IMG/VR virus record: IMGVR_UViG_3300024504_000248
Location: 1 to 46,876 of that record
DNA: 46,876 bases
Source: a virus
Reading direction: 5' to 3' (one strand)
Within the stretch, counting starts at the first letter, position 1. Every line of letters starts with the position of its first letter. The notes beneath the pieces are model-generated. The model did no database searches. It saw only the letters and a list, made by a program, of their open reading frames with translations, and was not told where the DNA came from. Shown here piece by piece: positions 1-46,876 of this stretch. The translations under genes and the position numbers were made by a program.

Positions 1-150
1 GCCGTTGTTGATAATTGTGTTTTTGTTGGAAGTCCAAAGAAATTCATGTTCAACAGGTGACAGGCAACCTAGTGCGGAATGAATACATTTTAGGTTGTAA
101 AAGCACTCGATGAATTCAAAGATTTCCAGGATGGCTTGTTCAACGTCCAA
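1..150 (-). pseudogene. IS3-family transposase, C-terminal fragment
   Basis: Read leftward in the frame complementary to base 1, this stretch is open to the window edge and encodes the segment EQAILEIFEFIECFYN, followed by HSALGCLSPVEHEF. This matches the end of the IS3-family OrfB/integrase catalytic domain, whose hallmark is an aromatic-rich helix and then HSALGYLSPVEFE. Nothing upstream of this segment is present: the frame meets the stop codon of the neighbouring gene at 154-156, so the N-terminal DDE core is missing. It is a truncated insertion-sequence remnant. Its 3' end may lie just outside the window. Confidence 0.75.
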
Positions 151-153
151 ATT

Positions 154-768
154 CTACCAAGGCACAGGAGCTTTGTTTGACTTGATGCCTTCAATATCTT
201 TGAGTACCTTTTCGAACTCTTCAACCAGTCCAGGAAATTCAAAATCTTTATGGTCCCACATATCTTTGGTAATATCGTAATCAAGTGAAAATGTATTTCC
301 CTCAAGGTCATTTGACTCATATTTGATAACGAAACCCTCACTTGGCTTTTGGACTTTCAGGTCTTTTGCACGCTCCTTGATTCGCTTGGCATATTTGACG
401 AATTCGGTCACGGAATCAACATCTAGCACAAACGCAAAGCTCTTCAAACCCCCCATATTTCCTTGAATGCGAACTGTATATTCAGCTATGTTGTTTGAAT
501 AGCTAAAACGCCTTCCCCATATAGAATACCGGCTTTTTTGTGCCACTTTTTCAGCTAATATATTAATAGTTTGTGTGTGTTCTCTAAACCGTTCGGGGCC
601 AAATTCGATAAACATGAACGCTTGAGTGTTCGGCGTTTTGGATTTATTTTGAGCGTTGGCTGCGGGCACAAGCAGTGCTGCCCTAGGCCACCAAAACGCA
701 CATGCCAGCAATGCTCCAGCCGCGATAACCCCGCCAATTAGCAAGGGTGACAAATTGATTTTCATAAC
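154..768 (-). CDS. exported protein of unknown function
   Basis: I do not recognise the family. The 204-residue product starts MKINLSPLLIGGVIAAGALL, a Lys-led hydrophobic signal segment ending near PAANAQ, so export is likely. The mature part is mixed and charged without cysteines. I chose the ATG at 768 because AAAGGAG lies upstream of it. A longer frame reaching 930 would bury the signal peptide inside the protein and overlap the next gene. The stop codon abuts the truncated IS3 transposase fragment, so the natural C-terminus may have been lost and the final residues may come from the junction. Confidence 0.6.
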   Translation of the reverse strand, partial: VMKINLSPLLIGGVIAAGALLACAFWWPRAALLVPAANAQNKSKTPNTQAFMFIEFGPERFREHTQTINILAEKVAQKSRYSIWGRRFSYSNNIAEYTVRIQGNMGGLKSFAFVLDVDSVTEFVKYAKRIKERAKDLKVQKPSEGFVIKYESNDLEGNTFSLDYDITKDMWDHKDFEFPGLVEEFEKVLKDIEGIKSNKAPVPW

Positions 769-895
769 CGTCTCCTTTGGCGAACGTGTAAAATAAGTGG
801 CTCGGTTGGCCGTGTGAAAGCTTTGAATCTCAGAAAAAATTACCATCGTCCAACTGTTTGGCTGAGGTGATCTTTTTCTGCCATCATTAGGGTTA

Positions 896-1573
896 TCATG
901 CTTTCTTAATGAGGTTACGGATGAACCCAAACCACAGGAAAGGGGATGAGACGAGCAGCATCACAAGTGCAACATTATAATCTTTTTCAATAAATCCACC
1001 AAGCGAACCGAGAAGCATAAACAAGCCAAATAAGGCACTCAAGCAACCACCTACCTTATTCGCCAGTTTGACTGGGGGGACCAAAACCACTGGAATTTCG
1101 GAAAATTCTGCGGCGGGGTTAGCCCCCGCTCTGGCTATTACAGCCTGTAAATTGCTGGCGAAAGTATCAGGAGCACTCAGTAGCATATTCGTGAAGATAT
1201 ATCGGTGGCCACTTTTGGCCACAATGGTTAAATCTGAAGTAAATGTTCCGCGACGTGGTTCCACACTCTCAATCTGGGAAAATGGCAATGAAGCAATTAA
1301 AGCCTTAAAATCGGGGAGCTTCAGTTTGTTAAAGGGGTTTGTGAGTTCAAGAATCAAAACCCTCCGATCAGTAATACCCAAAAGAAACTTGCGGGAACGA
1401 GTGAGCAAGTCTGGCACGAAAGGCATAATGCGGATTATAAACGGCGGTCTTTGCTCGCCATGTTGAAATGCAAGGCACTCCTCGCCTCGCATGGACTGGC
1501 TTAAGATAAGACGCTCGTAGTGCCATTCTGGAGAGTCGCTATCGGCTGGGTTTAATGGCGATGGTGTGCTCAT
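896..1573 (-). CDS. membrane protein with bacterial PH-like domain
   Basis: The product has 225 residues. After a polar N-terminus comes a soluble region (about 30-150) with a segment GITDRRVLILEL and a later SDLTIVAKSGHRYIF. These resemble the repeated strands of YokE-like bacterial PH domains. Two hydrophobic helices follow at about 175-195 and 200-220, ending in basic residues (RNLIKKA). This suggests a protein anchored at its C-terminus with a cytoplasmic PH-like domain, perhaps sensing lipid or envelope state. The start has AAGGA upstream. A sigma70-like promoter sits at 1646-1674. The fold call is by pattern only. Confidence 0.55.
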   Translation of the reverse strand: MSTPSPLNPADSDSPEWHYERLILSQSMRGEECLAFQHGEQRPPFIIRIMPFVPDLLTRSRKFLLGITDRRVLILELTNPFNKLKLPDFKALIASLPFSQIESVEPRRGTFTSDLTIVAKSGHRYIFTNMLLSAPDTFASNLQAVIARAGANPAAEFSEIPVVLVPPVKLANKVGGCLSALFGLFMLLGSLGGFIEKDYNVALVMLLVSSPFLWFGFIRNLIKKA

Positions 1574-1645
1574 GATGTTTTCCTTGTGGATTGGTTTTAG
1601 GATAGTACAAGTCTTCTACCACCGAAATACAGTGAACAAATTAAC

Positions 1646-1674
1646 TAAATAATGGAGTGGCATGGGCATGTCAA
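1646..1674 (-). promoter_or_regulatory. sigma70-like promoter, one of two related copies
   Basis: On the minus strand TTGACA (1669-1674) is followed after 17 bases by TATTTA (1646-1651), correctly placed for the gene starting at 1573. The spacer contains CCATGCCAC, which recurs at the same distance from TTGACA in the promoter at 4555-4583. Confidence 0.5.
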
Positions 1675-1833
1675 ATTTAATTGGTCAGATTTGACAAGAT
1701 GCGTTTGAACACCGGTTGAAATCTCATGCTTTACCGCAATTTCCACCATGCTATGCCGCAGCCTTCACAATCTTCACTCGGCGAGCTTAGACCAGCGCTG
1801 GCCTCACTGCAAACGCTGCGAGTTGGCAAATAA

Positions 1834-1972
1834 TACAAGTTCCTTGACCAAGTCGCTCATACCTACCGAGTCAAACATCTGGTTTATCGCAGGGAGCAGT
1901 CCTATGTTGCCTGGGTCAAGCGGGTCAACCTATTTCACAGCAAGCAGCACCCAAAAAAAGGGGCCGACCGTG
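1834..1972 (+). pseudogene. integron-type tyrosine recombinase, N-terminal remnant
   Basis: The frame beginning YKFLDQVAHTYRVKH and continuing HLVYRREQSYVAWVKR, VNLFHSKQHP matches the N-terminal SAM-like core-binding domain of integron/phage integrases, whose usual form is RTEQAYVxWIRRFILFHGKRHP. A TAA stop lies directly before it. The following sequence to 2397 shows no catalytic R-H-R-Y region in any frame that I can recognise. It is a decayed fragment. The rest of the gene-free interval 1574-2397 shows nothing else I can support. Confidence 0.6.
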
Positions 1973-2397
1973 GTTTGGGCGTCCGGATCTCGCTTGCTTC
2001 ATCATCATTACTGCGAGGCAATATAGAAGTTACGAACCACGAAAGAGAACTCGTAGTTGTTGGATGATACTTGTTGGGTTACCAAACGCGCAAAGCATCA
2101 CCTGCCATTCGTCGTCTTGATGCATACCGAAAGGAATACTTGCGGAGTCCACATATCTGGCGCACTATCTCCTAGTCATCGAGGGGTGGCCGCTGATTCT
2201 GGTTTATTTCTACGACTTGCTTTTTGAAGTTGGCTCTCCCACTTGACAAATCTGGAATTTCGCTCGTCCTTCCTTTTGCCCCACTTCGGGTGTTCGATAA
2301 TCGCCGTATTACCGCGCTTAACCATCGAAATGTGGGTGTAGGAGAGCTACATCTAACGCGACTGCAGCAAAAATTAGGAAGCTAAATAACGACAGCT

Positions 2398-2937
2398 TCA
2401 AGGAATTAACTTTCTCGCAGGACGCCCCTGCTCTTCCCGGAGTAGCTCCTGGATGTACCACGACAAAAACTCCCGGTTCCGCTCCACAAACTCAGGATCT
2501 CGCCATGCACTCCCATTGATGGTTCCGCGACACTTGGGAGCCCCACACCGGCACTCGAAAGGTTTGGCCGAGATTTCGGTGGTGTCGTAGTCAAACGTCA
2601 GCTCTTCGCCGGCCAGAATCGCCCGGCGGGCCACCATCACAATCTGTCCTCGGACCCCGACGTTGGCCTCGCACTTGTGGTTGAACAACTCTGCATCGTC
2701 GAACTCGAAAAGGTTCTCCGACCCCAGGTAGTAACCGGGGCACACTGAGACGGTGTGCGTATCGAAGTGGGGGAAGCCCACTGCCAGCCGACCGACCTCC
2801 TCGGCCGTGTACACCTTACCACCCCAGACGGCCACCACCTCGCCGGCGACGAACGCCTCGGCGGCAAAGAGCCCTCGCCCGTCGATGGCGGACCGGGCTA
2901 CCCTACACTTCGGGGAGAGCAGCGAATGTAACCTCAT
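2398..2937 (-). CDS. SET-domain protein (lysine methyltransferase-like)
   Basis: This 179-residue protein has the SET-domain landmarks in order: GRGLFA near 20-25 (N-terminal S-adenosylmethionine-binding part), NHKCEAN at 86-92 (equivalent of the NHSCxPN motif), GEELTFDYDT at about 110-119 with the conserved tyrosine, and a post-SET cysteine cluster C129-x-C131-x4-C136. It should transfer a methyl group from S-adenosylmethionine to a lysine; the target is unknown. The sequence is visibly GC-richer than most of the window. Its start overlaps the stop of the upstream membrane-protein gene by 4 bases, indicating an operon. Confidence 0.85.
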   Translation of the reverse strand: MRLHSLLSPKCRVARSAIDGRGLFAAEAFVAGEVVAVWGGKVYTAEEVGRLAVGFPHFDTHTVSVCPGYYLGSENLFEFDDAELFNHKCEANVGVRGQIVMVARRAILAGEELTFDYDTTEISAKPFECRCGAPKCRGTINGSAWRDPEFVERNREFLSWYIQELLREEQGRPARKLIP

Positions 2938-3344
2938 TGTTGTCTATCCTCGGATGCAAACTCGGCAGCGGCCGGCGGCGGTGGTTCGTCGTGCTTCTCG
3001 CGGCCAAGCTCGAGTAGGATCACGGCGACCGCTGCAAACCCCACGCCGACCCACTCCATCTGGGTAAGCCGACCGCCGAAATAGACCATGTCACACACGA
3101 CCACCAGCACGACGTGGAACACGGTAGACAACACAAAAGCAGCGCTAAACGTTCTACTATCCCACTTCAGGAGCAGGCCGAACAGGATCAGGCTGGCGAG
3201 CCATATGAGGCACGCAAGGACCAGCCACAAGGTATTGTTGGACTTTGCCCATTTGAAAATCCAGATGTCCCCCAGGCCACCAGTCACCCCGATGGCGACA
3301 AGAAGCACGTACACCAACCAAGGGTCTGTCGGATCACTTAGCAC
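2934..3344 (-). CDS. four-helix membrane protein, EamA/SMR-like
   Basis: Four hydrophobic segments are visible: WLVYVLLVAIGVTGG, the following LWLVLACLIWLASLILFGLLL, AAFVLSTVFHVVLVVVC and VGVGFAAVAVILLEL. The size (about 136 residues), topology and glycine-rich first helix resemble half-size EamA/small multidrug resistance transporters, though key transport residues are not certain. I prefer the GTG at 3344 because AGGGAGG lies six bases upstream; an upstream ATG at 3365 adds an Arg-rich leader. It overlaps the SET-domain gene downstream by 4 bases, so both are probably co-translated. Confidence 0.6.
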   Translation of the reverse strand: MLSDPTDPWLVYVLLVAIGVTGGLGDIWIFKWAKSNNTLWLVLACLIWLASLILFGLLLKWDSRTFSAAFVLSTVFHVVLVVVCDMVYFGGRLTQMEWVGVGFAAVAVILLELGREKHDEPPPPAAAEFASEDRQQ

Positions 3345-3473
3345 ACGCCGCCTCCCTCTCCTCACGACAAAGCTCAGCAGCAGCGGGGCCGGGTGAGCTA
3401 GGACCCTAAAAATGCGTCATACCCTTCCGTCTGCCGCATCCCCTAGTTCGAGTAGGCCTCACATCTGTTGCAA

Positions 3474-4496
3474 CTATTTACCAATCCACGGCAAGTACAG
3501 TTCGGCCTTCATCGTGTTTGTGCCTGTGCTCGTGTCGAGTTTCAATTTGTTGAAGCTGAAAAAGTCAATTAATGCGTCCTCATTCTCCTCCAAACCGAGG
3601 AAGTCGAAGAGTTTTTCAATTGAAACGCCCAAAAGCATAGGAGCAAATCTAACATATGTTGCGAAGAGGACTTTGAGCACCGGCTTGTAATTAGCAAACC
3701 CGACATCCATTTTGTCGATGAGATCGTTAGCATCCATTTTGGCGATGCCTTCCAACGTGAAGCTAATAGAGATACCCTTTTTGAAGGCGATTTGACCGTG
3801 AACGCCCGTCAAATTCGGGGGGACCTGAACGCCTTTTAAGGCAGGTATATCTTTCACCGACTCCGGGGATGCAACGAACCAAACCACCTGCTTCTGATCA
3901 ACCTTCGCAATCAACCCCCGGATCACTTCGTTGTTCGGCCCCTTCGACTCTTTGGCATTGTACTTATGGATCAGTGACCTGAGGCAGTCCTCGTCCGAAG
4001 ACATCGCACATAGATCAGGACCAACCACGCACAGGTATTGTGTCTTGGCCTGTCTTCTGGAGCCGATATCGTTTTGTTGAATCGCCAATTCCTCGAACTT
4101 TATGGCACTAATCTCGATGTTGGTTTGTGCCTTCATTAGTCGCGGGAAATGTTCGATGAAAGCCCCGGTGTCCCACTTGCCATACATGAGGATAAGTGGG
4201 GTCAAATCCTTGCCGACAAGCGCGACAATGATGCGGGTCGGGTCCGTGGCAACGTTGAAGCTCAATCGCTTGGCGAACAACTTAGCTATTTCGCTGTGAT
4301 CGAACAGCTTCGTCAAGGCCTTTCCCACTGTGGTGCTTGCGGGCTTGGCCTCCGTGAAGGCTTTCCAGTCGATCGAGAGTATCGCTGCGGTGTCGTCGGG
4401 CAGATGCTTGTCTCCCTCGACTGCCTGCGCGGCCGGCGAACAGCTCACCGCGAGCAGCGTGACCGCTAGTAGGGGAAAGGTGCGAAACTGCAACAT
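3474..4496 (-). CDS. predicted lipoprotein of unknown function
   Basis: The 340-residue product starts MLQFRTFPLLAVTLLAVSC, a signal sequence ending in a lipobox-like LAVSC, so a membrane-anchored lipoprotein is likely. The mature protein has a region LPDDTAAILSIDWKAF and alternating strands and helices; I recognise no enzymatic motif. GGAGG lies upstream of the ATG at 4496. A promoter related to the one at 1646 lies upstream at 4555-4583. It is GC-rich like the SET-domain gene, consistent with resident chromosomal DNA. Confidence 0.65.
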   Translation of the reverse strand: MLQFRTFPLLAVTLLAVSCSPAAQAVEGDKHLPDDTAAILSIDWKAFTEAKPASTTVGKALTKLFDHSEIAKLFAKRLSFNVATDPTRIIVALVGKDLTPLILMYGKWDTGAFIEHFPRLMKAQTNIEISAIKFEELAIQQNDIGSRRQAKTQYLCVVGPDLCAMSSDEDCLRSLIHKYNAKESKGPNNEVIRGLIAKVDQKQVVWFVASPESVKDIPALKGVQVPPNLTGVHGQIAFKKGISISFTLEGIAKMDANDLIDKMDVGFANYKPVLKVLFATYVRFAPMLLGVSIEKLFDFLGLEENEDALIDFFSFNKLKLDTSTGTNTMKAELYLPWIGK

Positions 4497-4554
4497 GGTT
4501 TTCCTCCGCAGTCCAACAGGTATTCAAACTCTGAATTGCGCTAAAATAGATATA

Positions 4555-4583
4555 AACCTAGCTGCGTGGCATGGACTTGTCAA
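4555..4583 (-). promoter_or_regulatory. sigma70-like promoter, second related copy
   Basis: On the minus strand TTGACA (4578-4583) is followed after 17 bases by TAGGTT (4555-4560), upstream of the lipoprotein gene. The spacer has CCATGCCAC in the same register as the promoter at 1646-1674, and similarity continues upstream of the -35 box. The interval 4497-4833 holds no gene I can support. Confidence 0.45.
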
Positions 4584-4780
4584 ATCTAATGTATCCGATT
4601 ATCTGGCAAGATGTGTCGGAATGCCAATCGGTCGTCAAATACCTTGAGCAACGCACGACGAGATGTAATCCAGCTTGGCCTTTTTCCATACACCGAGGCG
4701 GTAATTGCTTTGGTCGTGCACTTGTGAAGTGATTCAGACACTTGTGGTTAGAGGCGACGAACGCACTATCTGACCGCTAA

Positions 4781-4828
4781 AAAAAACACCTGCATCGGCT
4801 AAAGCCATGGCCATGCAAGTGGTTTTTA
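4781..4828 (-). terminator. terminator-like hairpin after the AAA/VWA operon
   Basis: On the minus strand CACTTGCA pairs with TGCAGGTG (one G-U pair) around a loop containing GGCCATGGC. It is followed by a run of T, seen on the plus strand as eight A at about 4781-4788. It lies directly after the last gene of the leftward operon. Confidence 0.5.
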
Positions 4829-4833
4829 GATGG

Positions 4834-5277
4834 TTAACTAATTTCTGCCTTTAACTCGCCAATCAACAGGCTCGCCTCCTTAACAGTTAGTTCGTTGAAA
4901 GAACCAACATTTCGCGCATCTAACAGTGGTTGATAAGGAATCTTACCTTTTCTCAGAAGGCCCTGGATCAAAGCTAATTGCTTTTCAGAAGCCCGCCTTA
5001 TGGAGCCATTCTGGGATGGTTTCTCAACTTGATGGTCCTGGATAGCCGGTATTTTGGCAGGAGTATGGAGCATTTCAGGCTTCACTGCTATTTTGCCAAC
5101 TTCTTCATCAAGGGCATTGCGAGCTAACTCGAAAAGCTTCTGCATGTGCAGCTTGAGCTTTGATGGATCCCCTAGCATCGCCGAATCCACTTCCACTTCA
5201 AGGTTCACATTACCGCCTTTGGAACCATAATGGTTATCAGAAACTTTCCTGCTTAAACCAACATTCAACCTCATCAT
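4834..5277 (-). CDS. accessory-operon protein with annealing/SSB-style C-terminal segment
   Basis: The 147-residue product begins MMRLNVGLSRKVSDNHYGS and has a strand-rich N-terminal region, a linker rich in Pro, Lys and Gln, and a C-terminal segment: SEKQLALIQGLLRK, then SFNELTVKEASLLIGELK. The last pattern (KQ, then LTxxEASxLIxxL) is widespread in phage and plasmid DNA-metabolism proteins, often behind SSB or annealing domains. The start at 5277 has AAAGGCAGG upstream and follows the HTH gene by one base. The exact role is unknown; binding of single-stranded DNA is an inference. Confidence 0.5.
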   Translation of the reverse strand: MMRLNVGLSRKVSDNHYGSKGGNVNLEVEVDSAMLGDPSKLKLHMQKLFELARNALDEEVGKIAVKPEMLHTPAKIPAIQDHQVEKPSQNGSIRRASEKQLALIQGLLRKGKIPYQPLLDARNVGSFNELTVKEASLLIGELKAEIS

Positions 5278-5278
5278 G

Positions 5279-5431
5279 TTAAACCTGCCTTTCTTTTCTG
5301 AGAATTTGAACCAAACACCCATTTGTTCGTGAGAAGACTTTCTTCACCACGATCCTCTTCAGACTGAAACCCATATGCCTCAGCCTTTGGACAGAAATAC
5401 CTAGTTCATCAGCGATCTTTTTAGCTTTCAT
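5279..5431 (-). CDS. small helix-turn-helix protein
   Basis: This 50-residue frame starts ATG behind a near-perfect ribosome site (AAAGGAGG, four bases spacing). The product begins MKAKKIADELGISVQRLRH, a typical helix-turn-helix opening (xxIADELGISxxRL), and ends in a basic tail with RKERQV. It could be a MerR/excisionase-like or translational regulator of its own operon. It sits between the small membrane protein and the 147-residue gene with very short gaps. Confidence 0.65.
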   Translation of the reverse strand: MKAKKIADELGISVQRLRHMGFSLKRIVVKKVFSRTNGCLVQILRKERQV

Positions 5432-5450
5432 AAAGCCTCCTTTCTATGGT

Positions 5451-5606
5451 TCAAATGCGAATGGACCTTTGGTGATAGGCAAACCCTACGAAAACCAGCA
5501 TCACCAGGAAAAACACAAGCCAGGATTCCGTAGCAGCTCCAAAAATGGCTGACAGCAACAAACATCCATTGAAATTTGCCACATTGAGCTTTTGTCGAGC
5601 ACCCAT
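5451..5606 (-). CDS. small two-helix membrane protein
   Basis: This 51-residue frame starts MGARQKLNVANFNGCLLLSA and has two hydrophobic stretches (about 14-25 and 29-44) separated by ATESW, with a basic C-terminus (HQRSIRI). AAGGGAG precedes the ATG. Both ends are likely cytoplasmic by the positive-inside rule. Function unknown. Its place inside an AAA+/VWA operon makes a membrane partner for that pair a reasonable guess. Confidence 0.6.
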   Translation of the reverse strand: MGARQKLNVANFNGCLLLSAIFGAATESWLVFFLVMLVFVGFAYHQRSIRI

Positions 5607-5629
5607 GATCAGACTCCCTTAATAGAGAA

Positions 5630-5655
5630 AGGCCTGCCCCGAAAGAGGCAGGCCT
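5630..5655. repeat. intercistronic hairpin
   Basis: AGGCCTGCC (5630-5638) and GGCAGGCCT (5647-5655) form a perfect nine-pair stem with an eight-base loop, between the 284-residue gene and the small membrane gene. No T run follows on the minus strand, so it is more likely an mRNA-stability or differential-expression element than a full terminator. Confidence 0.6.
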
Positions 5656-5675
5656 GAATTGGGAACCACAAACAA

Positions 5676-6530
5676 TTAGACAGCCATCAAGCTTGCAACC
5701 TTTTCCTTAAGCTTCGCGGAAGCCTCATCCAGCATGGATTGGAGACGGGCTTGTTCCCCGGCAAGGTAACCGGCATAAGTTTCCACCTTGAACCTTGCCT
5801 GCTGGATCTGGGAGGCAGCTTTCTCGAAGCTACTTTCCCTGGTATCTGCCCCAAAGGCTTCAATCATCGAAAGATACTCATTCACCAAGTTGCTAAGACC
5901 ATTTGCGATGGCATCTTTGACGGACCTGTCTCCTTCACGGGTTCCAGAAGGCACCGGAAATCGCAGGATCGTGCATCCAAGGCGAAGCACCAGGCTTTCC
6001 AGCTTGTTCACAAAATCCTGGTGCCTTTGGGCAACAAAGTAACAGCCACCCTGGGGCCTTATTGGGAAGAGTCCTCCATTCTGATCAATGAGCCGGACCA
6101 GGATCCTTCCAATGTCCGCCCCCTTCCTTCTGGAAAGCTCAAGATCCAGCTCCCTCTGAACCGCCTCTTTGAGCTCTTCAATTCCACAGGTTACCCTCCC
6201 AGTATCCTTTGCCACGGTCAGCTTGGCCTCGGTCTGGTAGATGAAGAACTCGGCATCCCTTTTTTCCAAGGTAAACTGAAAACTAATGTTTTCAGCATTC
6301 TCTTCCAGTACCTTGACCAGCCTTTTCTGCCCAAGTGACTTGCAGGCTCTGCGGAAGGCAGACTGGACTGGCAAATCGGGCATTAGGCAGGTAGGTAGCT
6401 CCAGATTTTCCAATAGCTTTACAAGATCCTTGTGACTTACGCAGGCCTTGTTGCAATTCCAAGAGACCACTTCGCCCAGCAATTCCGTTTGTTTAGCGTG
6501 AGCGAGCATATCCCGCATATTCGCGATCAT
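5676..6530 (-). CDS. accessory-operon protein of unknown function
   Basis: The 284-residue protein has no signal peptide or membrane segment. The middle (about 85-215) alternates strands and helices with a Cys in GRVTCGIEEL and a conserved-looking GGCYFVAQRH. The C-terminal third is helical and probably coiled coil, ending ASAKLKEKVASLMAV. I recall similar proteins (DUF6744-like) beside AAA+/VWA gene pairs in phages and plasmids, but I cannot confirm this. AAGGGGG precedes the ATG, and the gene follows the VWA gene by 23 bases. Confidence 0.55.
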   Translation of the reverse strand: MIANMRDMLAHAKQTELLGEVVSWNCNKACVSHKDLVKLLENLELPTCLMPDLPVQSAFRRACKSLGQKRLVKVLEENAENISFQFTLEKRDAEFFIYQTEAKLTVAKDTGRVTCGIEELKEAVQRELDLELSRRKGADIGRILVRLIDQNGGLFPIRPQGGCYFVAQRHQDFVNKLESLVLRLGCTILRFPVPSGTREGDRSVKDAIANGLSNLVNEYLSMIEAFGADTRESSFEKAASQIQQARFKVETYAGYLAGEQARLQSMLDEASAKLKEKVASLMAV

Positions 6531-6553
6531 AGAAAACCCCCTTAGTGAATGGT

Positions 6554-7900
6554 TTAAATAGAAAAGAATTGCTCAGACCCGATCAAAGCCGGACTGAGCA
6601 TTTCAAAAAGATGAACCTTGTCCGAAATGGTTGCCAAGTCACCAGGCTCAGAGCCGATGACCAGGCTGGTTAGCTTAGCTTTTACAGAAGCTTTCCATTC
6701 CAGAAAAGCCTCTGCATGGTTGGTATTTATCCGGAGTTGGGCGTCGGAAATGTAAATCAGGTCGGTCTTTCCTGAAGGTGCACCTATTTGAGCAAAGATG
6801 GCTGGCATTTCGCTGACTGGCAGATCTTGATCAGACCCTCCGCCGATAAATGCCACACTCCAATCCAGGAGTTCCCTGGTTTTGGAACTATCCGGAGGGA
6901 TAGCCAAAAGAGAGTGGCCAGTACCTCCGCTGAAAGAGACAAGCCCACACCAGCGCTTTTGACACCTCGAAAGCCAGGCAAAGGTCAAAGCAATCGCTTT
7001 GGCATGCTCAATTTTGGCCCCGTTCATGCTGCCGGACTCATCAACAACAACCACTACAGGCCCTAAACCTGCTGGATCGTTGCTTTCAAAGTCCCTTAGT
7101 TGAAGCTGGCCTTCTGCAAAGCGCCTTAGGAAGTCCAATTCCAGTTCAGGCAGGGCGATTCTTAGCAATTCCATTGGAAGAATCCGGCTAAGTTCACATC
7201 CCAGGACTACTCCTGTAAAGTGATCCATGCCATTATTTCCAAGGATGTTGTGACAACCCTGGGCCACCTGCTTATAGCAGCCTGCCAGCCTGGCAATCTG
7301 CCTAATGACAGCATTGGCCTGAAAACACCTAAAAAGATTGGCAAGTTCCTTCGAATCCAGCGATCTTCCGGGTTTTCCAGAGCCTAAACCATAAGCATCG
7401 CATGCCTGGTTAAAGTCATTAATTTCCAATTCTGCCTTTTCAGCAGCCCTAGCAACACTGATCATACATTCGATATCCTTAGTTTTGGATTCTGGTAACT
7501 TGATTGGAGACGTCTCCACTTTTCCCTTCAGTGCTTGGAATGCCTCGCAAAAAGCCAGGGTTGCTATTTGAGAAGCGACAACGTTTAGGGCTGTACCCTG
7601 CTTAAGGCCTTGAAAATCAAGGTTTTGAAGCATCTGCTTCATAAAGCCATGCCTTAAAGGATCTGTGGGTGTTTCATGGAACTGCAACTCTGGCAGGAAC
7701 GCCATTCCATGAAGATCAGACACTTCTTCTTTACTCAACGCCATCTGCTGTAGCTTTGGGCTTTCGCTGAGTAAGGTCTCGCCCTGCCGAAGGTCCCAAA
7801 GGTCGAGCTTGAGTTCAGTTGGCTGTTGAATGGGCTCTTTTTGTAAAACTGCTGGTATCTCAGGAGATACCAGCAAGGTCTGCAATCGTTCCTCAGTCAT
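6554..7900 (-). CDS. von Willebrand factor A domain protein (CoxE/ViaA-like)
   Basis: The C-terminal half of this 448-residue protein is a VWA domain. The metal-ion-dependent adhesion site motif DESGS is at 287-291, followed by KIEHAKAIALTFAWLS, the later GLVSFSG, and DLIYISDAQ near 375. The N-terminal 280 residues are helical, as in ViaA/CoxE proteins that work with MoxR-type AAA+ ATPases as Mg-dependent client or insertion factors. The AAA+ gene lies directly upstream, so the pair very likely acts as one chaperone machine. The start is backed by AAGGAGG. Confidence 0.8.
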   Translation of the reverse strand: MTEERLQTLLVSPEIPAVLQKEPIQQPTELKLDLWDLRQGETLLSESPKLQQMALSKEEVSDLHGMAFLPELQFHETPTDPLRHGFMKQMLQNLDFQGLKQGTALNVVASQIATLAFCEAFQALKGKVETSPIKLPESKTKDIECMISVARAAEKAELEINDFNQACDAYGLGSGKPGRSLDSKELANLFRCFQANAVIRQIARLAGCYKQVAQGCHNILGNNGMDHFTGVVLGCELSRILPMELLRIALPELELDFLRRFAEGQLQLRDFESNDPAGLGPVVVVVDESGSMNGAKIEHAKAIALTFAWLSRCQKRWCGLVSFSGGTGHSLLAIPPDSSKTRELLDWSVAFIGGGSDQDLPVSEMPAIFAQIGAPSGKTDLIYISDAQLRINTNHAEAFLEWKASVKAKLTSLVIGSEPGDLATISDKVHLFEMLSPALIGSEQFFSI

Positions 7901-7923
7901 AAAATCCTCCTTGGAAATGAAAA

Positions 7924-7950
7924 AGGCCGCAGGTAACCCCTGCGGCCTTA
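7924..7950. repeat. intercistronic hairpin between AAA+ and VWA genes
   Basis: AAGGCCGCAGG (7924-7934) and CCTGCGGCCTT (7940-7950) make a perfect eleven-pair stem with loop TAACC in the 68-base gap. There is no long T run on the minus strand. It may cap the upstream message and set the AAA+:VWA ratio. Confidence 0.65.
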
Positions 7951-7968
7951 AGAAATGGGTAAGTACAA

Positions 7969-9117
7969 TTAGATGGAATCCAAACTTTTGAGGCGAAGCT
8001 GCTGAATCTGGTTCTTGACGAAGTCTAGAGCCTCTCTGACCCGTTCAGACTTCTTCAAGCTAGAAAGCTTCTTCTGAACCTCAGTCAGCTTGGCGGCTGT
8101 GGTCGCTGCCTGAGCCAGGTCGGCAGGATTACAGCCTTCCAGCACTTCCTGTGCCTCGGAAAGCAACCCCGTTACCTTCATGCCCGTGGGTGAGGCATGC
8201 TTGAGAATGGCACTCTTTACCTTGGCAGGCTCTTTAGTGGGTTCTGTCCAAAGCACATGCTGCAGGACTTCCAAATGCTCTGGAAGTACCTCGCTTGCGC
8301 CCTGAAGCCAGGCATAAGCCCTTACCAAAACCACTGACTTTGCCTGCCTGCGATCCCCAATAACCACGCCCTCCCTGGCTAGGTCTTGAAGAATGTTCTC
8401 CAGGGCATCCATTGCTTCCTTGGACCAATCCAGCCCTTGGGCATCCAGCCTGGCTGCCTCAAGTTCAGGCTTAGCCAGAGAAGTGGACAGCTCCGCCAGG
8501 CTGTTAGCCCAAAGAAGCTTTTGCCTGCCATTCTTCGTTTTAATCGGTTGAACGGTTTTACGTACCAGAAAGCGGTCCAAGAGCGCACCCAAGCTTTTAG
8601 CCTCATCCCCTTGAGGGTAGTCATTGGCCGCTGCCACGCAGAGTTCCAAGGGAACTCTGCGTTGAATACCATCGCCTTTATCAAATGTTCTTTCGTTGAG
8701 AATCTTCAAAAGAATATTCAAAATCGCAGGTGAACCCCGAAATATCTCGTCCAAGAAGCAAAACTGCGCCTCGGGAAGTTTGCCTTGGGTTATCCGTACA
8801 AACCGATCAGACTTCAGCTCCGAAAGGCTGTACATGCCTAAAAGCTCTTCTGGCATCGTAAAGCGGTTTAACAGATATACGAATTTGCTCCCATGCATCC
8901 ATTGCATGAGACTATCAACTAGCAAAGACTTACCCGTACCCGGAGGCCCTACCAGAAGCAGGTGCTCGCTGGCCAGAAGACACGTCAATGCAAGATCGAT
9001 TTCCTCCTGGCGTTCAATAAGCGAATTGGAAAGCTCTTTACGGGTGCTTTGAAACTTGTCCTGGACGGTTAGTGGGTTTTCCTGCTTGATAGGCCTAGAA
9101 GTTAAAACTGCGTTCAT
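7969..9117 (-). CDS. MoxR/RavA-type AAA+ ATPase
   Basis: The 382-residue protein has Walker A GPPGTGKS at 56-63, Walker B FLDEIFRG with D121-E122, the sensor-1 region AAANDYPQG, and a later GDRRQAKS typical of the MoxR lid. This places it in the MoxR family, which remodels proteins or metal centres together with a VWA partner, here encoded immediately downstream. CAGGAGGA lies upstream of the ATG. It is the first gene of the leftward operon. The interval 9118-9536 contains no gene I can support. Confidence 0.85.
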   Translation of the reverse strand: MNAVLTSRPIKQENPLTVQDKFQSTRKELSNSLIERQEEIDLALTCLLASEHLLLVGPPGTGKSLLVDSLMQWMHGSKFVYLLNRFTMPEELLGMYSLSELKSDRFVRITQGKLPEAQFCFLDEIFRGSPAILNILLKILNERTFDKGDGIQRRVPLELCVAAANDYPQGDEAKSLGALLDRFLVRKTVQPIKTKNGRQKLLWANSLAELSTSLAKPELEAARLDAQGLDWSKEAMDALENILQDLAREGVVIGDRRQAKSVVLVRAYAWLQGASEVLPEHLEVLQHVLWTEPTKEPAKVKSAILKHASPTGMKVTGLLSEAQEVLEGCNPADLAQAATTAAKLTEVQKKLSSLKKSERVREALDFVKNQIQQLRLKSLDSI

Positions 9118-9536
9118 AAGATCCTCCTGCCACCATGCATGCCCATGGTTGAAGGCAGCTAAACCATATGGCTTGGCCAGCAGATTATGACGCGGGTTGG
9201 TAGGGAATTAAGTTACCTGAATTATCAATGGGCGGATTTAGGAATTGAACTAAGCGCCAAAGGTATCCATGCTTTACCAGGAAGGTCCCCTCCTAGAAAA
9301 GGCTTGTCGCAATACCGACAAACCTCAATCAGCCTAGCCTTGGCAAGGACTACCCTCCCGGCTTTTCAGGAAAATAGAAACTATAAGCATCTTGATTGCT
9401 GTTGGAAGGCTTGGCCAGGCAAAGTTAAGCTCCAAGAGCTTTGAGTTCAGAAATTCTTGGTCTCCTTTTTGGTCTCCCACCCCTTCCGGTATGTGCGGAA
9501 TATGCTTATTTACAAAGGGTTTCAGCGTATCGAGTT

Positions 9537-9584
9537 CTCTGGTTCCTAAACCGAGGGTCGTAGGTTCGAATCTTACCGGGCGCA
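9537..9584 (+). repeat. 3' half of a tRNA-Arg(CCU)-like gene, probable attachment-site scar
   Basis: The segment contains a loop with CCT flanked by a damaged anticodon stem, a perfect T arm (GTAGG at 9560-9564, loop TTCGAAT, CTTAC at 9572-9576 with one G-U pair) and the acceptor 3' strand CGGGCGC plus discriminator A at 9577-9584. The matching 5' acceptor GCGCCCG, D arm and start are absent to the left. An isolated tRNA 3' half is what integration at a tRNA leaves at the distal end of an element. With the tRNA reading rightward, element DNA would be to the left, or two elements would sit in tandem here. Confidence 0.65.
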
Positions 9585-9680
9585 TATATTCACGGGCCGT
9601 AAAAGCTTGCTGTTATTGAACTTATGCACTTCTTTAAACATTTTGTTTGGAAGTGCATTTTTGCTTGTTTGAGGTGGTTT

Positions 9681-9708
9681 ACTGTACATTTACTGTACGT
9701 CACTGTAC
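9681..9708. repeat. three phased ACTGTAC repeats
   Basis: ACTGTAC occurs at 9681-9687, 9692-9698 and 9702-9708, spaced 11 and 10 bases, about one helical turn, so a protein could bind all three on one face. The core GTAC is palindromic. Likely operator, iteron or integrase arm sites at the left end of the phage region. Confidence 0.6.
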
Positions 9709-9732
9709 AAATTGGCACGATATTTGCTTTTA

Positions 9733-9762
9733 TATATTACTCTATATTACTCTATATTGCAC
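9733..9762. repeat. ten-base direct repeats TATATTACTC
   Basis: Two exact copies lie at 9733-9742 and 9743-9752, and a third diverged copy (TATATTGCAC) follows at 9753-9762. The period is exactly ten bases in a very AT-rich tract, suggesting an unwinding or protein-binding region. Confidence 0.6.
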
Positions 9763-9776
9763 TAAGTACACTTAGT

Positions 9777-9832
9777 ACTTCTTAGAGTAAGTTAAAAAAG
9801 AATATATTCTTTTTTAACTTACTCTAAGAAGT
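9777..9832. repeat. 56-bp perfect palindrome
   Basis: Each base from 9777 to 9804 pairs with its mirror from 9832 back to 9805, with no spacer. The arm starts ACTTCTTAGAGTAAG and the centre is GAATATATTC. It lies between the phased repeats and the terminator at 9850-9881. It could be a cruciform, replication or recombination site, or form a long RNA hairpin if transcribed. Confidence 0.85.
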
Positions 9833-9849
9833 TACTCACACAGACGTAA

Positions 9850-9881
9850 AAAAACCCCGGCTTTTTAGGGCCGGGGTTTTT
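9850..9881. terminator. bidirectional rho-independent terminator
   Basis: AAAAACCCCGGC (9850-9861) and GCCGGGGTTTTT (9870-9881) form a strong stem with T runs on both strands. It serves the leftward ribbon-helix-helix gene that stops at 9894 and would also insulate the phage from rightward transcription. Confidence 0.85.
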
Positions 9882-9893
9882 ATTTGCACTTTC

Positions 9894-10091
9894 CTACAGG
9901 GTGTGAATGTTCTTTTTCATGGAATCTAGGTCTTTTGTACCCTGTTCTCGCATCAGGTGATCTAAATAATCCGTCAGGGTAAGGTTCTTCCAAGCTGCAA
10001 TTATCTGCATTAAATGCAGCGTTTTACGCCGTACACGAACAGTGGTTGTTTCATCTTCGCCACTTTTTTCTGGTGGGTTTTTAGGCGACAT
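9894..10091 (-). CDS. ribbon-helix-helix DNA-binding protein
   Basis: The 65-residue protein has an acidic leader then TTTVRVRRKTLHLMQIIA, the following WKNLTLTDYLDHLMREQ. The single charged beta strand followed by two helices is the ribbon-helix-helix plan (CopG/Arc/ParD class). It probably binds operators as a dimer; as the only leftward gene at the head of the phage region, facing the first rightward promoter, it is a candidate repressor. AAGGAG lies upstream of the ATG. The divergent intergenic region 10092-10287 carries the first early promoter. Confidence 0.7.
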   Translation of the reverse strand: MSPKNPPEKSGEDETTTVRVRRKTLHLMQIIAAWKNLTLTDYLDHLMREQGTKDLDSMKKNIHTL

Positions 10092-10206
10092 CTACTTGCA
10101 CTCCTTTACACATGTTAGCAGCACTCTCAGAAAAAATTTTTAGCAGAAAAACACTATGTCTGCAAGGGTTTTGCGACATTTTGAAAAAATTACAAGGTTT
10201 TTTATA

Positions 10207-10286
10207 TTGCGTCTGCCGAATATGTTTGTAGATTGATCATACAACCATCGCAGTGATGGCTGTAGAACAAAGTTTAGGAGTGCTGC
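10207..10286 (+). promoter_or_regulatory. early promoter and leader, TTGC-N16 class, copy 1
   Basis: TTGCGT (10207-10212) and TAGATT (10229-10234) are 16 bases apart, with TGCCGA at 10214-10219 inside the spacer. ATACAACCAT follows at 10239-10248, then a small hairpin CCATC/GATGG (10244-10257), and the ribosome site AGGAGTGCTGC at 10276-10286. The same elements recur upstream of the gene at 19443. Confidence 0.6.
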
Positions 10287-10287
10287 T

Positions 10288-10692
10288 ATGAGTGCTGTTT
10301 GTGAAAAGGTGGTTAATAAGAATGTTCGCTATTTTGTTGCAGATCGGATTGTTCACGCATTGCGCAACCTGCGCCCAAGTTTGGCAAACGACCAGTGGTA
10401 CAGATTCCTTGAATGTCTCAACTGCATCGTTTCCAACCAACGAGAATCTATTAAAGCAACCATGTGCTCGATGCGACCAGACAGGGTGCGAATCTTCTTG
10501 CTCGAAGCCGATGGGGTTGATGCAGCATTGCACTCATCCATCACAGGGAACGTGTACACCATCTACACACCAACGTGGGGTGAGAATTGGGAACATGAAA
10601 CTATTTACTCCTGCGAAATGCAGGATCAGGCGTTAAGCGAAGAACTTGTGCGCCAAGGAATTGAACTCTACCCAGAAAGTGAGGTGGAGTAA
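10288..10692 (+). CDS. early phage protein of unknown function
   Basis: First gene of the early operon, 134 residues, soluble, with MSAVCEKVVNKNVRYFVADR at the start and a Trp/Tyr-rich strand region (YTIYTPTWGENWEHETIYS) before an acidic C-terminus. No family recognised. It follows the leader AGGAGTGCTGC and its stop overlaps the next start (TAATG). Confidence 0.65.
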   Translation: MSAVCEKVVNKNVRYFVADRIVHALRNLRPSLANDQWYRFLECLNCIVSNQRESIKATMCSMRPDRVRIFLLEADGVDAALHSSITGNVYTIYTPTWGENWEHETIYSCEMQDQALSEELVRQGIELYPESEVE

Positions 10693-10814
10693 TGGACGAG
10701 CAAGAACAGTGCGATTGTGGTGGATACGAAGATTACGACAGGTGGGAATTTGAAACAAGTGTTCTGACAAACAAGAAGATTTTAGAGGAGTGCGAAGATG
10801 CAAGAGTCAATTGA
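10692..10814 (+). CDS. small acidic protein with a CxC motif
   Basis: A 40-residue frame starting MDEQEQCDCGGYEDYDRWEF. It is coupled by TAATG to the gene before and overlaps the start of the gene after by 17 bases. The CDCGG element resembles half a metal knuckle, but one pair of cysteines is not enough to claim it. Many phages carry such small early acidic proteins. Reality is supported mainly by the tight coupling. Confidence 0.45.
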   Translation: MDEQEQCDCGGYEDYDRWEFETSVLTNKKILEECEDARVN

Positions 10815-11151
10815 TGTGGCACTGGATGATGCACCAGTTCAAGCTGGCGAAACAAATGTGGTGGGTATCCAAGACTTTTTACCACTCTACTGCGATGTTC
10901 ACGTCTGGGGGTTGTTTGAAAACAACCCCGCAGAAGTGGTGCACGGCAAGGTGTGCTCAGGTCTTGTGTGCTACTACCATGGTGACTCTCTTGCTAGTGG
11001 TTACCTAGTAAAACTCGACAATCCTATTAACACATCTTTCCAAGGTCAGGGTGAACCTTGCAGTGGAAGACAGCAAGTAGTTTTTGTGCATTATAGTTCG
11101 CTTGAATATCTTGCGCCCGGCGGAATACCAAAATACGAAGGAGAAGAATAA
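10798..11151 (+). CDS. early phage protein of unknown function
   Basis: A 117-residue soluble protein starting MQESIDVALDDAPVQAGE, with three cysteines in a Gly/Tyr-rich middle (KVCSGLVCYYHGDSLASGY) and an acidic end. The ribosome site GAGGAG lies within the preceding gene. Its stop overlaps the RecT start (TAATG), placing it in the recombination operon. No family recognised. Confidence 0.6.
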   Translation: MQESIDVALDDAPVQAGETNVVGIQDFLPLYCDVHVWGLFENNPAEVVHGKVCSGLVCYYHGDSLASGYLVKLDNPINTSFQGQGEPCSGRQQVVFVHYSSLEYLAPGGIPKYEGEE

Positions 11152-11882
11152 TGTCTAATGCATTGGTCCTAAAGAATGATATTGCTTTAAACAGCATTTC
11201 TGAAGTTGAAAGATTTGCGAACAATGCTGTGAAGAGTGGACTTTACAAGGATGTAAGGGATGCAGCTAGTGCGGTTGTCCGCATCATGATAGGCCGGGAA
11301 GTTGGCCTTGGTGCTGCTGCAAGCTTGAAGAATATTCAAATTGTGCAGGGTACTCCAACCTTCTCAGCTAACCTTGTTGCATCCATGATTAAAAAGTCTA
11401 GGCCACGTTACAACTACAGGCCAAAAGTGCTCAGTGAGAAGGAATGCACATTGATGTTTTTTGAGGATGGTGAGGAGTGCGGTACGTGGACTTACACCAT
11501 TGAGGATGCACGTAAAGCCGGACTTACCTCAAAAGATAACTGGGTCAAATATCCAAAGTCGATGTTGTTTGCACGCTGCATTACTGCTGGTGGGCGTGCA
11601 TTTTGTCCTGATGTTTCAGTATTTCCTCTGTACACATCTGAGGAACTTGGAGGTGCTGTGAGTGATGAAGACGTGTTCGATGATGAGAGAGAGGAGAAAA
11701 CTTTTGTTCCATCCTCTGAGGTCAGTGTTGAGGATAGGTACAAACTTCTTTCAATGTGTGCAGAGCGAGGTATTGCAGTTCCAAAGCTCTGCAAAAACCT
11801 CGGAATCCAAAGCATTGAAAGTATTACAGAACCGGAATTCAAGCGTGCAATCCAATTTGTCAATTCATCTAAAGGAGAGTAA
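11151..11882 (+). CDS. RecT-family single-strand annealing protein
   Basis: The 243-residue protein shows the RecT/Redbeta-type layout: an N-terminal helical region with VVRIMIGREVGLG, a strand TFSANLVASMIKKS, and near 135-156 the motif YPKSMLFARCITAGGRAF, followed by CPDV and YTSEELGG. It matches the family pattern of a methionine/arginine helix, then PDV and YT-EE. It should anneal complementary single strands during phage recombination or replication. A C-terminal module (about 195-243) may bind a partner such as SSB. The SSB-like gene starts two bases downstream. Confidence 0.8.
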   Translation: MSNALVLKNDIALNSISEVERFANNAVKSGLYKDVRDAASAVVRIMIGREVGLGAAASLKNIQIVQGTPTFSANLVASMIKKSRPRYNYRPKVLSEKECTLMFFEDGEECGTWTYTIEDARKAGLTSKDNWVKYPKSMLFARCITAGGRAFCPDVSVFPLYTSEELGGAVSDEDVFDDEREEKTFVPSSEVSVEDRYKLLSMCAERGIAVPKLCKNLGIQSIESITEPEFKRAIQFVNSSKGE

Positions 11883-11884
11883 CA

Positions 11885-12469
11885 ATGTCTGATTTGATTG
11901 CTGTGGGAAATTACAACGGAAAAATTGTGGGCCATGATCTCACTGAGATTGGGGATAAGAAAACGCCATGTGTGGTGTTTGATGTCCTTATCAATGCGCA
12001 CGGTGTGGAGGTAGAGCGCAGGGTTCTTCTATGGTTGACTGAACGTGCACTACCATACACGGTGAAGTCGATCAGGGAGTTGGGATACCACAGCACCCAA
12101 CTTTCTGGTCTTGCTCTTGAGCATGAGGAGGAAAGTGGAATGATTGGTACACCAGTGAAGGTTAGCATCAAACATGCAGATGATCACAAGGGAATTGTGC
12201 GGGAGAGAATTGGACTTTATCCAGCACAAAAACCAAGTGCAAAAATGGGAAATGCAACTCTTTCAAGGTTTGAAAAGTTGTTTAAACGAGAGCAGGAAAA
12301 ACTACTTCAGGAGGAAGAAGATGCACCAGAGGAAGAAGAGCAGGTTGAGCATGATGATGCGGTGGTTGTTTCTGAGGATGAGGAAATTCCTGCGCCACCA
12401 CCAGTTAAAACCAAGAAGGTTGTAAAGACATTCCAAAATGCGCCAAGGAGAGAGCGTACACCATTCTAA
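11885..12469 (+). CDS. SSB-like single-stranded DNA-binding protein
   Basis: The 194-residue protein has a strand-rich N-terminal domain of about 110 residues (VGNYNGKIVGHDL, VVFDVLINAHGVEVERRV) consistent with an OB fold, then an acidic disordered tail with runs of Glu and a proline stretch, ending RRERTPF. An acidic tail with a C-terminal PF tip is how SSB proteins recruit partners. The position after RecT and before primase-helicase supports this. GGAGAG precedes the ATG. Confidence 0.65.
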   Translation: MSDLIAVGNYNGKIVGHDLTEIGDKKTPCVVFDVLINAHGVEVERRVLLWLTERALPYTVKSIRELGYHSTQLSGLALEHEEESGMIGTPVKVSIKHADDHKGIVRERIGLYPAQKPSAKMGNATLSRFEKLFKREQEKLLQEEEDAPEEEEQVEHDDAVVVSEDEEIPAPPPVKTKKVVKTFQNAPRRERTPF

Positions 12470-12479
12470 CACGGAGGTA

Positions 12480-12893
12480 GTGAATGGGGGCGTATCCCCT
12501 GCGCCCCCACTCACAAACACAATGTATTTAAAAACCAAAGAAGACAAAGATACTCTGAATGCTTTTGGCATCGTAGTTCTCGGATGGGCTGAAAAGCTGC
12601 ACAAGATGCAAAGTAGTTGCATTCATGTGTATAAGGAACTGGTGCAGGAGTATTCCAGCAAAGACAGCGGAAAACCGTTTTTTGTGAATGGATGTGCGTA
12701 TTACCTAGCCATAGCTGAATTGGCAGAGAATTTGAGGAAACTTGCTATACACCACAGCCGGGAGTGCAACCGTTTGAGTGGTTACCAGTTGGATGTAGGA
12801 GAGTTAGAAGATGTTTTTAAGCAGCAAACAGAGTGGAACGAAAAGCACTGCGATGGATTTAGTGCTGGGAAAATTGGAAAAGGTAAGCCGTAG
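12480..12893 (+). CDS. phage replication-module protein of unknown function
   Basis: About 137 residues, mostly helical, with GIVVLGWAEKLHKMQ, the later YLAIAELAENLRKLAIHH and an acidic region. No family recognised. The start is uncertain: a GTG at 12480 lies just one base after GGAGGT, while the next in-frame ATG (12522) has no ribosome site. A stable hairpin at 12485-12507 covers the first codons. The end overlaps the primase-helicase start by 83 bases. Confidence 0.5.
   Translation: MNGGVSPAPPLTNTMYLKTKEDKDTLNAFGIVVLGWAEKLHKMQSSCIHVYKELVQEYSSKDSGKPFFVNGCAYYLAIAELAENLRKLAIHHSRECNRLSGYQLDVGELEDVFKQQTEWNEKHCDGFSAGKIGKGKP
12485..12507 (+). promoter_or_regulatory. GC hairpin over a start region
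   Basis: GGGGGCG and CGCCCCC form a perfect seven-pair stem with loop TATCCCCTG, immediately after the ribosome site GGAGGT (12473-12478). It could throttle translation of the 12480 gene relative to SSB and primase. Confidence 0.55.
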
Positions 12894-14541
12894 TGGTACT
12901 GAGTGGAAGGCGTGCTGTCCTGCACATGAGGATAGTTCACCATCTCTGACGATAAGGCAGAAAGATGGTGCGATAGTACTGAAGTGCCATGCAGGTTGTA
13001 AGCAGTTGGATATCCTGCATGCTCTGGAGCTTGAGTGGAAAGATTTGTTCCCACAGGATGACTATTCACTGTGGAACATGGTTTTTAAGAGGTTTATTCA
13101 ATGCGCACAACTGTCGCCTTGTGATAAAGACTTGCTTGCATCAAGGGGATTAGTTGATGAATGGATTTGTTTGGGTGGGTTCCGTTCATTAGCTGATTCC
13201 GTTACAAGGCGCAGTGTTATTCAGTTGTTCGAGGAGTTTGGTGATGATTTATACAGTGTGCCGGGATTTTGCAGTACACCAAATGGTGCACGCATAAAGG
13301 CACAGTCTGGAATACTTCTTCCTGTGATGAATGAAAAGCAGGAAGTGTGCGGTTTCCAGATTTTGACAAACAGTACACCAAAGTACATTTGGTTTACTGG
13401 AGACACCTCTGCGAAGAGTTTCGCACATGTGCCATGGCAGGCACTTGAAAGAAATACTCGCACATCTGTGCGAGTTACAGAGGGTGTGCTAAAATGTGAA
13501 ATTGCCTGCTGTGTGGATGATACAACCCTGACTATCGGGGTTGCTGGAGTAAACAACTGGTCAACAGCACTCCCAGTTCTCCGCAACCTCGGTGCACAAT
13601 CAGTGCGAATTGCATTTGACTCTGACTGGCAGAGTAATGCAAACGTGAAGGCAGCACTAACTGACTTCTACTATGCACTGAAGAATGAGGGGTTCCAGAC
13701 CCTAATAGAGGTCTGGAATCCCGAATACAAGGGAATAGACGATGCTCTTCTTGCAGGATGTGAAATAACCACAATAGAAAAGATTCCTTCCGATACTGCA
13801 ATTAAGGGCGTAAGACCTGCATCAGATTACAAGACCTTACCTGTAGAGTGGGTGTGGCACGGTTGGTTACCCAAGGGAATGCTTGTTGTACTTGAGGGTG
13901 ATCCAAGTCTGGGCAAGAGCACACTGTGCGCTGACATAGCCATGCGCATAACCACTTGCACACCATTTCCGGGAACCTCCACAAAACCAACTTGTGGTAG
14001 TGTTTTGTTTCTAAGCGCAGAAGACGATCCGGGAAGAATTACTGTACCAAGGATGCGTGCAGCAGGTGCGGATTTATCCAAAGTGTACTTCTGGGAAGTG
14101 CACCCAACTTTTCCTCAAAAGATTGGTGAGCTTGAGCAAATCATTGAATCACTCGGAATAGTACTGGTGGTGATGGATCCACTACTTGCATTCCTTGGGG
14201 ATGATGTGGATTCGTACAAGGACCAAAACATACGCCAAGTGTTGAGCCCACTGAGCAAAATGGCAGAGCGCACCGGAGCGTGTGTCCTGATGATACGTCA
14301 CCTCACCAAGCAGTCTGTTGGTGTATCACAGATGTACAGGGGTTCTGGATCCATTGCAATCGTTGCTGCATCCAGAGTGTGTTTGTACATGATTCAAGAT
14401 GACGACAGTGATGATCGTGTATTAGGGCAGGTTAAGAACAATCTTGCACCTAAGCAACCATCTTGGGCCTTTGGATTCACTGAGTGTGGTACTTCTTGGC
14501 AGGATACCAAGTTGACGTGGAAGGGTAGGTCTGAGAAGTGA
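12811..14541 (+). CDS. primase-helicase
   Basis: The 576-residue protein combines three parts. Residues 15-75 carry a CHC2-type zinc motif (ACCPAHEDSSPSL, then CHAGC). The middle, about 90-330, is a Toprim/DUF3854-like region with IRVTEGVLKCEIAC, QSVRIAFDSDWQ and DDALLAG. From 345 comes a RepA-like RecA-fold helicase with Walker A GDPSLGKST (about 365-373) and Walker B VVMDPLLAFL near 455. It should prime and unwind phage DNA. AGGAG precedes 12811; the ATG at 12853 (MDLVLGKLEKV) is where family members usually begin, so the first 14 residues may not be translated. Confidence 0.8.
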   Translation: MFLSSKQSGTKSTAMDLVLGKLEKVSRSGTEWKACCPAHEDSSPSLTIRQKDGAIVLKCHAGCKQLDILHALELEWKDLFPQDDYSLWNMVFKRFIQCAQLSPCDKDLLASRGLVDEWICLGGFRSLADSVTRRSVIQLFEEFGDDLYSVPGFCSTPNGARIKAQSGILLPVMNEKQEVCGFQILTNSTPKYIWFTGDTSAKSFAHVPWQALERNTRTSVRVTEGVLKCEIACCVDDTTLTIGVAGVNNWSTALPVLRNLGAQSVRIAFDSDWQSNANVKAALTDFYYALKNEGFQTLIEVWNPEYKGIDDALLAGCEITTIEKIPSDTAIKGVRPASDYKTLPVEWVWHGWLPKGMLVVLEGDPSLGKSTLCADIAMRITTCTPFPGTSTKPTCGSVLFLSAEDDPGRITVPRMRAAGADLSKVYFWEVHPTFPQKIGELEQIIESLGIVLVVMDPLLAFLGDDVDSYKDQNIRQVLSPLSKMAERTGACVLMIRHLTKQSVGVSQMYRGSGSIAIVAASRVCLYMIQDDDSDDRVLGQVKNNLAPKQPSWAFGFTECGTSWQDTKLTWKGRSEK

Positions 14542-14756
14542 CAACACCTGCACAACGAGCACATGCCTTAGTGAGCACGAGGGAGTTTCTTGTAAATCTT
14601 TCCAATGGTGCGTACAAAGGTGCTCCAAAGCACATCAGGAATAAAGCTAAGACATTGCTGCGACATTACCCATGGGATACCAATGTTCTCGAATTAGCTG
14701 AGCACTGTCCAAATATTTTGGAGGTTGGAGATGGCAGGGAAGAAGAGCAGGGATAA
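14538..14756 (+). CDS. BPSL0761-like small protein
   Basis: A 72-residue protein with a GTG start overlapping the primase-helicase stop (GTGA). The pattern ALVSTREFLVNLSN, then IRNKAKTLLRHYPWD resembles the BPSL0761 family of small helical proteins (REFL, then LLRHYP) found in proteobacteria and phages, with no known function. A replication accessory role is suggested only by its place between primase-helicase and resolvase. Confidence 0.55.
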   Translation: MTTPAQRAHALVSTREFLVNLSNGAYKGAPKHIRNKAKTLLRHYPWDTNVLELAEHCPNILEVGDGREEEQG

Positions 14757-14793
14757 AGGTGCACTCAGTGCAATTGGGGGATGCTGTGGGTAG
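14731..14793 (+). pseudogene. duplicated 5' end of the resolvase gene
   Basis: An ATG behind GGAGGTTGGAG opens a 20-codon frame beginning MAGKKSRDKGA and stopping at 14793. The functional resolvase at 15001 begins MSGKKSRDKGA, ten of eleven residues the same although several codons differ (AGC/TCC, AGG/CGT, GAT/GAC). This is a diverged stub of a second resolvase start, separated from the intact gene by the 81-residue gene between them. It may still be translated as a leader peptide. Confidence 0.55.
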
Positions 14794-15004
14794 CAAAAAT
14801 GTGTGTGTGGTTCCCGTGGAGAGTTACAACGGTATGAAATCCTGTTTGAAGGATTCTATGGAATGTTTACAGGAGTATCTTTTACTCTACGAGCGGAAAA
14901 CCCCTAGGGCTACCTATATCGCAGAGCGCACAGAAGCACTCCTGCACAAAGCTAATACGTTGCTGCAGGAGTCACATACCATCAAAGATGGGAGTTTAAA
15001 ATGA
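14759..15004 (+). CDS. small helical protein, possible insertion next to resolvase
   Basis: An 81-residue frame from GTG 14759, overlapping the resolvase start by four bases (ATGA). The C-terminal two thirds are helical (SMECLQEYLLLYERK, EALLHKANTLLQES). No family recognised. AGGGA upstream is a weak ribosome site; translation may instead be coupled to the leader frame at 14731. Its codon choice resembles its neighbours. Confidence 0.5.
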   Translation: MHSVQLGDAVGSKNVCVVPVESYNGMKSCLKDSMECLQEYLLLYERKTPRATYIAERTEALLHKANTLLQESHTIKDGSLK

Positions 15005-15381
15005 GTGGAAAAAAATCCCGTGACAAAGGTGCACGCAGGGAAAGGGAAATGGTGCGCAGGTATATGGACATACCCGGTGTTTTTGCGCACCGTGTTCCAC
15101 TGAGTGGTGCTGTGGAGGGTTACAGGGGTGATATCAAGTGCTACGTTGGGCCACACGAATTTACCTGCGAAATGAAAGCACGTGCGAGTGGATTCCAGCA
15201 GTTGTACAAGTGGTTGGGTACTAATGACATCCTGCATGTGCAACGTGACAAGGATGAACCACTAACAATTTTACCATGGTGGTTGTGGAAGTGTATTTGT
15301 GAAAAGCTTGCGTTAGAGGGGATACAGGATGTCAACACTATTGCAGAAGACTCTCTGGAGGGGCCAGCCGATAGTGTGTGA
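15001..15381 (+). CDS. Holliday-junction-resolvase-like PD-(D/E)XK nuclease
   Basis: The 126-residue protein has a basic N-terminus with KGARREREMVRR (acidic residue E14 or E16), RVPLSGAVEGYRGDIK with D44, and TCEMKARASGFQQLYKWL with E57-x-K59. The E...GD...ExK order plus the GF-QLY-WL helix matches archaeal Hjc-like/phage resolvase nucleases. It probably cuts branched DNA arising from RecT recombination. It overlaps the polymerase gene by 53 bases. Confidence 0.7.
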   Translation: MSGKKSRDKGARREREMVRRYMDIPGVFAHRVPLSGAVEGYRGDIKCYVGPHEFTCEMKARASGFQQLYKWLGTNDILHVQRDKDEPLTILPWWLWKCICEKLALEGIQDVNTIAEDSLEGPADSV

Positions 15382-17446
15382 TGGTGCAATTGCGTTTGAC
15401 ACTGAAACCACACTGATCGAGCCCGGTAAAATTCCAGAACTGATTGTTTTAACATGTGCCACAGAATCACAATCTTTTATAGTTCCACCTGAAAGAATAT
15501 CAGAGTGGGTGTACGAGATATACAACAGTGGTTGCCCGATAGTTGCTCACAACTTTGCTTTTGATTTTCATGTCGTGTACAACGCACTGGAATACATGGA
15601 AGACTGCGCCACGTGGAAAAGAATGGTTGATGAGGGGCGTGCGTGGGACACCATGATATTAGACTTCCTTGTGCGTCTTGCAAATGGTGAGGAGGACGGT
15701 CCGCTCAGGACTAGGTCCCTAGCGGACCTGTCTGAGTACTTTCTAAATAAACCACTTGATAAAAGTGCACAGACTGAGTGGGCGCAGTTTCACAAGAAGG
15801 CTTTAGAACTTGTGCCTGACAGGATGCTTGAATATGCGCTCCTTGATGCGAAGGTTGCACGAGAGTTATTCAACGAGTTGCACCCTGTTGCAGTGAACAT
15901 TGCAAACAAGTTTCAATGCTTGCAGTCTCAGCACGGACCTCTCACGCACCACACACAATTAAAGGGATCCATCGCCCTCACTGACTGCACGAGGGTGGGA
16001 ATTAAGGTTGACTCCAAGGCACAACAGGATGTTGCAATGGAGATCAAGCTGCAAATACAGGACAAGGTGCAATGGCTTCTGGAAAAGTACCCATCGTTGT
16101 TCAAGAGGGACAGTGTAAAAAAGAGACTGGGGCAACTCATTGTAAATCCTGTAACAGGTGTTCCAAGCCTAGACAACAAGGCACTGAGGATATACCTGCA
16201 CGAAATTGCAGAGACACTAAAGATCAAAAAGGTTCCATCGACAGAGAAGAGTAATGAAATCACCATCAGTGGTGAGTATTGGTCCCAACACAAGCATGAG
16301 TTCATCCAGAACTGGTTGGACATGCAAACAAAAGCAAAGCTATTGCAATTTGTGGATCAGATAAAAAGTGGCAGCGTGAACCCTCACTATCAACCTTTGG
16401 TTCGCACGGGTCGCACTTCTTGCAGCAAGCCTAACCTGCAACAAATGCCAAAGCACGCATGGTTCAGGAAGTTGTTTGTGCCACATGAGAATTGCAAATT
16501 TGTTGTCGCAGATTACAACGCAGTAGAGCTCAGGTGTCTTGCTGCAATATGCATGAGTAAGTTTGGGTACTCAAGACTTGCAGAAGCTTTCCAAGAGGGT
16601 ATTGACCCACACAGTTTCACTGCTGCGATGTTGTTGAAAATGCAGTACAAAGACTTCCTTGCAATGAAAGGCAAGGATCCTGAAAAGTTCAAGCATTACA
16701 GGTTCTGTGCGAAAGCTGTAAACTTCGGTGTGCCGGGGGGACTTGGTGCAAAATCTTTGAAGGAATATGCGGAGGCAACCTACGGTGCGCAAATGAGTCT
16801 TACTGAAAGTAAGCTATGGCGCAACATGCTGGTTAGTGAGATCTACCCTGAACTTAGTGAATATCTTTCCAGCAGTGCTCTGGGTAACCTTAGTACAAAT
16901 CTGAACATTAACGTGCAGGAAATATGCGATTGTTTTGGATTGAAAGACAAGGGCCTTTTTACATTCCAACCTGTGGTGGACATTGTGTCCGGTAAAAATC
17001 GTACAAGGGATGGACAACCTTACAACAGTGCGTTCAGGCGCATGGTGTGGGAATGTCTTGAGAAATTAAACAACGACCCAACCACAGAACTTGCAATCAG
17101 AAGCAGGAAGGGTAGCGACACACTGCGAAGAAGGTTGTTCGGAACCACTGTGATAACACTGACAGGCAGAGTGCGTGGCTGTGCCGAGTACACAGAATCG
17201 TGCAACACGCAGTTTCAAGGATTAGCTGCGGACGGCGCAAAGTTATCGCTTTACAACGTGTCCCAAATTTATCCTGTTGTTGCATTCGTACACGATGAGT
17301 TGGTTGTTGAGGTTCCTGATGACAATCCAGAAGCACACAAGGATACTGTGGTGCGGATGATGAAAGAATCCATGGATGGTGTTCTTATGGGGTACGTGCA
17401 GAGTGAGGTTGAAGCTGCTGTGTGTGATTACTGGGGGAAACCGTGA
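15329..17446 (+). CDS. family A DNA polymerase with 3'-5' exonuclease
   Basis: The 705-residue product opens with an exonuclease domain (FDTETT near 23-28, VAHNFAFDFHV near 75, WDTM near 108, YALLDAKVA near 170). The polymerase domain shows motif A DYNAVELR (about 395-402), motif B RFCAKAVNFG (about 457-466) and motif C FVHDELV (about 652-658). There is no 5'-3' nuclease domain. It should be the phage replicative polymerase. Motif A has DYNAVELR where many Pol I enzymes have DYSQIELR, which is within family variation. The start lies inside the resolvase gene, indicating coupling. Confidence 0.9.
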   Translation: MSTLLQKTLWRGQPIVCDGAIAFDTETTLIEPGKIPELIVLTCATESQSFIVPPERISEWVYEIYNSGCPIVAHNFAFDFHVVYNALEYMEDCATWKRMVDEGRAWDTMILDFLVRLANGEEDGPLRTRSLADLSEYFLNKPLDKSAQTEWAQFHKKALELVPDRMLEYALLDAKVARELFNELHPVAVNIANKFQCLQSQHGPLTHHTQLKGSIALTDCTRVGIKVDSKAQQDVAMEIKLQIQDKVQWLLEKYPSLFKRDSVKKRLGQLIVNPVTGVPSLDNKALRIYLHEIAETLKIKKVPSTEKSNEITISGEYWSQHKHEFIQNWLDMQTKAKLLQFVDQIKSGSVNPHYQPLVRTGRTSCSKPNLQQMPKHAWFRKLFVPHENCKFVVADYNAVELRCLAAICMSKFGYSRLAEAFQEGIDPHSFTAAMLLKMQYKDFLAMKGKDPEKFKHYRFCAKAVNFGVPGGLGAKSLKEYAEATYGAQMSLTESKLWRNMLVSEIYPELSEYLSSSALGNLSTNLNINVQEICDCFGLKDKGLFTFQPVVDIVSGKNRTRDGQPYNSAFRRMVWECLEKLNNDPTTELAIRSRKGSDTLRRRLFGTTVITLTGRVRGCAEYTESCNTQFQGLAADGAKLSLYNVSQIYPVVAFVHDELVVEVPDDNPEAHKDTVVRMMKESMDGVLMGYVQSEVEAAVCDYWGKP

Positions 17447-17889
17447 TGCAAATAACTCATTCCATATTTGAACTTCCTGACAGTGGTAAGAGGGAAGAGT
17501 TTTCCACTGGTTCCAGAAGGGACACTAGGGAAGGGAAGGGGAGGTACGACTTGTTACCATGGTGCGCTATTGAAAGAATTGCGAAGCATACAGAAAATGG
17601 TGCGCATAAATATGGTGATAAAAACTGGGAAAAGGGACAACCTGTTTCCAGATACTTTGACAGTGCAGTGAGGCACTTGTCTAAGTGGATCCAGCACAAC
17701 GACACTGAGGACCACCTTGCTGCTGCATGTTGGAACATACTTGCAATCATGTGGACATTGGAAAAGGTGCAAGAAGGAAAACTACCCAGTACTTTAGGAG
17801 ATGATCATGAGCACAGATTTTACTGGGGACAACAATCCCGGAAAGAAGAACAGAATGAGCCAGCACAAGATACTCAAAAAGGAACGTAG
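17446..17889 (+). CDS. dATP/dGTP diphosphohydrolase-like (DUF5664) protein
   Basis: The 147-residue protein carries the pattern KGRYDLLPWCAIERIA, GAHKYGDKNWEKG, RYFDSAVRHLSKW and DHLAAACWNILAI. This is the N-terminal dATP/dGTP diphosphohydrolase family, all-helical and MazG-like, common in phages near polymerases. It would hydrolyse purine dNTPs and so shape the nucleotide pool. The family includes the enzyme that serves base-Z phages, but no PurZ gene is seen here. The ATG overlaps the polymerase stop (TGATG). Confidence 0.65.
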   Translation: MQITHSIFELPDSGKREEFSTGSRRDTREGKGRYDLLPWCAIERIAKHTENGAHKYGDKNWEKGQPVSRYFDSAVRHLSKWIQHNDTEDHLAAACWNILAIMWTLEKVQEGKLPSTLGDDHEHRFYWGQQSRKEEQNEPAQDTQKGT

Positions 17890-18376
17890 GTTACAAGCAA
17901 TCCAACTGCGAAAGCAGGGATTAACTTATGCTGAGATAGGCCGTGTAATGGGAGTTACAAGGCAGGCAGCATACTCTTATGTAGAACGTGAATTTAAGCA
18001 CATTGTGAAAGAGGGTTCCCAAGTTGCAGAGAAGGCACTTTCGCTTACTCTTGCACGCTATGATGAGTTGTTGAAGGCGTACTATCAACAGGCTGTTGGT
18101 GGTGACAGGGAGTCTTTGCAAGACGTACTCAGCATCATGGACAGGCAGGTGAAAATACTTGGTTTGGAGGCTCCCAAGAAGTCTGAAACCAGCATCACAT
18201 ACACCACCATGACGGATGCTGAACTTGTGCACCAAGCTACTATGTGGGGAATCACAATTCCAAATGAAATTGTTTTGGAAAATTCTGAAAACAGTTCACA
18301 GCTAACCTTGTCTGATGATGGCACAAATGATACTGTACAGACATACACTAACCCTAACAGAGAGGAGCAACCATGA
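17807..18376 (+). CDS. HTH protein, candidate small terminase subunit
   Basis: The roughly 189-residue protein has a helix-turn-helix of the type RKQGLTYAEIGRVMGVTR, QAAYSYVER (about 36-62), a long helical middle (AEKALSLTLARYDELLKAYY) and an acidic disordered tail. The layout fits a small terminase or sigma-like HTH regulator. AGGAG sits six bases before the ATG at 17807; a later ATG at 17855 is possible. It overlaps the preceding gene by 83 bases, and the large terminase lies 2.5 kb downstream. Confidence 0.5.
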   Translation: MSTDFTGDNNPGKKNRMSQHKILKKERRLQAIQLRKQGLTYAEIGRVMGVTRQAAYSYVEREFKHIVKEGSQVAEKALSLTLARYDELLKAYYQQAVGGDRESLQDVLSIMDRQVKILGLEAPKKSETSITYTTMTDAELVHQATMWGITIPNEIVLENSENSSQLTLSDDGTNDTVQTYTNPNREEQP

Positions 18377-18573
18377 AGACTATGCCCGGTAACCTATTAC
18401 ACTGCGCTGTGAAGCACTTCTGGGGAGATGCGGAGCACATTGTGCACGTTACCTTCAGTGAGTCTGGTGCTAACATCAAGATTGAAAAGAACGATTCTTT
18501 AGAGCAAAGCATAGATCTGTCACCACCTCAGGTTGCAATCCTGCACGAGCTACTGGGTAACTATGAGTACTAA
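18373..18573 (+). CDS. small phage protein of unknown function
   Basis: A 66-residue protein beginning MKTMPGNLLHCAVKHFWGD, strand-rich in the middle (IVHVTFSESGANIKIEK) and helical at the end. It overlaps the HTH gene by four bases (ATGA) and closes the replication operon ahead of the terminator at 18606-18630. No family recognised. Confidence 0.55.
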   Translation: MKTMPGNLLHCAVKHFWGDAEHIVHVTFSESGANIKIEKNDSLEQSIDLSPPQVAILHELLGNYEY

Positions 18574-18600
18574 CTACTAATTTAAAAAAGATTAGTAGTT
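18572..18600. repeat. perfect inverted repeat at operon end
   Basis: AACTACTAAT (18572-18581) and ATTAGTAGTT (18591-18600) form a ten-pair stem with a nine-base A-rich loop, starting inside the stop codon of the 66-residue gene and lying just before the terminator. Confidence 0.7.
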
Positions 18601-18605
18601 CGTTT

Positions 18606-18630
18606 AAAACCCGGCCTAACGCCGGGTTTT
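18606..18630 (+). terminator. rho-independent terminator of the replication operon
   Basis: AAAACCCGGC (18606-18615) and GCCGGGTTTT (18621-18630), loop CTAAC, followed by more T-rich sequence. Confidence 0.85.
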
Positions 18631-18644
18631 TATTTTATTAAACA

Positions 18645-18672
18645 TTGCACCATTGTATGCCGATAATACAAT
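18645..18672 (+). promoter_or_regulatory. TTGC-N16 class promoter, copy 2
   Basis: TTGCAC (18645-18650) and TACAAT (18667-18672) are 16 bases apart with TGCCGA inside the spacer, like the copies at 10207 and 19363. It drives the lipoprotein gene at 18691. Confidence 0.6.
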
Positions 18673-18690
18673 TACACAAAAGGTGCAAAC

Positions 18691-18840
18691 ATGAAAAAGA
18701 TCCTAGTATGCTGCGTTCTTATCTGTGCAGGGTGCACGGGTCGCAATTCTTGGGAATCCGGCCTTAGTACCAAGTACTCCCCAGACGTATCTAAAATACA
18801 TGACATTGCACTGGAATTTAAATATAAAAGGGAGTTTTAA
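18691..18840 (+). CDS. small predicted lipoprotein
   Basis: A 49-residue frame starting MKKILVCCVLICAGCTGRN: lysines, a short hydrophobic segment and a cysteine after AG, which is close to a lipobox although position -3 is Cys rather than Leu. The remainder is short and polar. Small lipoproteins in phages include outer-membrane spanins; function here is unproven. It stands first behind its own promoter; GGTGCAAAC before the ATG is a modest ribosome site. Confidence 0.55.
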   Translation: MKKILVCCVLICAGCTGRNSWESGLSTKYSPDVSKIHDIALEFKYKREF

Positions 18841-18841
18841 C

Positions 18842-19198
18842 ATGATGTCAGACAAGATTATGAAGGGTTTTGTGTACCGTGCCAAATTAGGGCCTAGAAT
18901 GCCCTTAATACGCATTACTGATGTACTGTTGAGGGAAAGGCCTACCGAGGGGGAAAACTGCGCTAAAAAGCGAATTAGAACGGTTTACAGGGCATATGAC
19001 TATGAGAAGTGTAAGTATGTCAGGGTGTTGACTGGTAAGAGTATCCTGCACATGCTGAAACCAAGGTTGGTTGTGGAGGATTTACCAGTGTATGACAGGG
19101 ATCCTCAGGGTAACCCTGTGCATTTTGCAGGGGATACAAAATTTTTAAATTGCAGGAAGATTTTCTGTAATATTTTTCCACATGTAGCGAATAACTAA
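18842..19198 (+). CDS. basic phage protein of unknown function
   Basis: A 118-residue protein starting MMSDKIMKGFVYRAKLGPRM, rich in Arg and Lys, strand-rich (TVYRAYDYEKCKYVRVLTG), without membrane segments. I chose 18842 because GGGAG precedes it and it follows the lipoprotein stop by one base. No family recognised. The terminator at 19287 ends this unit. The rest of 19199-19442 holds the terminator and the next promoter. Confidence 0.55.
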   Translation: MMSDKIMKGFVYRAKLGPRMPLIRITDVLLRERPTEGENCAKKRIRTVYRAYDYEKCKYVRVLTGKSILHMLKPRLVVEDLPVYDRDPQGNPVHFAGDTKFLNCRKIFCNIFPHVANN

Positions 19199-19286
19199 AT
19201 GTAATGATTGGTGTGTTTCTGTGTTTAATGTGAAACCCTCCGTGAGATACGGGAAAACATAAAAACACTGCAAAGTAGTGAACCAT

Positions 19287-19318
19287 AAGGCCCCTGAGTA
19301 ATGTCAGGGGCCTTTTTC
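19287..19318 (+). terminator. rho-independent terminator
   Basis: AAGGCCCCTGA (19287-19297) and TCAGGGGCCTT (19304-19314), an eleven-pair perfect stem with a six-base loop and a following T run. Confidence 0.9.
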
Positions 19319-19362
19319 TTTTTGTGCATGCAAAAAAAATAATTAAAGAATTGCTGCTAAGC

Positions 19363-19441
19363 TTGCCGATGATACAAGTAGACATAGAATACAACCATGC
19401 AACTAAGGTGGTTGCTGGTTACTAACAAACAGGAGTGCTGC
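19363..19441 (+). promoter_or_regulatory. TTGC-N16 class promoter and leader, copy 3
   Basis: TTGCCG (19363-19368) and TAGAAT (19385-19390) are 16 bases apart. ATACAACCAT (19389-19398), a hairpin AACCA/TGGTT and the ribosome site AGGAGTGCTGC (19431-19441) follow, repeating the organisation of copy 1. Confidence 0.65.
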
Positions 19442-19442
19442 A

Positions 19443-19826
19443 ATGTTCAAGAAGAAGAAGACAACTGTAAAGATTGCAAGTTATGAATCAGGGTACAGGA
19501 AGATAGTCCTGTTTCGCAAAGGTGTGCAGGAATACGATTTTGGAGCAAAACAGTACAAGTGGGTTTCCATGTTCCACAGTGTGGTCAAGTACTATCCAAC
19601 CTGCGGTGTTGGTGCAAAGAAGATCTGGGAAGAGGCACAAACAGATGATTTTGGTGTGGTTAATGTGCGCACTGAGATTGACCGTCAAAGGAGCAGGGTA
19701 GATGCAAGCAAACACTACTTTGCACTGGTTAAGTTTGCAATGGAGATGGAGCAAATTGAAGAGGTTAATCACTTGAACCGTCTAAGTGCCATATTGGAAG
19801 CAACAAAAGCAATCACAAGCAAATAG
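19443..19826 (+). CDS. phage protein of unknown function
   Basis: A 127-residue protein starting MFKKKKTTVKIASYESGYRK. The first 65 residues are strand-rich; the rest forms a long amphipathic helix ending HLNRLSAILEATKAITSK. Soluble and basic at the start. First gene behind the copy 3 promoter and leader. No family recognised. Confidence 0.6.
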   Translation: MFKKKKTTVKIASYESGYRKIVLFRKGVQEYDFGAKQYKWVSMFHSVVKYYPTCGVGAKKIWEEAQTDDFGVVNVRTEIDRQRSRVDASKHYFALVKFAMEMEQIEEVNHLNRLSAILEATKAITSK

Positions 19827-19837
19827 GGGGAATTATC

Positions 19838-20143
19838 ATGAATGATAGCATACATGCACTGATGAAAGCAGGTTTAATCAAGAGGGGGACTGAGATCCAG
19901 TCCCCCAACAAGGTGCACAAGGAAATATCCCCTGAGTTGCAGGAATTGTTGTGCAGCAACTACTCCAATGCACTTGCCAGCAATGACAACCCATATGCTC
20001 CTGTGGAGTATGCAGTAATGGATCCTGAATTGTTCGGACCAAGTGATCTAATGCACTTCTGCAATAAGAGCGGTAACAGGCTAACAAGGCAGCAAATGAG
20101 GGAAAGATTCTACAATTACACCAATTCTAAGAAGGGTAAATAA
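19838..20143 (+). CDS. phage protein of unknown function
   Basis: A 101-residue protein starting MNDSIHALMKAGLIKRGTEI. It has helical segments and a basic C-terminus (MRERFYNYTNSKKGK). Codons 16-23 contain a perfect nine-pair hairpin, GGGGGACTG/CAGTCCCCC, at 19884-19906. No family recognised. The next gene starts one base after the stop. Confidence 0.55.
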   Translation: MNDSIHALMKAGLIKRGTEIQSPNKVHKEISPELQELLCSNYSNALASNDNPYAPVEYAVMDPELFGPSDLMHFCNKSGNRLTRQQMRERFYNYTNSKKGK

Positions 20144-20144
20144 C

Positions 20145-20336
20145 ATGTTTAGAATACTTGGAAAGCTTCATGGTGAGTATGTTTACGAGCACTTATTTTC
20201 TAGGGGTAACTTTCTGGTGATTGGTAAAGATGGATTTCATTTAGACATGATTGATGAAGATGATAACCTACCAGAAGGGTATAGGTGGATGACTACTAAA
20301 GAGTGGGATAGCTTTACCAAGGTAGGTGCACCATGA
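20145..20336 (+). CDS. small phage protein of unknown function
   Basis: A 63-residue soluble protein starting MFRILGKLHGEYVYEHLFSR with an acidic turn DMIDEDDNLPEGYRW. It overlaps the following membrane-protein gene by four bases (ATGA). No family recognised. Confidence 0.5.
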   Translation: MFRILGKLHGEYVYEHLFSRGNFLVIGKDGFHLDMIDEDDNLPEGYRWMTTKEWDSFTKVGAP

Positions 20337-20494
20337 GTGAATTTGACAAAGAAACCATGCGCAAGTTAAAGGTTATTATTAATGAGCACTATTATCAAAA
20401 TCATCCTGCTTGGAACTACGCCACAGCAGGACTGTGGGTAGGTTGCATACTCTTTCTGTGGTGGTTGTACTCGCTATCCACAGTGGGTAAATGA
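20333..20494 (+). CDS. single-span small membrane protein
   Basis: A 53-residue frame: a charged N-terminal helix (MSEFDKETMRKLKVIINEHY), then one hydrophobic span (AGLWVGCILFLWWLYSL) and a short tail. The size and single span resemble small holin or holin-like phage proteins, but no endolysin is visible nearby, so lysis is only a possibility. It ends the operon ahead of the promoter/terminator pair at 20519-20603. Confidence 0.5.
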   Translation: MSEFDKETMRKLKVIINEHYYQNHPAWNYATAGLWVGCILFLWWLYSLSTVGK

Positions 20495-20518
20495 TGCATA
20501 GTTTTTTTGAAGTTTATC

Positions 20519-20548
20519 TTGACACATAAAAGAGTGCATAGGTATAAT
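20519..20548 (+). promoter_or_regulatory. consensus sigma70 promoter
   Basis: TTGACA (20519-20524), 18-base spacer, TATAAT (20543-20548): both boxes are exact consensus. The predicted start near 20555 is only a few bases before a strong terminator stem. Confidence 0.7.
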
Positions 20549-20560
20549 AAATACATAAGT

Positions 20561-20603
20561 AAAAAAACAGGGGAAAAGCCGCCAAGCGTTCCCCTGTTTT
20601 TTT
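20561..20603. terminator. bidirectional terminator with 15-pair stem
   Basis: AAAAAAACAGGGGAA (20561-20575) pairs perfectly with TTCCCCTGTTTTTTT (20589-20603). It faces both the rightward small-gene operon and the leftward gene that stops at 20629. Together with the promoter just upstream it could define a transcript of about 50 bases. Confidence 0.85.
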
Positions 20604-20611
20604 AACGTCTG

Positions 20612-20632
20612 TTAGTGCACTTAGTGCACTAA
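20612..20632. repeat. palindrome overlapping a stop codon
   Basis: TTAGTGCACT (20612-20621) and AGTGCACTAA (20623-20632) mirror each other around one base, overlapping the stop codon of the leftward gene. Possible operator or mRNA 3'-end element. Confidence 0.6.
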
Positions 20633-20835
20633 TTGCAATGGTGCGAATCAAAGACCACAGAACCATCATCTCTTAGTATCTGATAGTGCAGTAAATCCCT
20701 TCTATGCTTGGTAAGCTGGTTACCAAAATCAAACATCTTGTGCATGTCCTTTTGCCACTGCGATTGGTACACATCCTTTTTGAATGTAGCACGCAGGGAA
20801 TAGAACTTCTCAACACCATACTCAGAATTTGACAC
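20629..20835 (-). CDS. leftward small phage protein of unknown function
   Basis: A 68-residue protein with GTG start behind AAGGAG: it begins (as Met) MSNSEYGVEKFYSLRATFKK and is charged and helical, ending FDSHHCN. It runs against the surrounding genes and is bounded by the bidirectional terminator, a moron-like arrangement. No family recognised. Confidence 0.5.
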   Translation of the reverse strand: MSNSEYGVEKFYSLRATFKKDVYQSQWQKDMHKMFDFGNQLTKHRRDLLHYQILRDDGSVVFDSHHCN

Positions 20836-20904
20836 TTCACAACTCCTTAAATAGGGGGTAATATAGAAACCTATTGCAATGTAGCATAATAGGCAGGTGA
20901 TACA

Positions 20905-22482
20905 ATGTCAGCAGGTTACACAAGAACAGAACTGGAAAACAAGCTTAAGCAGGCGTATGCAATTGCAGAGCTTGCTAGCGCACGTAGTGTGAAGGGTTAT
21001 CTGGACAGTGTAATTATTGATTCACGCCCTGAGCCCAGAAGATTTGCACACGTTGCACGTGACTGGCAATGGAAACGTGCAGATTACATGATGCAGCCTA
21101 TTGAGGCATTGTGCGGACTGCGACCAGATTACAAGGGACCACGTAACACTTGGGAAACATTACCACGTGGACATGACAAGACAACTGGACTTGCACGCCT
21201 TTGCAACTGGGTACTTGCATTCAGCCGTAAGCCTATTGAAATTGTTGCAGCAGCAGCAGATTTTGACCAAGCTGCACTACTTACTGAATCCATGGCAGCA
21301 GAAGCACGCTTAAACCCTTGGCTTGCAAAACGTATTACGTTTGGAACCAAGCGCATCAAAGGTCCGGGCGGAATCCTTAAGATCCTTACTGCGGATAGTG
21401 CAACATCATTCGGTTTGCGCAGTGATCTTGTTGTATGTGACGAGGTTACACATTGGAAGAAAAGAGACTTGTGGGATACTCTTTGGTCGGGTCGCCAGAA
21501 GCGACCCGGCTCAGTATTTGTTGTAATTACAAACGCAGGTACACTTGGTAGCTGGCAGCACCAAATACTCGAACAGGTAATGGTGGATCCCACTTGGACT
21601 GTGTTTGAAGCACCCGGACAACTTAATTCATGGATGGATGCAGAAGCAATACAGAGAGACCGTGCACTTCTACCAGCAGGTGTTGCAAAAAGAGTACTTG
21701 ATAATGTGTGGATTGACCCTGCTGAAGAGTCTGGGTATTTAACTAGATCAGAAATTGCAATTGGTACTCAACTGGGAGTTGAGAAAAACTTGGTTTACAA
21801 CACTGTCGGTCTGCACGGCACAGAATATGTTGCTTCAGTGGACTACGGGGCCAGAAGAGACCGCACAGCAATGTGTGTGATGCACTTGGATTCTGATGGT
21901 GTGTATGTGCTTGACAGATTAGATATACTTCAGGGAACACCGGGAAATCCAGTGCCAATTGCAAGTGTTGATAGTTGGATTGAGGGAGTTGCAGCAAACT
22001 TTTTCAACCCAAGAATCATCATTGATCCGTGGCAAATGGAAGCCACTGTGCAAAAATATGAGGGGCGTTTAAGAGTCGAAAGATTCGATGGCAGGTCTGG
22101 AAAGAGCAATTATGAGATGGCTGAACTGCTGCGCAGCCTGCTTGTGAATAAAAGACTTGCATGGTATGCAGATCCTGCGCCATTGCAGGTTGGTAGGAAA
22201 CGAGAAACACTTGTGGATGAAATGGCTGCACTCATCATAAAGAGTAGTGGTGCAACATATAGGTTCGACCACACCAATGGCCTGCATGATGATAGAACAG
22301 TTGCAATGGGTATGTGCTTGGTTACACTAGCTGGCCTGCAACACACAGGACCATGGATTAAACCACCTGCTGTAAAACAGCCTGCCCCAACAGATTACAC
22401 CCTGCGCACTCCACAATTCCGAGGTATGTTTGGACTGGGCGCAATGGGTGCAACAACTCCACGTGGGATATTTGGTGGATGA
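20905..22482 (+). CDS. large terminase subunit
   Basis: The 525-residue protein has the ATPase and nuclease order of phage TerL. A deviant Walker A sits in LPRGHDKTT (about 87-95), Walker B is DLVVCDEVTHW (about 172-182), and coupling motif VVITNAGT is near 207-214. The RNase H-like nuclease shows VDYGARRD (about 311), IIIDPWQ (about 371) and HDDRTVAMG (about 460). It should drive DNA packaging into proheads and cut concatemers. Start ATG 20905 lies 69 bases from the divergent leftward gene. A ten-pair hairpin lies inside the gene at 21486-21510. Confidence 0.9.
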   Translation: MSAGYTRTELENKLKQAYAIAELASARSVKGYLDSVIIDSRPEPRRFAHVARDWQWKRADYMMQPIEALCGLRPDYKGPRNTWETLPRGHDKTTGLARLCNWVLAFSRKPIEIVAAAADFDQAALLTESMAAEARLNPWLAKRITFGTKRIKGPGGILKILTADSATSFGLRSDLVVCDEVTHWKKRDLWDTLWSGRQKRPGSVFVVITNAGTLGSWQHQILEQVMVDPTWTVFEAPGQLNSWMDAEAIQRDRALLPAGVAKRVLDNVWIDPAEESGYLTRSEIAIGTQLGVEKNLVYNTVGLHGTEYVASVDYGARRDRTAMCVMHLDSDGVYVLDRLDILQGTPGNPVPIASVDSWIEGVAANFFNPRIIIDPWQMEATVQKYEGRLRVERFDGRSGKSNYEMAELLRSLLVNKRLAWYADPAPLQVGRKRETLVDEMAALIIKSSGATYRFDHTNGLHDDRTVAMGMCLVTLAGLQHTGPWIKPPAVKQPAPTDYTLRTPQFRGMFGLGAMGATTPRGIFGG

Positions 22483-23275
22483 CACCAGCCTGCCTGCAAA
22501 AAGCCTGCATGTGATTGCACATAAGTGCAATAGCCTGCAATAGTTAGAGCAATGTGATGCGCTGTGCGCATAGCCTGCTATGAATAGAAGATGTAGCGCA
22601 CCAAGTGCGCCCCCTGCATGAAGTGCATGATATGCACCACTGCGGTGATAAGGATGTCGCAGGCAATCGCACATACTGCTGTTGTGCTCAGCCTGCTCCG
22701 ATGTTATAACATGCAGGTGCACAGAGTGCACCAACGATTATCATTATAAGAGTGATAATACAACCAGAGTAGCTAAATAAGATTTAGCTATCTAAATAGT
22801 AGCAATATAGCAGGCTAGTACATAACTTAAGATATTGCACCTGCACTTATAGCTAATTATGCTTTGGAAGCAGAAGTAGCAAAATAAGATCTATCTATCA
22901 TATTAGTGCACTAATAACAAGATACAAATATCCGATTTAGCTACCTGCATTGCAGGGATAATGCTGTGCGCATCCTGCGCACCACCTGCTATATTCCTAC
23001 TAATGTTGTGCACTATTCGTGCACCACAGTGTTGTCAAGCTTAGCAGGCAGCAGGCTATTTGCACCCTGCACTGTCCACTATTATTGGCACACGCTTTGC
23101 GCAGGCATCACACAGTGTATATTTGCTACCTGCTATGTGCACTATTCGGAAGTCCTTACACTGCAAGCACTTACGAGTACGGCAAATCGCACATCGGAAA
23201 ATTTGTGCAAAAAGGGGGGGACCCGGAGGGGGGGTCCCACAAAATACACCAGACTAAAATTTTAGAATATTTTCT
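22483..23275. repeat. non-coding region dense in GCCTGC/GCAGGC and perfect inverted repeats
   Basis: No credible gene occupies this interval. GCCTGC occurs at 22488, 22492, 22503, 22533, 22573 and 22691, and its complement GCAGGC at 22659, 22810, 23044, 23051 and 23101. Perfect inverted repeats include 22514-22531, 22557-22571, 22596-22610, 22623-22637, 22701-22712, 22716-22732, 22737-22759, 22770-22790, 22902-22915, 22944-22956 and 22966-22982. Near 23213-23236 a G-rich tract contains GGGACC/GGTCCC arms. It follows the large terminase directly, so a packaging, replication-origin or structured RNA function is plausible. Confidence 0.75.
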
Positions 23276-23563
23276 TCACAATTGGTTCTTATAAATCTTA
23301 TCCAATACTTTACGCACTCTCACAACACCAATGTAACCAATCGCAGTGTTGTAATTAAGGACATAGTCTCCTGCGAAGTGCAATTTATCGCACTCCCCCC
23401 ATGGTGCTTCATCAAAAGAGTATTCTGGGATATCCCAATACCCTTCCTGCCTGAGTTGTTGCAATGTTCTCTCTGCACCCATTGCATCGAGATATTCAAG
23501 CCATTCGTGCGCCTCTTCACCCTGAATGAACATCAGTGTTTCGTACATTTTGTGTTCTCGCAT
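23276..23563 (-). CDS. leftward accessory protein of unknown function
   Basis: A 95-residue acidic protein starting MREHKMYETLMFIQGEEAHE, with an aromatic-rich middle (GYWDIPEYSFDEAPWGE) and a basic tail. AAGGAGG precedes the ATG, which lies inside the preceding gene. Third and last gene of a leftward trio with overlapping ends; no family recognised. Confidence 0.55.
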   Translation of the reverse strand: MREHKMYETLMFIQGEEAHEWLEYLDAMGAERTLQQLRQEGYWDIPEYSFDEAPWGECDKLHFAGDYVLNYNTAIGYIGVVRVRKVLDKIYKNQL

Positions 23564-23687
23564 TCTGAGCCTCCTTAATTGCCTTATAGAGCACTATTGC
23601 ATCCTGCATGAGTATGTGTGGCTTAGAGGCCCTGAACGCAATTTCAATGCGTTCTAGGGCCTGTAATAGGGTTGCATCGTGGCGCAT
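23517..23687 (-). CDS. leftward small helical protein
   Basis: A 56-residue protein starting MRHDATLLQALERIEIAFRA, largely helical. The start at 23687 overlaps the stop of the gene before (TAATG), which favours it over a longer frame. Middle gene of the leftward trio; no family recognised. Confidence 0.5.
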   Translation of the reverse strand: MRHDATLLQALERIEIAFRASKPHILMQDAIVLYKAIKEAQNARTQNVRNTDVHSG

Positions 23688-23884
23688 TACTGGATTCCCC
23701 AAATTTCGTACAATGCTGCATCTTTTGGTACTTCTTCGCCCCACTCTAAAAACTCTTGCTCAAACTTCTGTTTCGCATCATCAATACCACAGGCACGCAC
23801 TTTGCGCTCACATTGCACGGAAGATCCGGGGTATGTTTGAGACGGGACTGAGAACTTAAACACAAACATTGAAGTTGGGATCAT
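23687..23884 (-). CDS. leftward accessory protein of unknown function
   Basis: A 65-residue protein starting MIPTSMFVFKFSVPSQTYPG with two cysteines and an acidic C-terminal half (EFLEWGEEVPKDAAL). The ATG at 23884 follows AAGGAGTGCTGC, the same leader as the early genes at 10288 and 19443. First gene of the leftward trio, with promoter copy 4 upstream. Confidence 0.55.
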   Translation of the reverse strand: MIPTSMFVFKFSVPSQTYPGSSVQCERKVRACGIDDAKQKFEQEFLEWGEEVPKDAALYEIWGIQ

Positions 23885-23935
23885 TGCAGCACTCCTTGTA
23901 AGGAAAAAGCATGTAAATTGCTTACATGTAAGCAC

Positions 23936-23963
23936 ATTCTACAAGTAGAAAAGTAATCGGCAA
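23936..23963 (-). promoter_or_regulatory. TTGC-N16 class promoter, copy 4 (leftward)
   Basis: On the minus strand TTGCCG (complement 23958-23963) and TAGAAT (complement 23936-23941) are 16 bases apart, as in copy 3. A palindrome GCTTACATGTAAGC follows in the leader before AAGGAGTGCTGC. Confidence 0.6.
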
Positions 23964-24032
23964 GCATAGCAGCATAACTTTACAAAAAATTAAATGCAGA
24001 AAAATTATGCAATGTATTTAAGTATAATTCAA

Positions 24033-24060
24033 TTGACAATAAAGATGCAAAAGGTATCTT
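24033..24060 (+). promoter_or_regulatory. candidate promoter of the head operon
   Basis: TTGACA (24033-24038), 16-base spacer, TATCTT (24055-24060), with an untranslated leader of about 75 bases before the portal gene. Confidence 0.45.
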
Positions 24061-24112
24061 ATAGGTAGGGACACTTCTGCCATTTCCCACATGGCACGGT
24101 TATAACCACATT

Positions 24113-24137
24113 GACCCCGGCTTAAAAGGCCGGGGTC
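24113..24137 (+). promoter_or_regulatory. leader hairpin before the portal start
   Basis: GACCCCGGC (24113-24121) pairs with GCCGGGGTC (24129-24137), plus a U-G pair, six bases before the ATG at 24144. No T run follows, so it is not a simple terminator. It occupies the place of the ribosome site, for which no purine-rich motif is otherwise evident. Confidence 0.65.
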
Positions 24138-24143
24138 CACATC

Positions 24144-25640
24144 ATGGCAAACGATGCAATAATTCCAGATCCATTCGCACAAACTCCACAAGAGTCAGGG
24201 TACGATTTCCCTGATGCTCAGAAGAAAGAAGGACGTGTTCCGGGTGATGGTGCAATGCCATTACCACACTTCATGACCTTCTCTCAGGTTGTGAACTGGG
24301 CTAGTCGCACATACAGGTACACTTTTGATGAGGCACTGCGACACAGTGCAAAGAACACACTTGCACTAAGGCGTGACCCAGTGGTAATGGAAGCAATTCG
24401 CTCCCGTCAGATGGCCACTGCACAACTACCTTGGCACTTGGAACCTGCAAATCCAGAAGACACTGCGCAGGTTGAGGCAGCAAAACTTCTCACAGACATA
24501 CTCAAGAGCACTCCCAGATTCGAACAGATGTTGATGCACCTGCTTGAGGCTGTTTTCTATGGCCGATATGGTGTGCAGGTGAACTACTCTTGGGATTTTG
24601 CAAACGGTAAAAAGCGCATGGTTGTGAAGGATTTCAAGCCTGTAAACGGGGACAAGATGGTTTTCCGTTACTCAGGGCAGGCTGGAATACTTGTGCACGC
24701 AACATTTCAGGGCGACTTTGCAATTACTGACAGGGGTAGGGCGCACTTCTTTACTCCAGAGGAGAGGGAGCAAATCCTTATCCACAAGCACGAACCTGAG
24801 GATGCTGATTTCTACGAGGGTGAACTTGCAGGTGGTATTCATGGTGTTGGTATACGTTCCAAGATTTACTGGTTGTGGTATTTGCGCAGTCAGGTACTGA
24901 CATTCCTGATGGACTACTTGGAGCGTATTGGTGCAGGTGGACTCACGGTGTACTACTTTGAGGCTGGAAACCCGAACTCACTTGCAGAAGTAAAACAGTG
25001 CGCAGAAGAGCAAATGCGCAACAACACCATTCTTTTCCCAAGGTACAGGGACAACACAACAGGTGGTCCGGGTATCGAGCGCATAGACCCCTCACCAGCA
25101 GGTGCGCAACTTCTGTATGACCTTATTACTGCGTATTTTGACCAGCAAATTCGCAGGTACATACAGGGTGCAGATAATAATGAAATGACAGAGGGTGAAG
25201 CTGCGATCATGGGAGACACGCACTCAAGAATGGTGCGCTATGATGCCATGAATTTGCAGGAAACCATCACACATGATCTGGTAAAGGTGCTCCAAAAGTA
25301 CAATTGCCCCGGTTTACCACAAATCAAGTTTGTGTTTGATATCGACAAACCAAACGCAGTGGAAACACTGCAAGCTGCACAGGCGTTCTACCAGATGGGT
25401 GGAACACTGGATGAGGATGAATTAAGGGCTGTTCTAGGCTTATCAAGACCACAACCCGGTCATGCGATACTTGCACAGAATATGCCACTTAACCCGTCTT
25501 TAATGGGGAGTCAGCCGACTGGTGTGCCAATAGTAGGGCAACCGGGGCCTGCACAACAAGGTGCAGAAGCGACTACACAAAGTACCCCTACACCAGACGG
25601 GGCGCAGGGCGGGGGCTCAATGCCCCCCGCCACTGCGTAA
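24144..25640 (+). CDS. portal protein, DUF935/Mu gp29-like
   Basis: The 498-residue protein has the features of DUF935-type portals: ALRRDPVVMEAIRSRQMA near the start, LLEAVFYGRYGVQVNYSWD, HKHEPEDADFYEGELAGG, then LDYLERIG-like helices and QQIRRYIQGADN. The C-terminus is Gly/Pro/Gln-rich and disordered. It should form the dodecameric channel through which the terminase packs DNA. The gene end contains a strong hairpin (25608-25631). It opens the head module after a leftward gene cluster. Confidence 0.75.
   Translation: MANDAIIPDPFAQTPQESGYDFPDAQKKEGRVPGDGAMPLPHFMTFSQVVNWASRTYRYTFDEALRHSAKNTLALRRDPVVMEAIRSRQMATAQLPWHLEPANPEDTAQVEAAKLLTDILKSTPRFEQMLMHLLEAVFYGRYGVQVNYSWDFANGKKRMVVKDFKPVNGDKMVFRYSGQAGILVHATFQGDFAITDRGRAHFFTPEEREQILIHKHEPEDADFYEGELAGGIHGVGIRSKIYWLWYLRSQVLTFLMDYLERIGAGGLTVYYFEAGNPNSLAEVKQCAEEQMRNNTILFPRYRDNTTGGPGIERIDPSPAGAQLLYDLITAYFDQQIRRYIQGADNNEMTEGEAAIMGDTHSRMVRYDAMNLQETITHDLVKVLQKYNCPGLPQIKFVFDIDKPNAVETLQAAQAFYQMGGTLDEDELRAVLGLSRPQPGHAILAQNMPLNPSLMGSQPTGVPIVGQPGPAQQGAEATTQSTPTPDGAQGGGSMPPATA
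25608..25631 (+). repeat. GC hairpin at the end of the portal gene
   Basis: GGCGGGGGC (25608-25616) and GCCCCCCGCC (25622-25631) form a near-perfect stem with loop TCAAT, seven bases before the stop codon. No T run follows; it may protect or partially end the upstream message. Confidence 0.6.
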
Positions 25641-25678
25641 TTGCAATTCACATTTCACTTCTTTGAAAAGGGTATCAC

Positions 25679-26038
25679 ATGGAAAACATGGGCGGTAATT
25701 TTGCAAATAAATTAAATGCTGCAAGAACTTTAAGAAACAGCGCAGAACAAGAAGTTATGTTGGGGCAAGGTACTCCAGATCAACAGAAGGGTGTAAATAA
25801 TATGCTCGACCGAGCTAAAAACACCCTTGGTAATTCTCCCAAAGCTAATGCCGTTGCAAGTAACTCTGCAAGAAGGGGTGCACTTAGCGGGAATGTAAAA
25901 AATGTAGTAGCTGGGATCGGAACAGCACCATCCCTTATTCCGGGAAAGACCAATTTAAAAACTGGAGCACAAGGACCCGGAACAATTATTAGAGGTGCTA
26001 ATGCAAGTATAGGAGGTGCAAAACATGTCCGAAAATAA
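25679..26038 (+). CDS. head-module protein of unknown function
   Basis: A 119-residue basic, Asn/Ala/Gly-rich protein starting MENMGGNFANKLNAARTLRN, with low-complexity sequence and no hydrophobic core; probably disordered. Its position after the portal suggests a small virion or scaffold accessory. It overlaps the next gene's start region by 14 bases. Confidence 0.5.
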   Translation: MENMGGNFANKLNAARTLRNSAEQEVMLGQGTPDQQKGVNNMLDRAKNTLGNSPKANAVASNSARRGALSGNVKNVVAGIGTAPSLIPGKTNLKTGAQGPGTIIRGANASIGGAKHVRK

Positions 26039-26333
26039 CTTTAAAACACAACACACCATTGGGTACAAAATATCTGGTAAACCTATCAAAGGTGGTAGTG
26101 ATGCACTGAAATCTAAGCGCAGAGATAATGCGGAACTTGAAAGAAAATTTGGTGGTAATTACTCCAAAAGGAGTGATAAACAACCACAAGGCCCAAAATG
26201 GGATCCACCAAAAACTGCAAGGGGTGAAGCTTTAAAATACGAAGCAGGTAGTGGTAGTGTACCATCTGGCACTAACACGCACCTGCCGGGTAAGTATGGT
26301 AAGCGCAAGGATGGATCATTTGGGATTTGTTGA
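26025..26333 (+). CDS. basic head-module protein of unknown function
   Basis: A 102-residue protein starting MSENNFKTQHTIGYKISGKP, highly basic with low-complexity Lys/Gly/Ser, probably disordered and perhaps DNA-binding. GGAGGTGCAAAAC precedes the ATG at 26025. Its end overlaps convergently with the leftward 145-residue gene by 18 bases. Confidence 0.5.
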   Translation: MSENNFKTQHTIGYKISGKPIKGGSDALKSKRRDNAELERKFGGNYSKRSDKQPQGPKWDPPKTARGEALKYEAGSGSVPSGTNTHLPGKYGKRKDGSFGIC

Positions 26334-26753
26334 AGCATTTAAAGCCATTAGTTTTTTTATTCTGGCTTTTTCTCGTTTTTCAATGAAAAGCAGCATATCT
26401 GTCCACTCACCAGCAAAAATAGCAAATTCCTTCTTTACACACTTTTTACTGGGGAGAAAGTATCTCAAACAGTAGTTATCGTAAAAATGACCTTCTGAAC
26501 GATAAGAATACGACCCTACAACCTTACCCTCATAAGTGGATTCAATGTCAAAATCATACCACCTAGTGGGATTTTCCCCGTCAATGTTATGATGAAAAGA
26601 TCCACTAATGCTAAGAACTACGCCCGACTTTGGGAATTCAACGACAGTTCGCTTATTTAGGTCATTATTTCCATTCAACAACGACAGCAGAAATTGTGAA
26701 TAAGTCTTCCCCCCCTTACGAGGATGACTGAGTGCAAAATCGAGGTAATTCAT
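26316..26753 (-). CDS. leftward 145-residue protein of unknown function
   Basis: The product starts MNYLDFALSHPRKGGKTYSQ and has strand-rich central sequence (VVLSISGSFHHNIDGEN, YDFDIESTYEGKVVGSYSYR) and a charged helical end. The start codon overlaps the start codon of the giant rightward gene on the other strand by two bases. GGAG lies nine bases upstream on the minus strand. It sits in an otherwise vacant gap between two rightward genes, so a real accessory gene is likely. Confidence 0.55.
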   Translation of the reverse strand: MNYLDFALSHPRKGGKTYSQFLLSLLNGNNDLNKRTVVEFPKSGVVLSISGSFHHNIDGENPTRWYDFDIESTYEGKVVGSYSYRSEGHFYDNYCLRYFLPSKKCVKKEFAIFAGEWTDMLLFIEKREKARIKKLMALNASTNPK

Positions 26754-29700
26754 GGCAAAGTCTCCACTAAAACCTAAAAATAATACTACTGATACTTCTA
26801 ATATACCACAACCTGCGCCCCCTATCGCACGACAAAAGGCGAATATTCAGGACGTGCAAGCAGTTCAAGGGGAATTTAATAAAAACCCCCAGCAAAAATC
26901 TATTGAATATATAAACAATTTACCAAGCACCACAAGGTCAGCAGAACAAATAGCCAGTAGCAAGCCAAAAGATCAAACGTCCTTTGAAAAACTTAAAATT
27001 CAGGGTAGAGATGACCTGCACCAAAGGCTTGAAAGTCTTGGATATCACAAATATTTAATTACGAATAAAGTTGCAAATGAAAATAATGTCAAAAATGTGG
27101 TAAACGATCACATTGAAAAATTGGCCCAAACATCAAAAATTCACAGGGAGTTATCTCAAGTACATGAAGCACTAAAAGACAATGAATTACCCTCAGACAA
27201 ACGCAAGGAATTACTTGAAAGAGAAGCAAGACTAAAACTTTCTGTGCAAAATATTAGTAGCCATAATCTTTTTAATCCTTCCGGGGATGATGCAGCTAAA
27301 CAAAGATCAAATGTTGGGGATGTCCTACTGCACAAGTTGGGCAAAATGATCAATTTCTTTACCCGTAGAATGGGTAAAAGTAACCCTGAATTGGACAAAA
27401 AACATAAACAAGTAGCTATCCGTAATTTTATTGAACATCTGCAAAACAAGGAACCTGCGAATGATGAGGAAATGGCAGAAAGGGAAGGTTTATTAATATC
27501 GCTGGGTGGATATGGCCTAAGTGATGATTTAACTACTGCGCTTACTTATGGGGATCACAGTGGTGCAGAATGGTACGACCAAGATCTTAAGCAATTTGAA
27601 GTTGGTTTGGCTCACCTGACAAACCACCACAACGCCACAAGGCATTTAAAATTTAAAGATGCTACTGGTAAAGAACATGGTTTTTTTGGGGATGTTGTTA
27701 CAGATCCTACAACAGGATTTCATGATTTGAAATGGAGCGAGGATGAAAAGATTGCAAGACAGCAAAAAGCAAATATGGCTATGTTTAAACTGCTCCTTGC
27801 GCCCACAAGCTTTGGTAACAACCCAAAACTGAATGCCGTTAAAGCATTTGATATATTTAAGTACGCTGCACAAGATGCTGCTGCAAAAAATGATCATATG
27901 CGGGTGTTTCACCATGTTCCACCGGATCAGAGTATTAAAGGGGAGGAGGGTGGAAGATTTTCCAGTAAAACTTTTGGAACCTCTGCTGTTTGGAAACCAA
28001 AACTTGAAAAGTTCTTCAATAAACAATTAAATGTTGCCGACCCTGAAAAACAATCATTGATGCTTTCCATGTTAGAACAACAAGGATTTGCACCAAAAAC
28101 AGTTATTGAAACTGCTGAGGATGGGACACGTGTAAGAAAACTTACTCTAAACGTGAATAAGCTCTCTTCTTACGCAAAACTGGATAAACTTGTGGAACTT
28201 CGGGATAGATATAAAACCCAAGCACAAAAACTCGGTGCGGATGAAAATTCTGAGGATGACGAGGATGAAGGACCATCCAATGTTTTTTATAGTTACATGA
28301 AAAACAGGGACGGTAGTTTGCACTTAAAGAGATTAAGTGTTAAAGACTTTGACCTAGCTGCGAAGAAAAATCAACAAATACCTTTGTACGATGCTAATGG
28401 TCAGCGTTTATATAAATCTTGGACCTCAAGATCTGTGACAAGGGAAATGCTCGCACATATGCGAGAAATATTAAATGGTGACACGTACAACACACCAGAA
28501 AGGTTCCAACAGTTCCTTGGGTCAGACCAATCACCAGAATTACTTAAAGGATTAAAAAATAATGTAAACCTTCCCTACAAAGATGAGGAGGGAACCACAG
28601 CTAATCATCCGGGCGCATATTTATTTGGTCCTAAAGGAGGACCCTTTTATTTAAATCTAATGCGAGATTCTAGGCATGTTACCAAAGATCTTTGGTTTAG
28701 CAGAACTTGGAACAGAATCTTTGGTAGTGTATTTGGAAAAAAGGACAAAATGCAGGATGTTCCAAGGAGTAATAATGAACGAAAATTGATGAATGCTGCG
28801 GTTGATCTTGTATCAAACAGACTTGCATCAATCATGGGGGAGGATAAAAAGCTGCACCCACATGAAATACAAGCTGCGCTGTGGTATTATGAACAACAGC
28901 TATACAAAATGATGGGAGTTAGGGTGGAATCCTACTCTTACAAAGACGGAATTGAACATATTCTAAAAAGGGAAAATGGAGAATTAAACAATGCCACACC
29001 ACTCAATTTCAAAACAATTCAACCCCATAATCCAGCAGATGTTGAAAGAAGGAAGAATGCCTACGCTGAAGCAACTAGGACTCGCAGTAGGGCAGACAAA
29101 GAAAGATCTCAAGTCACACTGGCACAAAATGCAACAAAGCAATCCTTTGCAAAAACCAAGGTATTAGAAAATATACTGCGGTTGCTGCGTTCGGGTTCAC
29201 CAATCCGGTACGCACAGTTCACACCAGTAAACGGTGGGATGCAAAGCGCACCTGTTTCCCAGCGCACCAATGTTCCTTTTGGTAATGCTGTTGCAAAGCA
29301 GGGTACTGGAAAGAACATTGCGCATGCTCAACTGAATGACCAGATTGCACAGAAGGCTGGAATACAGACAAGTTCTTCCACTGCCATCGGCGACTGGCCG
29401 AATGGCAGTGAGCAGAGCACAGTGCACACATCCAACGCACAGGTGGATCCTGCAAAGATGCGCTACCTTGCTGCGTGGCACGGATTATCAGGACAGAAAA
29501 AATCAGTTCTTATATTCCACCCTAATGAAAAAGGTCCTGACTCCCTGTACCACATTAACCACCCTGAGACTGACCTTGGTAAACTCAGGGAACAGTTGAA
29601 TCAATTTAACCTGCAATACAAGACACTTGTGCCGGGTGCGAAGGGTACAAAGATCATGCTGTTCGACCCAAACAAATCGAACAGAAGTTCCATTGATCAA

Positions 29701-30648
29701 TTTGCTACAAAAAATAACCTAGGTGTGGTAGAAAACACTGGACAAGGTGAAATTATCGGGCATAATGGAGACTGGAATAGTGCAGGTGCGCTTCCCAAAT
29801 CCCGTCAAGCTTATAACAACATAATTGCACAATATGAGCAAAATCAAAACAGTTCCGGGTCTTCCAACAATTCTGGTGGGACACCCACCCCTGCAAAGCA
29901 AGCCAGCACAGGGGAAACCAAAAAGCAACTCAGCAAATCAGGTAAAGCCTACAAGTTCAACAAAGCAAGGCGGATCCTCGAAGGTTTCCTAAGGGCGCAC
30001 AATACGCCAAACAAGGAACTTCCACCTGTTGGTGACCTTCTTGCACCTGACTTGCAGGGAATAAAACCTGAGCACATGAGCAAGTACCAGCAACTTGTTC
30101 CGGGTGCTAAGTGGTCAGACATAGAGGGTGCTGTATCCTCACTGCAACAAGATCCAAGCTTGTACGCAGATATGACAAGTGAGTCCAACAGGCGGGAGAT
30201 GTACTGCAAGGAACATGCTCGCACTGTACTGCACTCCAGTGGTGTGCAAAAACTTCTTGACTCTCTTGTAAATCAAAAACTTATTCCTGAGCACGCACAA
30301 CACCTCATTCAGGATGCAAAAGACGGCGACTACTTTGCACTTGAGGCAATTAGTGCAGAACTTCAACACAGTATTCCCGCACTAAGATCTTTCTCAAAAG
30401 CTGCTGAGAGGGAATACAACAAGGCTGGAAAGGCATGGGACAAGATGAGAAGCGGTGTGCAAAAGTTTGGGAAGAAGCACCACTCTGCTGGGCAATTCCG
30501 TGCAGGTGAGCACGAGGTAATCATGCGTGGTGCGACCTACAAAAAAGGTCAGTTTGCACCACAGAATGATGGTAAGGCGAGGTTTGAAAAAGGTTCATCC
30601 AAATTAGGTGCAGTATACAACTCCATTAATAAGTTTAGAGGTTCTTAA
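26752..30648 (+). CDS. giant virion-associated protein (1298 residues)
   Basis: I cannot assign a function. The N-terminal 90 residues are Pro/Gln-rich and disordered; the region up to about 520 is mixed helical and charged. A segment near 625-735 runs GPKGGPFYLNLMRDSRHVTK, then DLWFSRTWNRIFGSV and HPHEIQAALWYYEQQLYKMMG; I recall similar GPK/NLxxD/VTxDxW patterns in uncharacterised phage proteins. The C-terminal 300 residues are helical with Gly/Lys-rich ends. Size and place between portal and protease suggest a minor head or internal ejection protein. GAGGT precedes the ATG. The stop overlaps the next start (TAATG). Confidence 0.6.
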   Translation: MAKSPLKPKNNTTDTSNIPQPAPPIARQKANIQDVQAVQGEFNKNPQQKSIEYINNLPSTTRSAEQIASSKPKDQTSFEKLKIQGRDDLHQRLESLGYHKYLITNKVANENNVKNVVNDHIEKLAQTSKIHRELSQVHEALKDNELPSDKRKELLEREARLKLSVQNISSHNLFNPSGDDAAKQRSNVGDVLLHKLGKMINFFTRRMGKSNPELDKKHKQVAIRNFIEHLQNKEPANDEEMAEREGLLISLGGYGLSDDLTTALTYGDHSGAEWYDQDLKQFEVGLAHLTNHHNATRHLKFKDATGKEHGFFGDVVTDPTTGFHDLKWSEDEKIARQQKANMAMFKLLLAPTSFGNNPKLNAVKAFDIFKYAAQDAAAKNDHMRVFHHVPPDQSIKGEEGGRFSSKTFGTSAVWKPKLEKFFNKQLNVADPEKQSLMLSMLEQQGFAPKTVIETAEDGTRVRKLTLNVNKLSSYAKLDKLVELRDRYKTQAQKLGADENSEDDEDEGPSNVFYSYMKNRDGSLHLKRLSVKDFDLAAKKNQQIPLYDANGQRLYKSWTSRSVTREMLAHMREILNGDTYNTPERFQQFLGSDQSPELLKGLKNNVNLPYKDEEGTTANHPGAYLFGPKGGPFYLNLMRDSRHVTKDLWFSRTWNRIFGSVFGKKDKMQDVPRSNNERKLMNAAVDLVSNRLASIMGEDKKLHPHEIQAALWYYEQQLYKMMGVRVESYSYKDGIEHILKRENGELNNATPLNFKTIQPHNPADVERRKNAYAEATRTRSRADKERSQVTLAQNATKQSFAKTKVLENILRLLRSGSPIRYAQFTPVNGGMQSAPVSQRTNVPFGNAVAKQGTGKNIAHAQLNDQIAQKAGIQTSSSTAIGDWPNGSEQSTVHTSNAQVDPAKMRYLAAWHGLSGQKKSVLIFHPNEKGPDSLYHINHPETDLGKLREQLNQFNLQYKTLVPGAKGTKIMLFDPNKSNRSSIDQFATKNNLGVVENTGQGEIIGHNGDWNSAGALPKSRQAYNNIIAQYEQNQNSSGSSNNSGGTPTPAKQASTGETKKQLSKSGKAYKFNKARRILEGFLRAHNTPNKELPPVGDLLAPDLQGIKPEHMSKYQQLVPGAKWSDIEGAVSSLQQDPSLYADMTSESNRREMYCKEHARTVLHSSGVQKLLDSLVNQKLIPEHAQHLIQDAKDGDYFALEAISAELQHSIPALRSFSKAAEREYNKAGKAWDKMRSGVQKFGKKHHSAGQFRAGEHEVIMRGATYKKGQFAPQNDGKARFEKGSSKLGAVYNSINKFRGS

Positions 30649-31808
30649 TGGAAGATATGATTGTTAAGCACCATGTTCCAATCCTTGACGAGCACGAGTT
30701 GAAGGATAACAAGGGGAATGTGGTGATAAGGCTCGACAAGGATAAGTTGCAAGAAATTGTAAATACGAACAATACTCGTATGAGCAATACTGGCGATGAA
30801 ATTCCACTGGTGATCGGACACACGAAGGACGATGCACCAGAGAGCGAGCAACCTGAGATTGTTGGGTACGCCACCAATTTAAAGGTTGAACCATTCTTCA
30901 AGACAGGTCGCAAGTGTATCACTGCGACTTTCAAATTCTTCAAAAACACAGTGGACAAGGTGCGCAACTTCCCAAGGCGCAGCATTGAACTGTGGTTATC
31001 AGATTACAAAATTGATCCCATTAGTTTGCTTGGTGCAACTACTCCAGAAAGGGATCTTGGCCTTCTCCGTTTGAGTAAGAACGGGGTTAAAAAGTATCAA
31101 AGGACGATGGAAATGGATAACAAACAAGAAATAGTTGACGCAGTACTTAACGCACTCCAACAGACTGACGTGTGGCAGTTCCTTACACAACTAGCAGCAC
31201 AGTCTGGTCAGGATGCAGGTGTACCAACCGAGGGTGAAATGCCACCCGATGCTGGTGCAATGCCCCCTGAAGGTGCACCACCTGAGGGTGCAATGCCCCC
31301 TGAGGCAATGCCACCCGAAGCTGGAGCAGAAGAAATGCCAATGGATGAAGGTGCACCACTTCCTGAGGAATCTGCCGAGGAAGAACAACCTGTGCAAGCT
31401 TCACGTGGTAAAAGGTACGACAGAATCAAGCTTTCCAGAATGGAGCAGGAAAACCAAGTGCTCCACAAGGAGATTAACACACTCAAGCTCAAGTTCCAAC
31501 GTGCAGAGCGTGAGAAGGATCTTATTGAACTGGAAGCAGAAGGTTACATGTTGGACCGTGGTGAGGAGTTGGAACTTGTGTCTGGAATGCCTGACACCAA
31601 GTACAAGTCTCACCTGCAAATCATTCGTAAGAGGTATCAGAAAGCACCACTTGGTGGAATGCGCACCTCTTACATAACCGAATCCCGTTCTGGTGCGTTG
31701 CGTGGTCGAACCAAGGACGAGGTTAATGCAGCTATCGACTACGCAACATCACACGGCATCACCTACGCCGAAGCGTTGGACAAAATGAATGCCGAAAAGG
31801 TTCTCTAA
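30648..31808 (+). CDS. prohead protease/scaffold, Mu gpI-like
   Basis: The 386-residue protein begins with a Mu gpI-like N-terminal domain: IPLVIGHTKDD (candidate catalytic His), RNFPRRSIELW and ISLLGATTPERDLGLLRL. A tandem Met-Pro-Pro-Glu-rich linker (about 195-255) and a coiled-coil scaffold segment (about 265-310) follow. In Mu, I encodes a protease fused to scaffold Z. It should guide prohead assembly and then self-digest. The catalytic Ser cannot be assigned with certainty. It directly precedes the decoration and capsid genes. Confidence 0.65.
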   Translation: MEDMIVKHHVPILDEHELKDNKGNVVIRLDKDKLQEIVNTNNTRMSNTGDEIPLVIGHTKDDAPESEQPEIVGYATNLKVEPFFKTGRKCITATFKFFKNTVDKVRNFPRRSIELWLSDYKIDPISLLGATTPERDLGLLRLSKNGVKKYQRTMEMDNKQEIVDAVLNALQQTDVWQFLTQLAAQSGQDAGVPTEGEMPPDAGAMPPEGAPPEGAMPPEAMPPEAGAEEMPMDEGAPLPEESAEEEQPVQASRGKRYDRIKLSRMEQENQVLHKEINTLKLKFQRAEREKDLIELEAEGYMLDRGEELELVSGMPDTKYKSHLQIIRKRYQKAPLGGMRTSYITESRSGALRGRTKDEVNAAIDYATSHGITYAEALDKMNAEKVL

Positions 31809-31823
31809 TTTAGGAGGTTGGTA

Positions 31824-32246
31824 ATGCCGTTGTACAATCCGGCTTTTACTGCAAGCGGGAATATTTTCCCTGCAAGATTTGTAAGGATTAGTGGCGAGTT
31901 CACTGTTGCGCAGTCTGGCGCAGGTGAATCTATTATCGGTGTGGCGCAGGAAGGTTCTCTTGCACCTCCCGGTATTGCAGAAGCACTGGGTAGTTCTCAG
32001 ACTTATTATGCTGCGACTTCCGGTAAAACCCTCAAGGTTTTCGGTCTTGCAGATGTGTGCGTGGTTACTGCTGGTACTGGTGGGTGCACTGCTGGTTCAC
32101 TGGTCAAGTCTGACGCAGATGGTAAGGCTGTAAATGTTGGTACTACTGCTGGAACTTACAATGTTGGCGGTATCGCACTGCAAACTGTAAGTGCTGGTGA
32201 AAAATGCCTTATCCAAGTAAACCCTCACCAAGTAACCATTGCTTAA
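31824..32246 (+). CDS. capsid decoration protein, DUF2190-like
   Basis: A 140-residue protein, all strand with Gly/Ala/Thr-rich sequence: PARFVRISGEFTVAQSGAGE, SIIGVAQEGS, later GSLVKSDADGKAV and CLIQVNPHQVTIA. This beta-tulip/DUF2190-like pattern is typical of cement proteins encoded immediately before the major capsid gene. The ATG at 31824 has GGAGG upstream. Confidence 0.65.
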   Translation: MPLYNPAFTASGNIFPARFVRISGEFTVAQSGAGESIIGVAQEGSLAPPGIAEALGSSQTYYAATSGKTLKVFGLADVCVVTAGTGGCTAGSLVKSDADGKAVNVGTTAGTYNVGGIALQTVSAGEKCLIQVNPHQVTIA

Positions 32247-32264
32247 TAAGAAAGGACACTAATA

Positions 32265-33359
32265 ATGGCTGATATCGTAAGTAGTGCAGCACAGTTTCCT
32301 TCAGGGAATAATACATATATTCCCTCGTTTGATGCGACTGGGCAGCTAGTAGTATCGTTCTCACGTAACCCAAAAGATTTCCCACTGAACAAGTATGTAA
32401 CCATTACTCCAGTGAAGAAGTCTTCAGGTTATTACCTTAAACTCAACGCTGAGCAAGCTGCTCGTGTAGCATACGCTGATTTGAAAGATCACGTATGGCA
32501 CGATGGTAATGATGCTCCACACGGCGAGTGGAATAATGAGAAGTTTGAATGGTTGTCATTCAACACCACTCGTTACGTGTTCCCATTCAGACTTGGTTAT
32601 AAGGCTGTTGATCAGGCCGATTGGAAGATTGTTGCATCTTACAGTGCAATGAACGCCCAGCAGGCTATGACAGCACGCACTGTAAAGGTGTGGGATAAAC
32701 TCCTTGCATCAAGCACTGATGGAGAAATCACATCTCAGAATTGCACTACTGCATCTAACGCCTATACAGGTGGTAAGGCCCTCAATGAGGGTGATTCCGG
32801 TGACCTTAACACAGGTACATCTGCTGGACCTGTGTTCAAGAAGGCACTCAATGCAGTTGCTCGAAAGATCAACAAGGACACCCTTGGTGCATGTGGTCCC
32901 AAAGACATGTGCATCATCATGAACCCAACTGCTGCTGATGCCATCTCACGCAGCAAGGAACTTCATACCTACCTGAAGGAATCCCCCATTGCACTTGCAC
33001 AGGTGCGTGGTGATTCTGACAGCATTAACGGCAAGTATGGTTTGCCTGACAAGTTGTACGGTTACGACATCATCATTGAAGATGTTGTGCGAGTAAGCAA
33101 CAAGAAGGGCGCATCCAGATCCGCCGATTATGTACTGGGAGAGGATGATATTTTTGTCCTTGCACGCCCCGGTGATTTGGTGGGTTTTGAAGGATCTCCT
33201 TCCTACTCCACTGCGCACATCTTCGCCTACGAAGAAATGACTGTGGAACAGAAGGACGATCCAGATAACAGGCGTATCAATGCACGCATCGTGGAAGACT
33301 ACGGTGTGGAAGTTGTTGCTCCTGTTACTGCATTCCACTTCAAGAACTCGATTGCTTAA
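32265..33359 (+). CDS. major capsid protein
   Basis: The 364-residue protein sits at the canonical place after protease and decoration genes. It shows an extended N-arm, then mixed alpha/beta sequence with KVWDKLLASSTDGEI, FKKALNAVARKINKD and GYDIIIEDVVRVSNKKG (typical spine-helix and P-domain strand signals of HK97-like capsids), and FVLARPGDLVGFEGSP near the end. AAAGGAC precedes the ATG. The family is inferred from context more than from a motif. An eight-pair hairpin lies at 32303-32325, within the first codons. Confidence 0.75.
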   Translation: MADIVSSAAQFPSGNNTYIPSFDATGQLVVSFSRNPKDFPLNKYVTITPVKKSSGYYLKLNAEQAARVAYADLKDHVWHDGNDAPHGEWNNEKFEWLSFNTTRYVFPFRLGYKAVDQADWKIVASYSAMNAQQAMTARTVKVWDKLLASSTDGEITSQNCTTASNAYTGGKALNEGDSGDLNTGTSAGPVFKKALNAVARKINKDTLGACGPKDMCIIMNPTAADAISRSKELHTYLKESPIALAQVRGDSDSINGKYGLPDKLYGYDIIIEDVVRVSNKKGASRSADYVLGEDDIFVLARPGDLVGFEGSPSYSTAHIFAYEEMTVEQKDDPDNRRINARIVEDYGVEVVAPVTAFHFKNSIA

Positions 33360-33361
33360 CT

Positions 33362-33889
33362 ATGGCATCACATGCATCAGTTGACGACTTGCTTAAGAGG
33401 TATGACCTTAGGCGCATTGGTGATCTTGTAAACGACAACGACACACGTGCATCCGAGGTTGATCTTAAGGGAAACACCACTGCGGGGGCGGTCACACAGA
33501 CCGCCCTCTCAGATGCTTCTGGCATGATCAATAGTGCAATACTTGCAGGTAAGAGGTACAAGCTATCTGACCTGCTGAGTATGACTGATGAATCCAAGGC
33601 ACTTCTCAAAAGGTTGTGCTGCGACCTTGCATATGCTCTCCTGATTGCAAGGCGTGGTTATGGTGGCGAGGACATGGTTGCAATGACCTCACGAGCCAAG
33701 GAGAGCGAGCAAATACTGGAACAACTGCGCCAAGGTGACAGATTGTTCGAGATAGAAGCAAATCAAAACGCATCAGTACCTAATCAAGCTGTAATAAGCA
33801 AAAACATATCATTGTTTTCCAATGAGTTAGATAGGTTCTTCGGAATGCGTGTATCCAACATAAACGAGAACTTCAACAATAGAGGGTAA
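33362..33889 (+). CDS. head-completion protein, DUF1320/gp36-like
   Basis: The 175-residue, largely helical protein starts two bases after the capsid stop. Helices LLKRLCCDLAYALLIARRGYG and SEQILEQLRQGDRLFEIEA resemble the helical head-tail connector family of Mu gp36. The C-terminus has Asn-rich disordered sequence. A ten-pair hairpin lies at 33484-33508. The position supports a connector or neck role. Confidence 0.5.
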   Translation: MASHASVDDLLKRYDLRRIGDLVNDNDTRASEVDLKGNTTAGAVTQTALSDASGMINSAILAGKRYKLSDLLSMTDESKALLKRLCCDLAYALLIARRGYGGEDMVAMTSRAKESEQILEQLRQGDRLFEIEANQNASVPNQAVISKNISLFSNELDRFFGMRVSNINENFNNRG

Positions 33890-33891
33890 CA

Positions 33892-34527
33892 ATGGCACAG
33901 ATAATGACTACAGGACCAGCGCACATGTTTATTGGGCGTTCTGCGGAGAATACAGATGTGACGGGACTTGAATACTTGGGAACATTTGAAAAGAGTCCTG
34001 TGATTGATATCCAGACTTTAACTCAGCCTGTGATGAATGATATAGGTGGGGAAAGTGCAATATCGCACGCCATGCAGGGACAGATTGCCACCATTCAGGG
34101 TGTGATGAACAGGTATGACGAGGTCGAATACGCCAAGATTGAATCAGGGTACTACGGTGCAACTCGCAGGGGAGAAATAGAGAAGAATAAGCTTGGTGGT
34201 CTTGCACAGGCAATGTCTTTGGATTTTGATGTGTTGTTCTATTTCCCCTTCCACTCTTCTTTCAGAACAGGATCATCGAACACCGATGCTCCTGAAGGTT
34301 TGCACTTTGTAAGCGTAGTTCCCGTTAAATTTAAACTTGCTGAACTTAGCACTAGGGCAAGAACTATTGAAATTGCACTAAGATCTATTCCAAAAATGAG
34401 CATAAAAACAGATAGCCTGACAAATGTCGATTCAAATGGCGCAGCAGGTCCTGCAAGTATTCGTGAGTTTGTTCTTTACAAACATTTAACCACTGTACCC
34501 AATGCACTGAAAGAAAAGGTGAACTAA
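33892..34527 (+). CDS. tail structural protein, paralogue 1
   Basis: A 211-residue protein sharing with the next gene the pattern TGPAHMFIG at residues 7-15, YLGTFEKSP near 30 and a Gly/Ile-rich strand region after it. Strand-rich, soluble. It is two bases after the connector gene. Tail tube or baseplate-like subunit is the likely role; the identity is an inference from position and duplication. Confidence 0.5.
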   Translation: MAQIMTTGPAHMFIGRSAENTDVTGLEYLGTFEKSPVIDIQTLTQPVMNDIGGESAISHAMQGQIATIQGVMNRYDEVEYAKIESGYYGATRRGEIEKNKLGGLAQAMSLDFDVLFYFPFHSSFRTGSSNTDAPEGLHFVSVVPVKFKLAELSTRARTIEIALRSIPKMSIKTDSLTNVDSNGAAGPASIREFVLYKHLTTVPNALKEKVN

Positions 34528-34528
34528 C

Positions 34529-35194
34529 ATGGCAACTTTCGCAAAAATTCATGTAACGGGTCCAGCGCACATCTTTGTTGGGCATAAGACAGACACCATA
34601 GCTAATGCCATCTACCTAGGCACATGTGAAAAGTCTCCTGAAATTGAGACTGAGTACATGTGGGAGGATGTGAACAACGATGTTGCTGGTAGTGCTCCTA
34701 TTGACCTTGTTTTAAGAGGCCACAAAAGCAGCATTAGCGCACTGTTTACTAGGTTTAATGAAGATAAGCTTTTAAGTCTTATAGGTAACACTGGGTCAAA
34801 AGAAAAAAGACACAATGCTGACCACCAACCCGGAGTGTATGACAGTGGCCAGATTGGAGGACTCACTGAATATAGTAATATAGCAGTGGATAACACTGGG
34901 TACTGGCTTGCAATCAAGTTTGAGTTTGCTCAGAATACGGCTGTTGACCCTACCCTTCCAAAAGGTTATTGGTTCCCATCAATAGTTCCTGCAAATTTTA
35001 CATACGCACAGGTTGGAACACATTCCAAGAAGGTGCAATTAAAAGCAGAAGCACACCCTGCAATTGTGAAGGGTACTGCCTCAACAGGGGCCACAAAATC
35101 GGAACAGGGTATGACAACTGGCAATTATGTGCTCAGATTGTTTACCACAGATCCTGCTATTTTTGATTTTTCACTACTTCCAAACTTTAACTAA
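34529..35194 (+). CDS. tail structural protein, paralogue 2
   Basis: A 221-residue protein with TGPAHIFVG and YLGTCEKSPEIE in the same order and spacing as the preceding gene; the two are tandem paralogues that have diverged. The C-terminal half differs more, ending FSLLPNFN. Perhaps paired tube subunits or a tube protein and a neck variant. Confidence 0.5.
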   Translation: MATFAKIHVTGPAHIFVGHKTDTIANAIYLGTCEKSPEIETEYMWEDVNNDVAGSAPIDLVLRGHKSSISALFTRFNEDKLLSLIGNTGSKEKRHNADHQPGVYDSGQIGGLTEYSNIAVDNTGYWLAIKFEFAQNTAVDPTLPKGYWFPSIVPANFTYAQVGTHSKKVQLKAEAHPAIVKGTASTGATKSEQGMTTGNYVLRLFTTDPAIFDFSLLPNFN

Positions 35195-35205
35195 AGAGTT
35201 TAGAC

Positions 35206-37338
35206 ATGCCAAGAACTCCATCAGCAAATGAGTATTTTGCTGATTTTAAGATTGCACGTACCCGCCTAGAAAACATGGCAGTTAAAGCTGGCATGAATAA
35301 GGATACTGTTGCAAATCTTAGCATGTCTGACATTTTAAAAAGCCCTAGATTTACTAACGAGCAGAGAGAAGAGTTTTTAACTTCTCAGGAAATAGGTGGA
35401 CATTTAAGCAAAGATTTAATGTCCACCACAAAAAACCCGGAAATTGCTCAAAAGGTAATGATGTCTAGGTTGGATAAAGGGGATGCTCTTAGGAAAAAGC
35501 TTGAATCTTTACCACCTGAAGTAAGGAAGGAGGCAGAAAAGTCATTTCAACTTGAGCGTGAAACCATGGATAACGATGGTTTCCAATATAGGAGGGGTGA
35601 AAAAAATTGGTATGGTAGAACTACTCGTGGTTCTGATGCGGATAGAGAAGACTATTTTCTAAATCGAGCACAATCTATTGTCGCAGATGCCGAAAAGACT
35701 GCAAAAGATGTAGCTGGGGAAAAAGACCCTGTAAAAAAGAAAGAGTTAGCTGAAAAAATATACTCTCAAAGACAAGCATCTTTTACTGATGCAAATAGCG
35801 ATAGAAATGATGCAGATGCTGAGCTTAAAAGAGCTAATATAGGTCTTGCAATGGATGTTGGACTAACAGCAGCAACTGCTGTTGTGCCCGGAGGAGTTGC
35901 ATTACGATTTGTTGCCGGAGGTGTTGGTAAGGGTACTCAAGCACTCAGGGCAATGGGTAGAGTAGCCTATGAGGGTGTAAAACATGGAAGTAAAAAGTTT
36001 GTAGCTACTGAGGGGGTTAAGCTTGGGACACATGCTTTGGATGACACCCTTGCAAAAATAGACGGAGTTCCCCAATTCGCTAGAAATGCAGTTAGTGCTG
36101 TTGCTGGTTATTCAAAAGCATATGCAGAAAATTTATACGGGGATGTTCATACACATAAGCTTTTTAGCGGGGATGTGGGTGGATTCGTATGGAGCTTAGG
36201 CAACAAACAAATGGCAGCAAATGCTCTAGGTATTGCTCTTCCCTTTGCAAAAGGTTCTCCAAAAAATCTAACCGGTGCGTCTAAAAAAGCCATCGAAGCA
36301 AAGCAACAAGTGCAGAGAAGAGCTAACAAAATAGTTGATAAAGGGGAAGAGGCTTTTCAAAACTCTGCAATGCTAGGAAATGCTGCGGATGCTCTAGATA
36401 GTGGGCACGAGGTTTACACATCTGTTGCCAACTATGACCTTAAATACAAGCAGGCTCGTGCAGAAATAGCAGGTAGGAAAGAAAATCAAAACCTTTCCTC
36501 CGAGCAAATAGATAGATTAGCCAAACAAAGAGTTGTTAGGGACATTGGGTACAATACCGGAAACACTAAAAATGCTGCAACTGATGTTGCAGGTGGGATT
36601 AAAGATTATAAATCTCAAAGCGCAAGGAGTTCTAAAAACGCTAACGAGGTTAGCTCTAAAACTGAGCAAATTGAAACTAATGCTAAACAGGATGCTAAAG
36701 AACAAATTGAAAATGATGCTGAAACTCCCTCAGAGCAATTACTTTTTGATACATACATGGAGAAAGTAAAAAAACCTGATATTACTCCAGAGCAAAAAGC
36801 AGAGGCTACTAAAGAGTATAAATCTCAGACTAATGCACGTAGTTCCAAAATTCAGGAAATAGCTCAACAAAAAACTCAAGAAAAAATTCAAGATATAAAA
36901 GATACTCAAGAGCACAGAGATATTCGACATGATCAAATAGATACTTTTAGGCACATTCGTGGCGAAGAAAGCAAAGCCCCTAGAAGTACTCTACGTGAAC
37001 CACGTGAGACTACTGAACCACATGAACCACATGAACCACATGAACCACGTGCAGAACCACATGAACCACGTGCAGAACCACATGAACCACGTGAGACTAC
37101 TGAACCCAAAGAAACTAAAGAACCTAAAGAACCAAGAGAAAACAGAGAACCTCACATACCAAGAGTGCCAACAGGGGAAAGGCACGATAATACTCCACCT
37201 TTACCACCAGTAGGTGGGAATAGTGGGGGTGGTGGCACTTTTGCAAGTTCTGTGGGAAGCGGGTTCCCAATGCAAACCGCACCGTCTTACTCGTATGTAA
37301 ACATTCAATTGCCCTACTTCAGCGAGTTAGGACTGTAA
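35206..37338 (+). CDS. large virion protein with charged repeat tail
   Basis: The 710-residue protein has a helical charged N-terminus, a Gly/Ala-rich hydrophobic segment (about 212-250, VVPGGVALRFVAGGVGKG) that could insert in a membrane, a long helical region with many Asn/Glu/Lys, and a repeat segment near 597-640 (tandem EPHEPH, EPRAEP, EPKETKE). It ends in Gly/Pro. It might be a tape-measure-like or internal ejection protein; the length and position allow either. The following gene starts inside its stop. Confidence 0.55.
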   Translation: MPRTPSANEYFADFKIARTRLENMAVKAGMNKDTVANLSMSDILKSPRFTNEQREEFLTSQEIGGHLSKDLMSTTKNPEIAQKVMMSRLDKGDALRKKLESLPPEVRKEAEKSFQLERETMDNDGFQYRRGEKNWYGRTTRGSDADREDYFLNRAQSIVADAEKTAKDVAGEKDPVKKKELAEKIYSQRQASFTDANSDRNDADAELKRANIGLAMDVGLTAATAVVPGGVALRFVAGGVGKGTQALRAMGRVAYEGVKHGSKKFVATEGVKLGTHALDDTLAKIDGVPQFARNAVSAVAGYSKAYAENLYGDVHTHKLFSGDVGGFVWSLGNKQMAANALGIALPFAKGSPKNLTGASKKAIEAKQQVQRRANKIVDKGEEAFQNSAMLGNAADALDSGHEVYTSVANYDLKYKQARAEIAGRKENQNLSSEQIDRLAKQRVVRDIGYNTGNTKNAATDVAGGIKDYKSQSARSSKNANEVSSKTEQIETNAKQDAKEQIENDAETPSEQLLFDTYMEKVKKPDITPEQKAEATKEYKSQTNARSSKIQEIAQQKTQEKIQDIKDTQEHRDIRHDQIDTFRHIRGEESKAPRSTLREPRETTEPHEPHEPHEPRAEPHEPRAEPHEPRETTEPKETKEPKEPRENREPHIPRVPTGERHDNTPPLPPVGGNSGGGGTFASSVGSGFPMQTAPSYSYVNIQLPYFSELGL
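36997..37107 (+). repeat. tandem GAACCACAT/GAACCACGTGCA repeats
   Basis: Nine-base units GAACCACAT and longer units ending GAACCACGTGCA are repeated in the region, flanked by two copies of a 23-base direct repeat starting GAACCACGTGAGACTACT (36997 and 37085). It encodes the Glu-Pro-His/Arg repeats. Confidence 0.7.
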
Positions 37339-37883
37339 TGGCATTAATAAAGAGCAACACGGGTAACATACTCACTGCGATCAAGACATTGCTAGTGAAC
37401 GAACTTGCAGTGGGATCCCACAAGGTTCTGCTGGTTGCAAAAACAATTATTCCCAATTTCACAGGTGATCAGGACTTCATTATCAGACCGGGTTCCCCCA
37501 CACCAGAAGATGGATTTGTGCAGGGTAGTGGAAGGCTTGCATCTGTCGTGCAAAGGCAGATGTATGTGGCAATTCGCACAAGGTTTGGTGTGGATGTTTC
37601 CAACAGTGACGAGAGGTGGTTGCTAGATCCTACCTTAGGACACCTCGCAAGGGAGGAGCAGGTTATAAACCTGCTCCACCTTCGAAGGCTCAAGGATTCA
37701 TCTGGTAATGATCTTCTGATTGAACCAATGCGCATGACACAACCCATACAAGACTTTGTGGGACACTCTCAGGATGGTTACACAAGGGGTGGTGACGAGA
37801 AGGATGCGCAAAAGCAATACGGTATTTCCATCCTTGCTTTCGAATGCAGGTACATGCTGGGGGTGACAAACGATGGCTACTAA
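37338..37883 (+). CDS. tail/neck completion protein
   Basis: A 181-residue protein starting MALIKSNTGNILTAIKTLLV, with a basic N-terminal helix, strands (HKVLLVAKTIIPNFTG, RQMYVAIRTRFGVDV) and a Gly-rich, acidic end. Its layout resembles small tail-terminator or neck proteins. It starts within the stop of the 710-residue gene and overlaps the next gene by 11 bases. A ten-pair perfect hairpin with a three-base loop lies at 37655-37677. Confidence 0.5.
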   Translation: MALIKSNTGNILTAIKTLLVNELAVGSHKVLLVAKTIIPNFTGDQDFIIRPGSPTPEDGFVQGSGRLASVVQRQMYVAIRTRFGVDVSNSDERWLLDPTLGHLAREEQVINLLHLRRLKDSSGNDLLIEPMRMTQPIQDFVGHSQDGYTRGGDEKDAQKQYGISILAFECRYMLGVTNDGY

Positions 37884-39573
37884 CTCAGCTAATTACCTCA
37901 GGTACGGCCCCATCAAATTAAATATTGTAAAGCTGAATGAGTATAAAAAAGAACCAGTGTACTCTGACAAAGAGCGTACACATTATATGTACACCAGACA
38001 TATTCTTTCCATTAACGCTGTGGTGTACCCTGACACAGATATAGATTATTCAGAACTTCCCAAGGATGCATACGCATCATTTTCCACCTGTTACACTAAC
38101 GAACCAACGGACGGTCCCAACAGCAATGGTGGTGCAAGTGATCCAGCTTTTTCGGTGTATGGTAACAATCCCCTAAAGCTGCCACCAGTAGCAAGAATTG
38201 AAAGTTTATTGCGACACATGCTCATGCAACCACGGCAAAAGCTTAAGTATGTGGTTGGGGATAGTGTTATGCTGGAGTCTCCATCCGTTGATGCTCTAGT
38301 TGATTGCAATAATGGACCTAAACCAGTTTCCCTAACTGTCCGCAGTGTCAGCGGTTTGCAATCCATGGTGGTAGAGTTTGTGGTATCCACAGACATAAAT
38401 GAATCTTTTAGGTTTGGTGCTCCAGAATACCCAATGGTTTCCAACCAGTTTGTAATGGAGCACGAAATTGATCAGGATTTTTACACAACACGAAAAGTTA
38501 TGGGAGTTGCGCATTTCAGATCAGATTATTTAGTACGGCATAAATACTCACCAGACGATTTTAGGGAATGGCTAAATATTCCATCCCCAATTGGTTTTAA
38601 GAGGGATGTGGTCAAATGCAAATTATCACCAGACTCCCTCAAGCTTGAGTACTCTTTCGTTGACAGGGAAATGCACCACCATTTGGACACAAGGAAGAGA
38701 AAGTCTTCGGAAAAAGCAACAATAAATAATGTGTCTGACATACCCTACCCAAAAATGAAAAACATTACTCGGTTGGAGGTAAAACAATACCTTACAGTCT
38801 CGCAGAAATCCCTCTCAGACTCCATATCAAGCGGTATCAATGCGGTGGTAAATACTATAACAGGTTCTGGTGGAAGTGCAGGGTCAAGGTTTAATACTGC
38901 ATTTACTGGAATAAAAGACTTTGCTAGTTCATTTATGCCATTGCGTGAAGACAAGATTGATATTACAATCTACGGTAACAACTTGTCAGAAAAACACGAG
39001 TTGGAATATCTGGCACTTTTTATCATTGAAAAAAGAATACCTTATAAACCGTATTCCGGTATGTACACAATATCTCTGGAAGAAGATGTAATAGGATCTT
39101 TTGTGAAATTTCATGTTACTCGCCTGTCCGGCGTATTAGACACTGTGGATTCACTAGTTAATTCAAACGAAGCAACACTATCAAACATTGCACTTAAACC
39201 AACATTTACACAAGGTTCTGCAAAATTTGACCTTAAAGAGGCTCACGCTAAAAAACTTACATTTTTCCAAGAGTCCCAAGGTATAAAGGGTGTAACGGTA
39301 AAATCCTTTATAGATGAGAAACCAAACAGCGATTTGCAAAATCTGGAAATTATTAAGGTTAGGGATGAGAAGTTCGATCAAATGCGTGGAACATACTTGG
39401 AGCAGTTGTTTGTGGAGTCCATACGCCACAATCCTGATGAGCCTCCTTTGGACGACAAGACTAAAAAGGTTTTCAGTTACAACGAGCAAAATAGAAAGAA
39501 TGATGATTCCACTTACGAGCGTGTACTACCCATGGGCAATGATCCCTCTTTAGCACAGATGGAGACTGAATAA
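37873..39573 (+). CDS. large tail/baseplate protein of unknown function
   Basis: The 566-residue protein begins MATNSANYLRYGPIKLNIVK and is mixed alpha/beta. The C-terminal half has a Ser/Gly-rich turn (TGSGGSAGSRFNTAF) and helices. No motif allows assignment; the place after the neck protein suggests a tail sheath-like, baseplate or portal-proximal structural protein. Confidence 0.5.
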   Translation: MATNSANYLRYGPIKLNIVKLNEYKKEPVYSDKERTHYMYTRHILSINAVVYPDTDIDYSELPKDAYASFSTCYTNEPTDGPNSNGGASDPAFSVYGNNPLKLPPVARIESLLRHMLMQPRQKLKYVVGDSVMLESPSVDALVDCNNGPKPVSLTVRSVSGLQSMVVEFVVSTDINESFRFGAPEYPMVSNQFVMEHEIDQDFYTTRKVMGVAHFRSDYLVRHKYSPDDFREWLNIPSPIGFKRDVVKCKLSPDSLKLEYSFVDREMHHHLDTRKRKSSEKATINNVSDIPYPKMKNITRLEVKQYLTVSQKSLSDSISSGINAVVNTITGSGGSAGSRFNTAFTGIKDFASSFMPLREDKIDITIYGNNLSEKHELEYLALFIIEKRIPYKPYSGMYTISLEEDVIGSFVKFHVTRLSGVLDTVDSLVNSNEATLSNIALKPTFTQGSAKFDLKEAHAKKLTFFQESQGIKGVTVKSFIDEKPNSDLQNLEIIKVRDEKFDQMRGTYLEQLFVESIRHNPDEPPLDDKTKKVFSYNEQNRKNDDSTYERVLPMGNDPSLAQMETE

Positions 39574-39575
39574 CC

Positions 39576-40238
39576 ATGGTAACAAAGACATGTTTTGATT
39601 ACGGTCAAACCAACATATCTGAAGGGTGCACAACTAATCTGTGCAAGGTGAAGAGGGTACGTTATTTCAGATACCACACGGAATCAAGGGGCAAGTCTAC
39701 TCCAACCAATACAGGTAAAAACAACTCCACGGTAGTACCAAAAACCGAGAATATGTTACTACCAAAAGTGCAACCAGTTTTAATAAACCAAGCACTTTTT
39801 AATTTTAACAAGGCAACCTACTTTAAATTATTTAATGCGCAGATAGCCCAGTATTTTTCAAGCAGGTTCCCATTTTCACCTTTGCGCAGGAAAAGATATG
39901 TCCCTTTTCCAACTATGGAAGTAAATGTACCAGAAAAAAATGCAAATGGTAATTGGGTAATTGTGAGCAGGTACACCAAGTTGCCTGCTGGGCAATATCA
40001 AACACGCCTTGGAGATAACCTCACAGGAAAAGAAGCATTCCAAAAATGGTACTCTGCCTATGCTGCCGGGGTTCAAGACCCGGCAGCAAGATGGAAAATT
40101 GTTTTTGAGCACTTGAGTGCAAACTGGAGCAATTACGCAGATTTGGGTTCAGATAATGCAAAGCTATATGCTCTACAGTTCATACAGGTAATTAATGATG
40201 CCTATAGCGGACTTATAAAAATCCCTTCCAACTTCTAA
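39576..40238 (+). CDS. tail-region protein of unknown function
   Basis: A 220-residue basic protein starting MVTKTCFDYGQTNISEGCTT, with three N-terminal cysteines and a central region rich in Asn/Phe; no motif recognised. A ten-pair perfect hairpin lies inside at 40061-40088, encoding part of AAGVQDPAARWK. It sits two bases after the preceding gene. Confidence 0.45.
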   Translation: MVTKTCFDYGQTNISEGCTTNLCKVKRVRYFRYHTESRGKSTPTNTGKNNSTVVPKTENMLLPKVQPVLINQALFNFNKATYFKLFNAQIAQYFSSRFPFSPLRRKRYVPFPTMEVNVPEKNANGNWVIVSRYTKLPAGQYQTRLGDNLTGKEAFQKWYSAYAAGVQDPAARWKIVFEHLSANWSNYADLGSDNAKLYALQFIQVINDAYSGLIKIPSNF

Positions 40239-40248
40239 GTAATACACC

Positions 40249-40845
40249 ATGGCTACAGCATCCCTAAGAGAAACTTTAATAAGTGGATCACACGCACTTT
40301 ACCCATACTTAGTGGCTAATGTGACAGTGCATTACTCCACGATAGGTAACAAAATAGCTGTCAAAGGACTGGGTAACTACGGTGCTGCAACAAAAGTCAT
40401 TAAAACATCTCAGCCAGTTACTAGGAAAGAGCTAGCATTCCAGTTTGTGAGGTTAAATGCTGCTCCTGATATTCCATACATTCAGTCTGTTTACAAAGAT
40501 AATGAAGATGATGTTGTAGAGGTTGCAGATATTCAGCTTGGAGCACCAATATTACATAGTGACGGTAAAACACAAATATACCAAGCTGCTGGAAGAATTA
40601 TTTACATATGTCAAACTGTTTATGATCCCGGTACATCCACACTTACTTATCCACTAAGTCCTATTGATGGAAACAAAGCGCAGATGCCTTATATCAAGCC
40701 ATCTGGATCATTAAACACTGACTCTTGGGCTGGCGGTGGTTTCAATGCAACATTTCCATTTACGCCAGTTGGTGGCGTAAGCTTTTCTTCCAATACTGCG
40801 ACAAGCACATCTACTAGCGGTCCAAACGACACAATTGGGGGTTAA
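40249..40845 (+). CDS. tail-region protein of unknown function
   Basis: A 198-residue strand-rich protein starting MATASLRETLISGSHALYPY, with Gly/Ser/Thr-rich C-terminus typical of adhesin or tail-spike linkers. No catalytic motif. It lies between other tail genes, with gaps of only a few bases. Confidence 0.45.
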   Translation: MATASLRETLISGSHALYPYLVANVTVHYSTIGNKIAVKGLGNYGAATKVIKTSQPVTRKELAFQFVRLNAAPDIPYIQSVYKDNEDDVVEVADIQLGAPILHSDGKTQIYQAAGRIIYICQTVYDPGTSTLTYPLSPIDGNKAQMPYIKPSGSLNTDSWAGGGFNATFPFTPVGGVSFSSNTATSTSTSGPNDTIGG

Positions 40846-40847
40846 AA

Positions 40848-42212
40848 ATGGCTATAGACTACGATGGAACTTATGGTATATTTACCAAAATAGGACTTAT
40901 TGGGGGGTTTTTATCCGATATAAACACCTTTCAAAAATCACTTGTAAATGTAAAATCCCCGGCATTTGTAAACAAGTTCACAGGTAATGGTAAAACATCG
41001 CTTATTTTGGATTACATTCCTTCTATTGATGGCCAAATTGGTACTGTCAGCAATCTTATACCGGATCTTCTTTTAAATGTTGCAAGTAGTGTGGTTATCG
41101 ACTCTGTACGGGCGCACGACCCACTAATTCCTGCTGACCTTAGCAGTTGTATGACTGAACTACTGCGCCAAATGCGATTGGATAGCAAAACGGTAAGAGC
41201 AATGAGCACGACATTTACAATTACAGATTCGACAAACAAAAATACTGTTCTGGTCGCACTAAAGAACAGGGACGGTGGGGATAACCAGTTTACCATTGCG
41301 GAAACATTAAGACTTGAGGTTAGTGCAGATTCCTACACAGGTGGAACAAGCGCAGGTAATGAGCAATTTAGTGTAAAGACGGTGGATTCTGCAACGGATG
41401 TGTACAACTATGATTACCCGGCTGGTTCTGGTTCTGATGTAACACTTTCCAGAACCAATTTAACTGCATCGCAGTCTGAGGGTAACATTTTGGAAAATGG
41501 CACGTTCACAATTGCAAGTACAACCACTGCGACTGCTCCCGCTGGATGGAGTAGTGTAGGATCCTACGGTACTGCTGGTACACACTGGGTTACTACCACA
41601 GATGGATTGAAGATTGTTGGTAATATCACGTCTGATGTTAGGCTTCAACAGGACGTGTCTATTAGCATCACTGCACGGAATGTGTACGCTTTTCACTTCA
41701 GGGCAAAAGCACCAACAGCACTAACGACAGGATCCATAGCAATTGATTTGGTGGATTCCACAGGGAACATACTTACTGACGATTCAAACAATTACCTTGC
41801 ATTTAGTGCCAACCTGAACACTCTGACAGCAAGTTACACATCCTTTACTGGATCTTTCGTAATTGGTTCAAAGACTCCCTCGGAAGTGTATCTACGCATA
41901 AGGTGCACAACGGCAGAAAATACCCAAGTATACATGGATAGACTTGTCCTTACTGAAATGACAGAACTTTACACAGGTGGACCTTTTATATCTGTTCTGG
42001 GACTTGCATCAGATCCACTTACGACCTCTGAGAGGGTGGATATTACATTTTCAAAAAGCCTTGCAACGGTTACCAATGGGCAGGCAAGCACTCTGACGTA
42101 CACCAACAACACATTTCAAGTATTGTTTGACAGACTATTTACCACTGGTTCGGGTGGTTTCACACTTCCTTACAGCGCAACACCCACTATATCTGATTCC
42201 CTTATTGCATAA
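40848..42212 (+). CDS. tail protein with jelly-roll carbohydrate-binding-like module
   Basis: The 454-residue protein has N-terminal mixed sequence and, near 215-365, a module that begins ENGTFTIAS, has WSSVGSYGTAGTHW and FHFRAKAPTALTTG, and ends VYMDRLVL. The order ENGxF, W, HFRAKA, then V-MD-V/L is the usual signature of CBM4/9/22-like beta-sandwiches that bind sugars. It is probably an adsorption or baseplate protein contacting host glycans. Its stop overlaps the next start (TAATG). Confidence 0.55.
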   Translation: MAIDYDGTYGIFTKIGLIGGFLSDINTFQKSLVNVKSPAFVNKFTGNGKTSLILDYIPSIDGQIGTVSNLIPDLLLNVASSVVIDSVRAHDPLIPADLSSCMTELLRQMRLDSKTVRAMSTTFTITDSTNKNTVLVALKNRDGGDNQFTIAETLRLEVSADSYTGGTSAGNEQFSVKTVDSATDVYNYDYPAGSGSDVTLSRTNLTASQSEGNILENGTFTIASTTTATAPAGWSSVGSYGTAGTHWVTTTDGLKIVGNITSDVRLQQDVSISITARNVYAFHFRAKAPTALTTGSIAIDLVDSTGNILTDDSNNYLAFSANLNTLTASYTSFTGSFVIGSKTPSEVYLRIRCTTAENTQVYMDRLVLTEMTELYTGGPFISVLGLASDPLTTSERVDITFSKSLATVTNGQASTLTYTNNTFQVLFDRLFTTGSGGFTLPYSATPTISDSLIA

Positions 42213-44983
42213 TGATTGACCAAGAGTTTACATACGCTGGAGTTCCATTAATGGTTCCACCCAAGGAATTATATGACTGGGTGGAGGAGAATATACCATT
42301 TAATGCGAGTAATTACTTTAGAACTCTTAACTATGGATTGCTCGATAACTCTGACATTGTTTTTAAAAACTATTCGGAAAATCCATTCCATGATTTAAAA
42401 CTAAGTTCTTTGTATTGGCCCACAGGGGCAAGTAGATTTGCAACTGGGTTTTTCTTGGTTTCTTCAGAAGACTTGGAAAAGCTACCATCTTTTGACAACC
42501 TTGGGTACAAAGATGCCGTTGATACGCTTGGGGGAATGCGCAGTAGGGTAAATTCTAAAAATTACTACACTGCTGAAAAACTTGTCATCTATAACACTGA
42601 GATCCCACTGGCAGCAAAAATGTATATGCTGCCACCAAGACCACTTTTGCAAATTGAAAGTACTGTTGTTGATGATGCAATAGAAACAAGGGGAAGGTTT
42701 CCAGTACCACACTTGGAAAGCTTGTGGGTTGTTCCGTTAGTGGATGATAGATATTGGTGGTGGTGGCATAACACAGGGGAGTTTAAAATACCTAGTTGCT
42801 CCAACTGGGAGGATTTATTTTATACCATATTTGACAACTTAGGTTATGGACAACATCAAGTACTGGTAGATCCTGACATACCCCAAGAGTATCTTTTCCC
42901 ACACAGCTTGTACCGAAAACAGTCTTACAACATACGAGTGCCTTTACTTCTTGATTCGATAGCACAATCTTGCAACTGTCGCATTATTAGCCACTTCAAT
43001 GGGCAAATAGAAATAATGCATGCAAGGAAAAGCTTCGATGCTCTTAAACAACCTCTTCTCACGCCCTCAGGTAATCAGGGCGGGGGAAAAATGGTACTTG
43101 CAAATTTAGATAAATCAAAGTTTTACAAAAGTTTTCCATCCAAGTCTGACATTGGGAAAAACTCCGATGATGTGCAAAAACAATCTCTTAATATCAGGGA
43201 CACTCCCGGAGTAATACCTGAGGTTGTTACGTTTGTTGTAAATAATAACCCAATCAGAGTTAATCTTTTGAACAAGGATGGGCTTGCAACGCAAAGGCCA
43301 CTAAGTGAAACGACTATTAATGGGGATGATACTTTACATTCTCAAATTATTGAAACAATGGTTGATCCAACCGACCTTGATTCAGTGGTTGCAGGGAAAA
43401 TGCGATACTTTGAGGATACCAATAACCAAGGGCCGGATGATAAGAATTCAGAACCCTCCTATTACAAATCTGGTAATAATTCAGTAACAGTTGAATACCA
43501 GAATGGTGACTACATTCTGGACACTAAGAATAATGTCTTTTATGGGCCTCGCAGTGACTCTGGTTGGGGGGATGCATTTAGGGGTAAATCCCTTTTAAGC
43601 AAGTATTTCAAGGTTGTTGCCAGTGCATATAAAACAACAGGTAAAACTGCATGCCCTATATTAATGTACCCTCCTACAGGTGTAACGGAGAAGGACTTTA
43701 ATACTAATCAGATTGAAACATTCTGCAAAACATATGCAAGGGATTGGGCCTTATATCAATACGCTGATGACGATATATCCCTAAATGGTTGTGTTCCAGT
43801 AGAACAGCACGGAATGCTGGACAACATTATATTTCACCTTAGTGTTGAGGATACCTACACTAGACTGATACGACCACCTTACAACGACCTCACTGAAGAG
43901 GTTTACATTGAGTCCTACTTGGGTGATGAGGCAGCTTGTGATGCTGATACATATCCTTGCGGTCAGTGCAAAGGAATGCAGGGAGACAGTACAACTACAC
44001 AACTGTATGGTTTTGGCACATCTGATATGTTCCTACCCTACAGCGCAATCCTGCAAAAAACCCAGACAGTCCCAACAGGGGCAACTGCTGCGACATATCC
44101 ACAGTGGCACAAGCCACCATATGTGGTGAAGTTTTGCCTAGGTGGTGCAATAGGCACTGCTGCTCTTGATTACCACTTCCAGACAACCATGAATGTTAGT
44201 GTGTACTGGAATGGATCCAAGGTTGCATCACGCACTGTGTACGGGTCCAAGAGTTTCACCTGCCAGAGTGGTGCACAATCTTGGGGAAGGTTGACTTTTT
44301 ATAAAACTGAGAAAACACCATCCTACGCCATTGTTGTCGTTGATGCAGCAACAGACACATTTTCTCAACAAGAAGCAGAACGCCCACAAGCAATGAATTG
44401 GTACATGAACATGCGCTGCGTGGACTCCATACCATACCCTGCACCAAGGGCAATTGCTTGTGATAGTAAGTTGAACGAGGTTGGTGGAGTTTTCACACTT
44501 GGTATGTTCACATCCATACCTGTAAATATTCAGGGCACTTCCACAGGAATAGTACCGAACACACCAATATGTATTTCAGACTCTGCAAGCAGTACATTCC
44601 CGTGCGGTTCCAATCAGTCTTGTGTAATCCCTTCGAACTTACAGCTTAAATTCAACAATGCTCCAAGCTCTTGTAAGTTTCTCAAAGATGTTGTCATACC
44701 ACTTCAACAAAGCACATCAGATGGTGGATGGATTGGAATATATGACCAATTCGGACCAACAAAAGACATTATTCAGGCAAAACTTACACTGGTTGGTACT
44801 ACTGCGTTTAAGCTTGTGTTGAAAGATATTGTTAATGCTTCAAGAAGTCCTGTGGAAATTAACAACATTACAACCTGTCTTTGCACTCCATTCACACTCA
44901 CAATTCCCGGTGTGAATCTCACACCATTCGCATGCACTCCAGCATCACCTAACACACTTCAGGCAATAATTACTGAGGCATAA
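42212..44983 (+). CDS. large tail protein of unknown function (923 residues)
   Basis: The product starts MIDQEFTYAGVPLMVPPKEL, with a Trp/Tyr-rich first third (YWWWWHNTGEF) and a late Cys-containing stretch (DADTYPCGQCKGMQG). The last 300 residues are strand-rich Ser/Thr/Pro sequence. No enzyme motif is seen. Size and place next to the fibre gene suggest a tail-tip, hub or central fibre protein. Confidence 0.5.
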   Translation: MIDQEFTYAGVPLMVPPKELYDWVEENIPFNASNYFRTLNYGLLDNSDIVFKNYSENPFHDLKLSSLYWPTGASRFATGFFLVSSEDLEKLPSFDNLGYKDAVDTLGGMRSRVNSKNYYTAEKLVIYNTEIPLAAKMYMLPPRPLLQIESTVVDDAIETRGRFPVPHLESLWVVPLVDDRYWWWWHNTGEFKIPSCSNWEDLFYTIFDNLGYGQHQVLVDPDIPQEYLFPHSLYRKQSYNIRVPLLLDSIAQSCNCRIISHFNGQIEIMHARKSFDALKQPLLTPSGNQGGGKMVLANLDKSKFYKSFPSKSDIGKNSDDVQKQSLNIRDTPGVIPEVVTFVVNNNPIRVNLLNKDGLATQRPLSETTINGDDTLHSQIIETMVDPTDLDSVVAGKMRYFEDTNNQGPDDKNSEPSYYKSGNNSVTVEYQNGDYILDTKNNVFYGPRSDSGWGDAFRGKSLLSKYFKVVASAYKTTGKTACPILMYPPTGVTEKDFNTNQIETFCKTYARDWALYQYADDDISLNGCVPVEQHGMLDNIIFHLSVEDTYTRLIRPPYNDLTEEVYIESYLGDEAACDADTYPCGQCKGMQGDSTTTQLYGFGTSDMFLPYSAILQKTQTVPTGATAATYPQWHKPPYVVKFCLGGAIGTAALDYHFQTTMNVSVYWNGSKVASRTVYGSKSFTCQSGAQSWGRLTFYKTEKTPSYAIVVVDAATDTFSQQEAERPQAMNWYMNMRCVDSIPYPAPRAIACDSKLNEVGGVFTLGMFTSIPVNIQGTSTGIVPNTPICISDSASSTFPCGSNQSCVIPSNLQLKFNNAPSSCKFLKDVVIPLQQSTSDGGWIGIYDQFGPTKDIIQAKLTLVGTTAFKLVLKDIVNASRSPVEINNITTCLCTPFTLTIPGVNLTPFACTPASPNTLQAIITEA

Positions 44984-44984
44984 T

Positions 44985-46876
44985 ATGGCATTAATTCAAT
45001 TTAAACGTGGCCCACAATCTGCAATACAAACACAATCTCTTCTTGCAGGTGAACCAGCTTTTGCAACAGACACGAGAGAATTGTTTGTAGGTGATGGTTT
45101 TACCATTGGTGGGGTTTCCATCAGTTCCCTTGCAGGGGCAATTACGTACATTGCTCAGAACACAGAACCACCTGCGCCAAGTAATCCATCCACAACTAAA
45201 GCATTTTGGTACGAAACAGACACAAATTACCTGTACATATGGAAGTACTCAAACGGCACAGGTGTGTGGGAAAGAGTACTTGCAAGCGGTCCTACGGGGC
45301 CAGCAGGCCCCACCGGACCGCAGGGTACTCAGGGTATTCAAGGTGTTCAAGGTGTGCAGGGTGCTCGTGGGGCAACCATACTCACTGGGACAAGTAATCC
45401 TACCACTAGCACTACTGGAATTGATGGCGACTACTTTTTAAACACCACTAGCAAGGATTTATTTGGACCACGTGTTACCACAAATAGTGTGGTTAGCTGG
45501 GGTAATGGAATTTCCCTTAAAGGTGACAAGGGTGACAAGGGTGATACTGGTGATGCAGGACCTACTGGTTTAACAGGACCACGTGGTGCGACCATACACT
45601 ACGGAAACCAAGCACCAACAAGCTCATTTCCTGATCCAACCAGTGTGAACGATGGAGACTTCTACTTTGACCTGATTGCAAAGAACTTGTACGGCGGTTA
45701 TGTAGCTGCGAATGGTACTCCTTGGGGGCCTCCAATCAGTCTTGCAGGTGGTGCAGGTTCAGCAGGTCCTGCTGGGCCGACAGGACCTGCTGGTACTCCC
45801 GGACTTGTGTGGAAGGGTTCTTACGTAAGTGGTACACAGTACCCATTAAACTCTGTTGTGCAGTTCAACGGTAGTTCCTATGTTGTGATTGCAAACAGTG
45901 GTACGACCAATGCTCCAACCAACGCAGCAGATTGGAACCTTGTAGCATCCAAGGGTTCCACTGCGAACGCAGTTGCAACCATTTATGCTAATGCTCCTAT
46001 AGTGTGGGACGAGTCCACAACCACACTTTCATTCAATGTTCCAAATGCACAAACTGGCAATGTTCTTAAGTACGATGGGACTAGCTGGGTTGCATCCAAA
46101 GCAAGTGCTGCAAAAAGTCTCCAGACAGGGACGGGCGCACCAGATGGGACTACAGATGCAACTGACGGCGACTGGTACATTCAGACTGCTGGTACAGGTG
46201 CTCCACTGTTGTACGGTCCTAGATCCACAAGCAATAGTGTTGTTAGCTGGGGTACTGGTATTTCACTTGTTGGTCCGGCAGGTGCAAATGGTGCTAATGG
46301 TTCGGCAGGTCCAGCAGGGGAAGATGGCACTGCTGGTATGGAGTGGAACGGAAACTGGGATTCCACTGTAAATTACTCCAAAGGTGCTGTTGTTGGGTAT
46401 CAGGGAGCAATTTACATATGTGAGTTGGACAACACGTTAAATATTACACCAAACACCACGGCTAACTGGGATCTTTTGGTGGAGCGTGGTGAGCAGGGGC
46501 CACCCGCTGACCTGCAAGGCACTGCACCAATTAGCATATCGTCTGAGACATCCAACAATGTTACCACTTTCACGATTGCACTGGCTGATGGCACAACAAC
46601 TGGCGAAGTTCTCACTTGGGACAACACCACAAAGGCGTGGACACCACAATCACCAATTGTGACACTGGACGGCCTTACTGATGTAACCATTACCAACCCG
46701 GAACAGGACCAAATACTTGTATTTAAAAACAACGAGTGGGTGAACCACGGCACATATGTGGACACTCTCGATGAGCTAGAAGATGTAATCATCACAACTC
46801 CTACTCAGGACGAAATTCTAAAGTTTGATGGAACTAACTGGGTCAACTCAACAGCAATCCTTGAAATTACTGCAAT
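44985..46876 (+). CDS. collagen-like tail fibre, partial (open at right edge)
   Basis: At least 630 residues, starting MALIQFKRGPQSAIQTQSLL and AGEPAFATDTRELFVGDG, a common phage-fibre N-terminal element. Three modules follow: Gly-X-Y collagen-like stretches (GPTGPAGPTGPQG, GDKGDKGDTGDAGP), DGDYFLNTTSKDLFGP-type repeated modules (three or four copies), and W-x-G-x-Y modules (VWKGSYVSGTQYPLNS and MEWNGNWDSTVNYSKG) resembling CBM5/12 domains. It continues past the window end. It is the likely receptor-binding fibre. Confidence 0.8.
   Translation, partial: MALIQFKRGPQSAIQTQSLLAGEPAFATDTRELFVGDGFTIGGVSISSLAGAITYIAQNTEPPAPSNPSTTKAFWYETDTNYLYIWKYSNGTGVWERVLASGPTGPAGPTGPQGTQGIQGVQGVQGARGATILTGTSNPTTSTTGIDGDYFLNTTSKDLFGPRVTTNSVVSWGNGISLKGDKGDKGDTGDAGPTGLTGPRGATIHYGNQAPTSSFPDPTSVNDGDFYFDLIAKNLYGGYVAANGTPWGPPISLAGGAGSAGPAGPTGPAGTPGLVWKGSYVSGTQYPLNSVVQFNGSSYVVIANSGTTNAPTNAADWNLVASKGSTANAVATIYANAPIVWDESTTTLSFNVPNAQTGNVLKYDGTSWVASKASAAKSLQTGTGAPDGTTDATDGDWYIQTAGTGAPLLYGPRSTSNSVVSWGTGISLVGPAGANGANGSAGPAGEDGTAGMEWNGNWDSTVNYSKGAVVGYQGAIYICELDNTLNITPNTTANWDLLVERGEQGPPADLQGTAPISISSETSNNVTTFTIALADGTTTGEVLTWDNTTKAWTPQSPIVTLDGLTDVTITNPEQDQILVFKNNEWVNHGTYVDTLDELEDVIITTPTQDEILKFDGTNWVNSTAILEITA

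Follow-up and report, generated by a model that had tools for sequence, protein, structure and literature searches.

A conserved one-orientation module beside a variable hairpin array behind the large terminase gene of an uncultured phage clade: a possible packaging or genome-end region

In phage lambda the cos site is located before terS, and cos usually adjoins this gene. The T7 genome, whose genes run one way, has its end downstream of terL, near short repeats and inverted repeats, and ColE1-type origins consist of a structured stretch followed by G-runs. Lambda cos measures about 200 bp, and its 120-bp cosB contains three TerS sites (PMC4669245). GOLLD and ROOL are structured RNAs of several hundred nucleotides found in phages and prophages (PMC12286853). 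The locus analysed here belongs to the viral record IMGVR_UViG_3300024504_000248 of IMG/VR, positions 1 to 46,876 (the window). With lambda-like cos (cosQ-cosN-cosB) it shares short, ordered, single-copy sites near the terminase genes and repeated candidate TerS sites, but its module is found downstream of terL rather than directly upstream of terS, is combined with G-runs and a long hairpin array, and has no sequence in common with cos. The position behind terL, the co-directional genome and the short and inverted repeats near the putative end are reminiscent of a T7-type terminal repeat or concatemer junction, but this phage has an integrase and shows no T7-like sequence match. A long structured stretch followed by G-runs also resembles a ColE1-type R-loop origin, to which it has no sequence relation. 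Ornate phage RNAs, such as GOLLD and ROOL, are likewise long structured stretches of several hundred nucleotides, but the island has no Rfam match at either the gathering or the relaxed threshold, and a tRNA search revealed nothing in it; the window as a whole lacks a tRNA gene array.

The island is a non-coding stretch between terL and a small convergent gene. The original prediction placed it after the large terminase and stated that no credible gene covers it; terL does end one nucleotide before the island, and a PHROG search gave no match for any island ORF, on which a coding reading was rejected. The features of the region are as follows.

17801–18376, plus strand: probable terS with a helix-turn-helix (PHROG 309 and 645, Pfam HTH_23)
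20905–22482, plus strand: terL, large terminase subunit (PHROG 9, E 7.6e-28; PHROG 2; Pfam TerL_ATPase), adjoining the island upstream
22483–23213, no strand: repeat and hairpin island, non-coding, without gene or Rfam match, with 10 perfect hairpins, at a position homologous in relatives
22488–23106, both strands: 11 copies of GCCTGC/GCAGGC, 6 on plus (22488–22696) and 5 on minus (22659–23106)
22514–23024, no strand: ten perfect hairpins, e.g. 22514–22531, 22557–22571, 22596–22610, 22716–22732, and further 22770–22790, 22966–22982 and 23008–23024
23008–23017, plus strand: GTGCACTATT, first copy of GTSCACTATT; second copy 23074–23083, third 23137–23146
23174–23183, plus strand: CGAGTACGGC, at the same spot in relatives whose contigs extend there
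23214–23234, plus strand: double G-run GGGGGGGACCCGGAGGGGGGG, 39 nt past the start of GAGTACGG, clade-specific
23218–23238, minus strand: 7-bp hairpin with a C-rich loop over the G-runs, then CCCCTTTTTG
23276–23563, minus strand: small convergent gene, phrog_23219 (E 4.5e-8), function unknown
24144–25640, plus strand: portal gene (Pfam Portal_Mu, E 3.7e-39), first gene back on the plus strand

Eleven copies of GCCTGC/GCAGGC were recounted in 22483–23275, the same number as first reported for some 620 bases, and the reported prominence of TGCAC/GTGCA corresponds to 21 copies in the island versus 3.6 expected from the rest of the window. Hexamer density is 15 per kb in the island against 0.59 per kb in the rest of the window, the total for the whole window being 38 versus 24.7 ± 5.1 in shuffles. 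In the first of two checks attached to the original prediction, the rest of the genome proved free of such a density of hexamers or hairpins. The cluster begins within the last 350 nt of terL (22136, 22280, 22334 and 22380) and is therefore not limited to non-coding DNA. Eleven copies of any hexamer are reached by no other 731-nt stretch of the window; since one such stretch inside a 710-aa ORF (35206–37338) contains 10 copies of GAACCA, clustering of a hexamer alone is not unique to the island. Perfect hairpins with a stem of at least 6 and a loop of 3–8 number 10, versus 1.8 ± 1.1 (maximum 4) in island shuffles; all four inverted repeats named originally are among them, but the total is 10 rather than the claimed eleven. 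Folding stability exceeds that of island shuffles, with z −7.3 and −6.2 for the two strands, as expected from the inverted repeats. Three-nucleotide loops, present in 6 of the 10 hairpins, were the reason to consider N4-type hairpin promoters; the longest ORF on the list for the window, 1298 aa, is far smaller than the N4 virion RNA polymerase.

Search with TerL gave 22 viral contigs, comprising some identical ones, a group of about 83% identity and another of about 76%. Relatives (terL 76–83% identical) continuing past terL have a non-coding stretch at the same place, 290–760 nt long where the contig reaches the G-runs. The island is a real non-coding stretch conserved in position, and homologous islands do exist downstream of related terminases, the second check of the original prediction. 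Islands of the 83% group show enrichment of GCCTGC (8–12 per kb versus 0.5), while the hexamer is absent genome-wide from the 76% lineage, with 0 copies versus 23 expected in G017 (51 kb), 10 in G016 and 9.3 in G018. This hexamer and the window's own hairpins are lineage-dependent and do not represent the constant part. As the 76% lineage lacks the hexamer despite a TerS helix-turn-helix nearly identical across the lineages sharing the module, GCCTGC is unlikely to be a conserved TerS site, although genome-wide avoidance in that lineage makes this rejection not decisive. Palindromes such as CTGCAG and CAGCTG are missing alongside GCAGGC/GCCTGC in the same genomes (L037–L039 of G017, L049 of G016, L047–L048 of G018); avoidance of a non-palindromic hexamer would fit a defence by restriction or methylation, and in the remaining lineages different asymmetric hexamers (GGCACC, CCTGTA, ATCAGG) are avoided. 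A repeated hairpin, CACCAAAssCTAT-n4-ATAGGkGTTT, is common to the 83% group and the 76% lineage; it always has one orientation, was confined to this clade when viral contigs were scanned, and has no copy in the window.

What remains constant across lineages is an ordered module at the islands' 3′ ends, always in one orientation: GTSCACTATT, then CGAGTACGG, then the double G-run. The spacing from GTSCACTATT to GAGTACGG is 34–71 nt among islands, and that from the GAGTACGG start to the double G-run is 36–41 nt in relatives. In the 9 genomes or contigs searched GTSCACTATT was found only in islands and only in plus orientation; the L019/L121 lineage has GTAGACTATTA in its place. No GAGTACGGC was registered outside islands in the genomes tested, where the shorter GAGTACGG has 0–2 further occurrences elsewhere; G014 carries the variant GAGTACGGT. 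A pattern scan of viral contigs with the GAGTACGG/G-run part gave matches in this clade only. After the second G-run most relatives have TACC and the window TCCC, and the hairpin over the G-runs is imperfect or absent in some relatives. The module is found at one place per genome, a feature of cos and pac sites.

Beyond the clade, comparison of the window terminase with 50,697 phage records gave no match at E 1e-5, and solved terminase structures gave none either. Among records with known ends, the matches of terL (E 8e-4, Mycobacterium phages) and of the portal were weak and too remote to transfer the type of end. Among 294 genomes from the phylum that includes a Planctomycetaceae MAG, 22 carry TerL relatives (L129–L140, phylum of L102), and the host may be a planctomycete, this being the only phylum searched. 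Distant TerL relatives in Planctomycetota have no such double G-run near terL in the loci examined, and an exact pattern search of 392 genomes gave no match. A description of such an element was not found in the literature.

Two relatives, G003 and G014, have closed circular assemblies of about 49.4–49.5 kb, each with a 127-nt contig-end overlap, at different places. Almost all their genes have one direction, and the stretch from the island to the portal gene is the main break. Contig ends cluster here: eight lie no more than 80 nt from the G-runs, and in metagenome 3300021601 one contig stops in the T-run before them, while another begins at the second G-run. In a polA-selected contig sample only 1 of 14 right ends falls at this site, so the cluster of ends is partly a result of selection. 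These ends fit physical ends, but also sequencing trouble or assembly breaks at G-runs.

Our preferred reading, given a probability of about 0.4, is that the island may be a packaging or genome-end region, composed of a cos/pac-like module and a structured accessory array. It is suggested by the single-site, directional and conserved module at the break of gene direction, the adjoining terminase genes and the near identity of the TerS helix-turn-helix. Module order, near-constant spacing and the essential confinement of GTSCACTATT and GAGTACGGC to this site speak for it; the lack of a nick site with clear two-fold symmetry, the distance of 3.6–5.7 kb between terS and the module, and two circular assemblies that read through the G-run site speak against. 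In this temperate tailed phage the island would be used for packaging recognition or concatemer processing: GTSCACTATT copies might serve as TerS sites through which the terminase recognises the module, CGAGTACGG and the G-runs as the region where it would cut the concatemer and start packaging, and the neighbouring hairpin and repeat array as an accessory landing or structural element, with drifting sequence and preserved foldedness. Of the options offered by the original prediction pac/cos is the best, with a folded RNA and an operator array as less likely candidates, but its support comes from the 3′ module rather than from the GCCTGC array; the label of an undescribed element is fair, but the weight put on GCCTGC is not justified. 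The clade thereby obtains a candidate packaging or genome-end signal with exact motifs and spacings and, if this reading is true, a cos/pac-like module behind terL, not before terS, beside a fast-changing hairpin array.

A possible but doubtful alternative is that the plus strand of the island is transcribed into a long non-coding RNA with structure, or into a structured 3′ UTR belonging to the terS-terL transcript, in either case ending near the G-runs. Its strong folding would be in line with this, but the z-scores are alike on both strands. Also in favour is a hairpin of the 83% group (alignment columns 333–355), where the loop is constant and the stem differs, with both sides changed yet paired, in three lineages; the consensus fold has 17 double-change pairs on the plus strand versus 11 on the minus strand, and the CACCAAA hairpin keeps a single orientation and arms with the same one-base asymmetry throughout. 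The alifold covariation term is small, however, and with one good three-lineage hairpin, few sequences and about three independent lineages the covariation is suggestive only. The hairpins of the window have no alignable counterpart in relatives, and the empty Rfam search also counts against an RNA; if true, this would be a large phage RNA outside Rfam. We consider it improbable that a strand-specific multi-hairpin array of RNA (or single-stranded DNA) and the G-run module jointly mark the genome end, so that the terminase or primer recognition would use folded nucleic acid beyond the duplex sequence.

A replication origin appears unlikely, more so than an RNA. The repeats could be initiator sites, or the G-runs could fix a primer RNA in the manner of an R-loop origin, and the repeat array with AT-rich stretches, together with the phage's own polymerase and primase-helicase, would suit this role. 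Cumulative GC skew turns near the island-to-portal stretch in G014, G009 and G002, but skew follows gene direction, which confounds it as an origin signal, and in G017 the minimum is elsewhere; replication genes are 4–10 kb distant and no initiator was assigned. Still less probable is that the island acts only as a bidirectional transcription terminator or insulator, with repeats that built up without any additional role. The flanking genes do converge, the G-run box of the window is a terminator-like hairpin on the minus strand, and L011 has a good plus-strand terminator (CGCCG-AGTA-CGGCG, then a T-run). But the window region has 2 terminator-like sites versus 1.5 by chance, only some lineages possess an intrinsic terminator (G+C-rich stem with a T-run), CGAGTACGG and the G-runs are retained where no good terminator forms, and neither 290–760 nt nor the GTSCACTATT motif is needed for one.

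Several other places of the window deserve mention. The 3′ half of a tRNA-like sequence (GGTCGTAGGTTCGAATCTTACCGGGCGCA) is located at 9536–9585, a possible attachment site; a whole tRNA was not found. The identical phage G002 ends in a tyrosine integrase, and relatives have their integrase at the matching place. Positions 1–9117 contain minus-strand genes (bpMoxR ATPase, vWA-like domain, DUF6744, SET domain) absent from related phage genomes, and may be either cargo or host DNA flanking a prophage. In G217 a gene related to the vWA one is separated by only a few kb from a terL relative, and from this neighbourhood the gene may be phage-borne. A 26-bp perfect inverted repeat (9777–9832) is followed by a strong terminator-like hairpin (9850–9881). 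The GAACCA repeats extend over 36500–37700, mostly inside the 710-aa ORF, which probably encodes a repetitive tail or fibre protein.
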